DNA of 64,000 nucleotides from Lunularia cruciata (taxonomy: Eukaryota; Streptophyta; Marchantiopsida; Lunulariales; Lunulariaceae), in assembly GCA_948567375.1 (NCBI GenBank), contig OX419758.1, positions 6,949,001-7,013,000 of the forward strand. The letters are read 5' to 3'. Below the pieces are notes generated by a model. That model saw only the letters and a list, made by a program, of their open reading frames with translations, was not told the origin of the DNA and ran no database searches. Shown piece by piece: positions 1 through 64,000 of this stretch; the stretch's first letter is position 1; every line of letters begins with the position of its first letter. The position numbers and the translations under genes are program-made.

Positions 1-2130
1 GTTAAAATAATGCTAATAGGAGCCTTTGCATAGAGACCTAGAAAGAAGAAGCATAAGGAAATAGAGAGAATATTTAGAACTCACAAAAGGGACAGAGAGG
101 AGATAGAAACGGAGGATAAGATTATTGGAGGATAGCCTTCGAATAGCTCAATGGTAATATATACCTGTGGATTTACTAAAACATGTGTCCTGGTTCATCG
201 CTTCTATTTATGAAGATGGAAGCCAGGTTTTGCCAGAACGCAATCTTGTAAGTCTTCACAATAGGCATGATAGGGTTGTGGGGCTTGGAGAAGTACTTAA
301 AATTTCAAGCACAAATCTTCCAGGCTACTTTTTGAAGAGTATATCACCATCAAGTTTCCTCCCATTCATCTTTAGACCTGCGCTTATGCATCTATGTATG
401 TACATATACACATACATACACAAGACGCTTCTCTAATAAGTTCTTGCTATCATGTATTTTCACCTTTGATTGACTTTGAGAATCTATAGCTGAGTTCTAA
501 GGATGACTTGTCATAGTACTTGAAACATGTTTATAGAAATATGGGCAACATGCACACTATACGTTTAGAGGTACACAAACTGATGGATGATGCATTTTTT
601 AATTATGTACTTCTATTTTACATTCATAGATATGCTATACAATGAACCTCAAAGATAAGGATTAAAGAACTGCCTTCATCTACGTCTATCACGTCTATGA
701 AGTGCATTTGTAACTCTTTCTCTCTCTATATATATCTAATATTTTATTTTCTCCATTTTTTATTTTGGTATTCTATTTTCGATCTCTAGATACATTGATG
801 TGGACATTAGGATCTCCATTTCTACACTTTTGAAGTGACTAGAATGGACATGGCAAGATCCAGAATTAGGGATACATTGTCAACACATTCATTGAATCTA
901 TCCGTCGAAGTTATTAAACTGCTGAGATTGTTTTTATGGACGAGAATCGAGGCCCTATCCAACGATGATAGGCAATAACGTACTGAATCCGATAAAATGC
1001 TATGCACGTTTCGGCTCGTGCTAACTTGTCAAACTCTTGCAAGATAGCAATATGAACTAAAATATATCAGCAACTTTGACACCAACTTTGACAAACTATT
1101 ATTAAAAAATTGGATTTCGACCACGCTACGTTCCCACATGTTCGAGACTTACACCATCAAGTGAAACTATAAAGCTATATCATGAGCAAGCATGATTCAT
1201 TTGAATAGTGCGAATCGATTACAAAGCTGCATCTTGTGTGCGCCTGTCAATTTCGCTGCAGCAACGGGAATAAAGCAGACTTTATATCTTTCGATTGTCT
1301 TTCCGTAACTGGAATAAAGCAAGATGCAACCACCTCCCGACCTCACCCCATTCGAACTCCACAGCAGTTCTTTGAGGCTATTCGATCTACAACCTGTGAA
1401 GTCAAAATTATAGTAGAGATTATTGGAGAATGATGATCACCATGGTTTTTCTCCACCATTTACCTCGTGCGGGAAACCTGACCTTTACTATTAACTAAGC
1501 GAGCGATGATATATTCTAGTATAAATAAACAATTATTTAAGTTATCCTCTCATGGAACTTATCAATGTCAAGACAACGATGTATTCCAGAGGTATGCTTA
1601 CCCGCATCGCACCCTTAGATTGGCACTTCTATTCAACCGTACTCTATAAACCATCATATTGCTTGACGTGGACTCACGTGATTGATTCTTTTACATGAAT
1701 TGAACTACGCAATTGTTCACATGTGTTTTATTTCACCACTCACTCCGAAGGTCCAGTGGGTTCGCTTCGAAGTTCAGGGTTGTAAATTGTGGTTTCCTGG
1801 GAGCCCGCCTCCATGTTTTGGGGCTCGCTTCGAGCTTGTAAGTTTGAGGGTGCCAATCGTTTTGAACTACGTTAAGAGCTTCGGGGCTCTATATAATGTC
1901 TTGAAGCAAGGAGATCGGGGTGATCATGAAAACATAGCCCATCGCAAGCCAGAAACCAAGAGAAGACACAGTCGAAGATACTCACATGTATATTTCTGTC
2001 ATCTTCAACAAAATGTCATGTGTTGCACATTTTTCTATTTTTCAACTTGGAATAAACTTAAGTTTTGATCGCCCTGAATCGTGATCATAATGATGCAACG
2101 TAAGTCATCCAGTCAAACAAAATACGGAAA
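1..2130. repeat. Segmental duplication, copy 1 (left part inverted)
   Basis: From about 395 to 2130 this DNA aligns directly with 18610-20480. Shared landmarks are the stretch around 'ggcaataacgtac' (970 and 19255), 'caaccacctcccg' (1328 and 19824) and 'accgtactctataaaccatc' (1638 and 20136). Bases 1 to about 390 match 18140-18520 only as reverse complement, so a ~380-base block was inverted in one copy. No ORF in it is conserved between copies or resembles a known protein. Divergence is substantial (many substitutions and small indels by eye), so the event is old. It holds no recognisable gene. Confidence 0.8.
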
Positions 2131-2603
2131 GTCAGATCTCCTTTGAATGCAGCAGATATAGACGGTAACATGAGATGTCCAGTTTTACAAGTTGGTTCGG
2201 GAGGAGTTCGGAAGAGTGTGGCGAGAGGAGAGGAGAGGAGAGAAAGAGATGTGAGAAGAAATATCCATATATTTCTGAGTGCTCTCTAGCATATAACACT
2301 TGAGTGAATAGTCTATTCTCTCCGTTTTTCAATTTCTGTTCCATTGGTACCTAGATTGAAGAGAACGGAGAATTGACTAGAAAGTTATGAAATTTTTAGG
2401 TTTTTTAAGGGTTTAGAGTGGTCATTACACATTGAGAGTGATGAGTTGAGAATTTTCATATCTAATCTCTTTGTTTTCATAATTAAGTTCTATGGAAATT
2501 TAGTTTAAAAATTTTGGAGATGGAATTTGAAAGTTATAAGAGTTTATAGTTTTTTAGGGTTTAGAGAGATTGTATTTTCTTATGTGAGTTTGGATATGAG
2601 GGT

Positions 2604-3624
2604 TTGTGGCTTTGTAGGTATGGGGAGATATGGAGAGGAGCATCATGTGTTATTATTATTATTCTTGTGCTAGCCATGGCTAGACTTCTCCATTTGGGGT
2701 TGCCTAAAGCGGCTCGAGATACACAATGCTCGATGTATCACCGATGCTTTACCTCGCAAGGGGTAAAGACCCATGTGGGAAGGATGCACAAGGATTATGA
2801 TTTGACCACTTGGGATGCCCACGTGAGGCAAACGATCACATCAACAACACTGACACACAAGATTACACATACTTCTTCTTTCCCTTTGTTGATCCTTCCA
2901 GGATATCAATCGAGTCGTGGGAGTGGTTAGCTTCTCAAGCGGGTTGCATTTTGGTGTTATTTGAGTCTAGTTTTTCATGTCCATGTTTATTCCATAAGCT
3001 ACCGCACACACTCCATGATGAGGCTAGATAGGCTTTTTGCTTACTACTTGATTGTTTGGCACATGATCCCTTGCACAAGTTAGCATGGTTCCTATTCCTC
3101 TTACTCCCTCAATGGTGTCTTTGTTATGCTAGAGGAGGACGGGTGGGGAATAAAGAGGTGACTGCTAGATTTTGTCAATTCCAAGTGGGGGATTGGGCGG
3201 CCCTTTAGGAGGAGTTTGCTAGGGCTACATGGTTTAGGAGACAGGCTTTGCCATAGGATACCACAGAGTCTACTCGATTACGATGGTATAGGAGATTGGG
3301 TTACGCGAGAGAGTTTAGTAGACAACACAAGGGCTACACACTTTGTCTATGGCAAGTCCTACTAATGAGACTATCTCTTCCTTACGCTCACTACATCCTA
3401 GAGAGACTACCACTAGAGGTCTTAGATTATCAGCCTAAGCAACCTTTATGTCTTGATAGATCACTTTTTGCACAAGCATTGTGCACTATCCCTTGCCTTT
3501 CCTCAGGAGGCTTGTCATGGATGGTTTATTAGCACCCTAAAGATTGCTTTTAGGCAAATGATCCTTCTAGTGGTTTTATCAAGTTGTTTCAAGTGGTTGC
3601 AATAGTAGCGAGCGTAGACATTCT
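2604..3624 (+). pseudogene. LINE D N-terminal region with C2H2-like zinc finger
   Basis: The frame starting at 2604 contains MYHRCFTSQGVKTHVGRMH. This fits a nucleic-acid-binding C2H2 finger whose second Cys has become Tyr (TAT) and whose H-x4-H end is intact. Reading then moves between frames through a hydrophobic and Trp-rich linker (WLASQAGCILV, later RCYARGG-like and LRWYRRLGYAREFSRQHKG) to SLFAQALCTIP and WMVY before the LTR at 3625. N-terminal C2H2 fingers are typical of R2-type LINEs, where they bind target DNA. Frameshifts and stops show that the copy is dead. Confidence 0.55.
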
Positions 3625-4924
3625 TGTAAAAGACTGAGACCAAGGAGAGGAATAAGAGAATGTAAGAGCACATTGAGACACTTGAGTGTGGGAAATTCTG
3701 AATGCCTAGCATGAACTTCAGCTTTGGTATTTATCTGGTACATTGGAAAGGGTACCCCCTTGTACAAGGCAACATGGGAACCAACAACCAATTTGACCAA
3801 TGCACTAGTGTTAATGAAAGCTTTTGAGCAACAACTTTGCAATGAGGATGTTGCATCTTAAAAGAATGTAGGTTTATAATACCAATAGCTAGACATATTA
3901 GCTAGAGGTGAAAATTGGCTTAATAAGATCTGGAAGGATCTTATGTATGATGGGATAGATAAATCAGATTGAGGTGTCACCAAAAGAGTATATTCTATTA
4001 ATAGGTTAGAAGCCAAAAATAGCCTAAAGTTGTAATACCAATAGCTAGACATATTACCTAAAGGTGAAAATTTGCTTGGTAACACTCTAGAAGGATGTTA
4101 TGTATGATGGTCTAAGTAGATCAAATAGAGGTGTCACCAAAAGAGGACTTCTACTAATAGGATAGGAGTCAGAAATAACATGGAAACTTCAAAGAAAATT
4201 TTGGAGGCCTTAACGGATGAATTAGGCCTAAAAATGTGCACATTTCTCCCATCTCCCCAATAGAGGAAGGTTCGCCTGCCCTCCCCCTGGTTTGTCTTAT
4301 TGAGAGCTTTCCAATGGTACCTCACCCATGCAATTTGGAGATTCTTATAGAAAGATTTCCTAAAGATTCCCTCTGGTCAAAGGTGATTTGACCAACCAGA
4401 TAGGATCAAGACTTACATATCACCCATGGATGCAACTAATCTAAGGGTAGAGATCATTGATATGTCACCCATCCATGTATTTGATCCAAGGATGGAGCTT
4501 CCTTTAGGGTAGTCTCCTTTGCTATATAATACAATCAAGGTGCTCCTTTGGGGCATCAAAGGTTTGAGTGTGAAGCTATGTGTTCTTATTCTGTGTTTCT
4601 CTTTAGGTCTCCTATCCTCCGAGTATTACCGTATATGGAGCATACAAGGTTCTTGAGAAGCTTCCTTGAGCTGCTTTCTTGGAGTGCAAGTCAAGTTAAC
4701 CAACAAGCTTCTCAAGAAGTTTCCTTTTAGAAGCCACCTACTTGGCGTGCAAGCTAAGCTAGTTGGAAGTTTCTAGAAGATACCTACTTGGGTTACAAGC
4801 TAAGCTAGTCAGGAAGTTTCCCAAGAAGCTCCCGAGATACTTTTGGAATATTCTAGGCTAATTTGGCCTATTTGCTATTTCTTTAGCCATAACCAACTTC
4901 ATTGCTAAATTCCATATTGTTACA
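3625..4924. mobile_element. Solo LTR of family X, interrupted by a family Y LTR
   Basis: It begins TGTAAAAGACTG and ends ATTGTTACA, the same ends as the two LTRs of the Ty3 element at 6742-12323. It is flanked by ATTCT (3620-3624) and ATTCC (4925-4929), a 5-base target duplication with one change. No internal retrotransposon sequence of its own remains, so this is a solo LTR left by LTR-LTR recombination. Its body, rich in repeated AAGCTTC and TTCTAGAAG words, is split between about 3737 and 4630 by foreign DNA. Orientation matches the LTRs of the minus-strand element. Confidence 0.8.
3875..4630 (-). mobile_element. Family Y LTR inserted in the family X solo LTR
   Basis: This is the reverse complement of the LTR type at 5521-6259. 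It has inner words such as GGTGTCACCAAAAG and ATTAGGCCTAAAAATG, and the ends TAATACCAATAGC (3' side) and GAGTATTACC (5' side). As in the copies at 5521 and 12392, the 3' ~150 bases occur twice (3875-4031 and 4032 onward). Bases 3737-3874 beside it are not LTR. They may be a scrap of the element's internal region (frame MQSCCSKAFINTSALVKLVV on the minus strand), which I do not recognise. Confidence 0.75.
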
Positions 4925-5520
4925 ATTCCTATGTCTATTAGTTTGGTGTTAGGTGCTTGTCAAATTCATGTGATGGAGAAGGACACAAGGTGCATTAGAC
5001 TGATTGCTATTGGAAAGATCTTTTTGTGTTTCTTTGGTCAATCAAACCATTGTCCTTCAACATCATTCTCACTTTAGACAACACCTTGGTCCACATCAGT
5101 TTGGAGTAGCTACACTTGGAAGATGTGAGGCTATATCTCTAGGCATTAGGGCACTCCTAGATATCCATATGGAGTAGGTAGTCCTACAGGTGGATGTTGA
5201 GAATGCTTTTAATAGCGTCTCACGTGCATCCATCTTTAGAGAGCTTAGGGAGGCTGGTGGATCCTTGGCAAGTCTTATTCCTTTTATGTGGTCTTTTATG
5301 GCTCTCTTGCTTCCCTTTACTACCAAAAAGGTTGTTCATAGGAGGGAGGAATCATCTTGGAGTCAGCTGTTGGTACATGTTAGAGAGATCCTTTAGAGGG
5401 ACCCTTATTTGCCATGGCTCACTTTACAACTCTCCTATCTACTACTTTGGCCATGCCAAGTTGTGTATTGCCCTCCTTGGCAGATAAAACACAGATCGTG
5501 GGCCTTGTAGATCATATTAA
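4925..5520 (+). pseudogene. LINE D reverse transcriptase, first part
   Basis: Translating with frameshifts gives QFGVATLGRCEAISLGIRAL followed by LQVDVENAFNSVSRASIF. These are the RT blocks preceding and including the first catalytic Asp (D in VDVENAFN). Then come GDPL-like and FPSLADKTQIVG motifs. The catalytic ADD pair reads ADK here, so the active site is lost. The matching part of the LINE copy at 15799 reads SLADDSHIVGP. The segment is bounded on the left by the solo LTR ending at 4924 and on the right by the LTR starting at 5521. Confidence 0.7.
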
Positions 5521-6259
5521 TGTAATACTCCAAGGACAAGAGAAGAGAGAAAACATAGATTTCACCCTCAATCATTCAATGCCCCAAAGGACCACCTTCT
5601 CTTTATTATATAGACCAAGAGGATCTCCTCCAAGGAAGCTCCACCATAGGATTAGGCACACAAATAGGTGACATGTCAGCAAGCTCCACCCTTGGATTAC
5701 TTACTTAGATGGGTGACATGTTGGTCTAGGTCCTATCTGGTTGGTCAAAGAAGCTTTGACCCGAGTGAATCTTTTAGGGAATCTTCCTGTAGGAATCTCA
5801 AAATCACGTGGGTAAGGTACCATTGGAAAGCTCTTGATGAGACAAACCAGGGGGGAGGGAAGGCCAGCCTTCCCTCCATTGGACAAGGAATCTACATATT
5901 TTTGAGGCCTAATTCATCCGTTTAGACCTCCGAAAATTGCCTTCAAAGATTTTAGGCATATTTTGGTTCCTACTCTATTAGTAGAAGTTCCCTTTTGGTG
6001 ATAATTCTTTCTAATCTGTTTAGTTCATCATGTGTAACATCCTTCCAAATGTCATGAAACTAATTCTCACCTTTAAATCATATGTCTAGCTATTGATTCT
6101 AAGGTCTTCAAGTCTATTTCTATTTCGGCCCTATTAGTAAAAGTACTCTTTTGGTGATACTTCTATCTGATATATTTTGACCATCATGTACAACATCATT
6201 CCAGATGTTACCAAACCAAATTTCACATCTAGATCATATGGCTAGCTCTTGGTATTACA
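5521..6259 (+). mobile_element. Solo LTR, family Y (copy 1, 739 bp)
   Basis: Starts TGTAATACTCC and ends TTGGTATTACA, giving short inverted ends TGTAATAC/GTATTACA. The 5-base flanks are ATTAA (5516-5520) and ATTAG (6260-6264). It sits inside the LINE D RT: the LINE reads straight across if the LTR and one flank are removed, as comparison with 16015-16035 shows. The last ~290 bases are a tandem duplication of ~145 bases, both halves containing TTTTGGTGATA...CTTCTATCTGAT-like sequence. No internal coding region is left. Confidence 0.88.
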
Positions 6260-6741
6260 ATTAGGCAAGTCTTTGACCACTTGACTCCCGAGCTACATCT
6301 AGTAGGCTTGAGAGTCAAGGTGTCAAAGTGTAGGCCATGATCCCCTTTAGGTATCCCTCCCCACCTTGAGCTTCTAGAGGGATGTATCACATCTACAAAT
6401 AGACTACATGTTCTTGGAGTGTTAGTAAGATCCAAAGATTTTGTCACTTGCTTCTTAGACGCTACTCTTGTAGAGGATGTTCTCCATGTGGATGCACTTT
6501 TGTTACTAAGAGATCCACATGTGGCATTTGGTATACTCTCCTCTAGTATTTTTTGTTGACCATCCTACCTTATCCATACAATTCCCTCGTCATTGTCCTT
6601 CCTATCACACCTGAGAGCCTTTGATAGGAGGATTAAGTGTATCTTTGGTGATATTATTGGACAAAGGACATTTGAGTGTGTGATAAGGGATTTGGCACTT
6701 AGACCAATAGCTCTGCCAATCTAGTGTGGAGGAGTTGGCTT
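6260..6741 (+). pseudogene. LINE D reverse transcriptase, second part
   Basis: Colinear with 16030-16515 of the other LINE copy. It encodes, with breaks, the thumb-side RT segment: EL-x-LVGLRVK-type residues, WSPLGIPPHLELLEGCI, then VLGV and the block ending in FDRR, MGVFGDI and TFECV. It stops at the target site GGCTT (6737-6741) of the chromodomain Ty3 element, and the sequence resumes at 12324 after the duplicated GGCTT. Stops and frame changes are frequent. Confidence 0.7.
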
Positions 6742-7154
6742 TGTAAAAGACTGAATCCGAGGAGAGAATTAAGAGAATGGAAACTCACATTGGGACACTC
6801 AAATGAGAGAAAACTCTGAATGTCTAGCATGAGCTTTGGCTTTGGTATTTATAGGTAGCATACAAGGCCTTTGAGAAGCTTCCTCAAGCCGCTTTCTTAG
6901 AGTGCAAGCCAAGTTAACTAGGAAGCTTCTCAAGAAACTTCCCTCTAGAAGCCGCTTACTTGGCATGCAAGCTAAGCTAGTTGGAAGCTTCTAGAAGCTT
7001 CCTTCTAGAAACTACTTACTTGAGGTGCAAGCTAAGCTAGCCGGGAAGCTTCCCAAGAAGCTTCCTAGGTACTTCAAGAATATTCTAGGCTAATTTGTCT
7101 TATGTGCTACTTTGTAAGCCCAACTAACTTTGTCGTGAACTCCATATTGTTACA
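6742..7154 (-). repeat. 3' LTR of the chromovirus (family X)
   Basis: On the plus strand it runs TGTAAAAGACTG to ATTGTTACA. Compared with the partner at 11899-12323 it lacks a ~12-base duplication of the CTTCTCAAGAAG word and otherwise differs by scattered transitions. The body is unusually rich in AAGCTTC/GAAGCTT and TTCTAGAAG palindromic words, which allows many alternative hairpins. The purine tract on the minus strand abuts its inner end. Confidence 0.9.
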
Positions 7155-7184
7155 TATTTCCCCGCCGCTAGTTGGTGACATCCT

Positions 7185-7370
7185 TTTGCCCGTGAAGCTT
7201 CGAACTCCTGGATGACCGTCTGTGCACTCTGGAGGTAACAAAGAGGTTCCCATGTAGCATCATGAAGGGGATACCCTTCCCAAAGGACCTTGTATTTCAT
7301 ATGTTGGCTACGGCCTCATTGAATATGGCGACGTGCAAGGATACAATCAACTTTGTACTCCTCATGATCA
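7185..7370 (-). pseudogene. Chromodomain at the C-terminus of the Ty3 integrase
   Basis: Minus-strand translation gives EEYKVDCILARRHIQ, one stop (TGA), then MKYKVLWEGYPLHDATWEP followed by LQSAQTVIQEFEA. This is the standard chromodomain: the YKV-x-x-IL strand, the aromatic cage around YKVLWEGY and D-x-TWEP, and the C-terminal helix. In chromoviruses this domain steers integration to methylated-histone heterochromatin. The in-frame stop splits it after the first strand. It ends close to the 3' LTR, as usual for the last domain of pol. Confidence 0.85.
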
Positions 7371-7543
7371 TTGATAGGGACAGGAAGAGGAGGAGGTTGG
7401 ACTCAAGAGGAAAAGGAAGAGGGGTTAGGAACAAAGGGTTTCAGCTTGGAAACATGAAAGACAAGATGGATATGCATGTGACAAGGCAAGGCAAGTCGAT
7501 AAGCAATAGGAGAGACAATTTGGGTGATATCAAAGGGTCCTAT

Positions 7544-8470
7544 CTAATTAGGGGCAAGTTTACAAACTTGGATATCAATTGGTAGAGGGAGGTTACTAGA
7601 GGGTAGCATGACTTTATCACCAACTTCAACGGTGAGATCACGACGATGGTGGTCCACATATTGTTTTTGGCAATTTTGAGAAACAAGGAGGTGAGACTTG
7701 GCTTGTTGGAGAGATTGGGATGTAGTGGTCAAGAATGTGGAAGTATGAGGAACCTGAGATGGAGGGGGAGCAAGAAGAGAATCTGGAACAAGCGGATCTT
7801 GGCCAAAATTGAGAAAGAAAAGAGAAAATCAAGTGCTTTCCTATTTAGAATTGTTGTAGGCAAATTTTGCAGGTGCAAGACATTCATCCCAATTGGTATG
7901 GTGGACATTGACAAAAGCACGCAACATATCCTCCAATGTACGATTTGCACATTTGGTTTGTTCATCAATTTGAGGATGATAGGCCGTGGACAAAGCAAGC
8001 TTGGTGCCAAGTATCTGGAAGAGTGCTTGCCAAAACTTCCTAGTAAATCAAGGATCACGGTCAGAGATGAGTACACATGGCATCCCATGATGCTTGAAGA
8101 CACTGTTGAAGTAGATTTGTGCTAAGGTTGGAGCATCTACGGTATCATAGGTTGGTGCCAAGTGGATTTGCTTGCTAAGCTTATCCACAAACACCACAAT
8201 TGCGGTGTGTCCTTGTTTTGTCTTTGGCAAGGATGTGATGAGATCCAAGCTCACATGCTCCCAGTGAGCGGATGGAACAACGAGTGGTTGAAGGAGTCCA
8301 CTCGGCATCTGGTTGCTAGCCTTGTTACATTGGCAGCTCTCACATGATCGGACAAATTCTTGAACATCTTGTGTCATGTTGGGCTACCACCATTGACATT
8401 AGAGTGTACTCAAGGTCTTGTTCATACCCATGTGACCCGTGATGGGTAAATCATGGGCTTCTTGAAGGCA
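7544..8470 (-). pseudogene. Ty3 integrase (zinc-binding, core, GPY-like tail)
   Basis: 8048-8377 reads SCESCQCNKASNQMPSG (the CxxC half of the HHCC finger) then VSLDLITSLPKTKQG (first catalytic Asp), ending VLISDRDP (second Asp). In a shifted frame at about 7960-8030 comes LSTAYHPQIDEQTKCANRTL. Here the catalytic Glu position of the usual Q-T-E-R-x-N motif is Lys, which would abolish strand transfer. The C-terminal part at 7544-7732 has YVDHHRRDLTVEVGDKVML, the usual post-core segment before the chromodomain. Several frame changes separate these blocks. Confidence 0.85.
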
Positions 8471-10098
8471 CACAAGTCAAAAATCACCTTTAGTTGGAAC
8501 ATAGATCCGGTCCTCATGGAATAAAAAGGCCTCCTTGATGGAGAAGGTGTTGTACTCCTTATTGCATGCCATAAGGCAACCATGTACCATTTGGAAGAAG
8601 GGATCTTGGTGTAGAGCTGACTGAAACTTGTTTTGGACCTTGGAGTCAACAGACACCATTGAAATTGCCGCTGTGATGAGAGGAAGAGACTTCAAATCAG
8701 GTTGTCGTGATAAAGCATCAAGGATGACATGGAACCGACCTGGTTTCTACTCAAGTTTGATGTCATACAGTTGGAGTTATTCCTCCCATTGATGATGTTG
8801 ACTCTTCATGTGTTCCAAGTGTAAGGTCTGTCACAATGGTTTGTGATCAATTCGCATGATCACTTGTTTCTCCAAGAGGTAATGCCTCTATACCTTGGTG
8901 GCATATACCATTGCAAGTTGTTCTTGATCTCAAGAAGAGTAGTTTTTTTCAGCCGTATTGAGTCGGCAAGACACAAAGGCAATAAGATGGAGTCCATCTG
9001 GGAATTCTTGTTGCAGCACGGCTCCAATTGCAAAGTTAGAAGCATCAAAATCAACCATACAGGGTAGTTGAGGATCATATGGTTGAAGAATGGGTCTTGA
9101 AGACACCATATGCTTTAACTTCTGGAATGCTTCTTCATGCTTGGTGGTCCATTGGAAGCTCAAGTTCTTTCCCAAGAGGTCAGTCAATGGTGCAGCCACA
9201 TGAGCATAATAATGGATGAACTGTCGGTAAAAACTGGCCAATCCATTGAATGCCCGTACTTCTGTAGCATCCTTTGGGGTCGGCCAATCAGTAATGGCCT
9301 TGATCTTCTCTTCTTCCATCTTGATCCCCTCTGATGAGATCTTATGACCCAAGAAGGTAACCTCCTTTTGCCAAAAGGCACACTTTGACTTCTTGCAGTA
9401 AAATTTCCATTGTCGTAGTTGTCTTAGGACTTGTTGCACATGATTCACGTGTTCTGCCTCTATCTTACTATAAATTAAGATATTGTCCAAGAACACCACC
9501 ACGGACAGATCCAATAGTCCATCCAACACCCGATGCATCTGATCCATGAAGACTACAAGAGCATTAGTGAGTCCGAAAGGTAGAACTCTCCACTCAAAAT
9601 GCCCATACTTTGTACGAAAGGCATTCTTTTTGCACATCCTCTCTCTCAATGGGAATTTTCCAATAGCAAGTCATCAATCCAAGGTAAGGGATATGCATTC
9701 TTCACGGTTTGCTTATTGAGCCCACCATAATCAATACAAAAATGAAGTCCTCCATCCTTCTTTGGAACAAATAGTACCAGTGCTCCCCAAGGAGAGGTAC
9801 TATGTTGTATGAAGTCCTTCTCCAACAACTCTATAAGTGTTGTTTGCAACTCCTCCAACTCCTTTGGTGAGAGCCGATAGATCGGTCTACTCACTAGAGT
9901 ACTCCTTGGCAATAACTCAATCTTGAAGGGCATACCTTGATTGGAGTGTAATCCCTTTGGCATATCATTTGGAAACACGTCCGCAAACTCCTTAACTATC
10001 CAATCAACCATTGCTTGATGAGGCTCTTGGCCCTCCTCCAATTGTTCTTGTGCAATCGGCTTGATCCACACCGTGAATACAGACTTATCTTCCTCCAA
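8470..10098 (-). pseudogene. Ty3 reverse transcriptase and RNase H
   Basis: 9646-10098 covers the RT start, with [27 protein letters not shown], and [20 protein letters not shown] (finger and palm blocks). 8930-9649 continues with FRTKYGHFEWRVLPFGLTNA and the catalytic box FLDNILIYS, where the second Asp of the Y/F-x-D-D motif is Asn. Then follow KCAFWQKEVTFLGHKIS, the connection region AFNGLASFYRQFI, and the start of RNase H (MVDFDASNFAIGAVLQQE, SCRLNTAEKNYS). The RNase H end and the tether to integrase lie at 8470-8900 in broken frames. The D-to-N change and the frame break near 9650 make the enzyme inactive. Confidence 0.9.
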
Positions 10099-10304
10099 AG
10101 CTTGCTCTATGGCTGCTTTACTAACAAACTTCTCTTCTAGGGACTCATCTCTCTTCCAAGCTTACTCCATGGTTGCCTTCTTGACAAACTTCCCATCTTG
10201 GGACTCCACTTCCTTCAAGGTTTGCTCTATGGCTACCTTCTCAAAAAACTTCCCATCTTGGGATTGACTATTCTTAGGTGTCTTCCTCAGAGGTGCCAGA
10301 CAAC

Positions 10305-10700
10305 CTAATCAGAAATTCCTACCTTGGTCTTTAACTTAATTTGGCATTGGGTCCAATCAAATTGAACCTTATGACGTTCAAGCCAAGGTAGACCCATAAT
10401 GATATCATAGTGTAGAGGTGCCACTACAAACCTCATATACTCCAAATACTCCTTCCCAATCTTGAAGGTAACAAGATGCGAGGTGCGGAATGAAAAACCC
10501 TTTCTACCATCCGCCATCATCAAACTACTTCGAATCATTGGCTTGATAGGAATACCCAATTCCTTTGCTACTTGCATAGACATGCAATTATCTGAACTTC
10601 CAAAATCAACCAAAATCCTAAAACCCCGATTAGATATCATACCTTGCAAGTGAAGCAAACTTGCATCGGTCGAGCCTTCAATCCCATTAGAACTAATCAA
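10305..10700 (-). pseudogene. Ty3 aspartic protease (retropepsin-like)
   Basis: The minus-strand frame contains FRILVDFGSSDNCMS, the retropepsin catalytic loop D-[S/T]-G-[S/A] with Phe at the second position. It continues to ELGIPIKPM, LMMADGRKGF and HYDIIMGLPWLERHKVQFDW, the last being the typical D-x-I-L/M-G-x-D/P-W-L block of plant Ty3 proteases. It lies between gag (higher coordinates) and RT (lower coordinates), the normal order. Flanking linkers are frame-broken. Confidence 0.85.
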
Positions 10701-10719
10701 GCTCCCAATAGGCGGCTCA

Positions 10720-11627
10720 AAATCTCCTACTTGGATTCCTTGTTTCCCTGATCATTCAGCTCCATGACCTCCACTTGGGTAACTTGTTGAGGTCATCCAT
10801 TCTTGAGTGGACATTCAACAATGCGATGCCCCAATTGGTGATAAATAAAACAACCACCATTTTGTTGCAGTTTCTCTTTATCTGCTATGCCAAGTGGTCT
10901 TCGTTGAATGACATCAATCTCTATGGGTGCTGGCTCCTCCACTTGTGTATAGTGTATTGGTAGGCTATGTGGAGGTCGAGGTCAAGACCAAGTTGGTGCC
11001 ACCAAGGAATCAAAATGTTTGGCCAACCGCATGGCTTCCTCCAAGTGTTGTGGCTCTTGCATGGTTATCTCTAATTTGGTTCTCGCCTTCAAGCCTGTCA
11101 CAAATTGATCCAAAGCTTCACCTTCCAATATATCTGAATTTGCATGATGGTGTTTTGGAATTGCGTGATGTAACTTCTTACAGAACCAATCTGTTTCAAC
11201 TCTGCTAACTTATCTCGTGCAGTGTGGCATTTATAGCTTGGAACCAACTAATTATTGCACTCTTGAATTCTACTCATGTCAAGATTGGTGCAACAATTTG
11301 TTGTTCTGCTCGCTCCACTTGGAATCTCCACCATAGCTTTGCTACTCCATCCAATTGGCTAGAAGCCAAGAGAATCTGTTTTCACTCATCTTGTATATTG
11401 GTAGCTTCAAAATAACATTCACAATCAAACAAAAAATTCTCCATTGCACCCAAAAGATTCTTGCCTTCAAATACCTCGGGTTTAGGGAATCTGATCCGAT
11501 CTTCCCCTTCTCAAATTGGTACTCTCTCCACTTGCTCTAGTCATCAAAGATCTCATTCATCCAACAATCAAGTAAGGTGCTCAATTTGTTGTTGCATAGC
11601 AAGGATAACATCGGGTATTGCCGCCAT
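10720..11627 (-). pseudogene. Ty3 gag remnant
   Basis: An ATG at 11627 opens MAAIPDVILAMQQQIEHL, a gag-like N-terminal helix, soon interrupted by stops. Near 11040-11140 the minus strand reads LDQFVTGLKARTKLEI and PQHLEEAMRLAKHFD, the conserved gag motif of chromoviruses. About 300 bases between the 5' LTR and this ATG form the leader. I could not identify an intact CCHC knuckle. Many frame breaks. Confidence 0.7.
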
Positions 11628-11885
11628 GGTTGCTACTCTATCACACCACTCCCAATCTATCTAATTTATTAACACATAGAAATAACACGGCCACCATTCT
11701 CCATAAGTTACAACCGGAAGCACCAAGGGTTCCTCACATATGGTGATCACATGCATAAAATCTTGTCCAAAGTGCAAGGTGATGAATTGTGTTAAAACGA
11801 TGCTTGGGTAGTATTTGGACACAAAATCCCAATGGTTTGGTGGAAATGGATTTGGTGGTGCATAAATTCCATCCATCCCATTCTT

Positions 11886-11897
11886 GCTTTGATACCA
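11886..11897 (-). promoter_or_regulatory. Primer-binding site (initiator tRNA-Met type)
   Basis: Directly inside the 5' LTR, the minus strand reads TGGTATCAAAGC. The canonical plant Ty3/Ty1 primer site complementary to the 3' end of initiator tRNA-Met is TGGTATCAGAGC, so this differs by one G-to-A change. Position and sequence fix which LTR is the 5' one and the orientation of the element. Confidence 0.9.
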
Positions 11898-11898
11898 A

Positions 11899-12323
11899 TG
11901 TAAAAGACTGAATCCAAGGAGAGAATTAGGAGAATGGAAACTCACATTGGGACACTCAAATGAGAGAAAACTCCAAATGCCTAGCATGAGCTTTGGCTTT
12001 GGTATTTATAGGTAGCATACAAGGCCCTTGAGAAGCTTCTCAAGAAGCTTCCTCAAGCCACTTTCTTAGAGTGCAAGCCAAATAACTAGGAAGCTTCTCA
12101 AGAAGCTTCTTTCTAGAAGTCGCTTACTAGGCATGCAAGCTAAGCTAGTTGGAAGTTTCTAGAAGCTTCCTTCTAGAAGCTACTTACTTGAGATGCAAGC
12201 TAAGCTAGCCGGGAATTTTCCCAAGAAGCTTCCTAGATACTTCCAAAATATTCTAGGCTAATTTGTCTTATGTGCTACTTTGTAAGCCCGACTAACTTCG
12301 TTGCTAAACTCCATATTGTTATA
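11899..12323 (-). repeat. 5' LTR of the chromovirus (family X)
   Basis: Same ends as 6742-7154 (TGTAAAAGACTG to ATTGTTATA; the last CA has become TA). It carries an extra CTTCTCAAGAAG repeat unit relative to its partner. GGCTT follows immediately at 12324. Confidence 0.9.
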
Positions 12324-12391
12324 GGCTTGCTCTCTATAGAAGAGATGGCACCTATAGGTTTTAGGGTAGTTAGGCTCTCTCGACATCCCTA

Positions 12392-13128
12392 CATCATATT
12401 CCAAGGATAGGAGAGAAACACAAAAGAGAAAGCACAAGTTCACACTCAAACTCCGATGGCCCAAAGGAGCACATTGGCTTTAATAAAGCAAAGCAAAGAC
12501 ACTCAACAGAAGCATAACCCTTGGATCAGATATATGGATTGATGACATGTCGTTAATCTTAGTTGAACCTTGGATTAGCTACATGTTTGGGTGATACGTT
12601 GGATTTGGTTCTATTTGGTTGGTCAAACTAGTGTTGACTAAAGGGAATGTTTAGGGAATCTTCTAGGAATCTCAAAATCACATGGGTGAGGTACAATTGG
12701 AAAGCTCTTGATGAGATAAACAAGGGGGAGGGAAGGACAACCTCTTTTTGCCTAGGGAATGATCTGCACATTTTTTAGGCCTAATTCATCCATTTAGGCC
12801 TCAAATTGCCTTTATAGAATTTAAGCTTATTTTGGTTTCTGCTTGATTAGTAGAAGTACCGTTTTGGTGATACTTCTTTTTTATCTATGTAGTCCATAAT
12901 GTGTAACATCATTCCAAATGTTACCAAACCAAATTTTGCCTCTAGATCATATGTTTAGCTATTGGTTCTAAGGTTTTTAAGTCTGTTTTGGTTTTTTCCC
13001 TATTCTTAAAAGTACTCTTTTGGTGATACCTCTATCTGATCTATTTACTCCATCATGTATAACATCCTTCCAGATGTTACCAAACCAAATTTCACCTTTA
13101 GATCATATGTTTAGCTATTGGTATTACA
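12392..13128 (+). mobile_element. Solo LTR, family Y (copy 2, 737 bp)
   Basis: It is inserted into LINE D between two copies of CCCTA (12387-12391 and 13129-13133). The 3' end GGTATTACA is intact, while the 5' TGTAATA has drifted to CATCATA. Like copy 1, it has the ~145-base tandem duplication at its 3' side. LINE D continues on both sides with the sequence found uninterrupted at about 16560-16580 of the other LINE copy. Confidence 0.85.
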
Positions 13129-13835
13129 CCCTACTTTCCTCTCATTTTGTGGTTGTTGAGAGGCCGGTTTTAGAGACTTATGTGACAAAGGTGGAGTGGG
13201 GATCCTTTTCTCTCCAGAATTTTATTGCGGTAGATGAGATATAGTCTATCCCCATGGGCACAATAGGACTTTCCACCTTTTGCTTCACTATAATCAGATT
13301 GGACTAGAGGTTTATAGTCTTCCTTGATGGAAGATAGTGTGAACATACGCTCCATTCTCTCCTAATTGACTCGTCCATTCCTTACGCTACTAGAGCACAT
13401 CTTTGCTCTGTCTCTGGCAAGGGTGCAGGCTCTTAGATCCTAGCTTGACAATGCATTAGTGCATTCCAACTTGCACTAGCTACTTCTCTACAACGATGAG
13501 GTTTCCCCTAGGTTTAGTCCACCCATCTACATCTTCATTACTCACTTGTGAGTGTGGTCCTACACTAGATGCAGCAGCAGTCCCTATGACACAATGTCCT
13601 TTTGGAGGACAGAGGATAGCTACCCATGATGCTATTAGGGGCATAGTGTTTGCTATGGCACAAGAGAGTGGATACTTGGCTTGGAGGGAGCGTTCATATG
13701 CTTTGCAGACGACACATGTAAGTGCATACTTATACTTGGCCCAATATGATCAGGTGATAATAGTGGATGTCGTGGTTATGGACCCTATGCAGGATACAGT
13801 TTTGGAGGGAGTGATTACCCATTCTCTTGTTCTCC
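13129..13835 (+). pseudogene. LINE D C-terminal region (CCHC and endonuclease-like), 3' truncated
   Basis: Contains SSLLTCECGPTLDAAAV...CPFGGQRIATHDAIRG (13530-13640), a C-x-C...C...H arrangement like the CCHC finger that precedes the restriction-like endonuclease in R2/R4-type LINEs. It is followed by ESGYLAWRERSYALQ and DQVIIVDVVVMDP, a strand-rich block with acidic residues that could be the nuclease core. Similarity to the copy at 15799 ends near 13835, before the alanine/FRQRVSIALQ block and the 3' hairpin. Role assignment is by layout only. Confidence 0.6.
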
Positions 13836-15798
13836 AAATTTAGGTATGGAAACATTCTTTTTACTCCTGCAGATAATAGAACATTTTAAAACTTTTTTCT
13901 TGTTCTTTTCTTGGTGCACGCAGGTCTGTCACCTGTGTAGTCCCATTATCCTAGCATACAAGGAATTTTAGGGTTTTCAGGGTCTGTGTGGCTTTGTCTG
14001 ACAAGGGTGCTTGTTCCACAAATTGTTGTTCTTTGTTTTGTCAAATATAAGTGTCCTTGGCAAAGGTCTAAAGCAAGGAGCTGACCAAGAGCATTTTGGT
14101 CAAGAGTTTGAAGACGTTGTGCTCAAATCAATGCGTATTCAGTACTTGCACTGCAGCTCAATTGTCTCATCTATGTCAAATAATTAGAAAATGCATCCTG
14201 CAAATTGCTCGAAGAAGTCTCGTGCGACTGGATATCTTGATAATCGTATGAACCGGCTTCAATAGTCTATTTTATATACCCGAGTCAATGTACTTGTATA
14301 TCATTCTTTTTCCCTGGTGAACTTTGATGTTCTCCGTACAATTAAAAACAATATTTTGTCAAAATTGTGGTTTCTTAATGAGTTTTTAAATGTTTTAAAA
14401 CGAGAAACAAGCAAGCATTTCCCTAAATATAAGATAACATAACAAGACAAAATATGATCTAGTTTAAATGAGAAACATTAACTCATTTAACTGAGAGATT
14501 ATACGAACCATGTCAAAAGAATGACACTATCGCATGTTAAAATTTGATAGTAAGAGGTTATTTAACAACACAAACCATTGCCACCTAGACCATTTTTCCG
14601 AGGTCATAACCTTGAGCAGATTTAAGAAAGATATATAAGAGTCCTCTCAAAATTATGATTTTCTTTAGTAGTTCTCTCTCATCTCACCACATCATAAAGC
14701 TCAAATCAAAGAATTTATGTTATATTTTTGTAATGCTTTCTATTTTTTCCATATTTATTTTTGCGTTGTAAGTATGGAAAACCCCATTTTTTAACTAGCC
14801 AAGTGGATAAACATACATTTAGTTATCAAGAACTTATGGTTTTGAAGATTTGCCATATAATCTTGTTTAATTAAACAATTTCCTCCAAGTAAATTAAATT
14901 GATGACATCGTGCATATCTAGGAACATCCTATAATCATTTAATAACTTCCAAATAAAACCATAAAAGACTGCCCAGAATCGTATTGAACATTTCTCTTAT
15001 GAATAAGGAAAGATGTATCAAAGTAGAAGAAGCTTACTTGAGATAACTTGATCTTCTACAATAAGTGTAAGATATTGAAAGAATGATAACTGTTCTGAAG
15101 AATTTTAATATCCCTAATAGAGATAGGTTTACTAGACCCATTCCACAAAGTTGGTGAACATAAGAAGCAAACACATTTCACTGACTTTGGCCCATATGAA
15201 TTAGAGATCGAGATATTCTACTGACAGAAACATGAATTTGCTATCTAAATTCAGACTTGAGTTGACAATACAACTCCGTTAAAATCTCAAAAGCTTGTTC
15301 AAAATCCATATTCATTGAATAGTCAGATCCAACCTAGCGTATGTTGATTGGGGCTTAATTAAATAGCAGATTACAACTATCATAGACCTAGTGAAGACCT
15401 CCAACTATCTTCTATATGTTGCAAATTAAGTACCTTTCAAATAGGCAATTGATAATGTTACTTCAAAATGGTACATAAATTTTATTAAATTACGTTTGCT
15501 TATAGAGTTTATGAAGGATTTAGTTTTGGAACCACAATATTCATGATCTTATCCAACACTACCAAGGAGCAACGGCGGTGTTATCTAGGACGACAAGGCA
15601 AGGGCAGTCCTGGTGTTATCCTAGTCCTTGCCCCATTGTCCTTAGTCCCCTCCTTTGCCGCAAACAGTTTGCTTGTAACACATGAATCTGCAAAATGCCC
15701 AATTGTCTGCTCTATAGTAACACTTGAATCCGGCTGCTGCTAAGGCTCGCTAGATGCTGGAATTGTAATTTGTTATTATAAAGTAATCTATAAAGTAA
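13836..15798. other. AT-rich intergenic stretch, no gene seen
   Basis: No ORF here has recognisable protein features, and I see no repeat shared with the rest of the window. Sequence tataaagtaa occurs twice in tandem at its end (15777-15786 and 15789-15798); the second copy is the left target duplication of the LINE that follows. Confidence 0.6.
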
Positions 15799-15805
15799 AG
15801 GTCTT

Positions 15806-16680
15806 TTTATGGCTCTCCTACTTCCCTTTACTACCAGCATAGTGGTTCACAGGCGGGAATCACCGTCTTGGAGTCAACTTTTGGTACACGTCAGGGAGAT
15901 CCTTTGGGGGAGCCCTTATTTTTAATGGCTCACTTTAGAGCTCTCTTATCTACTACTTTGGCCATGCAAGGTTGTGTATTTCCCTCCTTGGCAGATGATT
16001 CCCACATCGTAGGCCCTATAGATCAGATCAGGCACGCCTTTGACTACTTGACTACCGAGCTACATCTAGTAGGCTTGAGAGTCAAGGTGTCAAAGTGTAG
16101 TGCATGGTCCCCTTTAGGTATCCCTCCCCACCTTGAGCTTCTAGAGGGGTGTATCACATCCACAGATGGACTTAGTGTTCATCCACAGATGGAGTGCCAG
16201 TAGGATTGGAGGATTTTGTCACACGCTTCTTAGACGTTGCCCTTGCAGAGGATGTTCTCCATGTGGATGACCTTCCATTACTAGGAGATCCGCTGGTGGC
16301 ATTTGGTATACTCTCTTCTAGTATAGCTCGTCGACCATCCTACCTCATCCGTACAGTTCCTCCCTTCACCGTCCTTCCTATCACATCTGAGAGCATTTGA
16401 TAGGAGGATTATGGGAGTCTTTGGTGATATTATTGGACTAGGGACCTTTGAGTGTGTGACAAGGGATTTGGCACATAGACAGACGGCTATGTGGATCTCA
16501 TGTGGTGGGGTTGGCTTGCTTTCTATGGAAGATACTACACTTATAGCATTTTTGGGTAGTTGGGCTCTCTCATCACCCCTACTTTCCTCTCATTTTGTGG
16601 TTGTTGATAGGCTGGTTTTGGGGACTTATGTGACAAAGGTGGAGGGAGGATCCTTTTCTCTCCAAACGTTATTGCGGTAG
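15806..16680 (+). pseudogene. LINE A reverse transcriptase
   Basis: The ORF at 15868-16203 reads FGTRQGDPLGEPLFLMAHF (RT block 4) then GCVFPSLADDSHIVGP (the A-D-D catalytic box) and GLRVKVSKCSAWSPLGIPPH (block 6). 16194-16400 continues with EDFVTRFLDVALAEDVLHVD and PLVAFGILSSSIARRPSYLI; 16411-16680 with MGVFGDIIGLGTFE and TAMWISCGGVGLLSMEDT. The catalytic Asp pair is intact. The protein would copy its RNA at nicked target DNA. The fingers subdomain is missing through truncation, so no active enzyme is expected. Confidence 0.85.
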
Positions 16681-16944
16681 ACGAGAGATAGTCTATCCCC
16701 ACAAGCACAAGAGGATTTTCCACTCTTTGCTTCACTATTGTCAGATTGGACTAGAGGTTTACAGTCTTCCTTGATGGAGCAACAGTGTGAGCATACACTA
16801 TATTCTCTCTTAGTCAACTCGTCCATTCCTCAAGCTACTAGAGCACGTCTACACTCTTGCTCTGGCAAGGGTGCAGGTTTTTGGATCCTAGCTCGACCGT
16901 GCATTAGGGCCTTTTGACTCGCACCAGCTACTTGCTCTACAACA

Positions 16945-17632
16945 ATGAGGTTTTGCCTAGGTTTAGTCCACCCATCTACATGTTCATTACTCACTTATGA
17001 GTATGGCTCTACACTAGATGCAGCAGCGGTCCATATGACATGGTGTCCTTTTGGAGGACAGAGGATAGCTACCCATGATGCCATTAGAGACATAGTGTTT
17101 GCTATGGCACGAGAGAGTAGACACTTGGCTTGGAGGGAGCGTTCGTATGCCATGCAGACAACACGTGTCAGGACAGGCTTATACTTGGTCCGAGATGATC
17201 AGGTGACAGTAGCGGATGTTGTGGTTCCGGATCCCTACGCGGGACACAATTTTGGATGGAGTGATTACCCATCCCCCTAGATGGGCGGCAAGTGCAGCAG
17301 CAGGTCGCAAGGTCTCCAAGTATAGGGGCATGCAGCAAGGTCACCTCTTCGTTCCTCTAGCCTTGGAGTTATATGGAGCGATGGACACGGCATTTGACAC
17401 ATTTGTCAAGGAGGGCGCGAGAGCTTATCATGTTAGGGGTCAAGGGGTACCACTCTCACTCTCATACTTTGTAGCATATTTTAGACAGCGTGTGTCCATT
17501 GCTCTACAAAGTGCAGTGGCTGGTGCAATCCATAGGAGAGCAATCACATTAGGTGATGTTTCTTTGGATGCTCTAGTTGTGTGTAGACTGTACGACTTGC
17601 ATAGGGCGGATATCTTATTTGCGGTAGGGTAG
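16945..17632 (+). pseudogene. LINE A C-terminal domain (CCHC plus endonuclease-like)
   Basis: The 16945-17280 frame has a Cys/His patch (one Cys replaced by Tyr) with WCPFGGQRIATHDAIRD, then WRERSYAMQTTRVRTGLYLV and DDQVTVADVVVPDPYAG. After a frameshift, 17216-17632 gives GHLFVPLALELYGAMDTAFD, LSLSYFVAYFRQRVSIALQ and GAIHRRAITLGD. The last blocks are the characteristic C-terminus of a family of plant LINEs. The alternation of hydrophobic strands with V-A-D and P-D acidic positions suggests a restriction-like endonuclease fold, but I cannot confirm catalytic residues. Confidence 0.6.
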
Positions 17633-17639
17633 ATTTCTC

Positions 17640-17751
17640 ATATAGACTCTATTAGGGCTTAGCTCCATGTTACCTTTTTTGTCTCTCCCTTGTACGGCTT
17701 GATGGGGTCTTCCCATCCTTCATTTTTCCTATGCAGTCGCCTTTTTTCAAT
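17640..17751 (+). repeat. LINE family 3' end (reference copy)
   Basis: Directly after the ORF come a hairpin (GGGCTTAGCTCC here, GGGGCTTAGCCCC elsewhere), a pyrimidine stretch with GTCTCTCCCTTGTACGGC, then GATGGGGTCTTCCCATCC and a T-rich end. The same ~95 bases recur at least eight times in the window, each with a different 5' start. This marks them as the common 3' end recognised by the element's RT. Confidence 0.85.
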
Positions 17752-18951
17752 TATAAAGTAAGATACTCAAGAAGGGCCATGAATGGCACTATGTTTTCAA
17801 GACATATTTGCATAATATCCTGTAAGGCTAATAAGAAAAATGCTTTAAAAAGTATATGCAATACTTTTTGAAACATATATTCTTTTCTAGGAAAGGTCAC
17901 ACATCCTTTTATCTTGACTTGTTTTTATATATTTTGCAAATGTTAAGATCATTGAAAGAAATCCTAAAAGAAATTGTTTAGCTTTGTATTGCGAGTGATA
18001 TTGTATGCATAATATGGATTAATTTTGTTTGCAATTACCGCAGTGGAGTATTTCTTGATGAGTGGTAACAAATACAAGCTCAAGACAACAATGACGAATA
18101 TCTTCAAGTGATTTTGTTGTGTTCTTGTCGGTTACATACTCTTGAAAAATTAATCAACCTACTATGGTATATGGACAAAAAGGCCAAAGGATCAAAAGTA
18201 CACCGAAAGATTTTCGCTTGAATTTTCAAGTACTTTTCCTAAGGAGCACAACCATATCACACCCATTGTAAAGACTTACAAGAATACGTTCTGCCAAAAG
18301 CTGGGTTCCCTTTTCAAAATAGAAGCAATGAGCAAGGACACATGTTTTAATAAGTCTACAGGTATATTTTCCATTGGGCATTTGGTAGGCTATCCTCCAA
18401 TAATCTTTATCCTCGCTTTATATCTCCTCTCCATCCCTTTTGTGAGGTCTATATATTCTCTCTATTTTCTTATGCTTTTACTTTTTTGGTCTTAGGTGCA
18501 AAGGTTCCTATAAGCACTGTAAACACTATTGATAACAGTTCTACAATCTATAGTTACTTTCACAAGCCTTCTGTAGATGAGCATAGTCTAGATCTTCATC
18601 TACAACAATGTAACTAAATATACACATATACATAAGATGCTTCTCTAATAAGTTCTTGTTTACATGTATTTCCACCTTGATTGAGCTCGAGACTCTAGCT
18701 GAATTCTGTGCGATACGTTTCTTTGGATGAATTGCCTTAATACTTGCAACATGGCGATACGGTGAACATGCACACTATAAGTTTAGATTTCATATTCTCA
18801 TGGATTATATATTTTTATTTGGTTTTGAACTATGTACTCTCATTTTATTTTCTTCGAATTGCAATGAACTTTAGAGATAAGGATTTTAAAACTGTTTTCA
18901 TCACGTCTATGAAGTGCATTTGTAATTGAGTAACATTTGTTCGGTGAAATT

Positions 18952-18956
<5 letters not shown>

Positions 18957-19049
<93 letters not shown>

Positions 19050-19068
19050 CTCTCTCTCTCTCTCTCTC
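18957..19068. repeat. (TA)n-(TC)n compound microsatellite
   Basis: About 44 TA units (18957-19045) followed by 12 TC units. The homologous place in the duplication partner (about 718-738) has only a short TCTC...TATATATA run, so the array expanded after the duplication. The reported ORFs across it are repeat artefacts. Confidence 0.95.
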
Positions 19069-19565
19069 TTTTCTCCACTTTGGTTTTGGAGTTGGATTTT
19101 AAATCTTTTGATACATTTGAAGTGACTTTAATGGACTGTGCGAAATCCAAAATTAGGGACACATTCATTGAGTCTATTACTCAAAGTGATCAAACAGCTT
19201 TAAGCTGAGATTGTTGTTATGGATGAGAATCAATGTCTTATCCAACAATGACAGGCAATAACGTACAGAATCCCATAAAATGCCATGCACCTTTCGGCTC
19301 GCGGTAACTTGTCAACGCTGGCAAGATAGGAATATGAACTACAATATATCAGCAAGCAACTTTGACAAACTATTATAAAATAATTGGATTTACGCCAAGC
19401 TACGTTTCCCACATGTTTGAGACTCACATCATTAAGTGAAACTATAAAGCTATATCCTGAGCAAGCAAGAGTTATTTGAATAGTGCCAATCGAACATGGA
19501 GCTGCATCTTGTGCGCGCCTGTCAATTTCCCTGCTGCAAAAGGAATAAAGCACTTCATCATCTTC

Positions 19566-19660
19566 ATGGGGCTTAGCCCCATGTTACCCTTTTTGTCTCT
19601 CCCTTGTACGGCTTGATGGGGTCTTCCCATCCTTCATTTTTCCTACGCGGTCGCCTTTTA
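19566..19660 (+). mobile_element. LINE tail fragment with target duplication
   Basis: 95 bases from TGGGGCTTAGCCCCA to GGTCGCCTTTT. Flanked by CATCTTC at 19559-19565 and 19661-19667. The duplication partner near 1280-1295 lacks it, giving an empty-site control. Confidence 0.9.
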
Positions 19661-20675
19661 CATCTTCCAATTGTCTTTCCGCAACACGAGTAAGGCATAA
19701 TGCAACAGGAATACAGCAAGATGCACCATGAATAAAGAAACAAGAAACGCGATCGCGTGAATGAATAGAGCAGACTTTATCATCTTTCGATTGTCTAACC
19801 GCAACAGGAATAAAGGAAGATGCAACCACCTCCCGGCCGCACCCCATTAGACCTCCACCCCAGTCTTTGAGGCTATTCAACCTACATCCTGTGAAGTAAA
19901 AAACATAGTAGAGAGTATTGGAAAATGATGGATTTTTTCCATCGTTTACCTCGTGCTGGAACCTGACCTTTACCATTAACCAGGAGCGTGATGATATATT
20001 CTATCATAAATACACGACAAAGAGGTAGTTATTTAAGTTATTCTCTCCTGGAACTTATCGATGCCATTTGACAACGATGTATTTCAGACATATGCTTAAC
20101 CGCATTGCACCCTTAGGTTGACACTTCTGTTCAACCGTACTCTATAAACCATCCTATTGCTTCACGTGGAGTCACGCAATAGTCGATTGTCTATATTTGC
20201 ACGGATTGATTCTTTTTATATGAATTGAACCACTTAATTGTTCAAAAGTATTTTATTTCACGACTCGCTTCGAAGGTCCGAAGTTGGCGTCGAACTTCGA
20301 AGTTCAGGGTTGTAAATTGTGTATTTCTCGGAGCTCGCCTCGAAGTTTTGGGGCTCGCTTCGAGCTTCTAAGTTCGAGGGTGCCAATCGTTCTGAACTGA
20401 ATTTTGAACATTTGATATAAGGTAAGTCAGACAGTAAGTGGAAGACAATGGAAGTACTCCAGTGAAACAAAATTCGGAAAGGCAGTTATGGTTCAATCTC
20501 GCACAGATGCTGGAAAGGCTCGAATCCGTAATTATCAAAGTAATCGCCAGTACTCCAGCTATCTAGCTGAAGCCGCTTTTGTGAATGTTACAGGAACAAA
20601 TCATATCTTCCTATGTGTCTCTTGTGAAGTTGACTGCATTGCGACAATATTTCAACTGTTTATTCGTCTTCGGAG

Positions 20676-20754
20676 TTACCTTTTCTGTCTCTCCCTTGTA
20701 CGGCTTGATGGGGTCTTCCCATCCTTCATTTTTCCTACGCGGTCGCCTTTTTTC
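20676..20754 (+). mobile_element. LINE tail fragment with target duplication
   Basis: 79 bases beginning after the hairpin (TTACCTTTTCTGTC) and ending GGTCGCCTTTTTTC. Flanked by CTTCGGAG at 20668-20675 and 20755-20762. It is shorter than the 19566 copy because truncation lies inside the hairpin-to-T-rich interval. Confidence 0.88.
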
Positions 20755-20762
20755 CTTCGGAG

Positions 20763-22560
20763 CTCAGTGCGATGTTGTGCGATAATTTTGTTCCTCTACA
20801 GTACAAGGTGTAATAAGAGCTCCTGTCCATGGACGGCATGTCAAGGACAGCAAGGTGCGGGCAACTGAATCTGAAAACCTGCGGTTGAGTAGAAGTGCGG
20901 TTTAAGTATATCTCTGCGATGTATTACGTGGTGTCCAGTATGGATTGCAAATCGAGACCGACTAACTCTATGAGAGGAGCTTTTGTAGATAAATCTGCAC
21001 ACTACTCAAATGTTTCGACAATCAGAAGGAGAAAGCATTGGGTAAATAAAACGTAAGGTTTAAAACGACACACATAGCATAACAAGACGCCGTCAAGCTT
21101 CCGTCAAGCCCACATAGAATAACGAATTCCTGTCAAGCACTCATAGAACAAGACCTTTCAAGCCGAATAAAGATAAAACCTAAGAGGTAAAACGGAGCTA
21201 AGCCCCACTTTAGGACCGCATAATCGGATGCACAAGTAGATATGTACACATGTAAGCTTCTTGGTGCATATTTTGTAATTCTTTTGCAAAATATTGTTTA
21301 CAACAACGCGTTCGGTAGATCGTGGAATATGGCTGGTTCTAATTTATACGGTTTAGAGACATAGCAGGTACATTTTCGATTGTAAAATGTTGACTCTCTT
21401 TGCCACAGTGGCGTTCACTTTTTGTGGCTCATGTATATGTCAACCATGTAAAAGGTTTAAGCTGCAAAAGCAGGCTACTTACTACAAAGTCGGTTGTTGT
21501 AAAATTGACGTTCCACGAACATCTAGAAGCGCTAGAAAATCAATCTAGCGAACTTCTTAGACGCTACATTAACTAAAGTCGATGTAACCTGATAATGAAC
21601 TATTCTTTCTATCGCGAGACTGAGTATAGATACTATCCGAAGTCGGGATCTTATGTGTAGAATCACGAATTCAATGTCAGAGGTCAGAATTTACTGGCTA
21701 AAACTAGCCTTCTCCCTTATACTCCACCTTAGCTTCGGTTATATTATCTCAGATAAAATTTCATACTAACGTTAGTATTGGACTTAGTATGTATGTACGA
21801 GTAACATCATTATTGTTAAATCAATAGAGAGCCCTAGTCTATTGAGTGCTGTACCTCAGGTCATTTACTTGTATACGCGCTACCTCAACAGTTTCGCGGA
21901 GTACCTGCTTCATGAAATCCTGATTGGTTCGATAGGTAGGACTTTTATGCCCTTTAAAACTGTTTAAATAATTGCACGTGTAAATATCCTCCGCATACGG
22001 CTCATAGGACAAAAAGGAAGCACAGCCGTGCAGCCCGTGTTATCCAAACATTATGGTTCCAGCCTTTCTCATAGCATGGCCATATCGCCAGTCACCGTGT
22101 CTATGCATCTGTTTCCTACACACTTCTTTTTATCCTCTTCTGTCATGTGGGCGGTAGCTAATCAGGAGCCAGTTGTGTTTAGCTTGTAGACAAGTTGACT
22201 CTATACGGCCCAGCAAATGGAGCCCTGGAGGTTTGCTATAGAGAACCAAGCCCTTATTCTGCTTGACAGCGCCAGGGGCCCGCCGAAGCTGCAGGGTGCC
22301 CACCGGACACGCAAGATTTCCTCGCATCCGGCTCTCCGAGTGAATCCTCGGGTTCTGGAAGACACTTTGACCAAAGTTTAAGCAAGATTTCACGATCCTA
22401 TACTCCATGGATCTTTTGCCGATCGGAGATGCCAATCACATCCCGGTTCACAATAGGGTGATGGTCCTCCACCATAAAGGTATGTAGTTGTTGGCCAAAA
22501 GAGAAGCACTGGGGGTTTAAGAGGCGATGCAGGTAGTAATAATCCTGAGTCCCAAAAGCG
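20763..22560. other. Intergenic stretch with one degraded LINE tail
   Basis: No supported gene. At 21150-21212 a diverged reverse-orientation LINE tail is visible (AAGACCTTTCAAGCCG...GGAGCTAAGCCCC). Just upstream the words CCGTCAAG and TGTCAAGC recur four times (21087-21160). The rest shows no repeats or protein similarity that I can recognise. Confidence 0.5.
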
Positions 22561-22562
22561 AA

Positions 22563-22765
22563 AGAGAAGGCGACCGCGTACGGTAACAAGAAGGATGGAA
22601 AGACCTATCAAAGGATAAGGCATAAGAGGTAAAAGAAAGAAAAGTAATACATGAGAAAGATACACGAGATTCTTCGGAAACTAGAGAAAAGCGACCACAT
22701 GTGATAACAAGAAGGATGAGAAGACCCCTTCAAGCCGTATAAGGAAAAAACCAACAGCACCAAGC
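22563..22765 (-). repeat. Two diverged LINE tails in reverse orientation
   Basis: 22563-22636 has GGCGACCGCGTACGG, AAGGATGGAAAGACC and ATAAGAGGTAAAA. 22687-22752 has GCGACCACATGTG, AAGGATGAGAAGACCCC and TTCAAGCCGTATAAGG. Both are the 3' halves of the family's tail, lack the hairpin, and are too eroded for target duplications to be read. Confidence 0.65.
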
Positions 22766-23015
22766 TTGCCAAATGCGAAGCTGCTCCAGTAGCCGACTTT
22801 TCGTTTGGTAATAAGTTATGAACCCGGCACATTTTAGCTAAATGTGAGGTGATAGCGAGTTCGGGAAAAGTTGATGTATACCTGTAGCTGAAGCTGAGAC
22901 GACAAGTGCAGACTGTGGGACGGCCATCCGAACTTAATGAGTAGGTTCATGTGCCAGGTTTGCCAAAGCTTTCTTGTTATCTTACAAGGCCATAGTAAGT
23001 GACCGTACAGCAACC

Positions 23016-23476
23016 TCAGATTCTCATCTCTTGGCCCTGTAGTCCATTTCCCAACTGTTGGCGGCATATATATACCAAGTTAGAGCGAACGCCTATTATA
23101 CGCAAGTGACTCTTGTACCCTATAGCATCCCTATAGTTCCTGTTCCACACGTGATATTCATAATCTTCTGCCACTTGAAGCCATTGGCGGGTATAAGCTG
23201 CCTCGTCAGCAGCCTTCACTTTATCTGACTGGGCCTTGGTGGCTGTCGCCCGCACGTATTCGGTATTCACGTATTCACTTTATCTGACTGGGCCTTGAGG
23301 GAGACGGTGGTTGTCGCACGCACCACAGTCTTAATGTTCAGGAGTTGGTAATTTTGTGGGTTACTTTTGGGAGCCGGTATTTGTATCTCATGTTGTGTTA
23401 TCGGTGCTTGTACTTCACCTACTGTTATCTTGCCAATAAATAATGTGAATTTCTTGGGAGACAGTAGAGTCACCAA
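23016..23476 (-). other. Unrecognised ORF remnants around a local tandem duplication
   Basis: Two minus-strand frames, 23267-23476 and 23016-23270, abut. A ~58-base unit containing CACTTTATCTGACTGGGCC occurs at about 23217 and 23275, so both frames contain the peptide AQSDKV preceded by VRAT. The second frame continues with AYTRQWLQVAEDYEYHVWNR. I do not recognise the protein. It may be a decayed gene or chance ORFs extended by duplication. Confidence 0.3.
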
Positions 23477-23586
23477 AATTGACTAGTAACTAACTATCGC
23501 TAACTAGCGGGAAGTCTTCAAGTCTCCAAGGGCATGGGACTACCACTAAGCACACACATCCTCTCTCCTTTTCACTTAGTGTGAAC

Positions 23587-25690
23587 ATGGTGCACACATC
23601 TTCTCTTGCTCTCCACTCTTCTCTTGGTTCCAATATGTCTATCCTTACATCCACACATGCATGTTACAATTTGCTTGAGGAAGCCAAGGTCGGAGTAAAT
23701 ACCATTGCTTTGACAAATGGTTATGCCCCGATGAGTCAACTCACGCTAACTGTTGGAAACAAGCCAGGAGGCTTAGTTAAAAACAGATGCTTGACTTGTG
23801 TCCGTGGCGGTAAGCCCACCTGTCAAGCACATGTTCAAAGTACCTCCACGCTCTGCCAAGTGTGTCCTTTCCAGCTGATTATTTGCAAACAGGAGAAATA
23901 TAGTGATAGTTATCCAGAGTGACCAATGCAGAACACAACCATGAAGCAGTTGAAAATGTGGCTGTATATACAGCTGAAAGATCCCTCTCCATGATTGAGG
24001 TTGAAACTGCTCACAACCTGAGATGCATCAAAGCACAACCTTGTGTTGTTTTGGGTGTCTTACAAGAACACAACGCTACCAACCTCTCAACAACTCAAGA
24101 CATTTATAATATCAAGAAGGTCAAGAAGAGAAGGATGTTGGCTGGCAGATCAACAAGTGAAGCCTTATTGGATACCTTGATTCTAAGGGATATCCAACAT
24201 GAGATCAAATGCAACCATGCTGGCAATCTTACCTGCCTTTTCATCTTCCCTAAGTCAGCAAAGAACAATGCCAAACTATATTCAGCTAACAAGGTCTTTT
24301 CCATTGACAACACAAACAAGACCAACCAATATCAGATGGCTCTATTGCATGGAACAAGCGTGACAATGACAAATAAAACATTCACTTTGTTCTATTGCTT
24401 TATGCAATTTGAGGCTGAAGAGTTCTACACCTGGGCAATGCATGATCTGGACAGATCCTTTGAGCAACTAAGCATCAATTCTCATGATGCAGTTTTTGTC
24501 CAGATCGTGAACTGGCATTGGTGAATGCCATATCCTTGGTATTTTCAGATGCAACCACAATATTGTGTGTTTGGCATATCAACAAAAATGTGCTGGCAAA
24601 GCAATGCTCTGGATTTGATTCAAATGATGCTTAGGAAGAGTTCATGGGAGCATGGCAAGCCGGTATCAACTCTTGATCAGAAGCTGAATACAAGGAACAT
24701 TTAGATCAGCTCTCCCAAAATGTCCTTGCAGCAATATTTCCCTACCTTTTGACAACATTGCTTTGCTCCAAGGAAAATTTCATTTTGGCTTGGATTTTCC
24801 ACTACAAACACTTTGGCCATATTCCACATCAAGAGAGGAAAGTGCTCATGCAGCTCTAAAGAAATGGTTGCAGGTGTCTATTGGTTATATGCTTGGTTTC
24901 TATTTTCTGCTTTAAAGAGCATGCAATGAGTAGGAATGCAACCTTAGTCAGACTAATCACATCCAATAGATGCATAATCTCATTGAACTAAGCCATCCTT
25001 TGTGGAAAAATGTCAAGAAAAGCATCTCCTGCCATGCCATGAAGCAAGCCTTGAAATATTACTACAAATCTCTGGCACCCCAAGATGAACCATGTAGCAA
25101 CATTTTACCTCAACAATGGGCATACTTCGTAGCCATCACCTCAAAAGAATGTTGGCGCAAGTTCTTGTTGCAATCGCCTTTACCATCAATGACTTTGATT
25201 GGCATTGGTGGCTAAAACAACTAGTATCTATGATGCTCGCGCCTCCTATAGCATCCGCACCTTTGGCTAACTCAATAGAGTAGATCCAACAATGATATGA
25301 ATTGTTGATGGTGCATTAGCATCCTCTCATTGTGCACGCCCTTATAGAAGTTGTTGACCAGCCCCTTGAGGTGCAAAATCCAGCAATAGTAGCAACATGG
25401 GCAAACCTACTAGATCAACACATCGCAATCCATTTGCTTTTGAGTATGTAGAGAAATCACAACAATGGTCACAACCTCAAGCTTAATGGCAATCACAACA
25501 AGACCAACCATTGGAGATAAGATGCCATTGTCATATCTGCAAGGAAAGTGGTCAAAACACAAGAATGTGTCCTTAGTATGGAGTCCAGTTGCATCATCAT
25601 CTAATACCATCCATAATGTAGCACCTTCAAGAGACCTAGATCCCAATGCCGGTGACCAGGTGGCCAATGCTTGGCCTTTGGTGTTTTTTT
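23587..25690 (+). pseudogene. MULE (Mutator-like) transposase pseudogene
   Basis: The N-terminal part (23587-23922) has RCLTCVRGGKPTCQAHV and CPFQLIICKQEKY, the zinc-binding FAR1/WRKY-GCM1-like region of MuDR/FAR1 proteins. After a frameshift at about 23920 it reads NAEHNHEAV, then a helical stretch ending IYN. The catalytic core begins FSIDNTNKTNQYQMALLH (first Asp of DDE). After another frameshift near 24500 it reads PDRELALVNAISLVFSDAT and ILCVWHINKNVLAKQC, the signature around the second Asp. A C-terminal knuckle CHICKESGQNTRMC lies near 25520-25560, with Gln in place of the His. Several stops (TAG at 24632, TGA at about 24677). I could not find terminal inverted repeats. Immobile relic. 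Confidence 0.82.
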
Positions 25691-25699
25691 TTTAAAGTT

Positions 25700-26152
25700 C
25701 AAATCTAAGATCAACTTGAATCATGGATGGCAAAAATCCACACTTCTGATTGGCTAATTGGTAGGACAATAGCGGGTGAGGTAGAAATACATGTTCCCTT
25801 ATTTTTCCATGGGGCTTAAGTTGGTGTTTCTCCTCAACTTTGGGTCTTTATGGCATGGGCCACTGCTAGATTGCTCCATCCGCATTTTTATGTGTTTTTG
25901 TACCTTTTTTAATCTTTTAGGATAAATAAATAAATAAATATTTAAAGTGATAGATATGGTATTTGAAGTGTTTGGTAAGGAATGTACAAAAGTGAATCAT
26001 AGTAGAAAGTAGAGGTATCATTTGGATTTCCTATTTTTAAGTCTATTTTGGATCATGTGTGCCTACTATTTATAGAGACCACTAACTGGTATAATCCAAA
26101 AGAACATAATCATATTAGATAATTTTCTTCAAATCTAATATATAGATCATAT
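25700..26152. other. AT-rich spacer with (TAAA)n
   Basis: No gene seen. A short tetranucleotide run of AAAT units lies at about 25924-25942. The right end carries TTGATATATAGATTATAT (26153-26170), the left target duplication of LINE C. Confidence 0.6.
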
Positions 26153-26733
26153 TTGATATATAGATTATATTCCTCTTTTGGGTATTTCTCCCCACCTTGA
26201 TCTTCCTGAGGGGTGTATCACATCTACATATGGACTACATATCCTTGGAGTGCCTGTAGGATCCGAGGAGTTTTTCACATGCTTCTTAAATGTTGCCCTT
26301 GTAAAAGATGTTCTCTATGTGGATGACATTTCGTTATTAGGAGATCCGTAGGTAGCATTTGGTATACTCTCCTCCAGTATTGCTCATCAACCGTCTTACC
26401 TCATCCGTATAGTTCTTCTCTCCTTGTCCTTCTTCTCATGTTTGAGAGCCTTTGATAGGAGGATTATGGGAGTCTTTGGTGATATTATTGGACCAAGGAC
26501 ATTTGAGTGTGTGACATGGAATTTATGTTTGTGTGAGGTGCTCTAAATTTTGAGCGTTGGTGCTCCGGTGTGCTCTCAGTAGTGAGGCTAGAGTGATGAC
26601 CAATCAGACTATCTTTGTTTCTCTCCGGTGAGGCAGGAAGTGATGACCTCCAGATTGTGAGAGTGCGTGTTGTGATGGTAGGTTATAGGTTGCCCTTTCC
26701 CATAGTTTAGTTATCTCAACTAGATTTACATTA

Positions 26734-28190
26734 GTGGGTGGTGTTCCGTGGGTATTGGCACTTGGTGGTGTTGGCACTTGGTGGGGTACTTGCGGTTGCG
26801 ACTTGCGGTTACAATTTGTGGTTCCGGTTTGTGGTTGCAGTTGCGGTTACTTTGTCATGATAGAGTTTGTTGGGGATTCTAGAGGAGTTAGCCTTGCAAT
26901 ACACAGTGCATTTACTCAGAGTGACACTCAATATCAGCTTGTATCTCAGGTCCCAATGAGGGAGTAGATTGGCTCTGAGTTGGAGTTTGACACAGGAGCT
27001 GATTTAGTTGAGAGTGCACTTGGTGTGTCCGCACTATTGTTGTGGGATATGGACTAGATTTATGGGGCCTCCAAAGGCCCTAGGTGTTACTTTGGTATAA
27101 TGGGTACCATTGAGTTGGATGACTTCATCTAGGAGTTAGATAGTTGGTGTGATCTACAACAAATGCAGAACCCAACTTTGTTTACACCTTTCATGGCATG
27201 GAAGGGGTTGTTTCAGCATTTGGAAGGTCTACCAATGGATGACTACCATGAGTTCAAGAGAGCTCATTTGGAGGAGATTGAGTTATGGAGACAATATTGG
27301 TCTCCAAACTTTGTTTCTATCACTTTAGGTTTGGTGGCCAAGAGTAGATTGGCTGTACCTACGAGTTCTACCTCAAGTAGTGTTGGTAGAGCTAGTGGAG
27401 GTGCACTAGCTGGAGATAGTGCTACTACGAGTGGAGGTATTGCTATAGGAGGTGGTGTGGTACTAGGGTTCAACCCCTTGGTGGAGTTCTTATTTTGTTT
27501 GAGGCAGAACTACCAGGGAGTGCAAATTCACAAGCTGAGGAGCTTGTAGGAGTTCCAGCAAAAGGCTAGAGAAAGCCTATGCAAGGCATACACTTGCATG
27601 AGGTGGCTGATCAGTTTCACTCAGGGAGTTACTGAGGCCCAAGCAGTCCAATTTTGGTATGGGATATTGGATAGGGAGTTGCAACGTAGAGTTCATGATG
27701 CTATGTTGTTACAAGCTACTTTGCATACTTTGGCAGTGATCTTTGGTTTGGTTGAGCGCATTGAGCTCAACATGGTGGAGGAGAGGGTGGTGACATCTAG
27801 ATTTGGTAGGGAGACCTCATCCATGGTTATGACTTCTTCTAGAGTGCAGCAAAGTGCACCATGCCTAATTGGTTTTTGAGGACAGGGTGGATAGCTCAGA
27901 TCCCATGGAGCGAGTGGAGGGCTGAGTGGAGCTAGACCCTTACTTTCATTTTTGGGTCAATAGCAGCCAATGAGTAGTGGTATTGCTTGTTGGATTTGTG
28001 GTGGACCTCACCGTAGGAGAGAGTGTACTGATGGCAGCAGACTTGATACCTTTGGTGCATCGCAGCCAGCATAGAGGCAGTGTGAGCATTGCCACAAATT
28101 TGGTCACACTAGTGACCGATGCTTTGACCTACACCCAGAGTTATGGAGTGGTAGGGCTATTATGGCAAGTAGTAGAGGAGCTCTAATTCA
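26734..28190 (+). pseudogene. gag region with two CCHC-type knuckles
   Basis: Frame 26734 runs through stops with recognisable capsid-like text: FMAWKGLFQHLEGLPMDDY, EFKRAHLEEIELWRQYW, later YTCMRWLISFTQGVTEAQAV and FWYGILDRELQRRVHDAML, which resembles the gag motif preceding nucleocapsid. Two Cys/His boxes follow: CWICGGPHRRREC (27988-28026, one residue short of canonical) and CEHCHKFGHTSDRC (28081-28122, perfect C-x2-C-x4-H-x4-C). They would bind RNA for packaging. At least six TAG and two TGA codons interrupt the frame. Confidence 0.75.
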
Positions 28191-28699
28191 TGGATGATGG
28201 GGTGGTAGAGGTGGTGGTAGAGGATCTACACCTAGTAGAGGTGCAGTACCTGCCCTTACTTCTGATATAGCTATGGCTACTCAGATTGAGCAGTTGGAGC
28301 AGAGATTGGCTAGTATAGCCATTGCTTAGAGGAGGTCAGATTCAGGTGCTGAGGCTTCCACCTCATATGTTGGTGATAGAGATGCTTTGGACTTTATGTG
28401 CGGATCAGCTTAGGTGGATGCATCTACAGCAATGACTAGGAGTGCAGTACGTGCTCCAGAGCCTAGAAGAGCATCAATGGAGTTGGACCTACAGAGAGGA
28501 GAGGTTGGGAGATAGGTCAGACTTCCCTAGTCTTTCATGCTATCTGAGGCATTGCAGACAATATCCATGGGTCCTAGACGTCCTAATGCAAGTGTGGTAG
28601 GTGGTGATGGAGTGCATGATTGACTACTTCCTAGTCAACCACCTGCTACTACACAGACTGAGTCTAGCACAATGTTGGGAGTGGTTCAGTTGATTATGT

Positions 28700-29640
28700 G
28701 GTGCCCTTTATTTTCAACCAGTGATATGTTTATATTGGGAGTTGACCCAACCCCAATGTTCCGGTTGGCTGCCATGCTTTATGAGAGTAGGAATGATGCG
28801 GTTGCTACTACTAAAGCAAAGGTGGCTGGTTGTAGAGCTGACTTGGTTGAGGAGCATTGGATCCATTCAACAACTAGTGGTTTATGGCAAGCAACAACAT
28901 CTATGGAGGAGTTGGTAGTTAGACCGGCCTTTGAGAGAGCGTGGTTCACATCTAGTGTTGTCCTATTGGATAACCAAAGAGGGATTTTCCACTTGGTGGG
29001 ACCTTCAAGGAAGGTCTATACACCATAGAGAGTCTTGTTAGACTGTGGTGCACAACCCCTTAAGTTGGGGAAGGCTGTAGTAATTGGTCTAGAGTTATAG
29101 AAGACCAATGTGGAGAGGTGTCTATTTGAGATCCAGACATCTCTAGGTGGTCATTTGACATAGTACATCACACGTGGGGAGCTTGTTGTCCAAGTTCAGC
29201 CGGGTCATCCGATTGATAGCTTGGTGGTGAGAGCTCAGGCTATTGCGACAATAGCTAAGTCATATGATGTGCTAGTTGGAGGAGTAGTGTTATACCTCTT
29301 GGGTTTCAACATTGACTATTGGGAGAAGACAGCCTCCTATAGACCAGGTTGGCAATCTAGTGAGGGACGGGTCTGTTGCCTACCAATACGCTTTAGTAGT
29401 GGTAGTCTTGGCTCACTACAGTCCGTGACCATGGCAACATCAGTTTTATCTTTCAGTGGTATAGTTACTTGGCCTGGTGACATGTTGGAGGGCAACGCCG
29501 ATGCAAAAGATACTCCAATACCAAAGGAGATCACTCAGATTTGGAGTACAAGTGGGATTGTTCCATCCACCTTGGATGTTCCATTGTGGAGTTTAGAGGA
29601 GGCATTGCAACAACATGCAGATCAATTGGTGCAATAGGCT
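28700..29640 (+). pseudogene. Aspartic protease region of the methyltransferase retrotransposon
   Basis: The key loop is RVLLDCGAQPLKLGKAVVIG, with the catalytic Asp codon at 29041-29043 and Cys where most proteases have Ser or Thr (D-C-G-A). Downstream are FEIQTSLGG and SYDVLVGGVVLYLLGFNID, then YWEKTASYRPGWQ and CLPIRF; the D-V-L-V-G block corresponds to the second conserved strand of retropepsins. It is in frame with gag and the methyltransferase. Four TAG stops lie in or next to it (29026, 29098, 29161, 29635, approximate). Confidence 0.72.
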
Positions 29641-29748
29641 TGGAGTGGAGCCTTTGTAGCATTAGGAGATGATTGTGAGGATGAGCCTCCAGAGTCAATT
29701 ACTTTGACACCTTTGGATACCACACTCATTGCTTGATAGTATCCAATA

Positions 29749-30735
29749 GAGGGGATATGTCTATTGGAGTTGTTTGGTGGGATTAGCACTGGACTAGTTG
29801 CAGTATTATAGGTGGGTATACGAGTACAGAGGTACTTGTATGTAGAGAGAGATGAGACTGCTAGGTGAACCTCTCTACATCATGTGGCACACTTGGCCAA
29901 TCAGTATCCGGAGTTATTACTGATGTCAACAATCAGAGGTTACTAGAAGGCCCTACCAGTAGACATTTCCTTACTGGTGGTGCATGATCTAAAGAGACAT
30001 GGGCCTATTCACTTGGTGATTTTTGGATGGCCATGTTAAGGACATACACGTGCTGGCCGAGGTTTGGGTCTTCAAGATCCTTGTTCTGGTGTGTTTTGGA
30101 AGATGTTACAAATGCTACAACATCTCCAAGTTCATCAGTCCGTTTCTCCAGCTTACCTTTTGGAGAACATTCCTTTGATGGGTGATTCTTGCACCAGAGT
30201 AGTGGTGAATACACATTAGTTCCATTCTTGGATGGGACTTGCTATATTGTTAGATGCAGCTTGAGTGGGATCATGGGCTCATCATCTTTGTCTTTTGTGG
30301 ACAAACCTCTTATCCAAAGAGGTTTTACAACGTGCATATGATGGGATTCAGTGACTTGACCACATCCTTGTTAATGACATCTTGGATGTTGGGCGTCAGT
30401 CTTAGATAGTGGTAGTGGCTAATAGGTCACCTATGGTAGTGGTGAACCTAGTTGGATAGCCTAGAGCCAAATTTCCCACACTCATGAGTTTCCCAAGCTT
30501 TCATGCTTTTTGAGAGGGAGGACCTAGACTTATTTGGGACTCATAGTTACAGCAATTGGTGGAGCCCAATGCCGATGAGAGAGAGCACATGATGGGTTTT
30601 TGCACTGGTATTGCCGCTATTCCAATAATGTTAGAGGCATCTAGGTGTCAGGTGTTAGGTTAGGCTATGGACCTAAACTGTTTGACTTGGATTATGAGCC
30701 TTGGCTTGGCAAAGCAACATAGGATGCGCTTGATA
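29749..30735 (+). pseudogene. Cytosine-5 DNA methyltransferase domain (DNMT3-like) within gag-pol
   Basis: In a single frame over about 329 codons, all core C5-methyltransferase motifs can be read. Motif I is ICLLELFGGISTGL (SAM binding, 29755-29796), then RYLYVERDE (motif II). Motif IV is GPIHLVIFGWPC, with the catalytic Cys TGT at 30034-30036 followed by TAA where families usually have Gln or Asn. Motif VI is YLLENIP (Glu codon 30163-30165). Motif VIII is VGSWAHHLCLLWTNLL, a late block is DEREHMMGFCTG (motif IX neighbourhood), and motif X is RCQVLG-stop-AMDLNCLTWI. The G-I-x-T-G-L motif I, the R-Y-x-x-x-E step and the A-H-x-x-x-x-x-W-x-N motif VIII resemble DNMT3-type enzymes more than DNMT1/CMT; that placement is by eye. 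Twelve in-frame stops (7 TAG, 4 TGA, 1 TAA) and no net frameshift. The intact parent would have transferred methyl groups to cytosine C5. Cellular DNMT3 genes exist in mosses; this one sits between protease and RT. Confidence 0.87.
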
Positions 30736-31180
30736 GGCATCACCACTTGGAAATTGTGAGCCCTATGCCTATTGAGACAATTCAGGCACATGTTGAGGGC
30801 GATGGACCAAGTGGACATGATATTCTTGGGACAAAGTCAGTAGCTACTTAGGAGAGTGGTCTACTTGGAGTCCATCTAGGTGAGCTTGGGCTACTTGGAT
30901 TACACCCTTGGTCCACTTGGGATACAACTAGAGGACATGTGGAACTTGTAGCCAGAGTGGAGGGAGTTTTTCACACATAGGTTAGGACCTCTAATGGTCG
31001 GAGGCATGACATTATTGCTCCCAAGGGCCCATTGTAGCAGCCAGTCAGTACGTCTTCCACTCGTATGACAATAATAGAGGATACTTGGGAGCCAGATCTT
31101 GGACCCAAGCTTACTGGAGAGGAAAGACGGAGGGTTTGGAGGTTCTTGAGGAGCCACACAATTTTTTCTCCTTCAGTATG
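30736..31180 (+). other. Linker between methyltransferase and RT
   Basis: A poorly conserved stretch with several stops. Scattered text such as HHHLEIV-like and GPKLTGEERRRVWRFLRSH (about 31100-31160) resembles the RT-proximal tether of Ty3 elements. No additional domain recognised. Confidence 0.4.
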
Positions 31181-32628
31181 AAGGATTTGGGTGCTCTGAA
31201 GGGACCTGGTATACAGATTGAGCTGACTAGCAATACACCAGTTTTTTTACGTCCTTATCTATATAGTGATCTGGAGAGGACATTGATTCAAAGCCGGAGT
31301 AGTGACATTTTTGAGGCTGGTTTGGTGGAGGTCTCACATGGAGAGTATGCATCAACAACAATGATGCCAACCAAGAAGGATATGCATGCAACTACATAGA
31401 TAGGTAGATTTGTGAAGATTACTATCCTATCAACCGACAGACCAGGGCTGATCGGTATGCCATGCCTACATCAAAGGAGATTTTTGATGCAATTGGGCAT
31501 GCAAAGGTCTTTAGTACTTTGGATCTTCAAGCAAGATATCATCAATTGTCAATCAAGGAGGAGGATAAGTCCAAGACAACATTCTAGGTTATTGATCCTC
31601 ATGGCAAGGATGTGTTATATCAGTGGAGGTTCTTACTGTTTGGGTTAAAGAATGCTCTTGTTGAGTTCCAAAGGGCAATAGATAGGATCCTAGCTGGATT
31701 GAATTTTGCTCGGTGCTATATTGATGACATTTTGGTCTATAGCACTATTGTGGAGGAGCATGAGAGACAATTGTTGGAGGTGTTTGAGAGGTTGAGATCT
31801 CATGGACTCAAATTACATTTTGGGAAGTGTAGGTTCTTCCATGAGCAGGTTGAGTATTTGGGTCACACTATCTACTCTGAAGGACTTGGTGCTTAGCAGA
31901 CCAAGGTGGAGGCTATTGCACATATTCCTTAGCCTATAGATGTGAGTAGAGTGCAAGCATTCCTTGGTTTAGCAAACTTCTATCACTGCTACGTTAGAGG
32001 ATTTAGTGCTATTGCCAAGGCCTTGACAAAGCTGACCAAGCTTACACAAGAGTGGTGTTGGGGAGATGAGCAAGAGAGAGCTTTTGTAGAGCTCAAGGAG
32101 AGGTTGACATCTGCTCCTATTTTGAGGATACCGATCAGAGGATGACCATTTCAGGTTCATATTGATTGGAATATGCTGGGGCTTGGAGCAGTGCTCACCT
32201 AGCATGATGATAAGGAGAAGGAGTTTTTGGTGGCCTATGCTAGTCGCTCCAACAATTCAGCGGAGGCAAAGTATAGTTCATATGAGGGAGAGTGCTTGGC
32301 AGCCGTTTGGGTAGTAGCGCATTTCCAATGTTACCTATTTGGTAACCCCTTCACTCTCAGCATTGATCATCAGCCGTTGAAGTGGTTGATGGAGTCCGAC
32401 AAGCTTTCAAGGAAGCTTGCACGATGGGCTTTGATTTTACAAGAGTATGATTTCACCGTTGTTCACAGACCTAGAGTGGTGAATTGTGATGCACATGGGT
32501 TGAGTAGAAACCCATGTCCTAGCCAACAGATCAAATCGGAGCACATTGGCATGGTGAGACAGATGAGGAGATGGTGCCAAGTTGGCATGCATTGGCCTTT
32601 TTGTGTATATTTTTTGAGGCTTTGGTAG
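31181..32628 (+). pseudogene. RT and RNase H of the methyltransferase retrotransposon
   Basis: 31085-31399 (shifted frame) has MKDLGALKGPGIQIELTSN and FLRPYLYSDLERTLIQSRS. 31390-31590 returns to the main frame with KVFSTLDLQARYHQLSI (first catalytic Asp). 31612-31896 has FLLFGLKNALVEFQRAIDRI, CYIDDILVYS (intact catalytic pair at about 31721-31729) and GKCRFFHEQVEYLGH. 31942-32145 is the connection (AFLGLANFYHCYVRGFSAI). RNase H follows: QVHIDWNMLGLGAVL, VAYASRSNNSAEAKYSSYEG, and SIDHQPLKWLM...SDKLSRKLARW to 32520. Stops (TAG at about 31589, 31894, 31933, 32200) break it. Confidence 0.9.
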
Positions 32629-32889
32629 TATCTCTCTCAGCGCATACAAGAGGAGTTATTGAGGTCATAGATCCAGAGAGTGAAGATATTTTTCTAGTTT
32701 AGCAAGACATTCATGATGATATCTTAGTGATGAACTATCCTTGCACCGGTGTTGTGGGTGGCACAGTTGGGGCCAAGGAGAGAGACCGTGTTCTTCAACA
32801 AGCTAAATGGTTTACATTGGAGGAAAAACACCTTTTGCGTATATGGGAGGATGGTAGAGTGCGAGTAATACAACTTCCATCTCAAGATC

Positions 32890-33650
32890 ACAGTTGGTCC
32901 ATCATGCTCATGAGAAGCTAGGACATTTTGGAGTAAAGGATACATATAGTTTACTCCAGAGTCAATATTGGTGGCACGATATGCAGACCGAGGTACAACA
33001 ATTTGTTGCCACATGTGTGGTTTGTGACCAAGTTAGAGCATCATTCAATGCTCCTACACCATAGTTACACCCATTACCTATCATGGGATTGGGTAACCAT
33101 TGGAGTTTGGACTTTGCTGGACCTTTACTGCTAATTGTGAGACATCATCGGTATCTCTTGGTGATGGTAGAGCACTTCTCCAAGTAGATTGAGTTGGTGG
33201 CACTTCTTGACAAGTCGAGTGAAGGGACATATTACTCATTCATGTATTGAGTTCTTAGTCATTTTGGTGCACCAATTGAGGTTTTGACTGATTAGTGTAC
33301 AAAGTTGTTGGGGGAGTTTTAGGTCTTGTGTGACAAGGCTTTGATTGATCATTGTACTACATCCTGAGATCACCCTAAGGTAGATAGCTTAGCAAAGAGA
33401 GTGGTTCAGATGGTGAAGAGAGGATTGCAAAAGTATGGTTTGCAGCGAGGCCACTTGGGAGATTGGGATCTCCAATTACCTTGGTTGGCCATGGGCTATC
33501 GATTCAACCGGCAAGCCTCCTTATCATCCTTCTCTCCTTACTTCCTACTATATCGATGAGATCCAGATTTGCCTATAGCCATTTGTCAAGATGCTACTGT
33601 AGTTTTGGACTTGGATGACCCAAATGTATGGATGAGTGCATGTTCCTAAC
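32890..33650 (+). pseudogene. Integrase of the methyltransferase retrotransposon
   Basis: In the +1 frame relative to pol: VHHAHEKLGHFGVKDTYSLL then FVATCVVCDQV, the HHCC zinc-binding N-terminus. NHWSLDFAGPLLL carries the first catalytic Asp, HFGAPIEVLTD the second. The third block reads VDSLAKRVVQMVKRGLQKYG, where the catalytic Glu before R-V-V-Q is Lys (AAG). It continues to LQLPWLAMGYRFNRQASL and SFSPYFLLYR. Several TAG stops and one TGA. Inactive as it stands. Confidence 0.85.
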
Positions 33651-33789
33651 GGGCAGAGATCTCTTAGAGAGTGATGCCGATGGCCTTTGAGGACTTGGTG
33701 ATTGCTTTGCATAGAGATACTTTACGCTATGCTACCATTCAAGGAGGAGGTATAGACCCTCGATCCGTCAATTTCATCCAAGATACTAT

Positions 33790-34140
33790 GTATATCTATA
33801 GCAGACAACACCAATGATACTTGATGTTTCGACATGCCACTCTATCTTGAGAGTGTGGGAGGTTTTGCCATCTGGAGTCCTTGTGTTAGATGGATGTGAT
33901 GGTGTTGTTTGGAAAGATCATGTGCGCAATTGTGCGCCATGCCACCTCCTAAACATTGATGATACTATGGACCCAAACTTGGTACTTGTACGTGCAGGCT
34001 TGAGGTGTGTGTTATGTGGCTCTTTTGGTGGAGCTACTATTATGTAGTGTGTGATAGCTGTTCGAGAGGATGACATATGGCATGTATGACTCCTCCCCTC
34101 ATGGTGGTTCCTCAAGGATAGTGGTTATGTCTTAGATGTA
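33790..34140 (+). pseudogene. PHD zinc finger at the C-terminus of the retrotransposon polyprotein
   Basis: The ORF 33814-34047 reads STCHSILRVWEVLPSGVLVL and GCDGVVWKDHVRNCAPCHLL, then LRCVLCGSFGGATIM. A one-base frameshift near 34045 leads into VVCDSCSRG, a TGA, then HMACMTPPLMVVPQG, a TAG, and WLCLRCT. Together this gives the PHD Cys4-His-Cys3 layout: C-x2-C (34006-34017), C-x2-C, H-x2-C, W-x-C-x2-C. PHD fingers read histone H3 tails. In retroelements, such a C-terminal reader is the analogue of the chromodomain in chromoviruses, so a role in integration targeting is plausible. Confidence 0.8.
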
Positions 34141-34302
34141 CTTGATCTATAGCTAGTTCATTCTTTATATTGTATAGATTGCAGACAGGCGACTAACGAT
34201 GGGGCTCCATAGTACCCAGCCTTCTGATCTTTTCCCATCATACAATATACCATATACTTGGAGTAGATGGCAATTTGGAGTTAGAGGGACCTAGCCGCCA
34301 AC

Positions 34303-34867
34303 TAGGGGGGCAATTATGGCACTTTAGAGTCTATGTATGACTTATGTGTGAGTTGTGCTCCTATAGTGTATGATGTTGATAGTGATGTATGTTGTGCAGC
34401 GATGTATATATGCACAATAGTTGTCACGCCATTTCTAGTGTCGCATCTAGATTGCTTGGACACTAGAGTTGCAGGGATAGTAGTTAGAGTTATTTCAGCA
34501 GTTTCTCAAAGATTACTTTCTAATGGTCAGATTTTGTGTTCGGGGTACTGACTTCATGGTGGGGCCCACCGTCACTTTGCACCGTTTGCACCATCGAGTG
34601 TGTCATCAGCGGGACCGTTAGGGTTTCAGACCTAGCTCGCATCCAAGGGTATACTTTCAAAGTGCAACTCCAGAGAGCTCACTTCTCTGATGTTCGAGTT
34701 CTTGGCTATGGTGGATAGAGGCCAAAGAGCATCACCTGGATTCTCTTAGCTAGAGTGAGTGTGGCTTGACTATAATCAGTGCCCATTTGTTTGCAGTTTA
34801 TAGAGTGACAAATCGAGTATTGATCTAAGTTGAGTGGATTCGAGAGTTATAAACAATCTGATTATTA
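34303..34867 (+). repeat. Probable 3' LTR of the methyltransferase retrotransposon, with polypurine tract
   Basis: ACTAGGGGGGCAA at about 34301-34313 is a likely polypurine tract. Directly after it TGGCACTTTAGAGTCTATG (34317) starts a 551-base unit whose first ~110 bases reappear at 34868 as TGACACTTTAGAGTCTATG. Spacing and position fit an LTR followed by the beginning of another LTR. The unit does not end in the usual CA, and no copy is present at the 5' end of the element, so the call is provisional. Confidence 0.5.
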
Positions 34868-34981
34868 TGACACTTTAGAGTCTATGTACGACTTATGTGT
34901 GAGTTGTGCTTCTATAGAGTATGATGTTGACATCAATGTATGTTGTGTAGCAATGTATATTGTGCAGTGATGTATATGCGC
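34868..34981 (+). repeat. Partial second copy of the LTR-like unit
   Basis: Shares CTTATGTGTGAGTTGTGCT, TATGATGTTGA and repeated TGTATRTTGTG words with 34317-34425. It ends where LINE C resumes (CAACAATGATGAGG at about 34982). Probably the stub of a tandem LTR created by recombination or a deletion at the LINE junction. Confidence 0.55.
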
Positions 34982-35781
34982 ACAACAATGATGAGGTTTT
35001 GCCTAGGTGTGGTCCACACATCTGCATCTTCATTACTCACTTGTGAGTGTGGTTCTATACTAGATGCAATAGTGGTCCATACGACAAGGTGTTCTTTTGG
35101 AGGACAGAGGATTGCTACCCATGATGCTATTAGGGACACCGCGTTTGCTATGGCACATGAGAGTTGATACTTGGCTTGGAAGGAGTGTTCGTATGCTTTG
35201 TAGACGCCACATGTAAGAGCAGACTTATACTTGCTCTGGGATGATTAGGTGATAGTAGCGGATGTTGTGGTTATAGACCCTATGCAAGATATAGTTTTGG
35301 AGGGAGTGATTACCCATCCCCCTGGATGGGCAGCAAGCGCAGCAGCAGGTTGCAAGGTCTCCAAGTATAGGGGCATGCAACGAGGCCACCTCTTTGTTCC
35401 TCTAGCCTTGGAGTTATATGGAGTGATAGACATGTTTGTCAAAGAGTGCACGAGAGCTTACCATGTTAGGCATTAGGGAGTGCCACTCTCACTCTTATAC
35501 TTTGTAGCATATTTTAGGCAATATGTGTCCATTGCTCTACAGAGTGCAGTGGCTGGTGCAATCCATAGGAGAGCAATCACACTAGGTGATGCTTACTCGG
35601 ATGCTTCAGTTGTTTGTAGAACACACGACCTGCATAGCTCGGATATCTTAGGTGCAGTGGGGCAGATTTCTCATATAGACTCTATTGGGGCTTAGCCCCA
35701 TTTTACCTTTTTCATCTCTCCCTTGTACTGCTTGATGGTGTCTTCCCCTCCTTCTTCTTTTTCTATGGGGTCGTCCTTTTC
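34982..35781 (+). pseudogene. LINE C C-terminal domain and 3' end
   Basis: Parallel to 16945-17751. It encodes MRFCLGLVHTSASSLLTCEC, then CSFGGQRIATHDAIRDTAFA, DVVVIDPMQD, GHLFVPLALELYGVID and VAYFRQYVSIALQSAVAGAI with a few stops. It ends in TTGGGGCTTAGCCCCA and a diverged tail to TCGTCCTTTTC before the 18-base target duplication. Confidence 0.75.
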
Positions 35782-35856
35782 TTGATATATAGATCATATG
35801 ATTTACATAGCTCAAATATACTAGAGCTAATAGGATGGACTCCTCCTACCAATACT

Positions 35857-35940
35857 ATTGGAGTTTAGCTCCATCCTACTTCTACTTCATGTGTTCTAAG
35901 GTCTTTTCATCCTTCTTTCTATCCTATGCGAGTCAGCCTC
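35857..35940 (+). repeat. Diverged LINE tail
   Basis: ATTGGAGTTTAGCTCCATCC, GTCTTTTCATCCTTC and CTATGCGAGTCAGCCTC follow the family's tail with many changes. An old fragment 60 bases downstream of LINE C. Confidence 0.55.
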
Positions 35941-36621
35941 TACAGATAGATAAAAATAAATAAGCCTAGAAATTTTATTTCATTGAAGAGGAGCATGGAA
36001 TTGAAAGCCGGTCTTATAACAGTTACCAAACACCACATCTCTGACTTGTTGAGATAATGGGTAGTTATTGACGGTAGCCCAACAGCTGTTTACTGTTGCC
36101 GAGCAAATGCTTCGACCAAAGGCATACCCTCTCATGTGGGTGGAAGGCCTTCGATCTCCACGGCCACGGTCATTAACTTCAAAACTTTGCGCAAGCTACA
36201 AGGATATGCACATAAATGAAACAATAATTTTCACCTTGTTAAAATCGGATGGTGTTACCCAAATACTTAAAAAAAGAAATAGGCATCACCGTTAAAAACT
36301 AACAAACTCCAATAAGGGGACATAGTGGGACATATTTTCTAACTGTTCTAATTTAAAAAATGGAAAACGGAAAGCTATTTGAAATTGTACACAATTTGTA
36401 TAAAAGGTGCCAAGCATTGCAAACTAAACTATCCAAACAGAAGCGAAAAGAAAAACATAAAACGAAGCAAAAACCACTCAGGTAAAATATTAGGTCCCGT
36501 TTTAACCGAGTTCTGCTTTTCCCCGCATCCACCAGCCGATTCGCGGTTCTGCCTCCGCGGCTCTCAGATCCTTTTTGACGGTGAACTGTGGTTGCGTCCA
36601 TAAGAGGAGCTCTCGCGCTCG

Positions 36622-36676
36622 TCTTATGACCTGCTTTCATGCAGATCATAAGACGCGTAAACGATTACGTTTACGC
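36622..36676. repeat. Two adjacent hairpins (inverted repeats)
   Basis: TCTTATGACCTGC and GCAGATCATAAGA (36622-36653) pair at 12 of 13 positions around a 6-base loop. Immediately after, GCGTAAACG-ATTA-CGTTTACGC (36655-36676) is a perfect inverted repeat with a 4-base loop, followed by more GTAAACG-like words up to about 36700. No ORF or known element is attached. Confidence 0.7.
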
Positions 36677-36995
36677 GTAAACGCGTAAAACGTAAACTCT
36701 CTTTTCTTCATGCAGGTAAACGTTTAAATCTACTTGTTTCACACTTTCAACTGAGTGCATAACCGACGCGACTGACAGATAATCCCATGCTAATAGTAGG
36801 TCGACTTCCACTATAATGAGTTCTGTTTCCAAAAGTTTCTTAGAGAGCAACCCGGGTGCTCTCAAAGATACGGAAGTGAGAAATTTCTTCGTCGTCCGGC
36901 TCCAATAGTAGGAGTGATCATCAAATGCACTAGTAGATCAGTGGCGACTAATCTCCCAGTTCTGCAGAAGTTTTATCGGGTCGAATTTGATAATA

Positions 36996-37095
36996 TTAAC
37001 ATGGGGCTTAGCCCCATGTTACCCTTTTTGTCTCTCCCTTTACGGCTTGATGGGGTCTTCCTATCCTTCATTTTTCCTACGCGGTTGCCTTTTTC
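36996..37095 (+). mobile_element. LINE tail fragment with 16-base target duplication
   Basis: TGGGGCTTAGCCCCA to GGTTGCCTTTTTC. Flanked by GTCGAATTTGATAATA (36980-36995) and GTCGAAATTGATAATA (37096-37111), one mismatch. Only about 100 bases long, this shows that very short products of the family do integrate. Confidence 0.92.
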
Positions 37096-37111
37096 GTCGA
37101 AATTGATAATA

Positions 37112-40100
37112 CCGACTTTGACGTTTACCTGCGTAAAGCAGGTCATAGCGTCATGCAAGGTTTCACTATGAGTAGAAGGTAGGGAAACCCGGAGTGTAAT
37201 AAGCTTTACAAAAAATAAACTTCATGTATTGATGTTAATCATTTTAAATCTAAAATAAATTTAAATTACAATGATAAGAAATTTAGTTTGACTGATGCTT
37301 TTTTCTATTATTAGAATATACAATAATTTGTATTTTTGCAAGGGTACAAGTTTTGAATTATAATTTGATCATGTAATCAGTCCATCTAAGTTTGGTTTAT
37401 TCACGTCACTTTAGGTTATTCAACTAGGAGTGTGACATTACCTTAGAAATAGTAGGGATTCATTTACTTCAGATGGAGATAACGTTGATACGCAATTATC
37501 TCTTTGATATATCTTGCAAACAATACAACTTAAAGCAAACTTGTATAAAATTAAAATGATTAGGGTACAGTAATACACATTATGGTTACAAATCGTATAC
37601 AAGATGTTATTTCGAAGGAAGTAATAATTTATCTTCCAGTGGAGGAAGATCACCAGTCAAAGTCTCCAAGTATAGGGACACAAAATAATGTTATTTTTTT
37701 TAGTTTTTCTGGCTTTGGAGTTACATGGACATATCCCATCAGCCACCATATCGAGTCCAGTTTTTTTATTTATTTTAAATCTAGCCACAATTAAGTTAAA
37801 GTCTTGTTCTAACTACCATTTTATTCAATCAAGCCCTTTTGTCCTAATTCTTAATGCATTTAATGCTACATCTTAGTTTGGTGCTCAATTTAGTAAATAA
37901 AATTTGTCTTGATTTTAACCATATTTCAAGCAATGTATTTGCATTCAATTTACTATCATAATGTAGAGCTACACACTTATATCTAGTAGCACCTGGAGTC
38001 CATTTTTTGCATGCAAATAAGACATGGTCTCCCAAATTGATGCACTATGAGTGAGCTCTAGGATGATTATGTTTCTTGGGTATCCAATAAATTAGACTAA
38101 AAAGCAAACAAAATAATAAGTGTTATCATTAACATCAACCACTAGATCTACTTGGCAATGAGAGGACCATCCCTTTATGTTTCAAAGATCCATGGGACAA
38201 CATCCCTAGGTATGTCCAACAAAGTTTCCAACTAAGTGGATAAAACTCACATTTTAGATGCTAGTTTATCAAAGAACTTCCTTCATTTTTGTCTCTACAC
38301 ATCAATCAAATTTGCAAGGTTCCAAGCAAGACTATAGAGAAGCTCTTCCTTGCTCTCTTATAATAAATGGAATCAACAAGCATAACCTAATTTTTCTCTA
38401 TGAAATGTAATCTTCTTCTCCTTCCCAGTTGTTTATCATAATTCCTCCTTTCTTGAGGTTGAGCCTTTTGAATGCAAGCCAAGGCTATAAATTTAGCATC
38501 CTCCAACCCATGAGTTGTTGATGGTGCGACTTTGTAGTGTAGAATGAATAAGAGGACCTGTAATACGCCAAAGCATACCGTGAAGAAAAAGGCTTTCAGA
38601 CATTTAAGAAAGGCCTTTGGATTGGGCTTTAGAGCTGAAGGCCTCTTGGTGTAATTTGGAGAAAAAATTTGTGGAGTGGATTTGGACTGAGGACAAGACA
38701 ACAAGAAATAGATTTCAAACTACATTTAGCTTAGTGTTAGATGGTGGAAAATAGCCTAGGCCCATGTTGCACACCAGGAATCAAGTAGGGATTATACATT
38801 AGATATTTATATATACCTTGAGATCTAGAGCACTCAACAACACTAAGATCCCAAACACTTTTCATCAACATTTTTGTTTCCCAAGTCTCAAGTGTCTCAT
38901 CATAGTACTTTAATTGTAATTTTGATTACTACTAGTTAATTGTGTCAAGTGTGTTTAAGTGTAAGTTCTTATCTCCCATAAGTCCTTCTATTTGCATTGA
39001 CCCTAGTTTGTATTGAGTCATGGCATCATACTTGATTACCCAAAGTTTAGGAGTTCAATGTCTTGTTAATCCATTTATATTTTGGTGCCACTACCAAGGA
39101 AAGCTCACATGTCATTTTTATCTCTTAGTACTATATAATCTGGCCTTATCTTTTCTTGGTTGGTTGCTTTGAGTCCCATACCCACCTTGTCAACTTCCTT
39201 GCAAAATTTTTACATTGAGCTTCCCTTTGGTTTGGCAACATTCATAGGCATATATTCATAAGCATCCAATGGACATTGTCTTTTGGACCATTATTTTTGT
39301 AGATGCTTTGCAAAAAGCAACATTGGTCATCTCCAACAAAAGAGTGGCTTGTTTTAATTGCCAAAGATTGATTTTGGGAGAACAAACTACAATGTTGTTT
39401 GCCAAGGTGCCTTATTGGAGGAGATGTTATACTCACATCATGGAATAGACCCACAAGATGGTTTTTGTGGTGACAACCTTTGTATTACTAGTACACTTTT
39501 CTTTTCTTTGTTTCATTTTCATAGATTAGTGGAAGGATAAGAAGATGTTAGTGCTAGAATATGGAGTTGACCTACTTATTTTTGGCCTAGAAAATAATCA
39601 CATAGGAGGACAAAGAGATGATACAAGCTTGACCACATCCATAAAACATGAGGAAAACCTTCATGATCATGATTGTTCCATTCACATTCTTTGTGATCAT
39701 GAACCCTTGGGATTGATGACCCCTAGGATTATGCACACTTTGTTGAATAATGATTACTTGAGACATCATTGTCTTGGTAGTCAATCATTCTTGGACTTCA
39801 AACAACTTGGATGCACAAAAACCTAGATAAAGAATAGAAATTGACCATTTGCATGTGCCAAGTTACTCACATGCACAAACAACAATGTTTTACCAAAAAT
39901 GAACTCACCAATTCAATTATTTTTTCAAAATAGTTGGCCATAAGTTATAGAAATTGAGGCCCTGGCTTACATACATGAACTTATTTTCCACTTCACAAAA
40001 TTCTAAACTTGAACTCTGAGTCTTTGGCAATTTCATTGACAAAAATCATGAGATGAGAGTGGAGAGCTTGAGAGATTGTGTGAATGGGTGTTCATTATCA

Positions 40101-40440
40101 CTTGTTTTCATTAGAGGGATCATAAGCAAGCATAATGGCTGTCTAGCAAAGAAAAAAAGAGTGTTATTAAAGGTAATTTTTAAATCACCTAGAGTGAGTA
40201 AGTGGACACTTCATTATAGAGATAAGTATATCCATGTCAAGAGACTAGATTTATTACATCGGAATTGGGGGTTGAGTGATTTAGACATGTTATCAGAAAT
40301 GAAGGATAACAAGGAAAAGGGTTTGGAGTTATTAAGGGGTAATGTCTTTGCTTGGATAAGGTCCATTGGAGAAGGTATTCAAGCTTGTAGTGAAAGCTAC
40401 ACTCAATGCAGGGACAATACATACACCATGAGCACAAACC
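37112..40440. other. AT-rich stretch with no supported gene
   Basis: Short ORFs exist but none shows a recognisable domain or pairs with a neighbour. At about 37657-37730 CAAAGTCTCCAAGTATAGGG...TGGCTTTGGAGTTACATGG resembles LINE A at 17310-17375, a possible tiny LINE scrap. At about 38780-39100 the layout (CTCAAGTGTCTCATC..., then TTTTGGTGCCACTACC) could be the end of an old LTR, but no partner is visible in the window. Confidence 0.4.
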
Positions 40441-41721
40441 AAGAGTAAACTTATTAGGGAGATTGAAATAACATTTGATAAGAAAAAATTGGGCAAAATG
40501 GAGGGTGAATTGGAGGGTTCAAGATCCCAAGAAGAGAGTTGTTGTGATCATGCTTTTCAAGTCAAAATGAATGACTTATACCAACACCAATCAGGTTGTC
40601 TTCTTCTATCTTCACAAAGAATGACATGTGAAATGGGCTACAATATTTTATTTGGAAGTTCATGAGATGTGTGGGGATGTAAATGAAGAAGGTGGTGTCA
40701 TGCTCATATCCCCCTTTGTGATATACTTGGGTATAAAGCAGATTGTGATACACATTGGTATGAAGCTGCTCACATAAGATGAGAAGAAGAAGTTTCCAAT
40801 GTACTTTTACCATCAGTGGTACTTTTGTATGCACCCATAAGCAAAAATTAAATATGAGAAGTATAGATTGGCCAGCAAGAAGTACACAATGTTGGAGAAT
40901 GTGTACATACACGTAGAGGAAGCATACTCTTGGGTACTTGAAAAAGCAAAAGGAATTGGATGCTTTGAAGAAGGCACAAGCTTTGAGGAAATTTCAATTA
41001 AACAAAGATTTCTTCAAAGAAGATTGTGTAAAAGTGATCAAATGCCATAGTCGACAATGTCATGATGTAGGATGATTGCAAAAAAGTGAATAACAAAGGA
41101 AATACCACCAAAATGCCCATAATGACACCAAAGAGGGAGGCAGGTCATAAAGAAGATGACCACCAAGAAGAAGGATCAACCAGGAAGAATCCTTTATCTG
41201 CATCAAACTATGTTCAGACTCGGAAGTAGGGGCAAGCTCTCTAATCAAGATAGTGCACAATCAACTCCAACATAAGAGGACTTGGCCAAAGAAGCAATAG
41301 AAGGCCAATTGCTAAAGAAGGAGAAGGAGATCCTTCATGAGCAAGGCAAACTCCCCATAGTAAGCAACCCTTCCTAGGTAGTAATGATTCCTCAAACAGA
41401 TGTAGAAGCATCCTCCTTGACCCACATATGGGAAAATGTGACAATGAGGTTTGACTGTCAATAAAAAAGGCCAATAATGAGGTCCAAGGTCCAAGTTGAC
41501 AAAGGAGAGAGCATAGAAGAATAATAAAGACCTTACGTGAGCAAGGAATTTAGGTTTGAAGATCTTGTGAAGGATGTCTTGCAAGCTAAGAAGAAGAAGA
41601 AGATATGGCAGGCCAAAGAGAAGCAAGCAAAGATCTTAAAGGCCAAGGAGAAAGAATCTACCCAAATGCATATACACAAGAGAAAGGGAGATAAGCAAGT
41701 GGGCAAAGATGTGACAACCAC
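40440..41721 (+). other. Degenerate coding-like region, probably transposon-derived
   Basis: Frames with an excess of charged residues follow one another: KLIREIEITFDKKKLGKMEG, CCDHAFQVKMNDLYQHQSGC, CDTHWYEAAHIR, then MLENVYIHVEEAYSWVLEKA and KDVLQAKKKKKIWQAKEKQA (lysine-rich coiled coil, 41537-41734). All are cut by stops. I do not recognise the family. A family Y LTR interrupts it at 41722 and similar charged sequence (RRQELIRSSRRSKSNYT) continues after it. Confidence 0.3.
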
Positions 41722-42314
41722 TGTAATATTTTGAGGATAGGAGAACCTTCAATAAAAACAAAAGAGAAGAAACACAAAGCTTCACACTCAATACTCCAAT
41801 GCCCCAACGAAGCACCTTGTATATATTATATAGCAAAGAGGATTCTCTCAAAGGAAGCTCCACCCTTGAGTCATTTACTAGGATTAGTGACATGTCAGCA
41901 AGCTCCACTCTTAGATTAGTTGCATGGATTGGTGACATGTTGGTTCTTGTCCTATCTGGTCGGTCAAACAAGTTTCACCAAAGGGAATCTTTAGTGAATC
42001 TTCCTATAGAGAGCCCAAAATTGCATGGGTGAGGTACCATTGGAAATCTCTCAATGAGAGGAACATTCTAGGGAGTGGGGGGAATTTTTTCATTTTTGAG
42101 GCCTAATTCCTCAATTTAGGCCTTTGAAATTGGCTTTGAAGCTTTTAGGGTGTTTTTTGGTTCTTGTCATATTAGTGGAAGTACTCTTTAGTGGAAATAA
42201 TATTTTGGTGACACCTCTATCTGATAATTTTTATTCCATCATATATAACATCTATATAGATATTACCAAGAAAAATTTCACCTCTAGATAATATGTCTAG
42301 CTAATGGTATTACA
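41722..42314 (+). mobile_element. Solo LTR, family Y (copy 4, 593 bp, single 3' unit)
   Basis: Starts TGTAATATTTTGAGG and ends GGTATTACA. Perfect 5-base target duplication ACCAC at 41717-41721 and 42315-42319. Unlike copies 1-3, the ~145-base 3' unit is present once, so it represents the unduplicated form of this LTR. Confidence 0.92.
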
Positions 42315-42863
42315 ACCACTCACAAGGAAGTGCAACAAGAAGTGTGCATTTTGCTCTTCATGCAATCAAAAAGAGAGAAGGGCCAATCACAAGAAGGAGA
42401 AAACATGAGCTGGCCCAATGAAAAATGAAGATCCTTCTAATGGAAGGTGATTCACATGATTGGATCCATGCTTCATAAGTTATAAAATCTTTCCCTCCTT
42501 CAGGGAATTAGATAGAACTATCATGAATCACATGACGTTGATTACTCATATCATTGGGTTGCTCAAATGGCCAACATGGAGAAGGCAAGAGCTCATTAGG
42601 AGCTCAAGAAGATCAAAGAGCAACTACACAACACAAGAGAAACTTCTTGTGACGACAAACAAATAATGGACAAGTGGAAGATGGTGAAGAAGGCAAGGTG
42701 GGAGAAGTACCATGGAGATTGTGGTATCAAAGGATTTCATTTCTTGTTTTTTTGTTATGTTTCTCCTTATCTCTCCTCTTTAGTGTAAGGAGAAGAGTGA
42801 AATTCCTTCCCTTAAAGAAGAGATCACATAAACTCAATTTTGGGTGAAGATATGTGTTACAGC

Positions 42864-43353
42864 TGTAATACTATAAGCTAAAAGAATTTGCTAAAGGTGA
42901 AAATTAGCTTGAAGATATATATTTTGAGATACATGATGATCAAAGTGGAGTGGAAAGAAGAGTCACCAAAAGGGGACTTCCATTAATAGGGTAGAGTTCA
43001 AGAACATATTGAAAACTTCAGAGTGAAATTTGAAGGTCTAAATAAAAGAATTAGACCTAAAAAAGGAATCTTATAGCCCTTTTTTTTGTCTTGTCAAATA
43101 TTTCCAAAAATACCACTTCCATTCCATTCTAATCTTTCTACAAAAATATTCCCAAAATATTCCCTTTGGTCAAACTTGTTTGACCAACAAATGGCACTAG
43201 GGATGACATGCCACAAATCTATGTATCTAATCTAAAGGTATAACTCTCTTGGAGAAAATCTTCTCCATTATATAATAAAGCCGGAGTGCTCCTTTGGTGC
43301 ATTGGAATATCAGGAATTTCAATCTTATGTTCTTCTGCATTTGGATGGTTACA
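42864..43353 (-). mobile_element. Solo LTR, family Y (copy 5, reverse, 490 bp)
   Basis: TGTAATACTATAAGC at the left end and GGATGGTTACA at the right. Flanks are ACAGC (42859-42863) and ACAAC (43354-43358). The inner words AAAGGGGACTTCCATTAATAG and TTGGTCAAACTTGTTTGACC match the other copies in reverse. The most diverged and shortest copy; single 3' unit. Confidence 0.8.
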
Positions 43354-43360
43354 ACAACCC

Positions 43361-43735
43361 ACTTAATCTCTTCTAATTATATTTTTTCTCTCTTTCATTG
43401 TACCACAATTACATTTTATGGTGAAAAGGGTTAATAAAGAAGATTTCCCACTCAATCTCTTCTAATCATATTTTTTTGTAATTTTTGTACCATAATTATA
43501 TTTCATGATAATAAGGGTAAACAAAGAAAATTTGAAGGTATGACGCATGGCAATGCCATTCGACAAGAAGAAGGATGGACAAATCCAAAGATGTACAAAT
43601 TCTGTCAACAAAGTGAAATTATCCTAATATCTTTGTTTATGTCATATCTTTATTTATGGCACATATTTGGGTTTATCATATCTTTGTTTATGACACATCT
43701 TGGGTTTGTCATATCTTTGTTTGTATCCTCTATTT
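43361..43735. repeat. Local tandem duplications
   Basis: An ~85-base unit (CACTTAATCTCTTCTAAT...AAGGGTTAATAAAGAAGAT) is repeated at about 43361-43445 and 43446-43530. Further on, a ~36-base word (TCATATCTTTGTTTATG-CACAT-TTGGGTT) occurs about three times between 43635 and 43725. Confidence 0.7.
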
Positions 43736-44022
43736 GTTTCCATATACTTTGCTATCAATTATAAGGATCCCAAGGATTGTGGGAGAGCATTGGATAATTG
43801 GATAGAGGTAGCCTCACATGCAAGACCTATTTGCCAAAATAACATTACATAAGGTCACAAATAGCTGTGCTTGTGAAAGTGCAGACTAATACACTCAACA
43901 AGTGTGAGTCTATCTATAAGGTGAAGAATTCACAATGATCTCAAACTATGTTGTGAAGAAGGATAAAGACAAATTCCAGGTAAGTGTGGATAAAGAGAAA
44001 CTTTGCTATCATTATCAAGAAT

Positions 44023-44130
44023 GATTACTTCCTCTCACTATTGCTTAATGATATCTTGGATGAGGTTTTGAGTCATGAGAGATATAATTTCTAAATTGGT
44101 TATGGTGGCTATAATCAATATTACATCAAA
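44023..44130 (+). pseudogene. Ty3 reverse transcriptase fragment
   Basis: Reads LLNDILDEVLSHERYNF, a stop (TAA), then IGYGGYNQYYIK. This is the RT palm block D-x-I-L-D-x-x-x-x-H-x-x-Y-S/N-F-x-D-G-x-x-G-Y-N-Q, with the catalytic Asp position changed. Flanking text (FQVSVDKEKLCYHY before, a CRPPSKWEW-like frame to 44616 after) is too decayed to assign. Confidence 0.6.
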
Positions 44131-44649
44131 GCAATAACAAACCACCACAATTCATCATACCTTGAATTATATGCAACTTAAAGGTCAAGTCACTTGAGCT
44201 TTATATGATCCAACCACATTTTAATGGTTCATTGGATAAGAGTTTGAATGATTCATTGGAAAATTTGGAGATAATTTTTTGAAAATTGATATTTACATAC
44301 CCTTTTATGATATTTCCATACTTCCAAATATATCCAGCAAAAAAAATCACCTCAAGATCATGGGCAAGCCTTTCATCTCCTCAAATTGCACAAGCAGAGC
44401 TATAATACTAGATGTGAACCTTCTCAAATTGCACAAGCACACTTTCAACCCAAGCTGTGCATCAAGATCATGAGAGAAATATTTTATGTACAAGTATTTA
44501 ACTACAAGTGTACCTCACAAAAAAAGATGGGTGGCCTGAGATTTGACGGAAAATTAAGACCACCCTCCAAGTGGGAGTGGTGTGGAAACATCAATTTCCA
44601 ATTTAATTTAAGTTAATTTAATGACCTTTATGTTTATAGGAAAAGGAGA

Positions 44650-45880
44650 AATTGCTCAACAAAAAAATCCAGTCTTGCAATGCTTGAAGAAGGTAAATGA
44701 AAAACCACTCAACACAAAGAAGTGTAACCTTGGTTATAGAAATTTCATAGTTTAGGGCCTGTCATTTCCAAGAAGATCTTGAAAGGACTAAGAAAATCTT
44801 AAAACTTCCCTTCTCTACAAGCCTTACAAAGTTGTAAAAATTCATGAGAATAATAAGATACTATATCAAAAATCTAATATTTTGATTCCAGTTCTTTCAA
44901 AATCTAATTGTAATAATTTTTTATCATTTAAATAAAACATTGAATATAAAATATATTCATACTCAATCAAATGAAAATGAAGATATATGATAACTTATGA
45001 AAGTAGAAATATGATCTCAATGAAGAAGTATTTGTTGTTTACAAAAAGAAGAGGTGATAATGATTCATGTATTCAATTTATAAGAAGATTAAAATTATGA
45101 TAGATAATGATTTTAGAAATATTTTTGAAAAGCTTTATGTTAAAGAGAGAGACACGTGAAACTCTTATCCAAGTATAATTTCACCATTAAGTATAAACCA
45201 AGAAAATAAATTTGATAATTAATTTCAAAAATGAATTTGTATCAAAAGTAAAATGATATATCTAAAGACCATCCGTACTGTACTATAAAAGTATATATGA
45301 GAGTACATATATGTTTTTATTTTCTCTCTTCTCTTCTAACATTTGAATGAAATATCATTTGAGTATATTTCTATCCACTTGTAATGTTTCAATTAGCCCT
45401 ATACCATATTTTCCATACCTGGTTTATTTTAAAATCCAAAATTATATTTTAATAACACTTATAGATAGAAATGTAAATATTAAACTCTATTTGAAAATAG
45501 CATGGTAAATTAGTAAACAATTATTTTTTCATTACAAATGAAGACATAATTGTTTTATTTTATTTTATAGATTTTTTTCATTTTTCAACCTTCTTATGCT
45601 TACCAAATTATTTTCCATTATCTTCATTAATATATATATATATATAAAATTTATACTTTATTAATTCATTCTAAACTTGAATTACACAAAAAAAAATTTG
45701 GAAATGTTTTTTGAATGTGGTTGAAATTAATTTTGAATAAAGTGAAAACCTTAAATAAGTCAATGAATAGTCACTGTAACCGTTAATCGATCTAACGAGA
45801 AAATAAATCAGGTGTCTAGATATTGTGTTAGAGGAGATCCAAGTTTTGGAAACATTTATCTTAGAACGGAAAGATTATCA
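44650..45880. other. Very AT-rich spacer
   Basis: Long A/T tracts and a short (TA)n at about 45630-45646. No ORF, repeat family or RNA gene that I can support. Confidence 0.6.
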
Positions 45881-45889
45881 GCTAACACA

Positions 45890-46014
45890 ATCAATCTTTG
45901 ATAAACTATAGATCACTCCGCTAACCTCTAATCTTTGATAAACTGTAGATCACATTCCGCTAACCTCTAATCTTTGATAAACTGTAGATCACATTCCGCT
46001 AACCTCTAATCTAG
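45890..46014. repeat. Three-copy 39-base tandem repeat
   Basis: AATCTTTGATAAACTRTAGA followed by TCACATTCCGCTAACCTCT is repeated three times (first copy 37 bases, the next two 39), ending at AATCTAGG. It lies just beyond the 3' end of the receptor-kinase pseudogene. Confidence 0.9.
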
Positions 46015-46139
46015 GTACGAATTCTCAACATCGATGCCAAAATCATGATCTACGTACCCCTTATCACCCAGAGAGAGTTTTGATCAGTACAGATTCTCTA
46101 AGGAGCACGTATATCATAGATATCAAGTATAGGACTATC

Positions 46140-49100
46140 ACATTCAAAAGCTAGAAGAGACTGGAGATCCCACAACTCGGAGGACACCTCTTTCATTGTA
46201 GGTCTATCCGCAGGAGAACGCTCAGTGCATCTTCATGCCAATAGCGCTACACCGACAATTGACATCTTCACTTCTCTCGCACTTTCATAACTCCTTCAAA
46301 ATCCAGAAACAATCCAGAAACAAATGTAACGCATCCGTTTCAAACAGATGACCTGCCATCTCCACAAGAGAGTTATCTCTGTCTCCTCTCCTAGGATCCA
46401 ATGGTGGTTGCGCACTAAGTATTTCGAGCAAAACCACTCCGAAGCTGAACACATCACTTTTTGGTGTTAACATGAAGGTGCAATAGTACTCTGGATCGAT
46501 ATACCCTGGAGTACCTTGGATAGCCATTGTAGTGACATCCGTGGCATCCAACTAAGCAAATTTGGAAATTCCAAAATCTGCTACTTTTGCGTCAAGATTA
46601 CCCCCAGGAGAATGTTTGCCGATTTAACATCTCGATGGTAGATAGGTGGATTCGCCGCCAAATGCATGTAGCCAAGTGCTTCTGCTGTCTGGTTTGCAAT
46701 TTTTAATCGTTGCATCCAAGTGAGCCCCACTCCTCTTGAACCTCGGAAATGCTCTTCAAGTGTTCCTTGGGCCACAAACTCAAAGACAAGAGCGGCAGTG
46801 TTCATTGTTAAACAACAACCCAGAAATGCAACGAGGTTCTTATGGTGGATCCTCGATAAGATCTGAACCTCGTTCAAGAACTGAGTTTTACACTGAGTTG
46901 AATCGATTTTTATAGTCTTTTTGATAGCCACTCTCTGACCACTGAGTGAACCCTCGTAAACAAGACCAAAACCTCCTTTGCCAATCACAGAAGTCTCTGA
47001 GAAGTCGTGAGTCGCTTCACTCAGATCTCTCAAAGGAATGATTCGAGATATAATCTGCCCGCTCTCCATAGCTGAAAGCAAATCTGGATCCAAAGTACTG
47101 TTTCTGAAAGTCCTCCGGTGATGTACCAGTGCGTACACCCCTGCACTGAAAACAGCTATAGCTGCAAAGGAACTCAACAAAGCCACTGAAATCTGACTGC
47201 CAACTTTGACATCTTTTGTTGGTTGCATCACGAAGCCCAAAGAATCAGGAAAAATAGAAAGAGTTAGAATCGGTTAACTGCTCATTAAACTCCAGAACCA
47301 TGTACAGCATAAGGAAGCGTGTCAAACCAACTAGAACTTGTTACTTACATGATGAACTTTGAGCTATTCCTACCTCGAGGACACGGTTGAAGGTTGAAAC
47401 TTTCGCTGGCACTGCAGAGCCTGACATTGGATCTGAAATCGTAAGTGTAGTTCAAGCCCACTGGAAACGGAGGTAAGCGGCCGGTAAAGTTGTTGAAGGA
47501 CAAGTCCAAGGTTCGTACTCCAGCATTCCTTGCCAGATCGACAAGACTTGTGGGCACTTCCCCGTTGAAGTTATTATGAGACAGATTTAACGTCTCCAAC
47601 GATGGCAGAAGATCGAACGCGTCTCCAGGTATCACTCAGAAGATTTTGACTCAAATCAAGGTACACTACTTTGGGAAAATCAAGAGTTGACTTCCCAATT
47701 GATCCTGTCAACTTGTTGTTACTCAGTTGGAGTATGGTCAAATTTTGCCCGCCTTCAGCGCTGAGCTGTGGTAAACTTCCCGAGATATTATTCCTAGACA
47801 GATCCAAGACATGTGCATGTCTCGGATAGGATATAAGTATCCCGCTGATATTATTGTCACCAAGCAGAAGTACACCGTCTACTGAGACATTGTACTGGTC
47901 AATTCCACCAGTTGCCTCCGGTGTCTCGACTAGGTGAGTTTGGTTGTGAGATAGATCCACTCGAGCCCGTCCACAAGTAGCAAACACCTACCCACCACGT
48001 CTCTCGAAGTCTCCAACAAAACGCTCCCCGTTAAATTATTATTTGTAATGTGGAGATAAGGTGTAACGAACTCATCTAGCGTATCAGATACTGAAACAAC
48101 GTTTTGGAATTCGGCTATGATGAGGAGAAAAGCCGGTATTGTCCCTGTGAAGTTGTTGGACCCTAGACGTAAACTTGCGAAGCTCTTATTCTTCTCCCCG
48201 AGAGGTTCCAAGGAACCATTGAGTCTGATCCCAGATAGGTTCAGAATGTGTAGGTTTTTCCCACCTTACCGGAGTGGTTCTAAGTTTCCTGTCAGATGAT
48301 TATCAGTTAATGAAAGCGTCTCCAGTTCGAACATGCCGGTTAAAAAACTTATATTACCAGCCAGCTGATTGCCATCCAAATGCAGGTCTGTGAGATTGTG
48401 AAGATATGACAAAACACTGATGTCTCCGGTCAAGTTACTAGAAGACGCATCCAACGCTACTTGGGGAAGGCCAGCAAGAACTGAAGATCTCCCAGTGACA
48501 CTGAGTTGTTGCCTAGCAGCAAAACTTCAAGCAGTGTTGATCCTCGAATGGCGTTCATGTCTCCTACCAGCTCATTGTTCCTCAAATCTACAGCTTGAAG
48601 CCTGTCAAGTCCCTGCAGAACACTCAGGTTGCCCTGTAACGGATTGTCGGATACGACCAGGAGATAAAGATTCTTGCAGTCCTTCACGTCAACCAAGTCT
48701 CCTTGTAGATCGTTACCAGATAGATCTAACTCCTTTAAGGAAACGAGTCCCTTGATGCCCAGCAAACCACCTACAAAGCTGTTATGATCTAAATACAATG
48801 CCCGGATACTGGTGTGATTCAGGAACTCTAAATAATCAAGTGTACGCTCTAGTTGATGTAACTAAGTTCAAGTACAGTTAAGTTCTGCAAGTTGCCTATA
48901 CCAGGCGATAATGAGCCAGAGAAATGATTATAACCCATTTTGAGCTCTGTCAACTTCTCACAATCACAGAGCTCTTCAGGGATTGAACCACTAAGAAAAT
49001 TTTCTCTTATATCTACCCAGGATAGTTTCTTCAAGGAGCCAACGGCACTCGACAATGAACCAGTAAAATGATTCCGCATGAGATCAATTTCAACGAAGTC

Positions 49101-50071
49101 TGTACAGTTTTACAATTCTAAGGGTATCTCGCCATCTAGTCGGTTAACAGTCAAAAGGAGGTGCGATAGCTTCGGCAAATTGCCGATAGCGCTGGACAGA
49201 GAACCACTCAACTTGTTGTTTCCAAGATCAAGCACCATCAAGTTTGTACAGTTATACAATTCCATAAAAACTGCCCCATCCAGTATGTTCATCCCCAAGA
49301 CTAACCGCCTGAGCACTCTCAAGCGGCCGAGACCAGCTGATACTGAACCCTGGAGCCGGTTTTACTCAAATTGAGTTCTTTCAAATTTGTACAGTTGTAC
49401 ACCTCTTCAGGATTGTCCCAGTTAACGAGCTGAATTCTTCCAGTTTTTCGTGCAACCATTGAGCATGCAAATCTATCACCTTTAAAATGCATTTCGTGGC
49501 GTTGGACCCTGGCCATCCACTGAATTGGTTCTCGGAAAGGTCAAGATACTGTAATCTGGGGGCACCAAACAAGTTGGGCAGTTGGCCGCTCAGTCTATTG
49601 AATGATAAATCAAGCAACTTCAAGCTGGATCCTTGGAAAATCTCTGCTGGCAAAGGACCTGTAAAATTGCCATGAAGCCCTCAATCTAACAAGGTTGTTC
49701 AAAGAACCAAAACTAGCCGGAAAATCTCCTTGTAGATAAGTGTCGATATAACCCACAGGGTAGTCGCTCAACATATCTATTTCTGTCAAATGTGGGGATC
49801 CTAGATCCGTTTCACTAATCTTGCAAGTAATCCCAGCCCAAGATCACGGATCCGGACTGTCAGTCAAAGGCCAGAACTCATCCAGTATGGGCCTGTTCTC
49901 CAGAACAAGGTAAAGATGTCTTCTTATCCCCAGCATTATCTCCTCATCTTGGGATAGGAGGCCTTCTACTTGATTTTCACCAAGGATGAGAAAGAAGATC
50001 CAGCAACCATAAACAGACCACTGCCAGCCGCGATTGAAGGTAGTACCACGCCAACTCCTCAGAGTGATCAT
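46140..50071 (-). pseudogene. LRR receptor-like protein kinase pseudogene
   Basis: The ATG at 50069-50071 opens MITLRSWRGTTFNRGW, then a hydrophobic WSVYGCWIFFLILG signal-like segment. The LRR N-cap follows (RRHLYLVLENRPILDEFWPL) and ends DP-stop-SWAGITC, where a TGA replaces the first cap Cys. About 20 leucine-rich repeats can be read across frames (LKLLDLSFNRLSGQLP, LMVLDLGNNKLSGSL, LKELDLSGNDLQGDL, VLDLSRNNISGSLP). A transmembrane segment comes next (VALLSSFAAIAVFSAGVY). The kinase has GKGGFGLVYEG, VAIKK, HRDVKSANILL, then after a frameshift VADFGISKFA-stop, [11 protein letters not shown] and [14 protein letters not shown] plausible GTAAGT donor at 47347 marks one intron before the transmembrane exon. 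At least eight frameshifts or stops (near 49842, 49675, 49350, 49108, 48850, 48460, 48268, 46590, 46554) rule out a working receptor. Parent function: cell-surface signalling with unknown ligand. Confidence 0.82.
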
Positions 50072-53000
50072 CTCTCTCGAGGTGAGATGAGAAACAGCTA
50101 AAACTACCAGCTACTATCTATCCTAACTAATGTAAATTTATTCTACAAATAAGCTCAAACATCGCTACACTTTATCATGTAACCGATACCCTGTGTCTAA
50201 AACTTGAACATGCCATGTGACCTTGACTCAGTTTACGTGCAGCGGTGGAAAAAATAGCAGACACTGCTTTCTATAATTGCAAATTATGGATTTGAAAAGC
50301 AGACAGCAGTTTACTTCCGCTGCATTCCGGCTTTCAACTTCACCTAGATTTGCAAGAATTCTCTCCGTTGCTGTAGTAGTTCATATCCATCATGTCATTC
50401 GTACAAGCAAATGAACCACAATCAGAATATAGAATATAATCATGAACTCAGGCTGCTAACATGGCCGTATTTGGATATTGTGTTGATACGAGACTCTCAA
50501 ATCCGATCTAGCTACAATACACAATATCCAAATAGGCAAAACTTTGTTTATTATAATAATTACCTAAATCTGTCAATATGCATCAAGTTTAGATTTTATT
50601 CTGTATCCTTGCAACATTTATGGTAGTGATCACTCGATAGCATTTGTGCAAGGCAGAATGCTACGCCCCAGCCCATGCTCTTATGCGGCTTCGACCATAT
50701 TGAATAGTATCTGTTCCTTGCTCAGTACTGCTGTAAAACGCTTGACGACTTCATTATCTCCGTCAGACCTGGTACGATACTCACATGAGAGAAGACGGGC
50801 ATCGATCTGGTAAGATATTCCTTGTGTTCATTTGCAGCATACACTAGATCTTAAAATACAATAAACGGATCTCTGCAGAAAGGTGCCGCCGCTTGCGAGT
50901 AGGAGAGAGGTAAGATAGCGCCGCAAACATGACATGAATGTGGTCTCGATGTCTTTCGTACGTGTTTCTATAGAATATGTTGACATTGAACCGAAGGAAG
51001 CTGAGGGAGGATATCTGACCAGTTCTCTACATGTAGATAGATCTATGTAGCTCTAAGTAGCAGTGTAAACATATAACATGAGTACTGGTAGTTTCGAACC
51101 AGTCAAAATTCTGAACCGAAAAAGACATGTCTATGTTGGTAACGGGGCTCGCAGGACCAAAGGTTTACGCCGTTTTGCGATTGACAAGACATTGCTTGCG
51201 GGCATCAGGGTAGTGCGAGATTTCCTTGTTCATGAAGACCACTTGCATTCTTGACCAAGGAGGAAACATTCTATCTACATCTTATGTAACACAGTAATCT
51301 GCTCTGCTGCAGTCGTAGCTCACGAAGGCGTGGTCTATCATGAGGACGTGAGCATTTGATTAGTATTGTGTGCTCTACAGGGAACAGACTGTTTTAGCTG
51401 TCTGTCTTCAGACACAAACAGCTCTGAATGAAGTCCAGTCACTCACATCATTTTGAGTTTTGAGAGTAGAACCAGGCTTCTTTGGTGTCCGAAATTATCA
51501 ATCCACATTGATATCATAACGAGGATAAAGTTGAAAAGAAAAGTAGATTCAACGTTATAGAATTTTCAGTTAATAACGGACTGTTCAAACCGGGTTCAAA
51601 CGGGCCAAATGAGAACTAAGTCTTTTACCGACTCCTAATTCAATTCTGATTCGATTATATATTTATGAATCTAGATGACTAAAATCAAAGCACTTTTTGA
51701 AACGTTTATACCCAATTTGGATGTAATATTTTGCCTTAATTCTTTGTAGGGCCTTTGTCGGGAAAAGCAAACTCTATTTCCGTCCACATGTAATGGCCTA
51801 TTCGCCAAGGACCCACTGAGAAAATAAAGTAGAATTTCATGGTCATTGAATTTAAAATTTTGTATTAGATTTTAATTACATATGGAAACTACTTATAGCT
51901 ATCATTGAGTGTTAGACTTATAAAATGTACCAAAAGGTGATATTATGTACTGAAGCTCCAAATTCATGAAATTTAATGAAATTTCATATTAAATTAAAGA
52001 ATATCAAATAGAAAATTAATAAATAGAAATATCGATGTTCCATTTTATCAACCACGAATAGAAAACTTAATAAAATGCAATTAAAACTTCTGGATTTTCC
52101 AAAACAGAATTTCAATTTATAGAGTAAAATCCTCATTTAAACATGAAATAAGCAGTCTAAATATAGGAAATGGGTCCAAGGTTTACTGGTTGCTATTAGT
52201 TATGATTTGTTGTAAGCACATATGCTCTACTAAATGGTTAAATCTTACTTTAGAACTAAGATTTGTCTACTTGCCTAATTTCTACTTGCTTAGGGTATGA
52301 CAAGTGTGTGACTATGTGTCCACCTTTTAAACTGCATATTTATCTTACAAAGAGAAAGAATGAAAATAAATTTATTTTATGAAATAAACTGCACCATCTC
52401 TTGGACATACATCTACTCACTAAAATCAGTTGAATAGAACAACTTAAGAAATGAGGGGGTTTTGTGACTCGTACCAATCTGTTTTAACTTTTTCCTGGGG
52501 CTTGGTGAAAGCATTGTTTGTATATGATGTTGAAAATTAACTTGTATAGACCCACGAAAGCTTACAACAATAAGGATATATGTTTGTGTCAGGAGGAATG
52601 CGAGTATAGATTAGAGGCGCATCATTCGACGAGCATGAGGTATTTGATTTGACGATCTCGTTTCTTATTTTCGATCCACTGCCTTCGGGAACAGATGGAG
52701 CATTCAGAGTAAACAACTGAATAATCCAACTGATCCATCAACCATACCCAGGTTAGATTTAAAATACAAGGTGTTCTTCTCTTTTCAGACCGGTCTGCCA
52801 AATCTCTAGTTTTCTCCTCGTGGTGATAGTGACCAAAATGGAAGAAGACCAGGGAAAAATCATAAATAACCAAATTGCTACTGATCCCCGGGTTTGCAGG
52901 TAAGTAGATACTATAATCCACATCGAAGTCTCAACAACCTTCAGCTAGCAATCAGCTTGTTGTCATCATGCCTCAAGCTGACTGTCTAGCAGGACTTCAT

Positions 53001-53552
53001 TCGTATATGATGTCTATTGTGATCAGGTACATTAGGATTAATCTCTTGAACCAGCGAAGGTTTTGAGGCAGTGTCTCTATTTCCTCTTGGTTGACCAAGA
53101 CCCCAAGTTGGAGTCCAGCTTGTTTCGTCCGAGAGTTAGAGAAAGAGTCTGATTCACAATGCTGGAAACCTCCAAGTTTTACTTCAGGGGTTTGGCTACA
53201 TACATGTGTGGGCCTAATGCTGCCATGACCATCATGACCACAATGCTCTCCAGTCACTAAATAGATTTACATCGGTCAGTTGAGACAGAAATACAAGTTG
53301 AACGTATCTGGCTAAGTTCTGACTCTAAATCAGACCCTATGATTTTACTTATTGAATGTCAAGGCGGTGCGGAATGTCTGAAGACATTGTTCAAACTGTT
53401 TCAGAAAACTTGATTGACTGGGGCACCGAGCGCATACTCATATTCTCTCTCACAGAAACGTTTTCTAGAGGTGCTTCGAGTGGTTTTCTTAGTAGAAGAG
53501 AAACATATGTTGTAACAAAGAGAGAGAAAAGAGAAACAGAAGTCTAGCAGAG
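50072..53552. other. Intergenic region between RLK pseudogene and CFAP57
   Basis: No supported gene. The minus-strand ORFs at 52622-52921 and 52997-53257 have no family features. It contains one perfect 16-base hairpin (listed separately). 51480-52500 is AT-rich. Confidence 0.5.
50468..50534. repeat. 67-base hairpin element
   Basis: TATTTGGATATTGTGT (50468-50483) and ACACAATATCCAAATA (50519-50534) are perfect reverse complements around a 35-base loop. Could be a miniature inverted-repeat remnant or a structured RNA; no target duplication is obvious. Confidence 0.75.
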
Positions 53553-56500
53553 TTACTTTGAGGTCCTCCTGTCTGGGCTAGTAGGCCAGTTCGTACTTCC
53601 TGGAGAAGAGGCTGGTCTTCCCCGGGATGATACTCCTTCTGATGGTGTAAGAACTTGCACCACCTTCTTACCAGGTGTAGGACTTGAAATCACCCCACTA
53701 GCATTATACCTACCAAAATTGGTACCATCCATTGGTGGCAGCTCACCTCTGGACTTAGGTCGAGATTGCACCATCTCGAGCTCCTGAATCAATTTCTCTA
53801 AATACTTTATCCTCTCTACTTTGGAGGCAAGCTCAGTCTCCAATTGCACGACCCTGTGACGCAAGTTCTCCTGTTCCATCTGTTGGCTTAGGGTTAACTG
53901 GTCTTCTATACCCTTTGCCAAAGATGTAAGTTTTCTGGCTGTGCTAGCTCTGTGCTGAGAAGCACTGCCGTCTGCTAAGGCTCCTTTCTGTTGGTTCAGC
54001 TTGATAATCTTCAGCTCACGCCGGAGTTCGTTCAGCTCTTTAATCAAGGCCACATTGTCCTGCATAATGTGTAGATGATTCGTGTGGTGTGCCTCCATTT
54101 CTTTGTGAAGCTTGCGGCGTAGACCAGCAACCTGTAATAATTGATGAAAATACGTTGCTGAAAAGTCCAGTAAGAGAATAATTTAACTACAACATCTAAC
54201 CATGTCTTCAACGCGAAAGTTGTGTGTTCCTGATTGAAATTTATCTGCAGATAAGTGTTAGCATTACCGATCGTTCCAAAAAGTCCCGTTGCCTGCTGCT
54301 GTCCCTGTCCATCTCTTCATCAAGTGGAATGACACTGACTTTGTCTTCAACATACTTTCTGAAGAGTGCTATGACCGCAGACTTCAGAGCCTCGGGATCC
54401 TGCATGATTCCGTTAAACCACGTCAGAACATATGAACTCACTCAAGTGAGAGGACCTTAGATTCGTTTCCTGTAGCTCCTCTGCTGCTTCATAGGATCTC
54501 TGTGAACTCCCGAAAGAAATCGATAATCTGAAACTCTACAATTTGGCTGCATACATACAGTTTGTGAGAAGCAGATGCACATGTGTGCAGCCTTGATCAA
54601 GTTGCTCGATGACAGGTATCAACATAGCTACGTAAGTCCGTCAAAAGCAAACTAGTTTTCAACAAGAACAGGGAAGGAAATCTCAGACCGGCCACTAGTC
54701 CAGAGTCCAACGAAATATGAGTTAAAACCTTACTGTGATAAGTTGAGCAAGCTCGTAGTAGTCGTGTTGGAAGTGCTTGAGAGTTGTGGTGCATAGAACA
54801 TTTGCTCGTCTCAGAGCGTCTTCCTCATTTTGGACTCCTTGCAGCTTTAGGTTAAGTTGAGAGATGGCCAGATCTTTCTTACCACTCATCGCATGTGATC
54901 TGCATCGTCAATGACCGTTCTGTAAACTAAAAGTTGAATTGGACAACTCTTTAGATCTGGAAGAGAGAAGCGGAGAATCAGTGGACGGTTTGGAAGGCAA
55001 CATATAGGTTGCCCCAGCTCAATCACCAAATTACCGCAATTCGCTTCTCCTCCAGGAAGAGCACTGTTCCAAAATTTTCAGGTTCCTAGAAGATACGTGT
55101 AGAATAGAAATTTTCCAACAGAAGGAACTGTTTAAGAACAAGGAAAGGACCTCTCCAATTCCACTTCCATCTTTCTTATCTGATCTTTAGAAACTTGTAG
55201 TTCGGCTTCTCTGGGTTCAATCTGCTCGCTCAGATCCTTGATTTTGAAGTCCAGCACAAATTTAAATTTTTCAAGCTCCTGACAGTTTTGATCCAAAGTT
55301 GTGTTAACGCTCAGAACATAAATTGCATATGCTCTTGACCAGCTGTTGAACAAGCGATGTGATTGCAATGGACAAACAGGAAGCTTGGATTGCTAAAATA
55401 AAACCATCTCAAGAGAAATCACGTCTGCCCTTCGGGACCCTCAAGCCCCATTGTTGTTTGTTTTGTGCCATGTGAGATCCACAACATCCAAGACTATACC
55501 TTACCAGGTTCTTTCGCTTCATTTCATAGATCCGTCTCTCTTTTTCTCCAATAGTATCATCTCTCTCTTGTATGTCCTTTTTCAAACCACTGCACGCAGT
55601 ACCAGCCGCAGTTTTTGACATAACGGAACGTGAATGTGGACTTCACACGCATGTTATCATTGAAAGGAAAACTAAGTTGCTCTTACTACGTTGATAGCAT
55701 ATTCATCAGTTCTAAGGCCCGCAACTGCAGTTATTTCATTGAGGGTTAATGCGAACAAACTGATTGATTCGAACTCATAAGAGAAAGCAGCTAGTGCCTG
55801 AAATCTGGCTCGTGAAGTTGAAAGTTAGAAAGAAGTACGAAATATCGCGTTCCAGAGAGCCGATGATTTCATAGAGCTCCTTCTTCTGCTGAAAGAGCAG
55901 CAAAAGTTCCTCTCTCTGCTCCTCATTTTCCTTCTGGAACTCATTGAACTTCTTTTTCATTATTCCATTCTCACCTTTCAACCTTGTCACCGTCTCCTTC
56001 TCTGCTACAATCAAGGCATCATACCTGAAGGATGGATTGAACTAACTTAGCCCAGAGACGCCTTCTTAGAGCAAGATTACTCCAAAGTTACATTAAAAAA
56101 ATGGTACATTACGGTCTTGATCACTAAGCCATTAAAGATAAGCCCTAAAAAGCATCCTGAAGGAGGGGTGATTTGATTCGAGTTTAAGTGATGCCAAGGT
56201 GGATATTGACACACCATGGATTTCTACAAATGGAGAACGAAGTACGGGCAGGACAGTGGTGCATGCTGTCCAACTTAACCCTCTTATCCAGCAGTTCATT
56301 GATATTTTCAGATGTACTGGAGAGAGTCCAGAGTTTCACGCTATTCACCGCCGTTTTATAACTTTAGATACACAAGACGCAACATTCTTCTTGCTAGGCC
56401 ACTGTGGATACACCGTCGCATCAGCCGGGAATTGAACCCGTATATGTTCCATTGAAAGGGCATGTTCTACCCCTCCACAACAGATGCTTCGCAACAGATT

Positions 56501-59500
56501 CTGGAAGGTTGATTATTTGAGTTCTTTGAGGATGATGTTTGATTTTCTCAAATTACATTCCAGAATCTCGTTATACGTCGCCAATTTTATTCAGGTTCAC
56601 ATAAGAATCTGAATATTCTGAATATTAGATACTCTTGTCACAGAAGAAATGACAAGGTCTGAGTGTATTGATGGTAAAGATTAGTGCTCATATGAAAGTA
56701 ACAGATGCTGCTCATCTTACTTTTCCTTCTGATCCTCAATCTCTTTGTCTGTATCGTCTTCCATTTGATGTCTGATCTCCTCAAAGTCAAGAAGATTCTG
56801 GGCTGCCTCCTCCTTTAACTTAGCATAAGCACTTTGCTGTAATTCTAGCTTGTCTTCATACGCATCTGTGAGGTCCTGTTCAAAATACGCTTTTTAAAGA
56901 CCTAAAGTAGCAATATGGAAAGTACTGTGGACAGAGCCTGCAAGCTGATTCGTCCGCGACTCCAAGATACAAGATGTGGAAGATACAAAAAGTGAAGTTT
57001 TACTTACAACGAGGGCCTTCTGATGTTTGTCCTCCATAATTGCACGGTCCTCTACAAATTCCAACCTCCGGAGTTCCTTATCATTCTCCAGAGCAGTGTA
57101 CCTGCACAATCCCCATAGGTCTTATGAGCTGCACTTATTCGACAGAAAATTTTCAACTGTGACTCAGACTACGGAATCAGGAATGAAGCTTAATTCGCTT
57201 TGTTGAAGTTGACCTAGGCAACTGGATTAGTGATTGATGATAACACCATCCACCTTGCAACCTCAACAAGCATTTTCTTCTGATACTGTTCTTCCATTTC
57301 GGCCAATCGAGCCACCTGCAATTCTTCGAGTTGCTTTTGCTTCTGTTCAAGCTCCAGTTCCTGCACGATTCCACGTCTTTTCAGTGGTAAACCAAATTCC
57401 ATCCTAGTGGGAAACCGAAATTCCCTCCATCTGGGACCAATTTGTGATTGTTGTATTGCTGTCAGTTTGAGATTTACGGTGCTTGCAGCTGGTGAACTAT
57501 CTTTGTGAATCTCCTCTCCAGACTGGACAAAAGAAATGCTAGAATAAGTACACATAAAGAACACATTAGCAATGACATGAACGACGATGATGAATGCAGA
57601 AGTGGAACCTTGTCATTCTTCTGCTGAATGATTGTCTCATACTTTATTTTCATCTCCCCAAACTCTTTGTCAGAAACATCAGTGAGCTCCTTGATACGTA
57701 GCGCAATGCCCTCGTCCTTGATGCGGATCTGATACTCGCAATGCCCCTGAACTTCCGTGACCTAGAAAAGAGGACCACCACTGTCAAAGATTACACTTCC
57801 GGGTGAGTTCTGCATTCCCCTCTTACTACACTCAATAGCTGAACAACATACTGAATAAAACTTCATTTAAAATATATGTCCTTGCACTCCCGATGCATGC
57901 AGCAATACAGCATTGTACTTTGGAAGATCCCGGAGTGCCATTTGTTGATAAAGAACAATCTGAAGAGCAGGCCTTGGTGCTCATACTTAGGAACTCATCT
58001 AGCTGTTGGATCGGGGCGATTATCCCAGTTGATATATTCCAACAGAGTCTTAGGACGACGAGAGGACTTCAACAACCTCAAATTCAGGTTATAAACCAGG
58101 CGTAGGCACTTCAGCTCACTGCAGATGCCTCAGCCTCGTTCAGGTAAATTAGGATGTACCTGCGTCTCCAATTCTTGAACTCGTGATTTGATTTCTTCCA
58201 AATCTGCCTTCAAAATAAGCACCTCACTGGACCAGTGAGAAGCATCCTTTTCATGCCTGGCTACGTGGCTGGCTAGCGCTTTCTCTTTATCTCGAATGTC
58301 AAAAAGAACCACAGCTCCATCCTCGCCTCCACATAGAAGCAAGGACGAATCAGCACTGATACATAATCGCGTGATCGGCGCACCGGTTGCTTGGACCTCG
58401 TAAAACTCTCCTGCTCCCAGTCCCGAACTTCAAAAGGACTTCTGAAGAAATCACGTATACACCGAGTGACCACTTCACTGCTGAGAGAGCATCAACTAAA
58501 ACTTGTGGCAGAAATTACCGAATGCACATCCAACAACATAAATGAATGAGTGTATCCAGAACATCTTCCTGCTGTAAACCAGGGGAGAATCTAAACGCTG
58601 AGAAAACTTAAGGTAACATGTGTGACAAGTTTCTGAACGCTGAACATGCCTGTAAGGGGATATCGGTAAGCTCGAACAGCACCAAACTCTGTTCCGGCGA
58701 AAAGCAGACGACTCCCAAATGGAAGAGCAATTTGAGTAAGAAGAACGGAGTTAAAAAATTCCTGTGAACCAGGAATCCCACATGAGCTCTAGGTTAACTT
58801 TATCTAATGAGAATATTCAGTTGGTTACGCTAGTAAAGCCAGAAGCGAGCTCTTCGTTGAGAAGTTTCTACCTTGACAACAGAACTCTCGTCAAGTTCCT
58901 TTAGCTTATGATCGGATCCAACACCAAAGAATGATGTAGAATCCTTCAGGCCAACAACAGAAGTATAGACACAGCCTTTGATGACATTTTCTCGGGAGCG
59001 TTTCAACTCCCGTAGCTGCCATTCATAAACAGCTCCATCAACGCCCGCCGTCAACATTGATGTGTCATCGGGTGACCACCAAATACTCCGTACCTGTAGC
59101 ACATAGAGAACATAAAAGGAGTAGATACTTCAGCTCACCACATCTTGAGCTAAAGGAGACTCCCGGAGGTTAAAGTCAGGTCACTTCCATAGCCGCTATA
59201 GCTACTGGCGGTTCTATTCCAGTAAAATAAGGCTGAGGGCACTAAAAAGACGAGATCGCAGAAACTCATCCAAACAAAAATTCAAAAACGTACCTTACCA
59301 TTGTGGGCTCGTAAATTTCCCAAATTCTCGTAGTTGTAGGTCGTGAATATATAAATAACATTGCTTTGTACCGCGGCAAAGTACTGTCCACCATTGCTAA
59401 AGGCACAGTCCTGGCAAGATTTGATATTGAACTCTTTTGCTATGCGTATATCATCGATCGTGATATTCATCAGTCGAAGTTTGTCAGTAAATCCAACGAG

Positions 59501-62042
59501 GATATGCAGGCCTGAACAAACCGGCAGAGCATGATATCACATGACCTATACAAGGTGATATGATAGGATATTACGCTGAGAGAACGCTTACACATCTGCA
59601 AAGCCCACATCGCTATTCAGCTGGTATAGATTGGGTAGACGGATGAGGAAAGTCTGAACCAGGGATATGTCTACTTTCTTCCTCACTCCCCTTTGAAAGT
59701 TTAGGTAGTTTAGTTTAAGTTTAAGTTCAGTATAGAATCGCATGTAGGCTCCTTACTTAGTAAAGTATGGCCAAACACAATGAACTCCGACGGATTCCAT
59801 GATCAATCAGATTATTAAAGAAACTGGCATGTGACTCCATACTGGTAGCAAACTAGCTCGGGATTTGCACAGTTTGACAGAGTTTAACAATCTACCTTCA
59901 CTGGAGCACAAACCATTACAACCTCCGCCTTACCTTCTGTGTCAAATTAGAACCAGTTAATGAATTCTGCTCAAGAGCTCCTCTTGAACTCATCAGTTCC
60001 TTTTAGAACGACTTGTCACTTTTCAGAATCAGAAAGGAGTCTTACTGCCAGAAGAGAAAATGGTTCGATAGCAAGAGGTCACAATTCACCACCTTCCAAC
60101 AGAGAGGCACGACCTTGTAGAGATGAACTGTGAGAGGAGGCACACACCACTAGGGTGTAATGAGATCGACAAGGCCTCTTGCGGGAAATACTTGGCAAGC
60201 TCACAACATTTGTCCACGTAGTTCCATAAACGAATGCTCTTGTCAGTGCTGGATGTGACAACCAGAGGTTTCCTCGTGCAGACATCCAGACCTGTTATTC
60301 CCTCGAAATGGAAGCCCTGCATTCTCCATGGATCCACATCAGTCAGTAGTCGCACGTGACCCAGCTCGCCTCCACATAGAATCTCGGTGATCTTCAACCT
60401 GAAGTATTCCTACACCCTTCATCCAGACTAGGCCAGGAAGGAAACATGAATACATCAAAGTTGATGACAGAGTTCACTTACATGTCCAGTTGCCTCTTTG
60501 GGTACTTCATCCGGTTTATAAAACTCTGAATTCTGAAAGGGTACTAAGACGATTTGTCTGTTTTCCAGTACGCAGACCAACAAATCCTCTGAGGGAGAGA
60601 GTGCAATACTAACTATCCGTGTTCCATTCACGTCCATTTTAAAGCAACGCGTTCTTTTAAAGCTGTCATCATCGACTTTCTCAAAGACTCCTATGATTGG
60701 TCCTGTTTCGGCACTGATAAACCCCTTCGAAAATTGGAGCATAACCTCCACAAAACCGGCTCCTGGTAGACCACCTGGAGGAGATATTGTTGACACAATC
60801 TGCATTTGTGGTGAGACGACCTTATTAAGGCCCAGGTCTCTATGCAATCCTGAATCGGGACAAAAATGCTAGATAGTGAAAACTCCAAATCCTCAGATTG
60901 TGACAGCGGCGGATGCAGACCGAGTATATACTATTCTCTTCTCTAAGCAGACGTTATTGCAGCGGATAGCTATTACTCAATAGGGTAAGCTCAGGTGTGA
61001 GCTCGTACCTCTCCAGCTTCAGTATAGAGCAATTCACCATTTTCTAATGCATACAGACACACACTTTCATCCTTCTTTTCACCTTTCTCTTTGTCTTTGT
61101 CAGCAGGAGCTGACGGATCAAAAAGCCATAAATGGTTGAGAAACTTCAGCCCTTCTCTCTTCCCTATGCCTGTAGAAACAGGCCTCAGTGCCGAATCAGT
61201 TGACCGGTATGATTTCGCGAACCCATCTCCAATCACAGTGATGAGATTCTGATCTATTGGGCAGCACTGGACCTGCAGTGATCAGGTAGGGATTGAGAGA
61301 CCAGTGAATACGGAGAACGAGAAAACCGACAAGTATTACAACAAGTGTGCCTCAAACGAGGCCGAGCAAGCAAATTTTCAGAATTTAATTAACGTCCTGG
61401 CAAATTCGTTTGGGGAGCACAGGGCAAGTCTCAGGAGATGTGCAAAGAGCTAATGCTCACATCCAAGAACAGGGAGTTTACCTGGTAAATTTCAGGTCCA
61501 GTGGAAGTTCTAATAGACGCAATTAATTTGGATTTCTCCAAACTCCAGAGCACTAGATTCCAGTCTGGAGCACCTCCTTGGGCTGCCAGACATTTGCTAT
61601 CATGACTGAAGGCAAGGGAAATATAAGACCGTGACCCGATGTCTCCGCCCATCAAAACTTTCTTCTTTTTCGAGGTAACAGAATCGAAAATGGTAATTAC
61701 AGGGCCCTTGATTTCCAGCGTCGCAAGCTTGGCTACTTCCATTGCTTTCGAAAGCTCACTGATGTCTTTCTTAGGCTCCAAAACGGGGGGCCGTTCCGGC
61801 AAACAACTCTCAGCCACCGCCACATGTTTCCTGTTGTGGCTCAGCGCTATTGCTGTAAGGGCCTCCGTATCTGCAGTCCCGCAAGCTACTTTCTGATTCT
61901 TGTCGTCTGTTTTCCACCATATCACACAATGCCCGGCCGTATAGACGATGGTGGTGTCATCCACAAAGTGCACTCCATCCCGGAGCTTTCCATGGACTCC
62001 AAACACATGATTGGGAAGCAGAGACTGAGCGATTGTCGCCAT
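53553..62042 (-). CDS. CFAP57: CFAP57/WDR65, cilia- and flagella-associated WD-repeat coiled-coil protein
   Basis: An axonemal protein of inner-arm dynein assembly in motile flagella; in plants this means sperm. Model of 20 exons, all phases agreeing, 1385 codons (animal homologues are about 1250): 61482-62042, 61009-61272, 60482-60868, 60148-60409, 59294-59511, 58872-59093, 58650-58761, 58160-58410, 57609-57761, 57478-57522, 57254-57360, 57008-57101, 56721-56875, 55839-56024, 55505-55589, 55151-55278, 55035-55085, 54734-54899, 54268-54399, 53553-54131. The start is ATG at 62042 ([18 protein letters not shown]); an in-frame GTG upstream was not used. The N-terminal ~680 residues are WD-repeat propellers ([53 protein letters not shown]). 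The rest is coiled coil ([35 protein letters not shown]), ending with [18 protein letters not shown] and [11 protein letters not shown] as in homologues, then a Ser/Pro-rich tail. Exon 7 to 8 uses a GC-AG intron. Exon 10 and the short exon 17 are the least certain. No disabling change found. Confidence 0.93.
56025..56720 (-). other. Longest CFAP57 intron (13th)
   Basis: 696 bases, against 70-500 for the others. It holds a chance plus-strand ORF at 56199-56435 and, on the minus strand, CGGGTTCAATTCCCGG (about 56424-56439), which looks like a tRNA T-arm (a B-box-like GGTTCAATTCC). The rest of a cloverleaf could not be made. Confidence 0.4.
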
Positions 62043-62490
62043 CACTGCCACCCACCTAGCCCAGCTAAGAAAGAGTGAATGGCTGGAGTCTTAGAACATA
62101 CTTCCGGCGGCAAGTCATCTCTTCACCAGCTCCGTTGCTCTTCCATGTCTCCCCTTCTTCTTCCTGAACCCTCTATGGAGATCCTGCAAATTGGGCGATG
62201 ATAAACCGAAAGTCATGTATTGCTGGAGGGGTGCAAGTATCATGGGTAGTTGCAGACTTGCTTGCGGTTGGGAGTTCGTCACCTCACTTCTAAGTACTAC
62301 TTATACCTTGTTTTAATACCAAGACCTTAGCAAGGAGTTTCAGTGTGAATAGGGTTAAGATTCAGGGGTTACAGCAGTGTGTCTCGCCAATTTCCTTGTG
62401 TGGAAACTCCTGTAGTTCGATTTTGTTTCTCGTCTGTGAACTTCTTCGGACAACGACTCCAGATTCGGAACATATCAGATTCGAAAGCCC
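62043..62490. promoter_or_regulatory. Upstream region of CFAP57
   Basis: Would contain the 5' UTR and promoter. No clear TATA box or other motif could be assigned by eye. Confidence 0.3.
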
Positions 62491-62884
62491 TTACTTCACC
62501 CTCCCTCGCTCTGCTACACTCCCCAGATAAATACACACTTCCCTCTTTCCAAGATTCATGTGCTGTGGCCTTCTCCTTACACCTAATAACATCAATGTCG
62601 GTTTTGGCTCCACCATTCCTTTAACATGCTGGATACTTCCCAGTTGAACTTGAAAACAATTTACATCTTTAGCTAGTCCAATTCCATGGAACCCGAAAAC
62701 GTACCCCTGTCCTATTCTTGGCAAATTATCCCCTTTAAATTCGATTGACATTAAGTCCATGATGTTCCGATAATGATGCATAGGCCTCACCAATTGCTCA
62801 AAGCTAAGTTTATTGGGAATGACGTACAGCTCACCCTCACTACTTGATGAGGGTCCATATCCAGATGTATCTTGATCGTAGTCC
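62491..62884 (-). other. Orphan ORF, unrecognised
   Basis: An open minus-strand frame of ~130 codons runs from about 62884 to 62491. It includes GPSSSSEGELYVIPNKLSFE, HHYRNIMDLMSIEFKGDNLP, QGYVFGFHGIGLAKDVNCFQ and VEPKPTLMLLGVRRRP. The composition looks protein-like (mixed hydrophobic and charged, no repeats), but no family comes to mind. It could be an exon or fragment of a neighbouring gene or TE. It lies between CFAP57 and a LINE tail. Confidence 0.3.
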
Positions 62885-63040
62885 CAGTGGAGTTAACTAC
62901 ATCTCCCAATTGATAGGAGACCATCTCATCAGTCAAATTGAGCTCCAATTTGAGTGGCGTATGAGATGAGGGAACCCGACATTGTAAGTGCCGCTGAAGT
63001 TTGCATCTGAATAGTACTTATGAGACCAGAAAGAAACTTG

Positions 63041-63160
63041 AAAAAGGGCGACCTCGTAGAAAACACGAAGGATGGGATGACCCCATCAAGCCGTACAAGG
63101 GAGACACGAAAAGGCAAAATGGGGCTAAGCCCCAATAAGGTCTATATGAGAAATCTGCCC
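63041..63160 (-). mobile_element. LINE tail, reverse orientation, slightly longer
   Basis: AAAAAGGGCGACCTCGTAG, GATGACCCCATCAAGCCG, GGGGCTAAGCCCCAATAAGG, then TCTATATGAGAAATCTGCCC. This extends ~25 bases upstream of the hairpin exactly as in LINE A and LINE C, confirming that the tails derive from the LINE and not from an independent short element. No clear target duplication. Confidence 0.85.
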
Positions 63161-63640
63161 AACCAAAAAGGGAATAATATCGTTTCCTCTATAATAACCA
63201 ACGAAGTCTTAATCCAATAGCCTAGTCCTCCAGTTGTGAATCCAACCGTGATCAGTGCAATTCGTTGTATACACACACCCACCCACCTGGAGAGCTCCCT
63301 CCGAACAATAGAGGCGTTTCCATTTCAGTACTTTTGTGGAATACTAAAGGGTTGTCCTATCCGGGCGCTCCGATTGCATATTCCTTGCCAAGTACACATG
63401 CTCTTGGACTAGACTTACCGCAGTACACAGCTAGTCCTCGATATGGCGAATCCAAGCTACTGGAACCTCGGCTCCAACCCACGACCCCCAATGGAGCCCA
63501 CAACAAAGCTTAAAAGTATTAAGTTGATCTGTGTTAGTTTTCAGCTAGTATTGTACTCAAAAGTGTGTTCGAGGTGGCAAAGTGTGCGCAAAGCGCTAAC
63601 TTGGGTAATAAGTAAGTAGGTCTCGAAAAAGGAAAGCTCA
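63161..63640. other. Intergenic, nothing recognised
   Basis: No ORF with protein features, no shared repeat. Confidence 0.5.
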
Positions 63641-63920
63641 GAGGTGAAGGTATTGGTGCTCGAACGAGCCGAGCGAGAAACAAACAATAACAATAACCGC
63701 GCGGTTGAAATGTGGAGAGGAAGAAGTAGGGGAGGGGAGGGGAGGGGAGGGAAGAAGAGAAGCGAGGAGAGGGAGGTAGGGAGAGAGGCTTTGGAGAACC
63801 CGAAGCGAAGAAGGCACCCTAAAATAGTGGCAGCAGAGGGAGCGAGAGGAGAGGGTTCTAAGGGCAGGAAGACCCAAAATAGAGACACGGAGGAAGAAAG
63901 AGAGACAGAGACAGAAGTGG
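63640..63920. repeat. Purine-rich tract with G-quadruplex potential
   Basis: 63729-63751 is (GGGGA)4GGG on the plus strand, embedded in ~280 bases of mostly G/A (GAGAGGGAGG, GAGCGAGAGG, GAGACAGAGACAGA). ORFs read through it are low-complexity artefacts. It could be the 5' region of a gene beyond the right edge. Confidence 0.75.
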
Positions 63921-64000
63921 GGAGAGTGTCGAGAGTTCGTCTTCAGCTGTAACTGAACTGACTGGTCCCATACGAGTTGTAACAACCCCAACATGAGGAG

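Follow-up and report, generated by a model that had tools for sequence, protein, structure and literature searches.

A decayed Ty3/Gypsy element occupies positions 27049-34130 (+) of the window, that is, of the whole 64,000-nucleotide stretch of Lunularia cruciata DNA that was analysed. Its recognisable parts are given below, with reference to three related proteins: P0046 (Mp_4g09160 of Marchantia polymorpha, 1278 aa), P0063 from Sphagnum and P0065 from an ENA contig.

27049..31037, +: putative ORF1, a decayed Gag-protease-DNMT fusion, in frame 1 to 30729 with its tail in frame 0 (tblastn of P0046)
27049..28350, +: Gag carrying a pair of CCHC-like zinc knuckles (by eye); 50.9% identity to P0046 residues 1-415, E = 1e-122
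28903..29370, +: retroviral-type aspartic protease with a DxGAQP motif; 50% identity to P0046 residues 592-749
29749..30735, +: predicted C5-cytosine DNA methyltransferase domain, DNMT3 class, in frame 1 with 12 in-frame stops
31136..31390, +: pol start upstream of RT, in frame 2; 58.8% identity to P0063 residues 982-1066
31402..32541, +: reverse transcriptase and RNase H, in frame 1 (RVT_1, 5.3e-25; RT_RNaseH, 9.2e-31)
32900..33550, +: integrase (H2C2 zinc finger and rve core), in frame 2 (Integrase_H2C2, 2e-14); 64% identity to P0063
33838..34020, +: integrase C-terminal tail, in frame 1; 37.7% identity to P0065 residues 1553-1613
34041..34130, +: second half of a PHD finger, read in frame 0 (PF00628, 24.4 bits against a cut-off of 24)
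34313..34863, +: possible 3′ LTR, with the initial 97 nt repeated at 34864-34960 (90%)

The order of domains is that of Ty3/Gypsy elements (PR-RT-RH-IN), with RT, RNase H and integrase detected in this order by Pfam and the protease placed upstream by homology; the element is a dead Ty3/Gypsy copy. Pfam gave no match in the decayed Gag region of this copy. Two pol profiles had been suggested for verification in an initial annotation of this DNA: RVT_1 was matched (5.3e-25), whereas the rve core of the integrase scored 1.7e-4, under the Pfam cut-off. The integrase is read in frame 2. The PHD finger at 34041-34130 was absent from that annotation; the first half of the finger can be read by eye just upstream, in frame 1. 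A purine-rich stretch precedes the possible 3′ LTR (34313). A search of the window for a 5′ LTR found none, and no tRNA-iMet-type primer site was found above chance (5 matches against 5.3 expected).

A second Ty3 pol fragment lies at 8687-10751 (-), with RT and RNase H identified by Pfam at 8687-9670 and the rest read by eye. Its RT is 34% identical to that of the DNMT element, and a comparison of its surroundings with the DNMT proteins of the relatives described below gave no DNMT match. An open frame at 23910-24524 (+) encodes a MULE transposase domain (PF10551, 38.5 bits), and those at 15799-16203 and 17213-17632 (+) look by eye like retroelement remnants and had no Pfam match. Receptor kinase exons are found at 46581-48861 (-), the kinase domain being identified by Pfam and the leucine-rich repeats by eye. 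A CFAP57-like cilia gene extends over 53553-62090 (-; C-terminal exon by eye), which fits a plant with swimming sperm. When its exon at 61431-62090 was searched against annotated genomes (E ≤ 1e-30), the 4 matches all came from liverworts: M. polymorpha (86% identity), Riccia fluitans (82%), R. sorocarpa (79%) and Calypogeia fissa (69%). Within that search the result speaks against a conifer, a fern or a flowering plant and makes a complex thalloid liverwort distinct from M. polymorpha the most likely host.

Relatives of the element and the end of ORF1

Translated with X at stops, the window methyltransferase matched 43 proteins at E ≤ 0.01 in a database of 5.8 billion proteins (best match: E = 1.6e-127, 60% identity over 98%), and a search admitting longer proteins gave 21 matches; with the methyltransferase as bait, the set is biased to carriers of this domain. 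Organism names were attached to 21 of these 64 matches (43 + 21), and all 21 are bryophytes belonging to Marchantia, Riccia, Calypogeia or Sphagnum. The 10 named proteins of the first set come from Calypogeia fissa, Sphagnum troendelagicum, S. jensenii, Marchantia paleacea, M. polymorpha and Riccia sorocarpa; the 11 of the second from M. polymorpha (10) and Sphagnum fallax (1). Riccia belongs to the Marchantiopsida and Calypogeia to the Jungermanniopsida. The names of three M. polymorpha gene models place them on chromosomes 4, 6 and 8. No protein named as Klebsormidium nitens was found among the 43 + 21 matches. DNA of the relatives was also sought in viral contigs with P0002, A2 and P0046, with no match, and of 19 stretches matched in prokaryote genomes 0 were confirmed.

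In a tree of 53 rows, which has one outgroup row (DNMT3A) and several long branches and was used only to place the window in the bryophyte clade, the window copy falls in a clade of 35 rows (100/98), beside M. paleacea (95/79). This clade contains all 17 named rows in the tree, the other 4 named proteins being too short for entry. Outer rows are 42-46% identical to the window (P0011, P0013-P0015, P0020, P0028, P0056-P0060 and P0062) or 30-38% identical (P0034-P0036, P0064 and P0065). The liverwort and Sphagnum members thus appear to form one clade of elements with a DNMT3-class methyltransferase in their own coding sequence. One Riccia row is found among Sphagnum-type rows, with weak support (83/78), and transfer is therefore possible as an alternative to common bryophyte descent.

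The methyltransferase had been proposed to be an integral part of a Ty3 gag-pol, lying between protease and RT, and the architecture shared by the relatives bears this out: P0046 has the order gag-protease-DNMT, and P0049, an M. polymorpha gene model that may splice out a stop, combines a protease motif with DNMT, RVT_1 and RNase H, in this order, within a single protein. Pfam protease matches, under cut-offs, were found in 5 of 14 long relatives. P0046 aligned with 27049-30729 in a single frame at 49.6% identity (tblastn), and because of this collinearity Gag, protease and methyltransferase constitute one fused frame, in the intact M. polymorpha protein as well as in the decayed copy. The initial annotation had extended the common frame to RT and RNase H. 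Its claim holds for gag, protease and methyltransferase over 27049-30729; however, between approximately 30.73 and 31.40 kb the reading of the window runs through frames 0 and 2, and back to frame 1 for RT/RNase H, so that the frame shared by RT with the Gag side is in this copy partly a sum of indels.

A stop at 31035-31037 lies 44 codons from a conserved HPW, in the frame of the pol start, and a second one occurs 19 codons before it in the decayed tail. The distance from HPW to the protein end is 38-45 residues in 10 relatives, and the stop at 31035-31037 probably marks the site where the relatives end ORF1. We placed 34 of the proteins examined in the bryophyte clade. Of these, 12 stop at a distance of 89-95 residues from a DLNC motif near the methyltransferase end, 7 continue towards RT, 11 end elsewhere and 4 have no exact DLNC motif. 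Six of the 7 RT-ward proteins are annotated gene models, which may skip a stop; the remaining one, P0042 (JGI-sourced, unannotated), continues from the DNMT tail past the ORF1-end point into pol. From these few sequences we infer that ORF1 is probably a Gag-protease-DNMT frame, the enzyme closing the Gag-side ORF, and that pol may be expressed via read-through of the ORF1 stop. In the window itself, the stop at 31035-31037 is followed by the pol start in the same frame and is a candidate for such read-through.

Class, conservation and decay of the methyltransferase

The C5-methyltransferase motifs quoted in the initial annotation can indeed be read in frame 1 at 29749-30735. Motif IV is broken by a stop right after its cysteine, both arginines of motif VIII are changed and the 12 in-frame stops interrupt the domain. 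A check against the Pfam profile PF00145, also suggested at the time, gave a divided answer: the window copy alone scored 14.9 bits, under the cut-off of 22, but the cut-off was passed by 12 of the 14 long relatives scanned (of 21 found; 27-47 bits) and by 3 of the 4 shorter relatives scanned.

As for the METHYLTRANSFERASE kind by sequence, P0002 compared with solved structures matched DNMT3A at 6e-12, and DNMT3A was the best PDB match both by sequence and by profile. A profile built from 21 sequences scored 70.6 bits against DNMT3A (E = 1e-18), 43.5 bits against 4onj (named DNA methyltransferase in its record; we take it to be a DRM), 37.8 bits against DRM2 (1e-8), at most 32.4 bits against DNMT2-type enzymes (2e-6 for DNMT2) and at most 30.7 bits against bacterial ones. 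Capture from bacteria was rejected, bacterial methylases scoring far under DNMT3. The order of the methyltransferase motifs is canonical, unlike that of DRM. The DNMT3 ancestry suggested earlier is therefore retained at class level, by profile, but not in motif IV, which reads PCQ (Q in 27 of 28 relatives) where the DNMT3A alignment has the PCN expected of DNMT3. The enzyme is almost certainly a C5-cytosine methyltransferase, DNMT3-class by its profile scores, this being a class label and no claim of DNMT3 orthology, in a tree with DNMT3A as the only outgroup.

Catalytic residues are well kept in the 28 relatives with a full domain: the C is present in 26, the P in 27, the E and the N in 28, and the two arginines of RxR in 25 and 26. 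In 11 of 13 comparisons, all between proteins other than that of the window, the DNMT showed higher conservation than gag and protease. With P0046 as reference, it was the most conserved of the three in 7 out of 7 comparisons in which gag or protease was comparable (the fragment P0003 had neither), the identities being 90.5% for DNMT, 72.6% for gag and 65.0% for protease with P0045, and 51.9%, 25.1% and 43.7%, respectively, with P0059. Protease exceeded DNMT in 2 of the 6 outer-clade pairs. Between the window and P0049, identity is 58.6% for DNMT and 61.7% for RT-RNase H. The better conservation of DNMT than of gag and protease, together with the retention of the catalytic residues, suggests selection for enzyme activity.

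C-to-T (18) and G-to-A (24) together account for 42 of the 52 changes that could be typed uniquely at conserved sites of the window DNMT. The CpG observed/expected ratio is 0.19 in ORF1, 0.29 in the RT-integrase part and 0.53 in the possible LTR; the left and right flanks of the element have 0.61 and 0.28, respectively, the CFAP57 region has 0.60 and the neighbouring DNMT-less Ty3 has 0.32. Low CpG and transitions are the ordinary decay of methylated DNA and are no proof regarding the enzyme. Strand-biased editing is disfavoured because both strands are changed (18 C-to-T and 24 G-to-A), methylcytosine decay being the simpler explanation.

Possible roles of the enzyme and comparison with known systems

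DNA methylation is a main weapon of plants against transposons, and a transposon that carries and conserves a DNA methyltransferase offers a direct test of the purpose of such an enzyme. Judged on sequence, the locus is probably a dead copy of a DNMT-carrying Ty3/Gypsy family whose enzyme may mark the cDNA of the element. The methyltransferase would be made together with Gag, released by the element's protease, packed in the particle, and would methylate the double-stranded cDNA of the element itself, either ahead of integration or during it; new copies would thereby arrive with host-like CG methylation. Self-methylation of the cDNA is our leading idea, put forward tentatively because of the Gag-side placement, the conserved catalytic residues and the published CG activity of the SymbioDIRS DNMT3, which methylates CG de novo in yeast (PMC5890265). 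A yeast assay of the Klebsormidium Gypsy DNMT, in the same paper, saw no activity and was considered inconclusive by its authors (PMC5890265). Methylation of the cDNA may shield it or may limit further transposition.

Rather than marking cDNA, the enzyme could act on host chromatin, guided by the integrase and the PHD finger so as to methylate DNA near insertions. A PHD finger is indeed found downstream of the integrase in the window copy, and the SymbioDIRS DNMT3 in yeast is described as methylating CG de novo in genome and plasmid (PMC5890265). However, the methyltransferase is on the Gag side, apart from the integrase, and the finger was seen in one copy only, and we regard such a role as unlikely. 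We give somewhat less credit to self-limitation, proposed in the discussion of the same paper (PMC5890265), in which the enzyme would aid host silencing of further copies, with slow spread and less harm to the host. The predominance of C-to-T or G-to-A among the typed changes of the window DNMT (42/52) would agree with it, but the same decay is expected of any methylated plant element, and the DNMT-less Ty3 in the window is also CpG-poor.

It is improbable that the domain has a structural or nucleic-acid-binding role within Gag, or acts as an RNA methyltransferase, without methylating DNA. Its placement on the Gag side would suit such a function, but no fewer than 25 of the 28 relatives retain the catalytic residue at each position of P-C, E-N and R-x-R, and the profile scores higher against DNMT3 (70.6 bits) than against tRNA enzymes of the DNMT2 type (at most 32.4 bits). 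Very improbable is an antiviral accessory domain, the hypothesis of Morozov et al. (PMC6338049) that a transposon methylase guards host cells against DNA viruses: the paper argues that the trait was lost on land, an argument undercut by its presence in liverworts and mosses, and nothing in the present data points to virus DNA. A chance passenger, i.e. a host methyltransferase gene fused to a single copy or a mis-assembly, might be suspected from the single copy in the window, but its probability is negligible given the same fusion in Marchantia, Sphagnum and further sources, and this common architecture rules out a host gene beside a transposon or a chance fusion.

The inventory quoted for M. 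polymorpha comprises one MET, two CMTs and two DRMs and no DNMT3 (Schmid et al. 2018, PMC5784723); the element adds a methyltransferase coding sequence to these five enzymes. One could imagine that in complex thalloid liverworts the retrotransposon enzyme is the only DNMT3-class methyltransferase, a selfish element supplying the missing de novo activity of its host, but we consider this improbable. If true, the enzyme may add to the host methylome, for example in the sperm or the sporophyte, as well as marking the cDNA of its element. The question of the enzyme's purpose becomes testable with the unbroken copies in M. polymorpha, a genetic model whose methylomes have been published; in 2018 the same question rested on dinoflagellates and one alga.

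Retrotransposons with a DNMT are known, as the initial annotation noted, from dinoflagellates and a charophyte alga, namely Symbiodinium and Klebsormidium (PMC5890265). KnitGypsy-Dnmt3, a Gypsy element of Klebsormidium nitens with a DNMT3 (de Mendoza et al. 2018, PMC5890265), resembles the present family in being an LTR Gypsy whose coding sequence includes a DNMT3-related methyltransferase, with key residues conserved and no DRM-type rearrangement. It differs in being described from one charophyte, in having its DNMT in the Pol polyprotein ORF and in its DIRS-like repeats, whereas the bryophyte family is found in land plants, its DNMT would end the Gag-protease ORF, and the window copy has a PHD finger downstream of the integrase. 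SymbioDIRS-Dnmt3 and SymbioLINE-Dnmt of Symbiodinium also combine a retrotransposon with a DNMT, the DIRS version being CG-active in yeast, but they belong to other retrotransposon classes and are independent captures according to the authors (PMC5890265). P0065 is a Ty3 element protein with a related DNMT (33% identity; RT 37%), but its DNMT lies between RNase H and integrase (an RT-RNase H-DNMT-integrase polyprotein), which could reflect either a move or a second capture. PpDNMT3b of Physcomitrium shares the DNMT3-class catalytic domain and canonical motif order but is described as a host gene (Yaari et al. 2019, PMC6453930). An orchid Ty3/Gypsy element with an m6A RNA demethylase is likewise a plant Ty3 with a captured nucleic-acid-modifying enzyme, although the enzyme is different, is encoded by an additional ORF and occurs in a flowering plant (PMC9289625).

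Methylase-encoding transposons have been said by Morozov et al. 2019 (PMC6338049) to be absent from land plants, with tracheophytes as example; the bryophyte elements speak against this claim and may mark DNA in such plants. Our literature search, covering mainly the main texts of freely accessible papers, found no bryophyte DNMT-bearing retrotransposon among the matches listed. A DNMT3 in a Gypsy element was already known, and what is new, as far as this search reaches, is its occurrence in bryophytes, together with the putative Gag-protease-DNMT layout, the spread over liverworts and mosses and, in the window copy only, a PHD finger in the same element.
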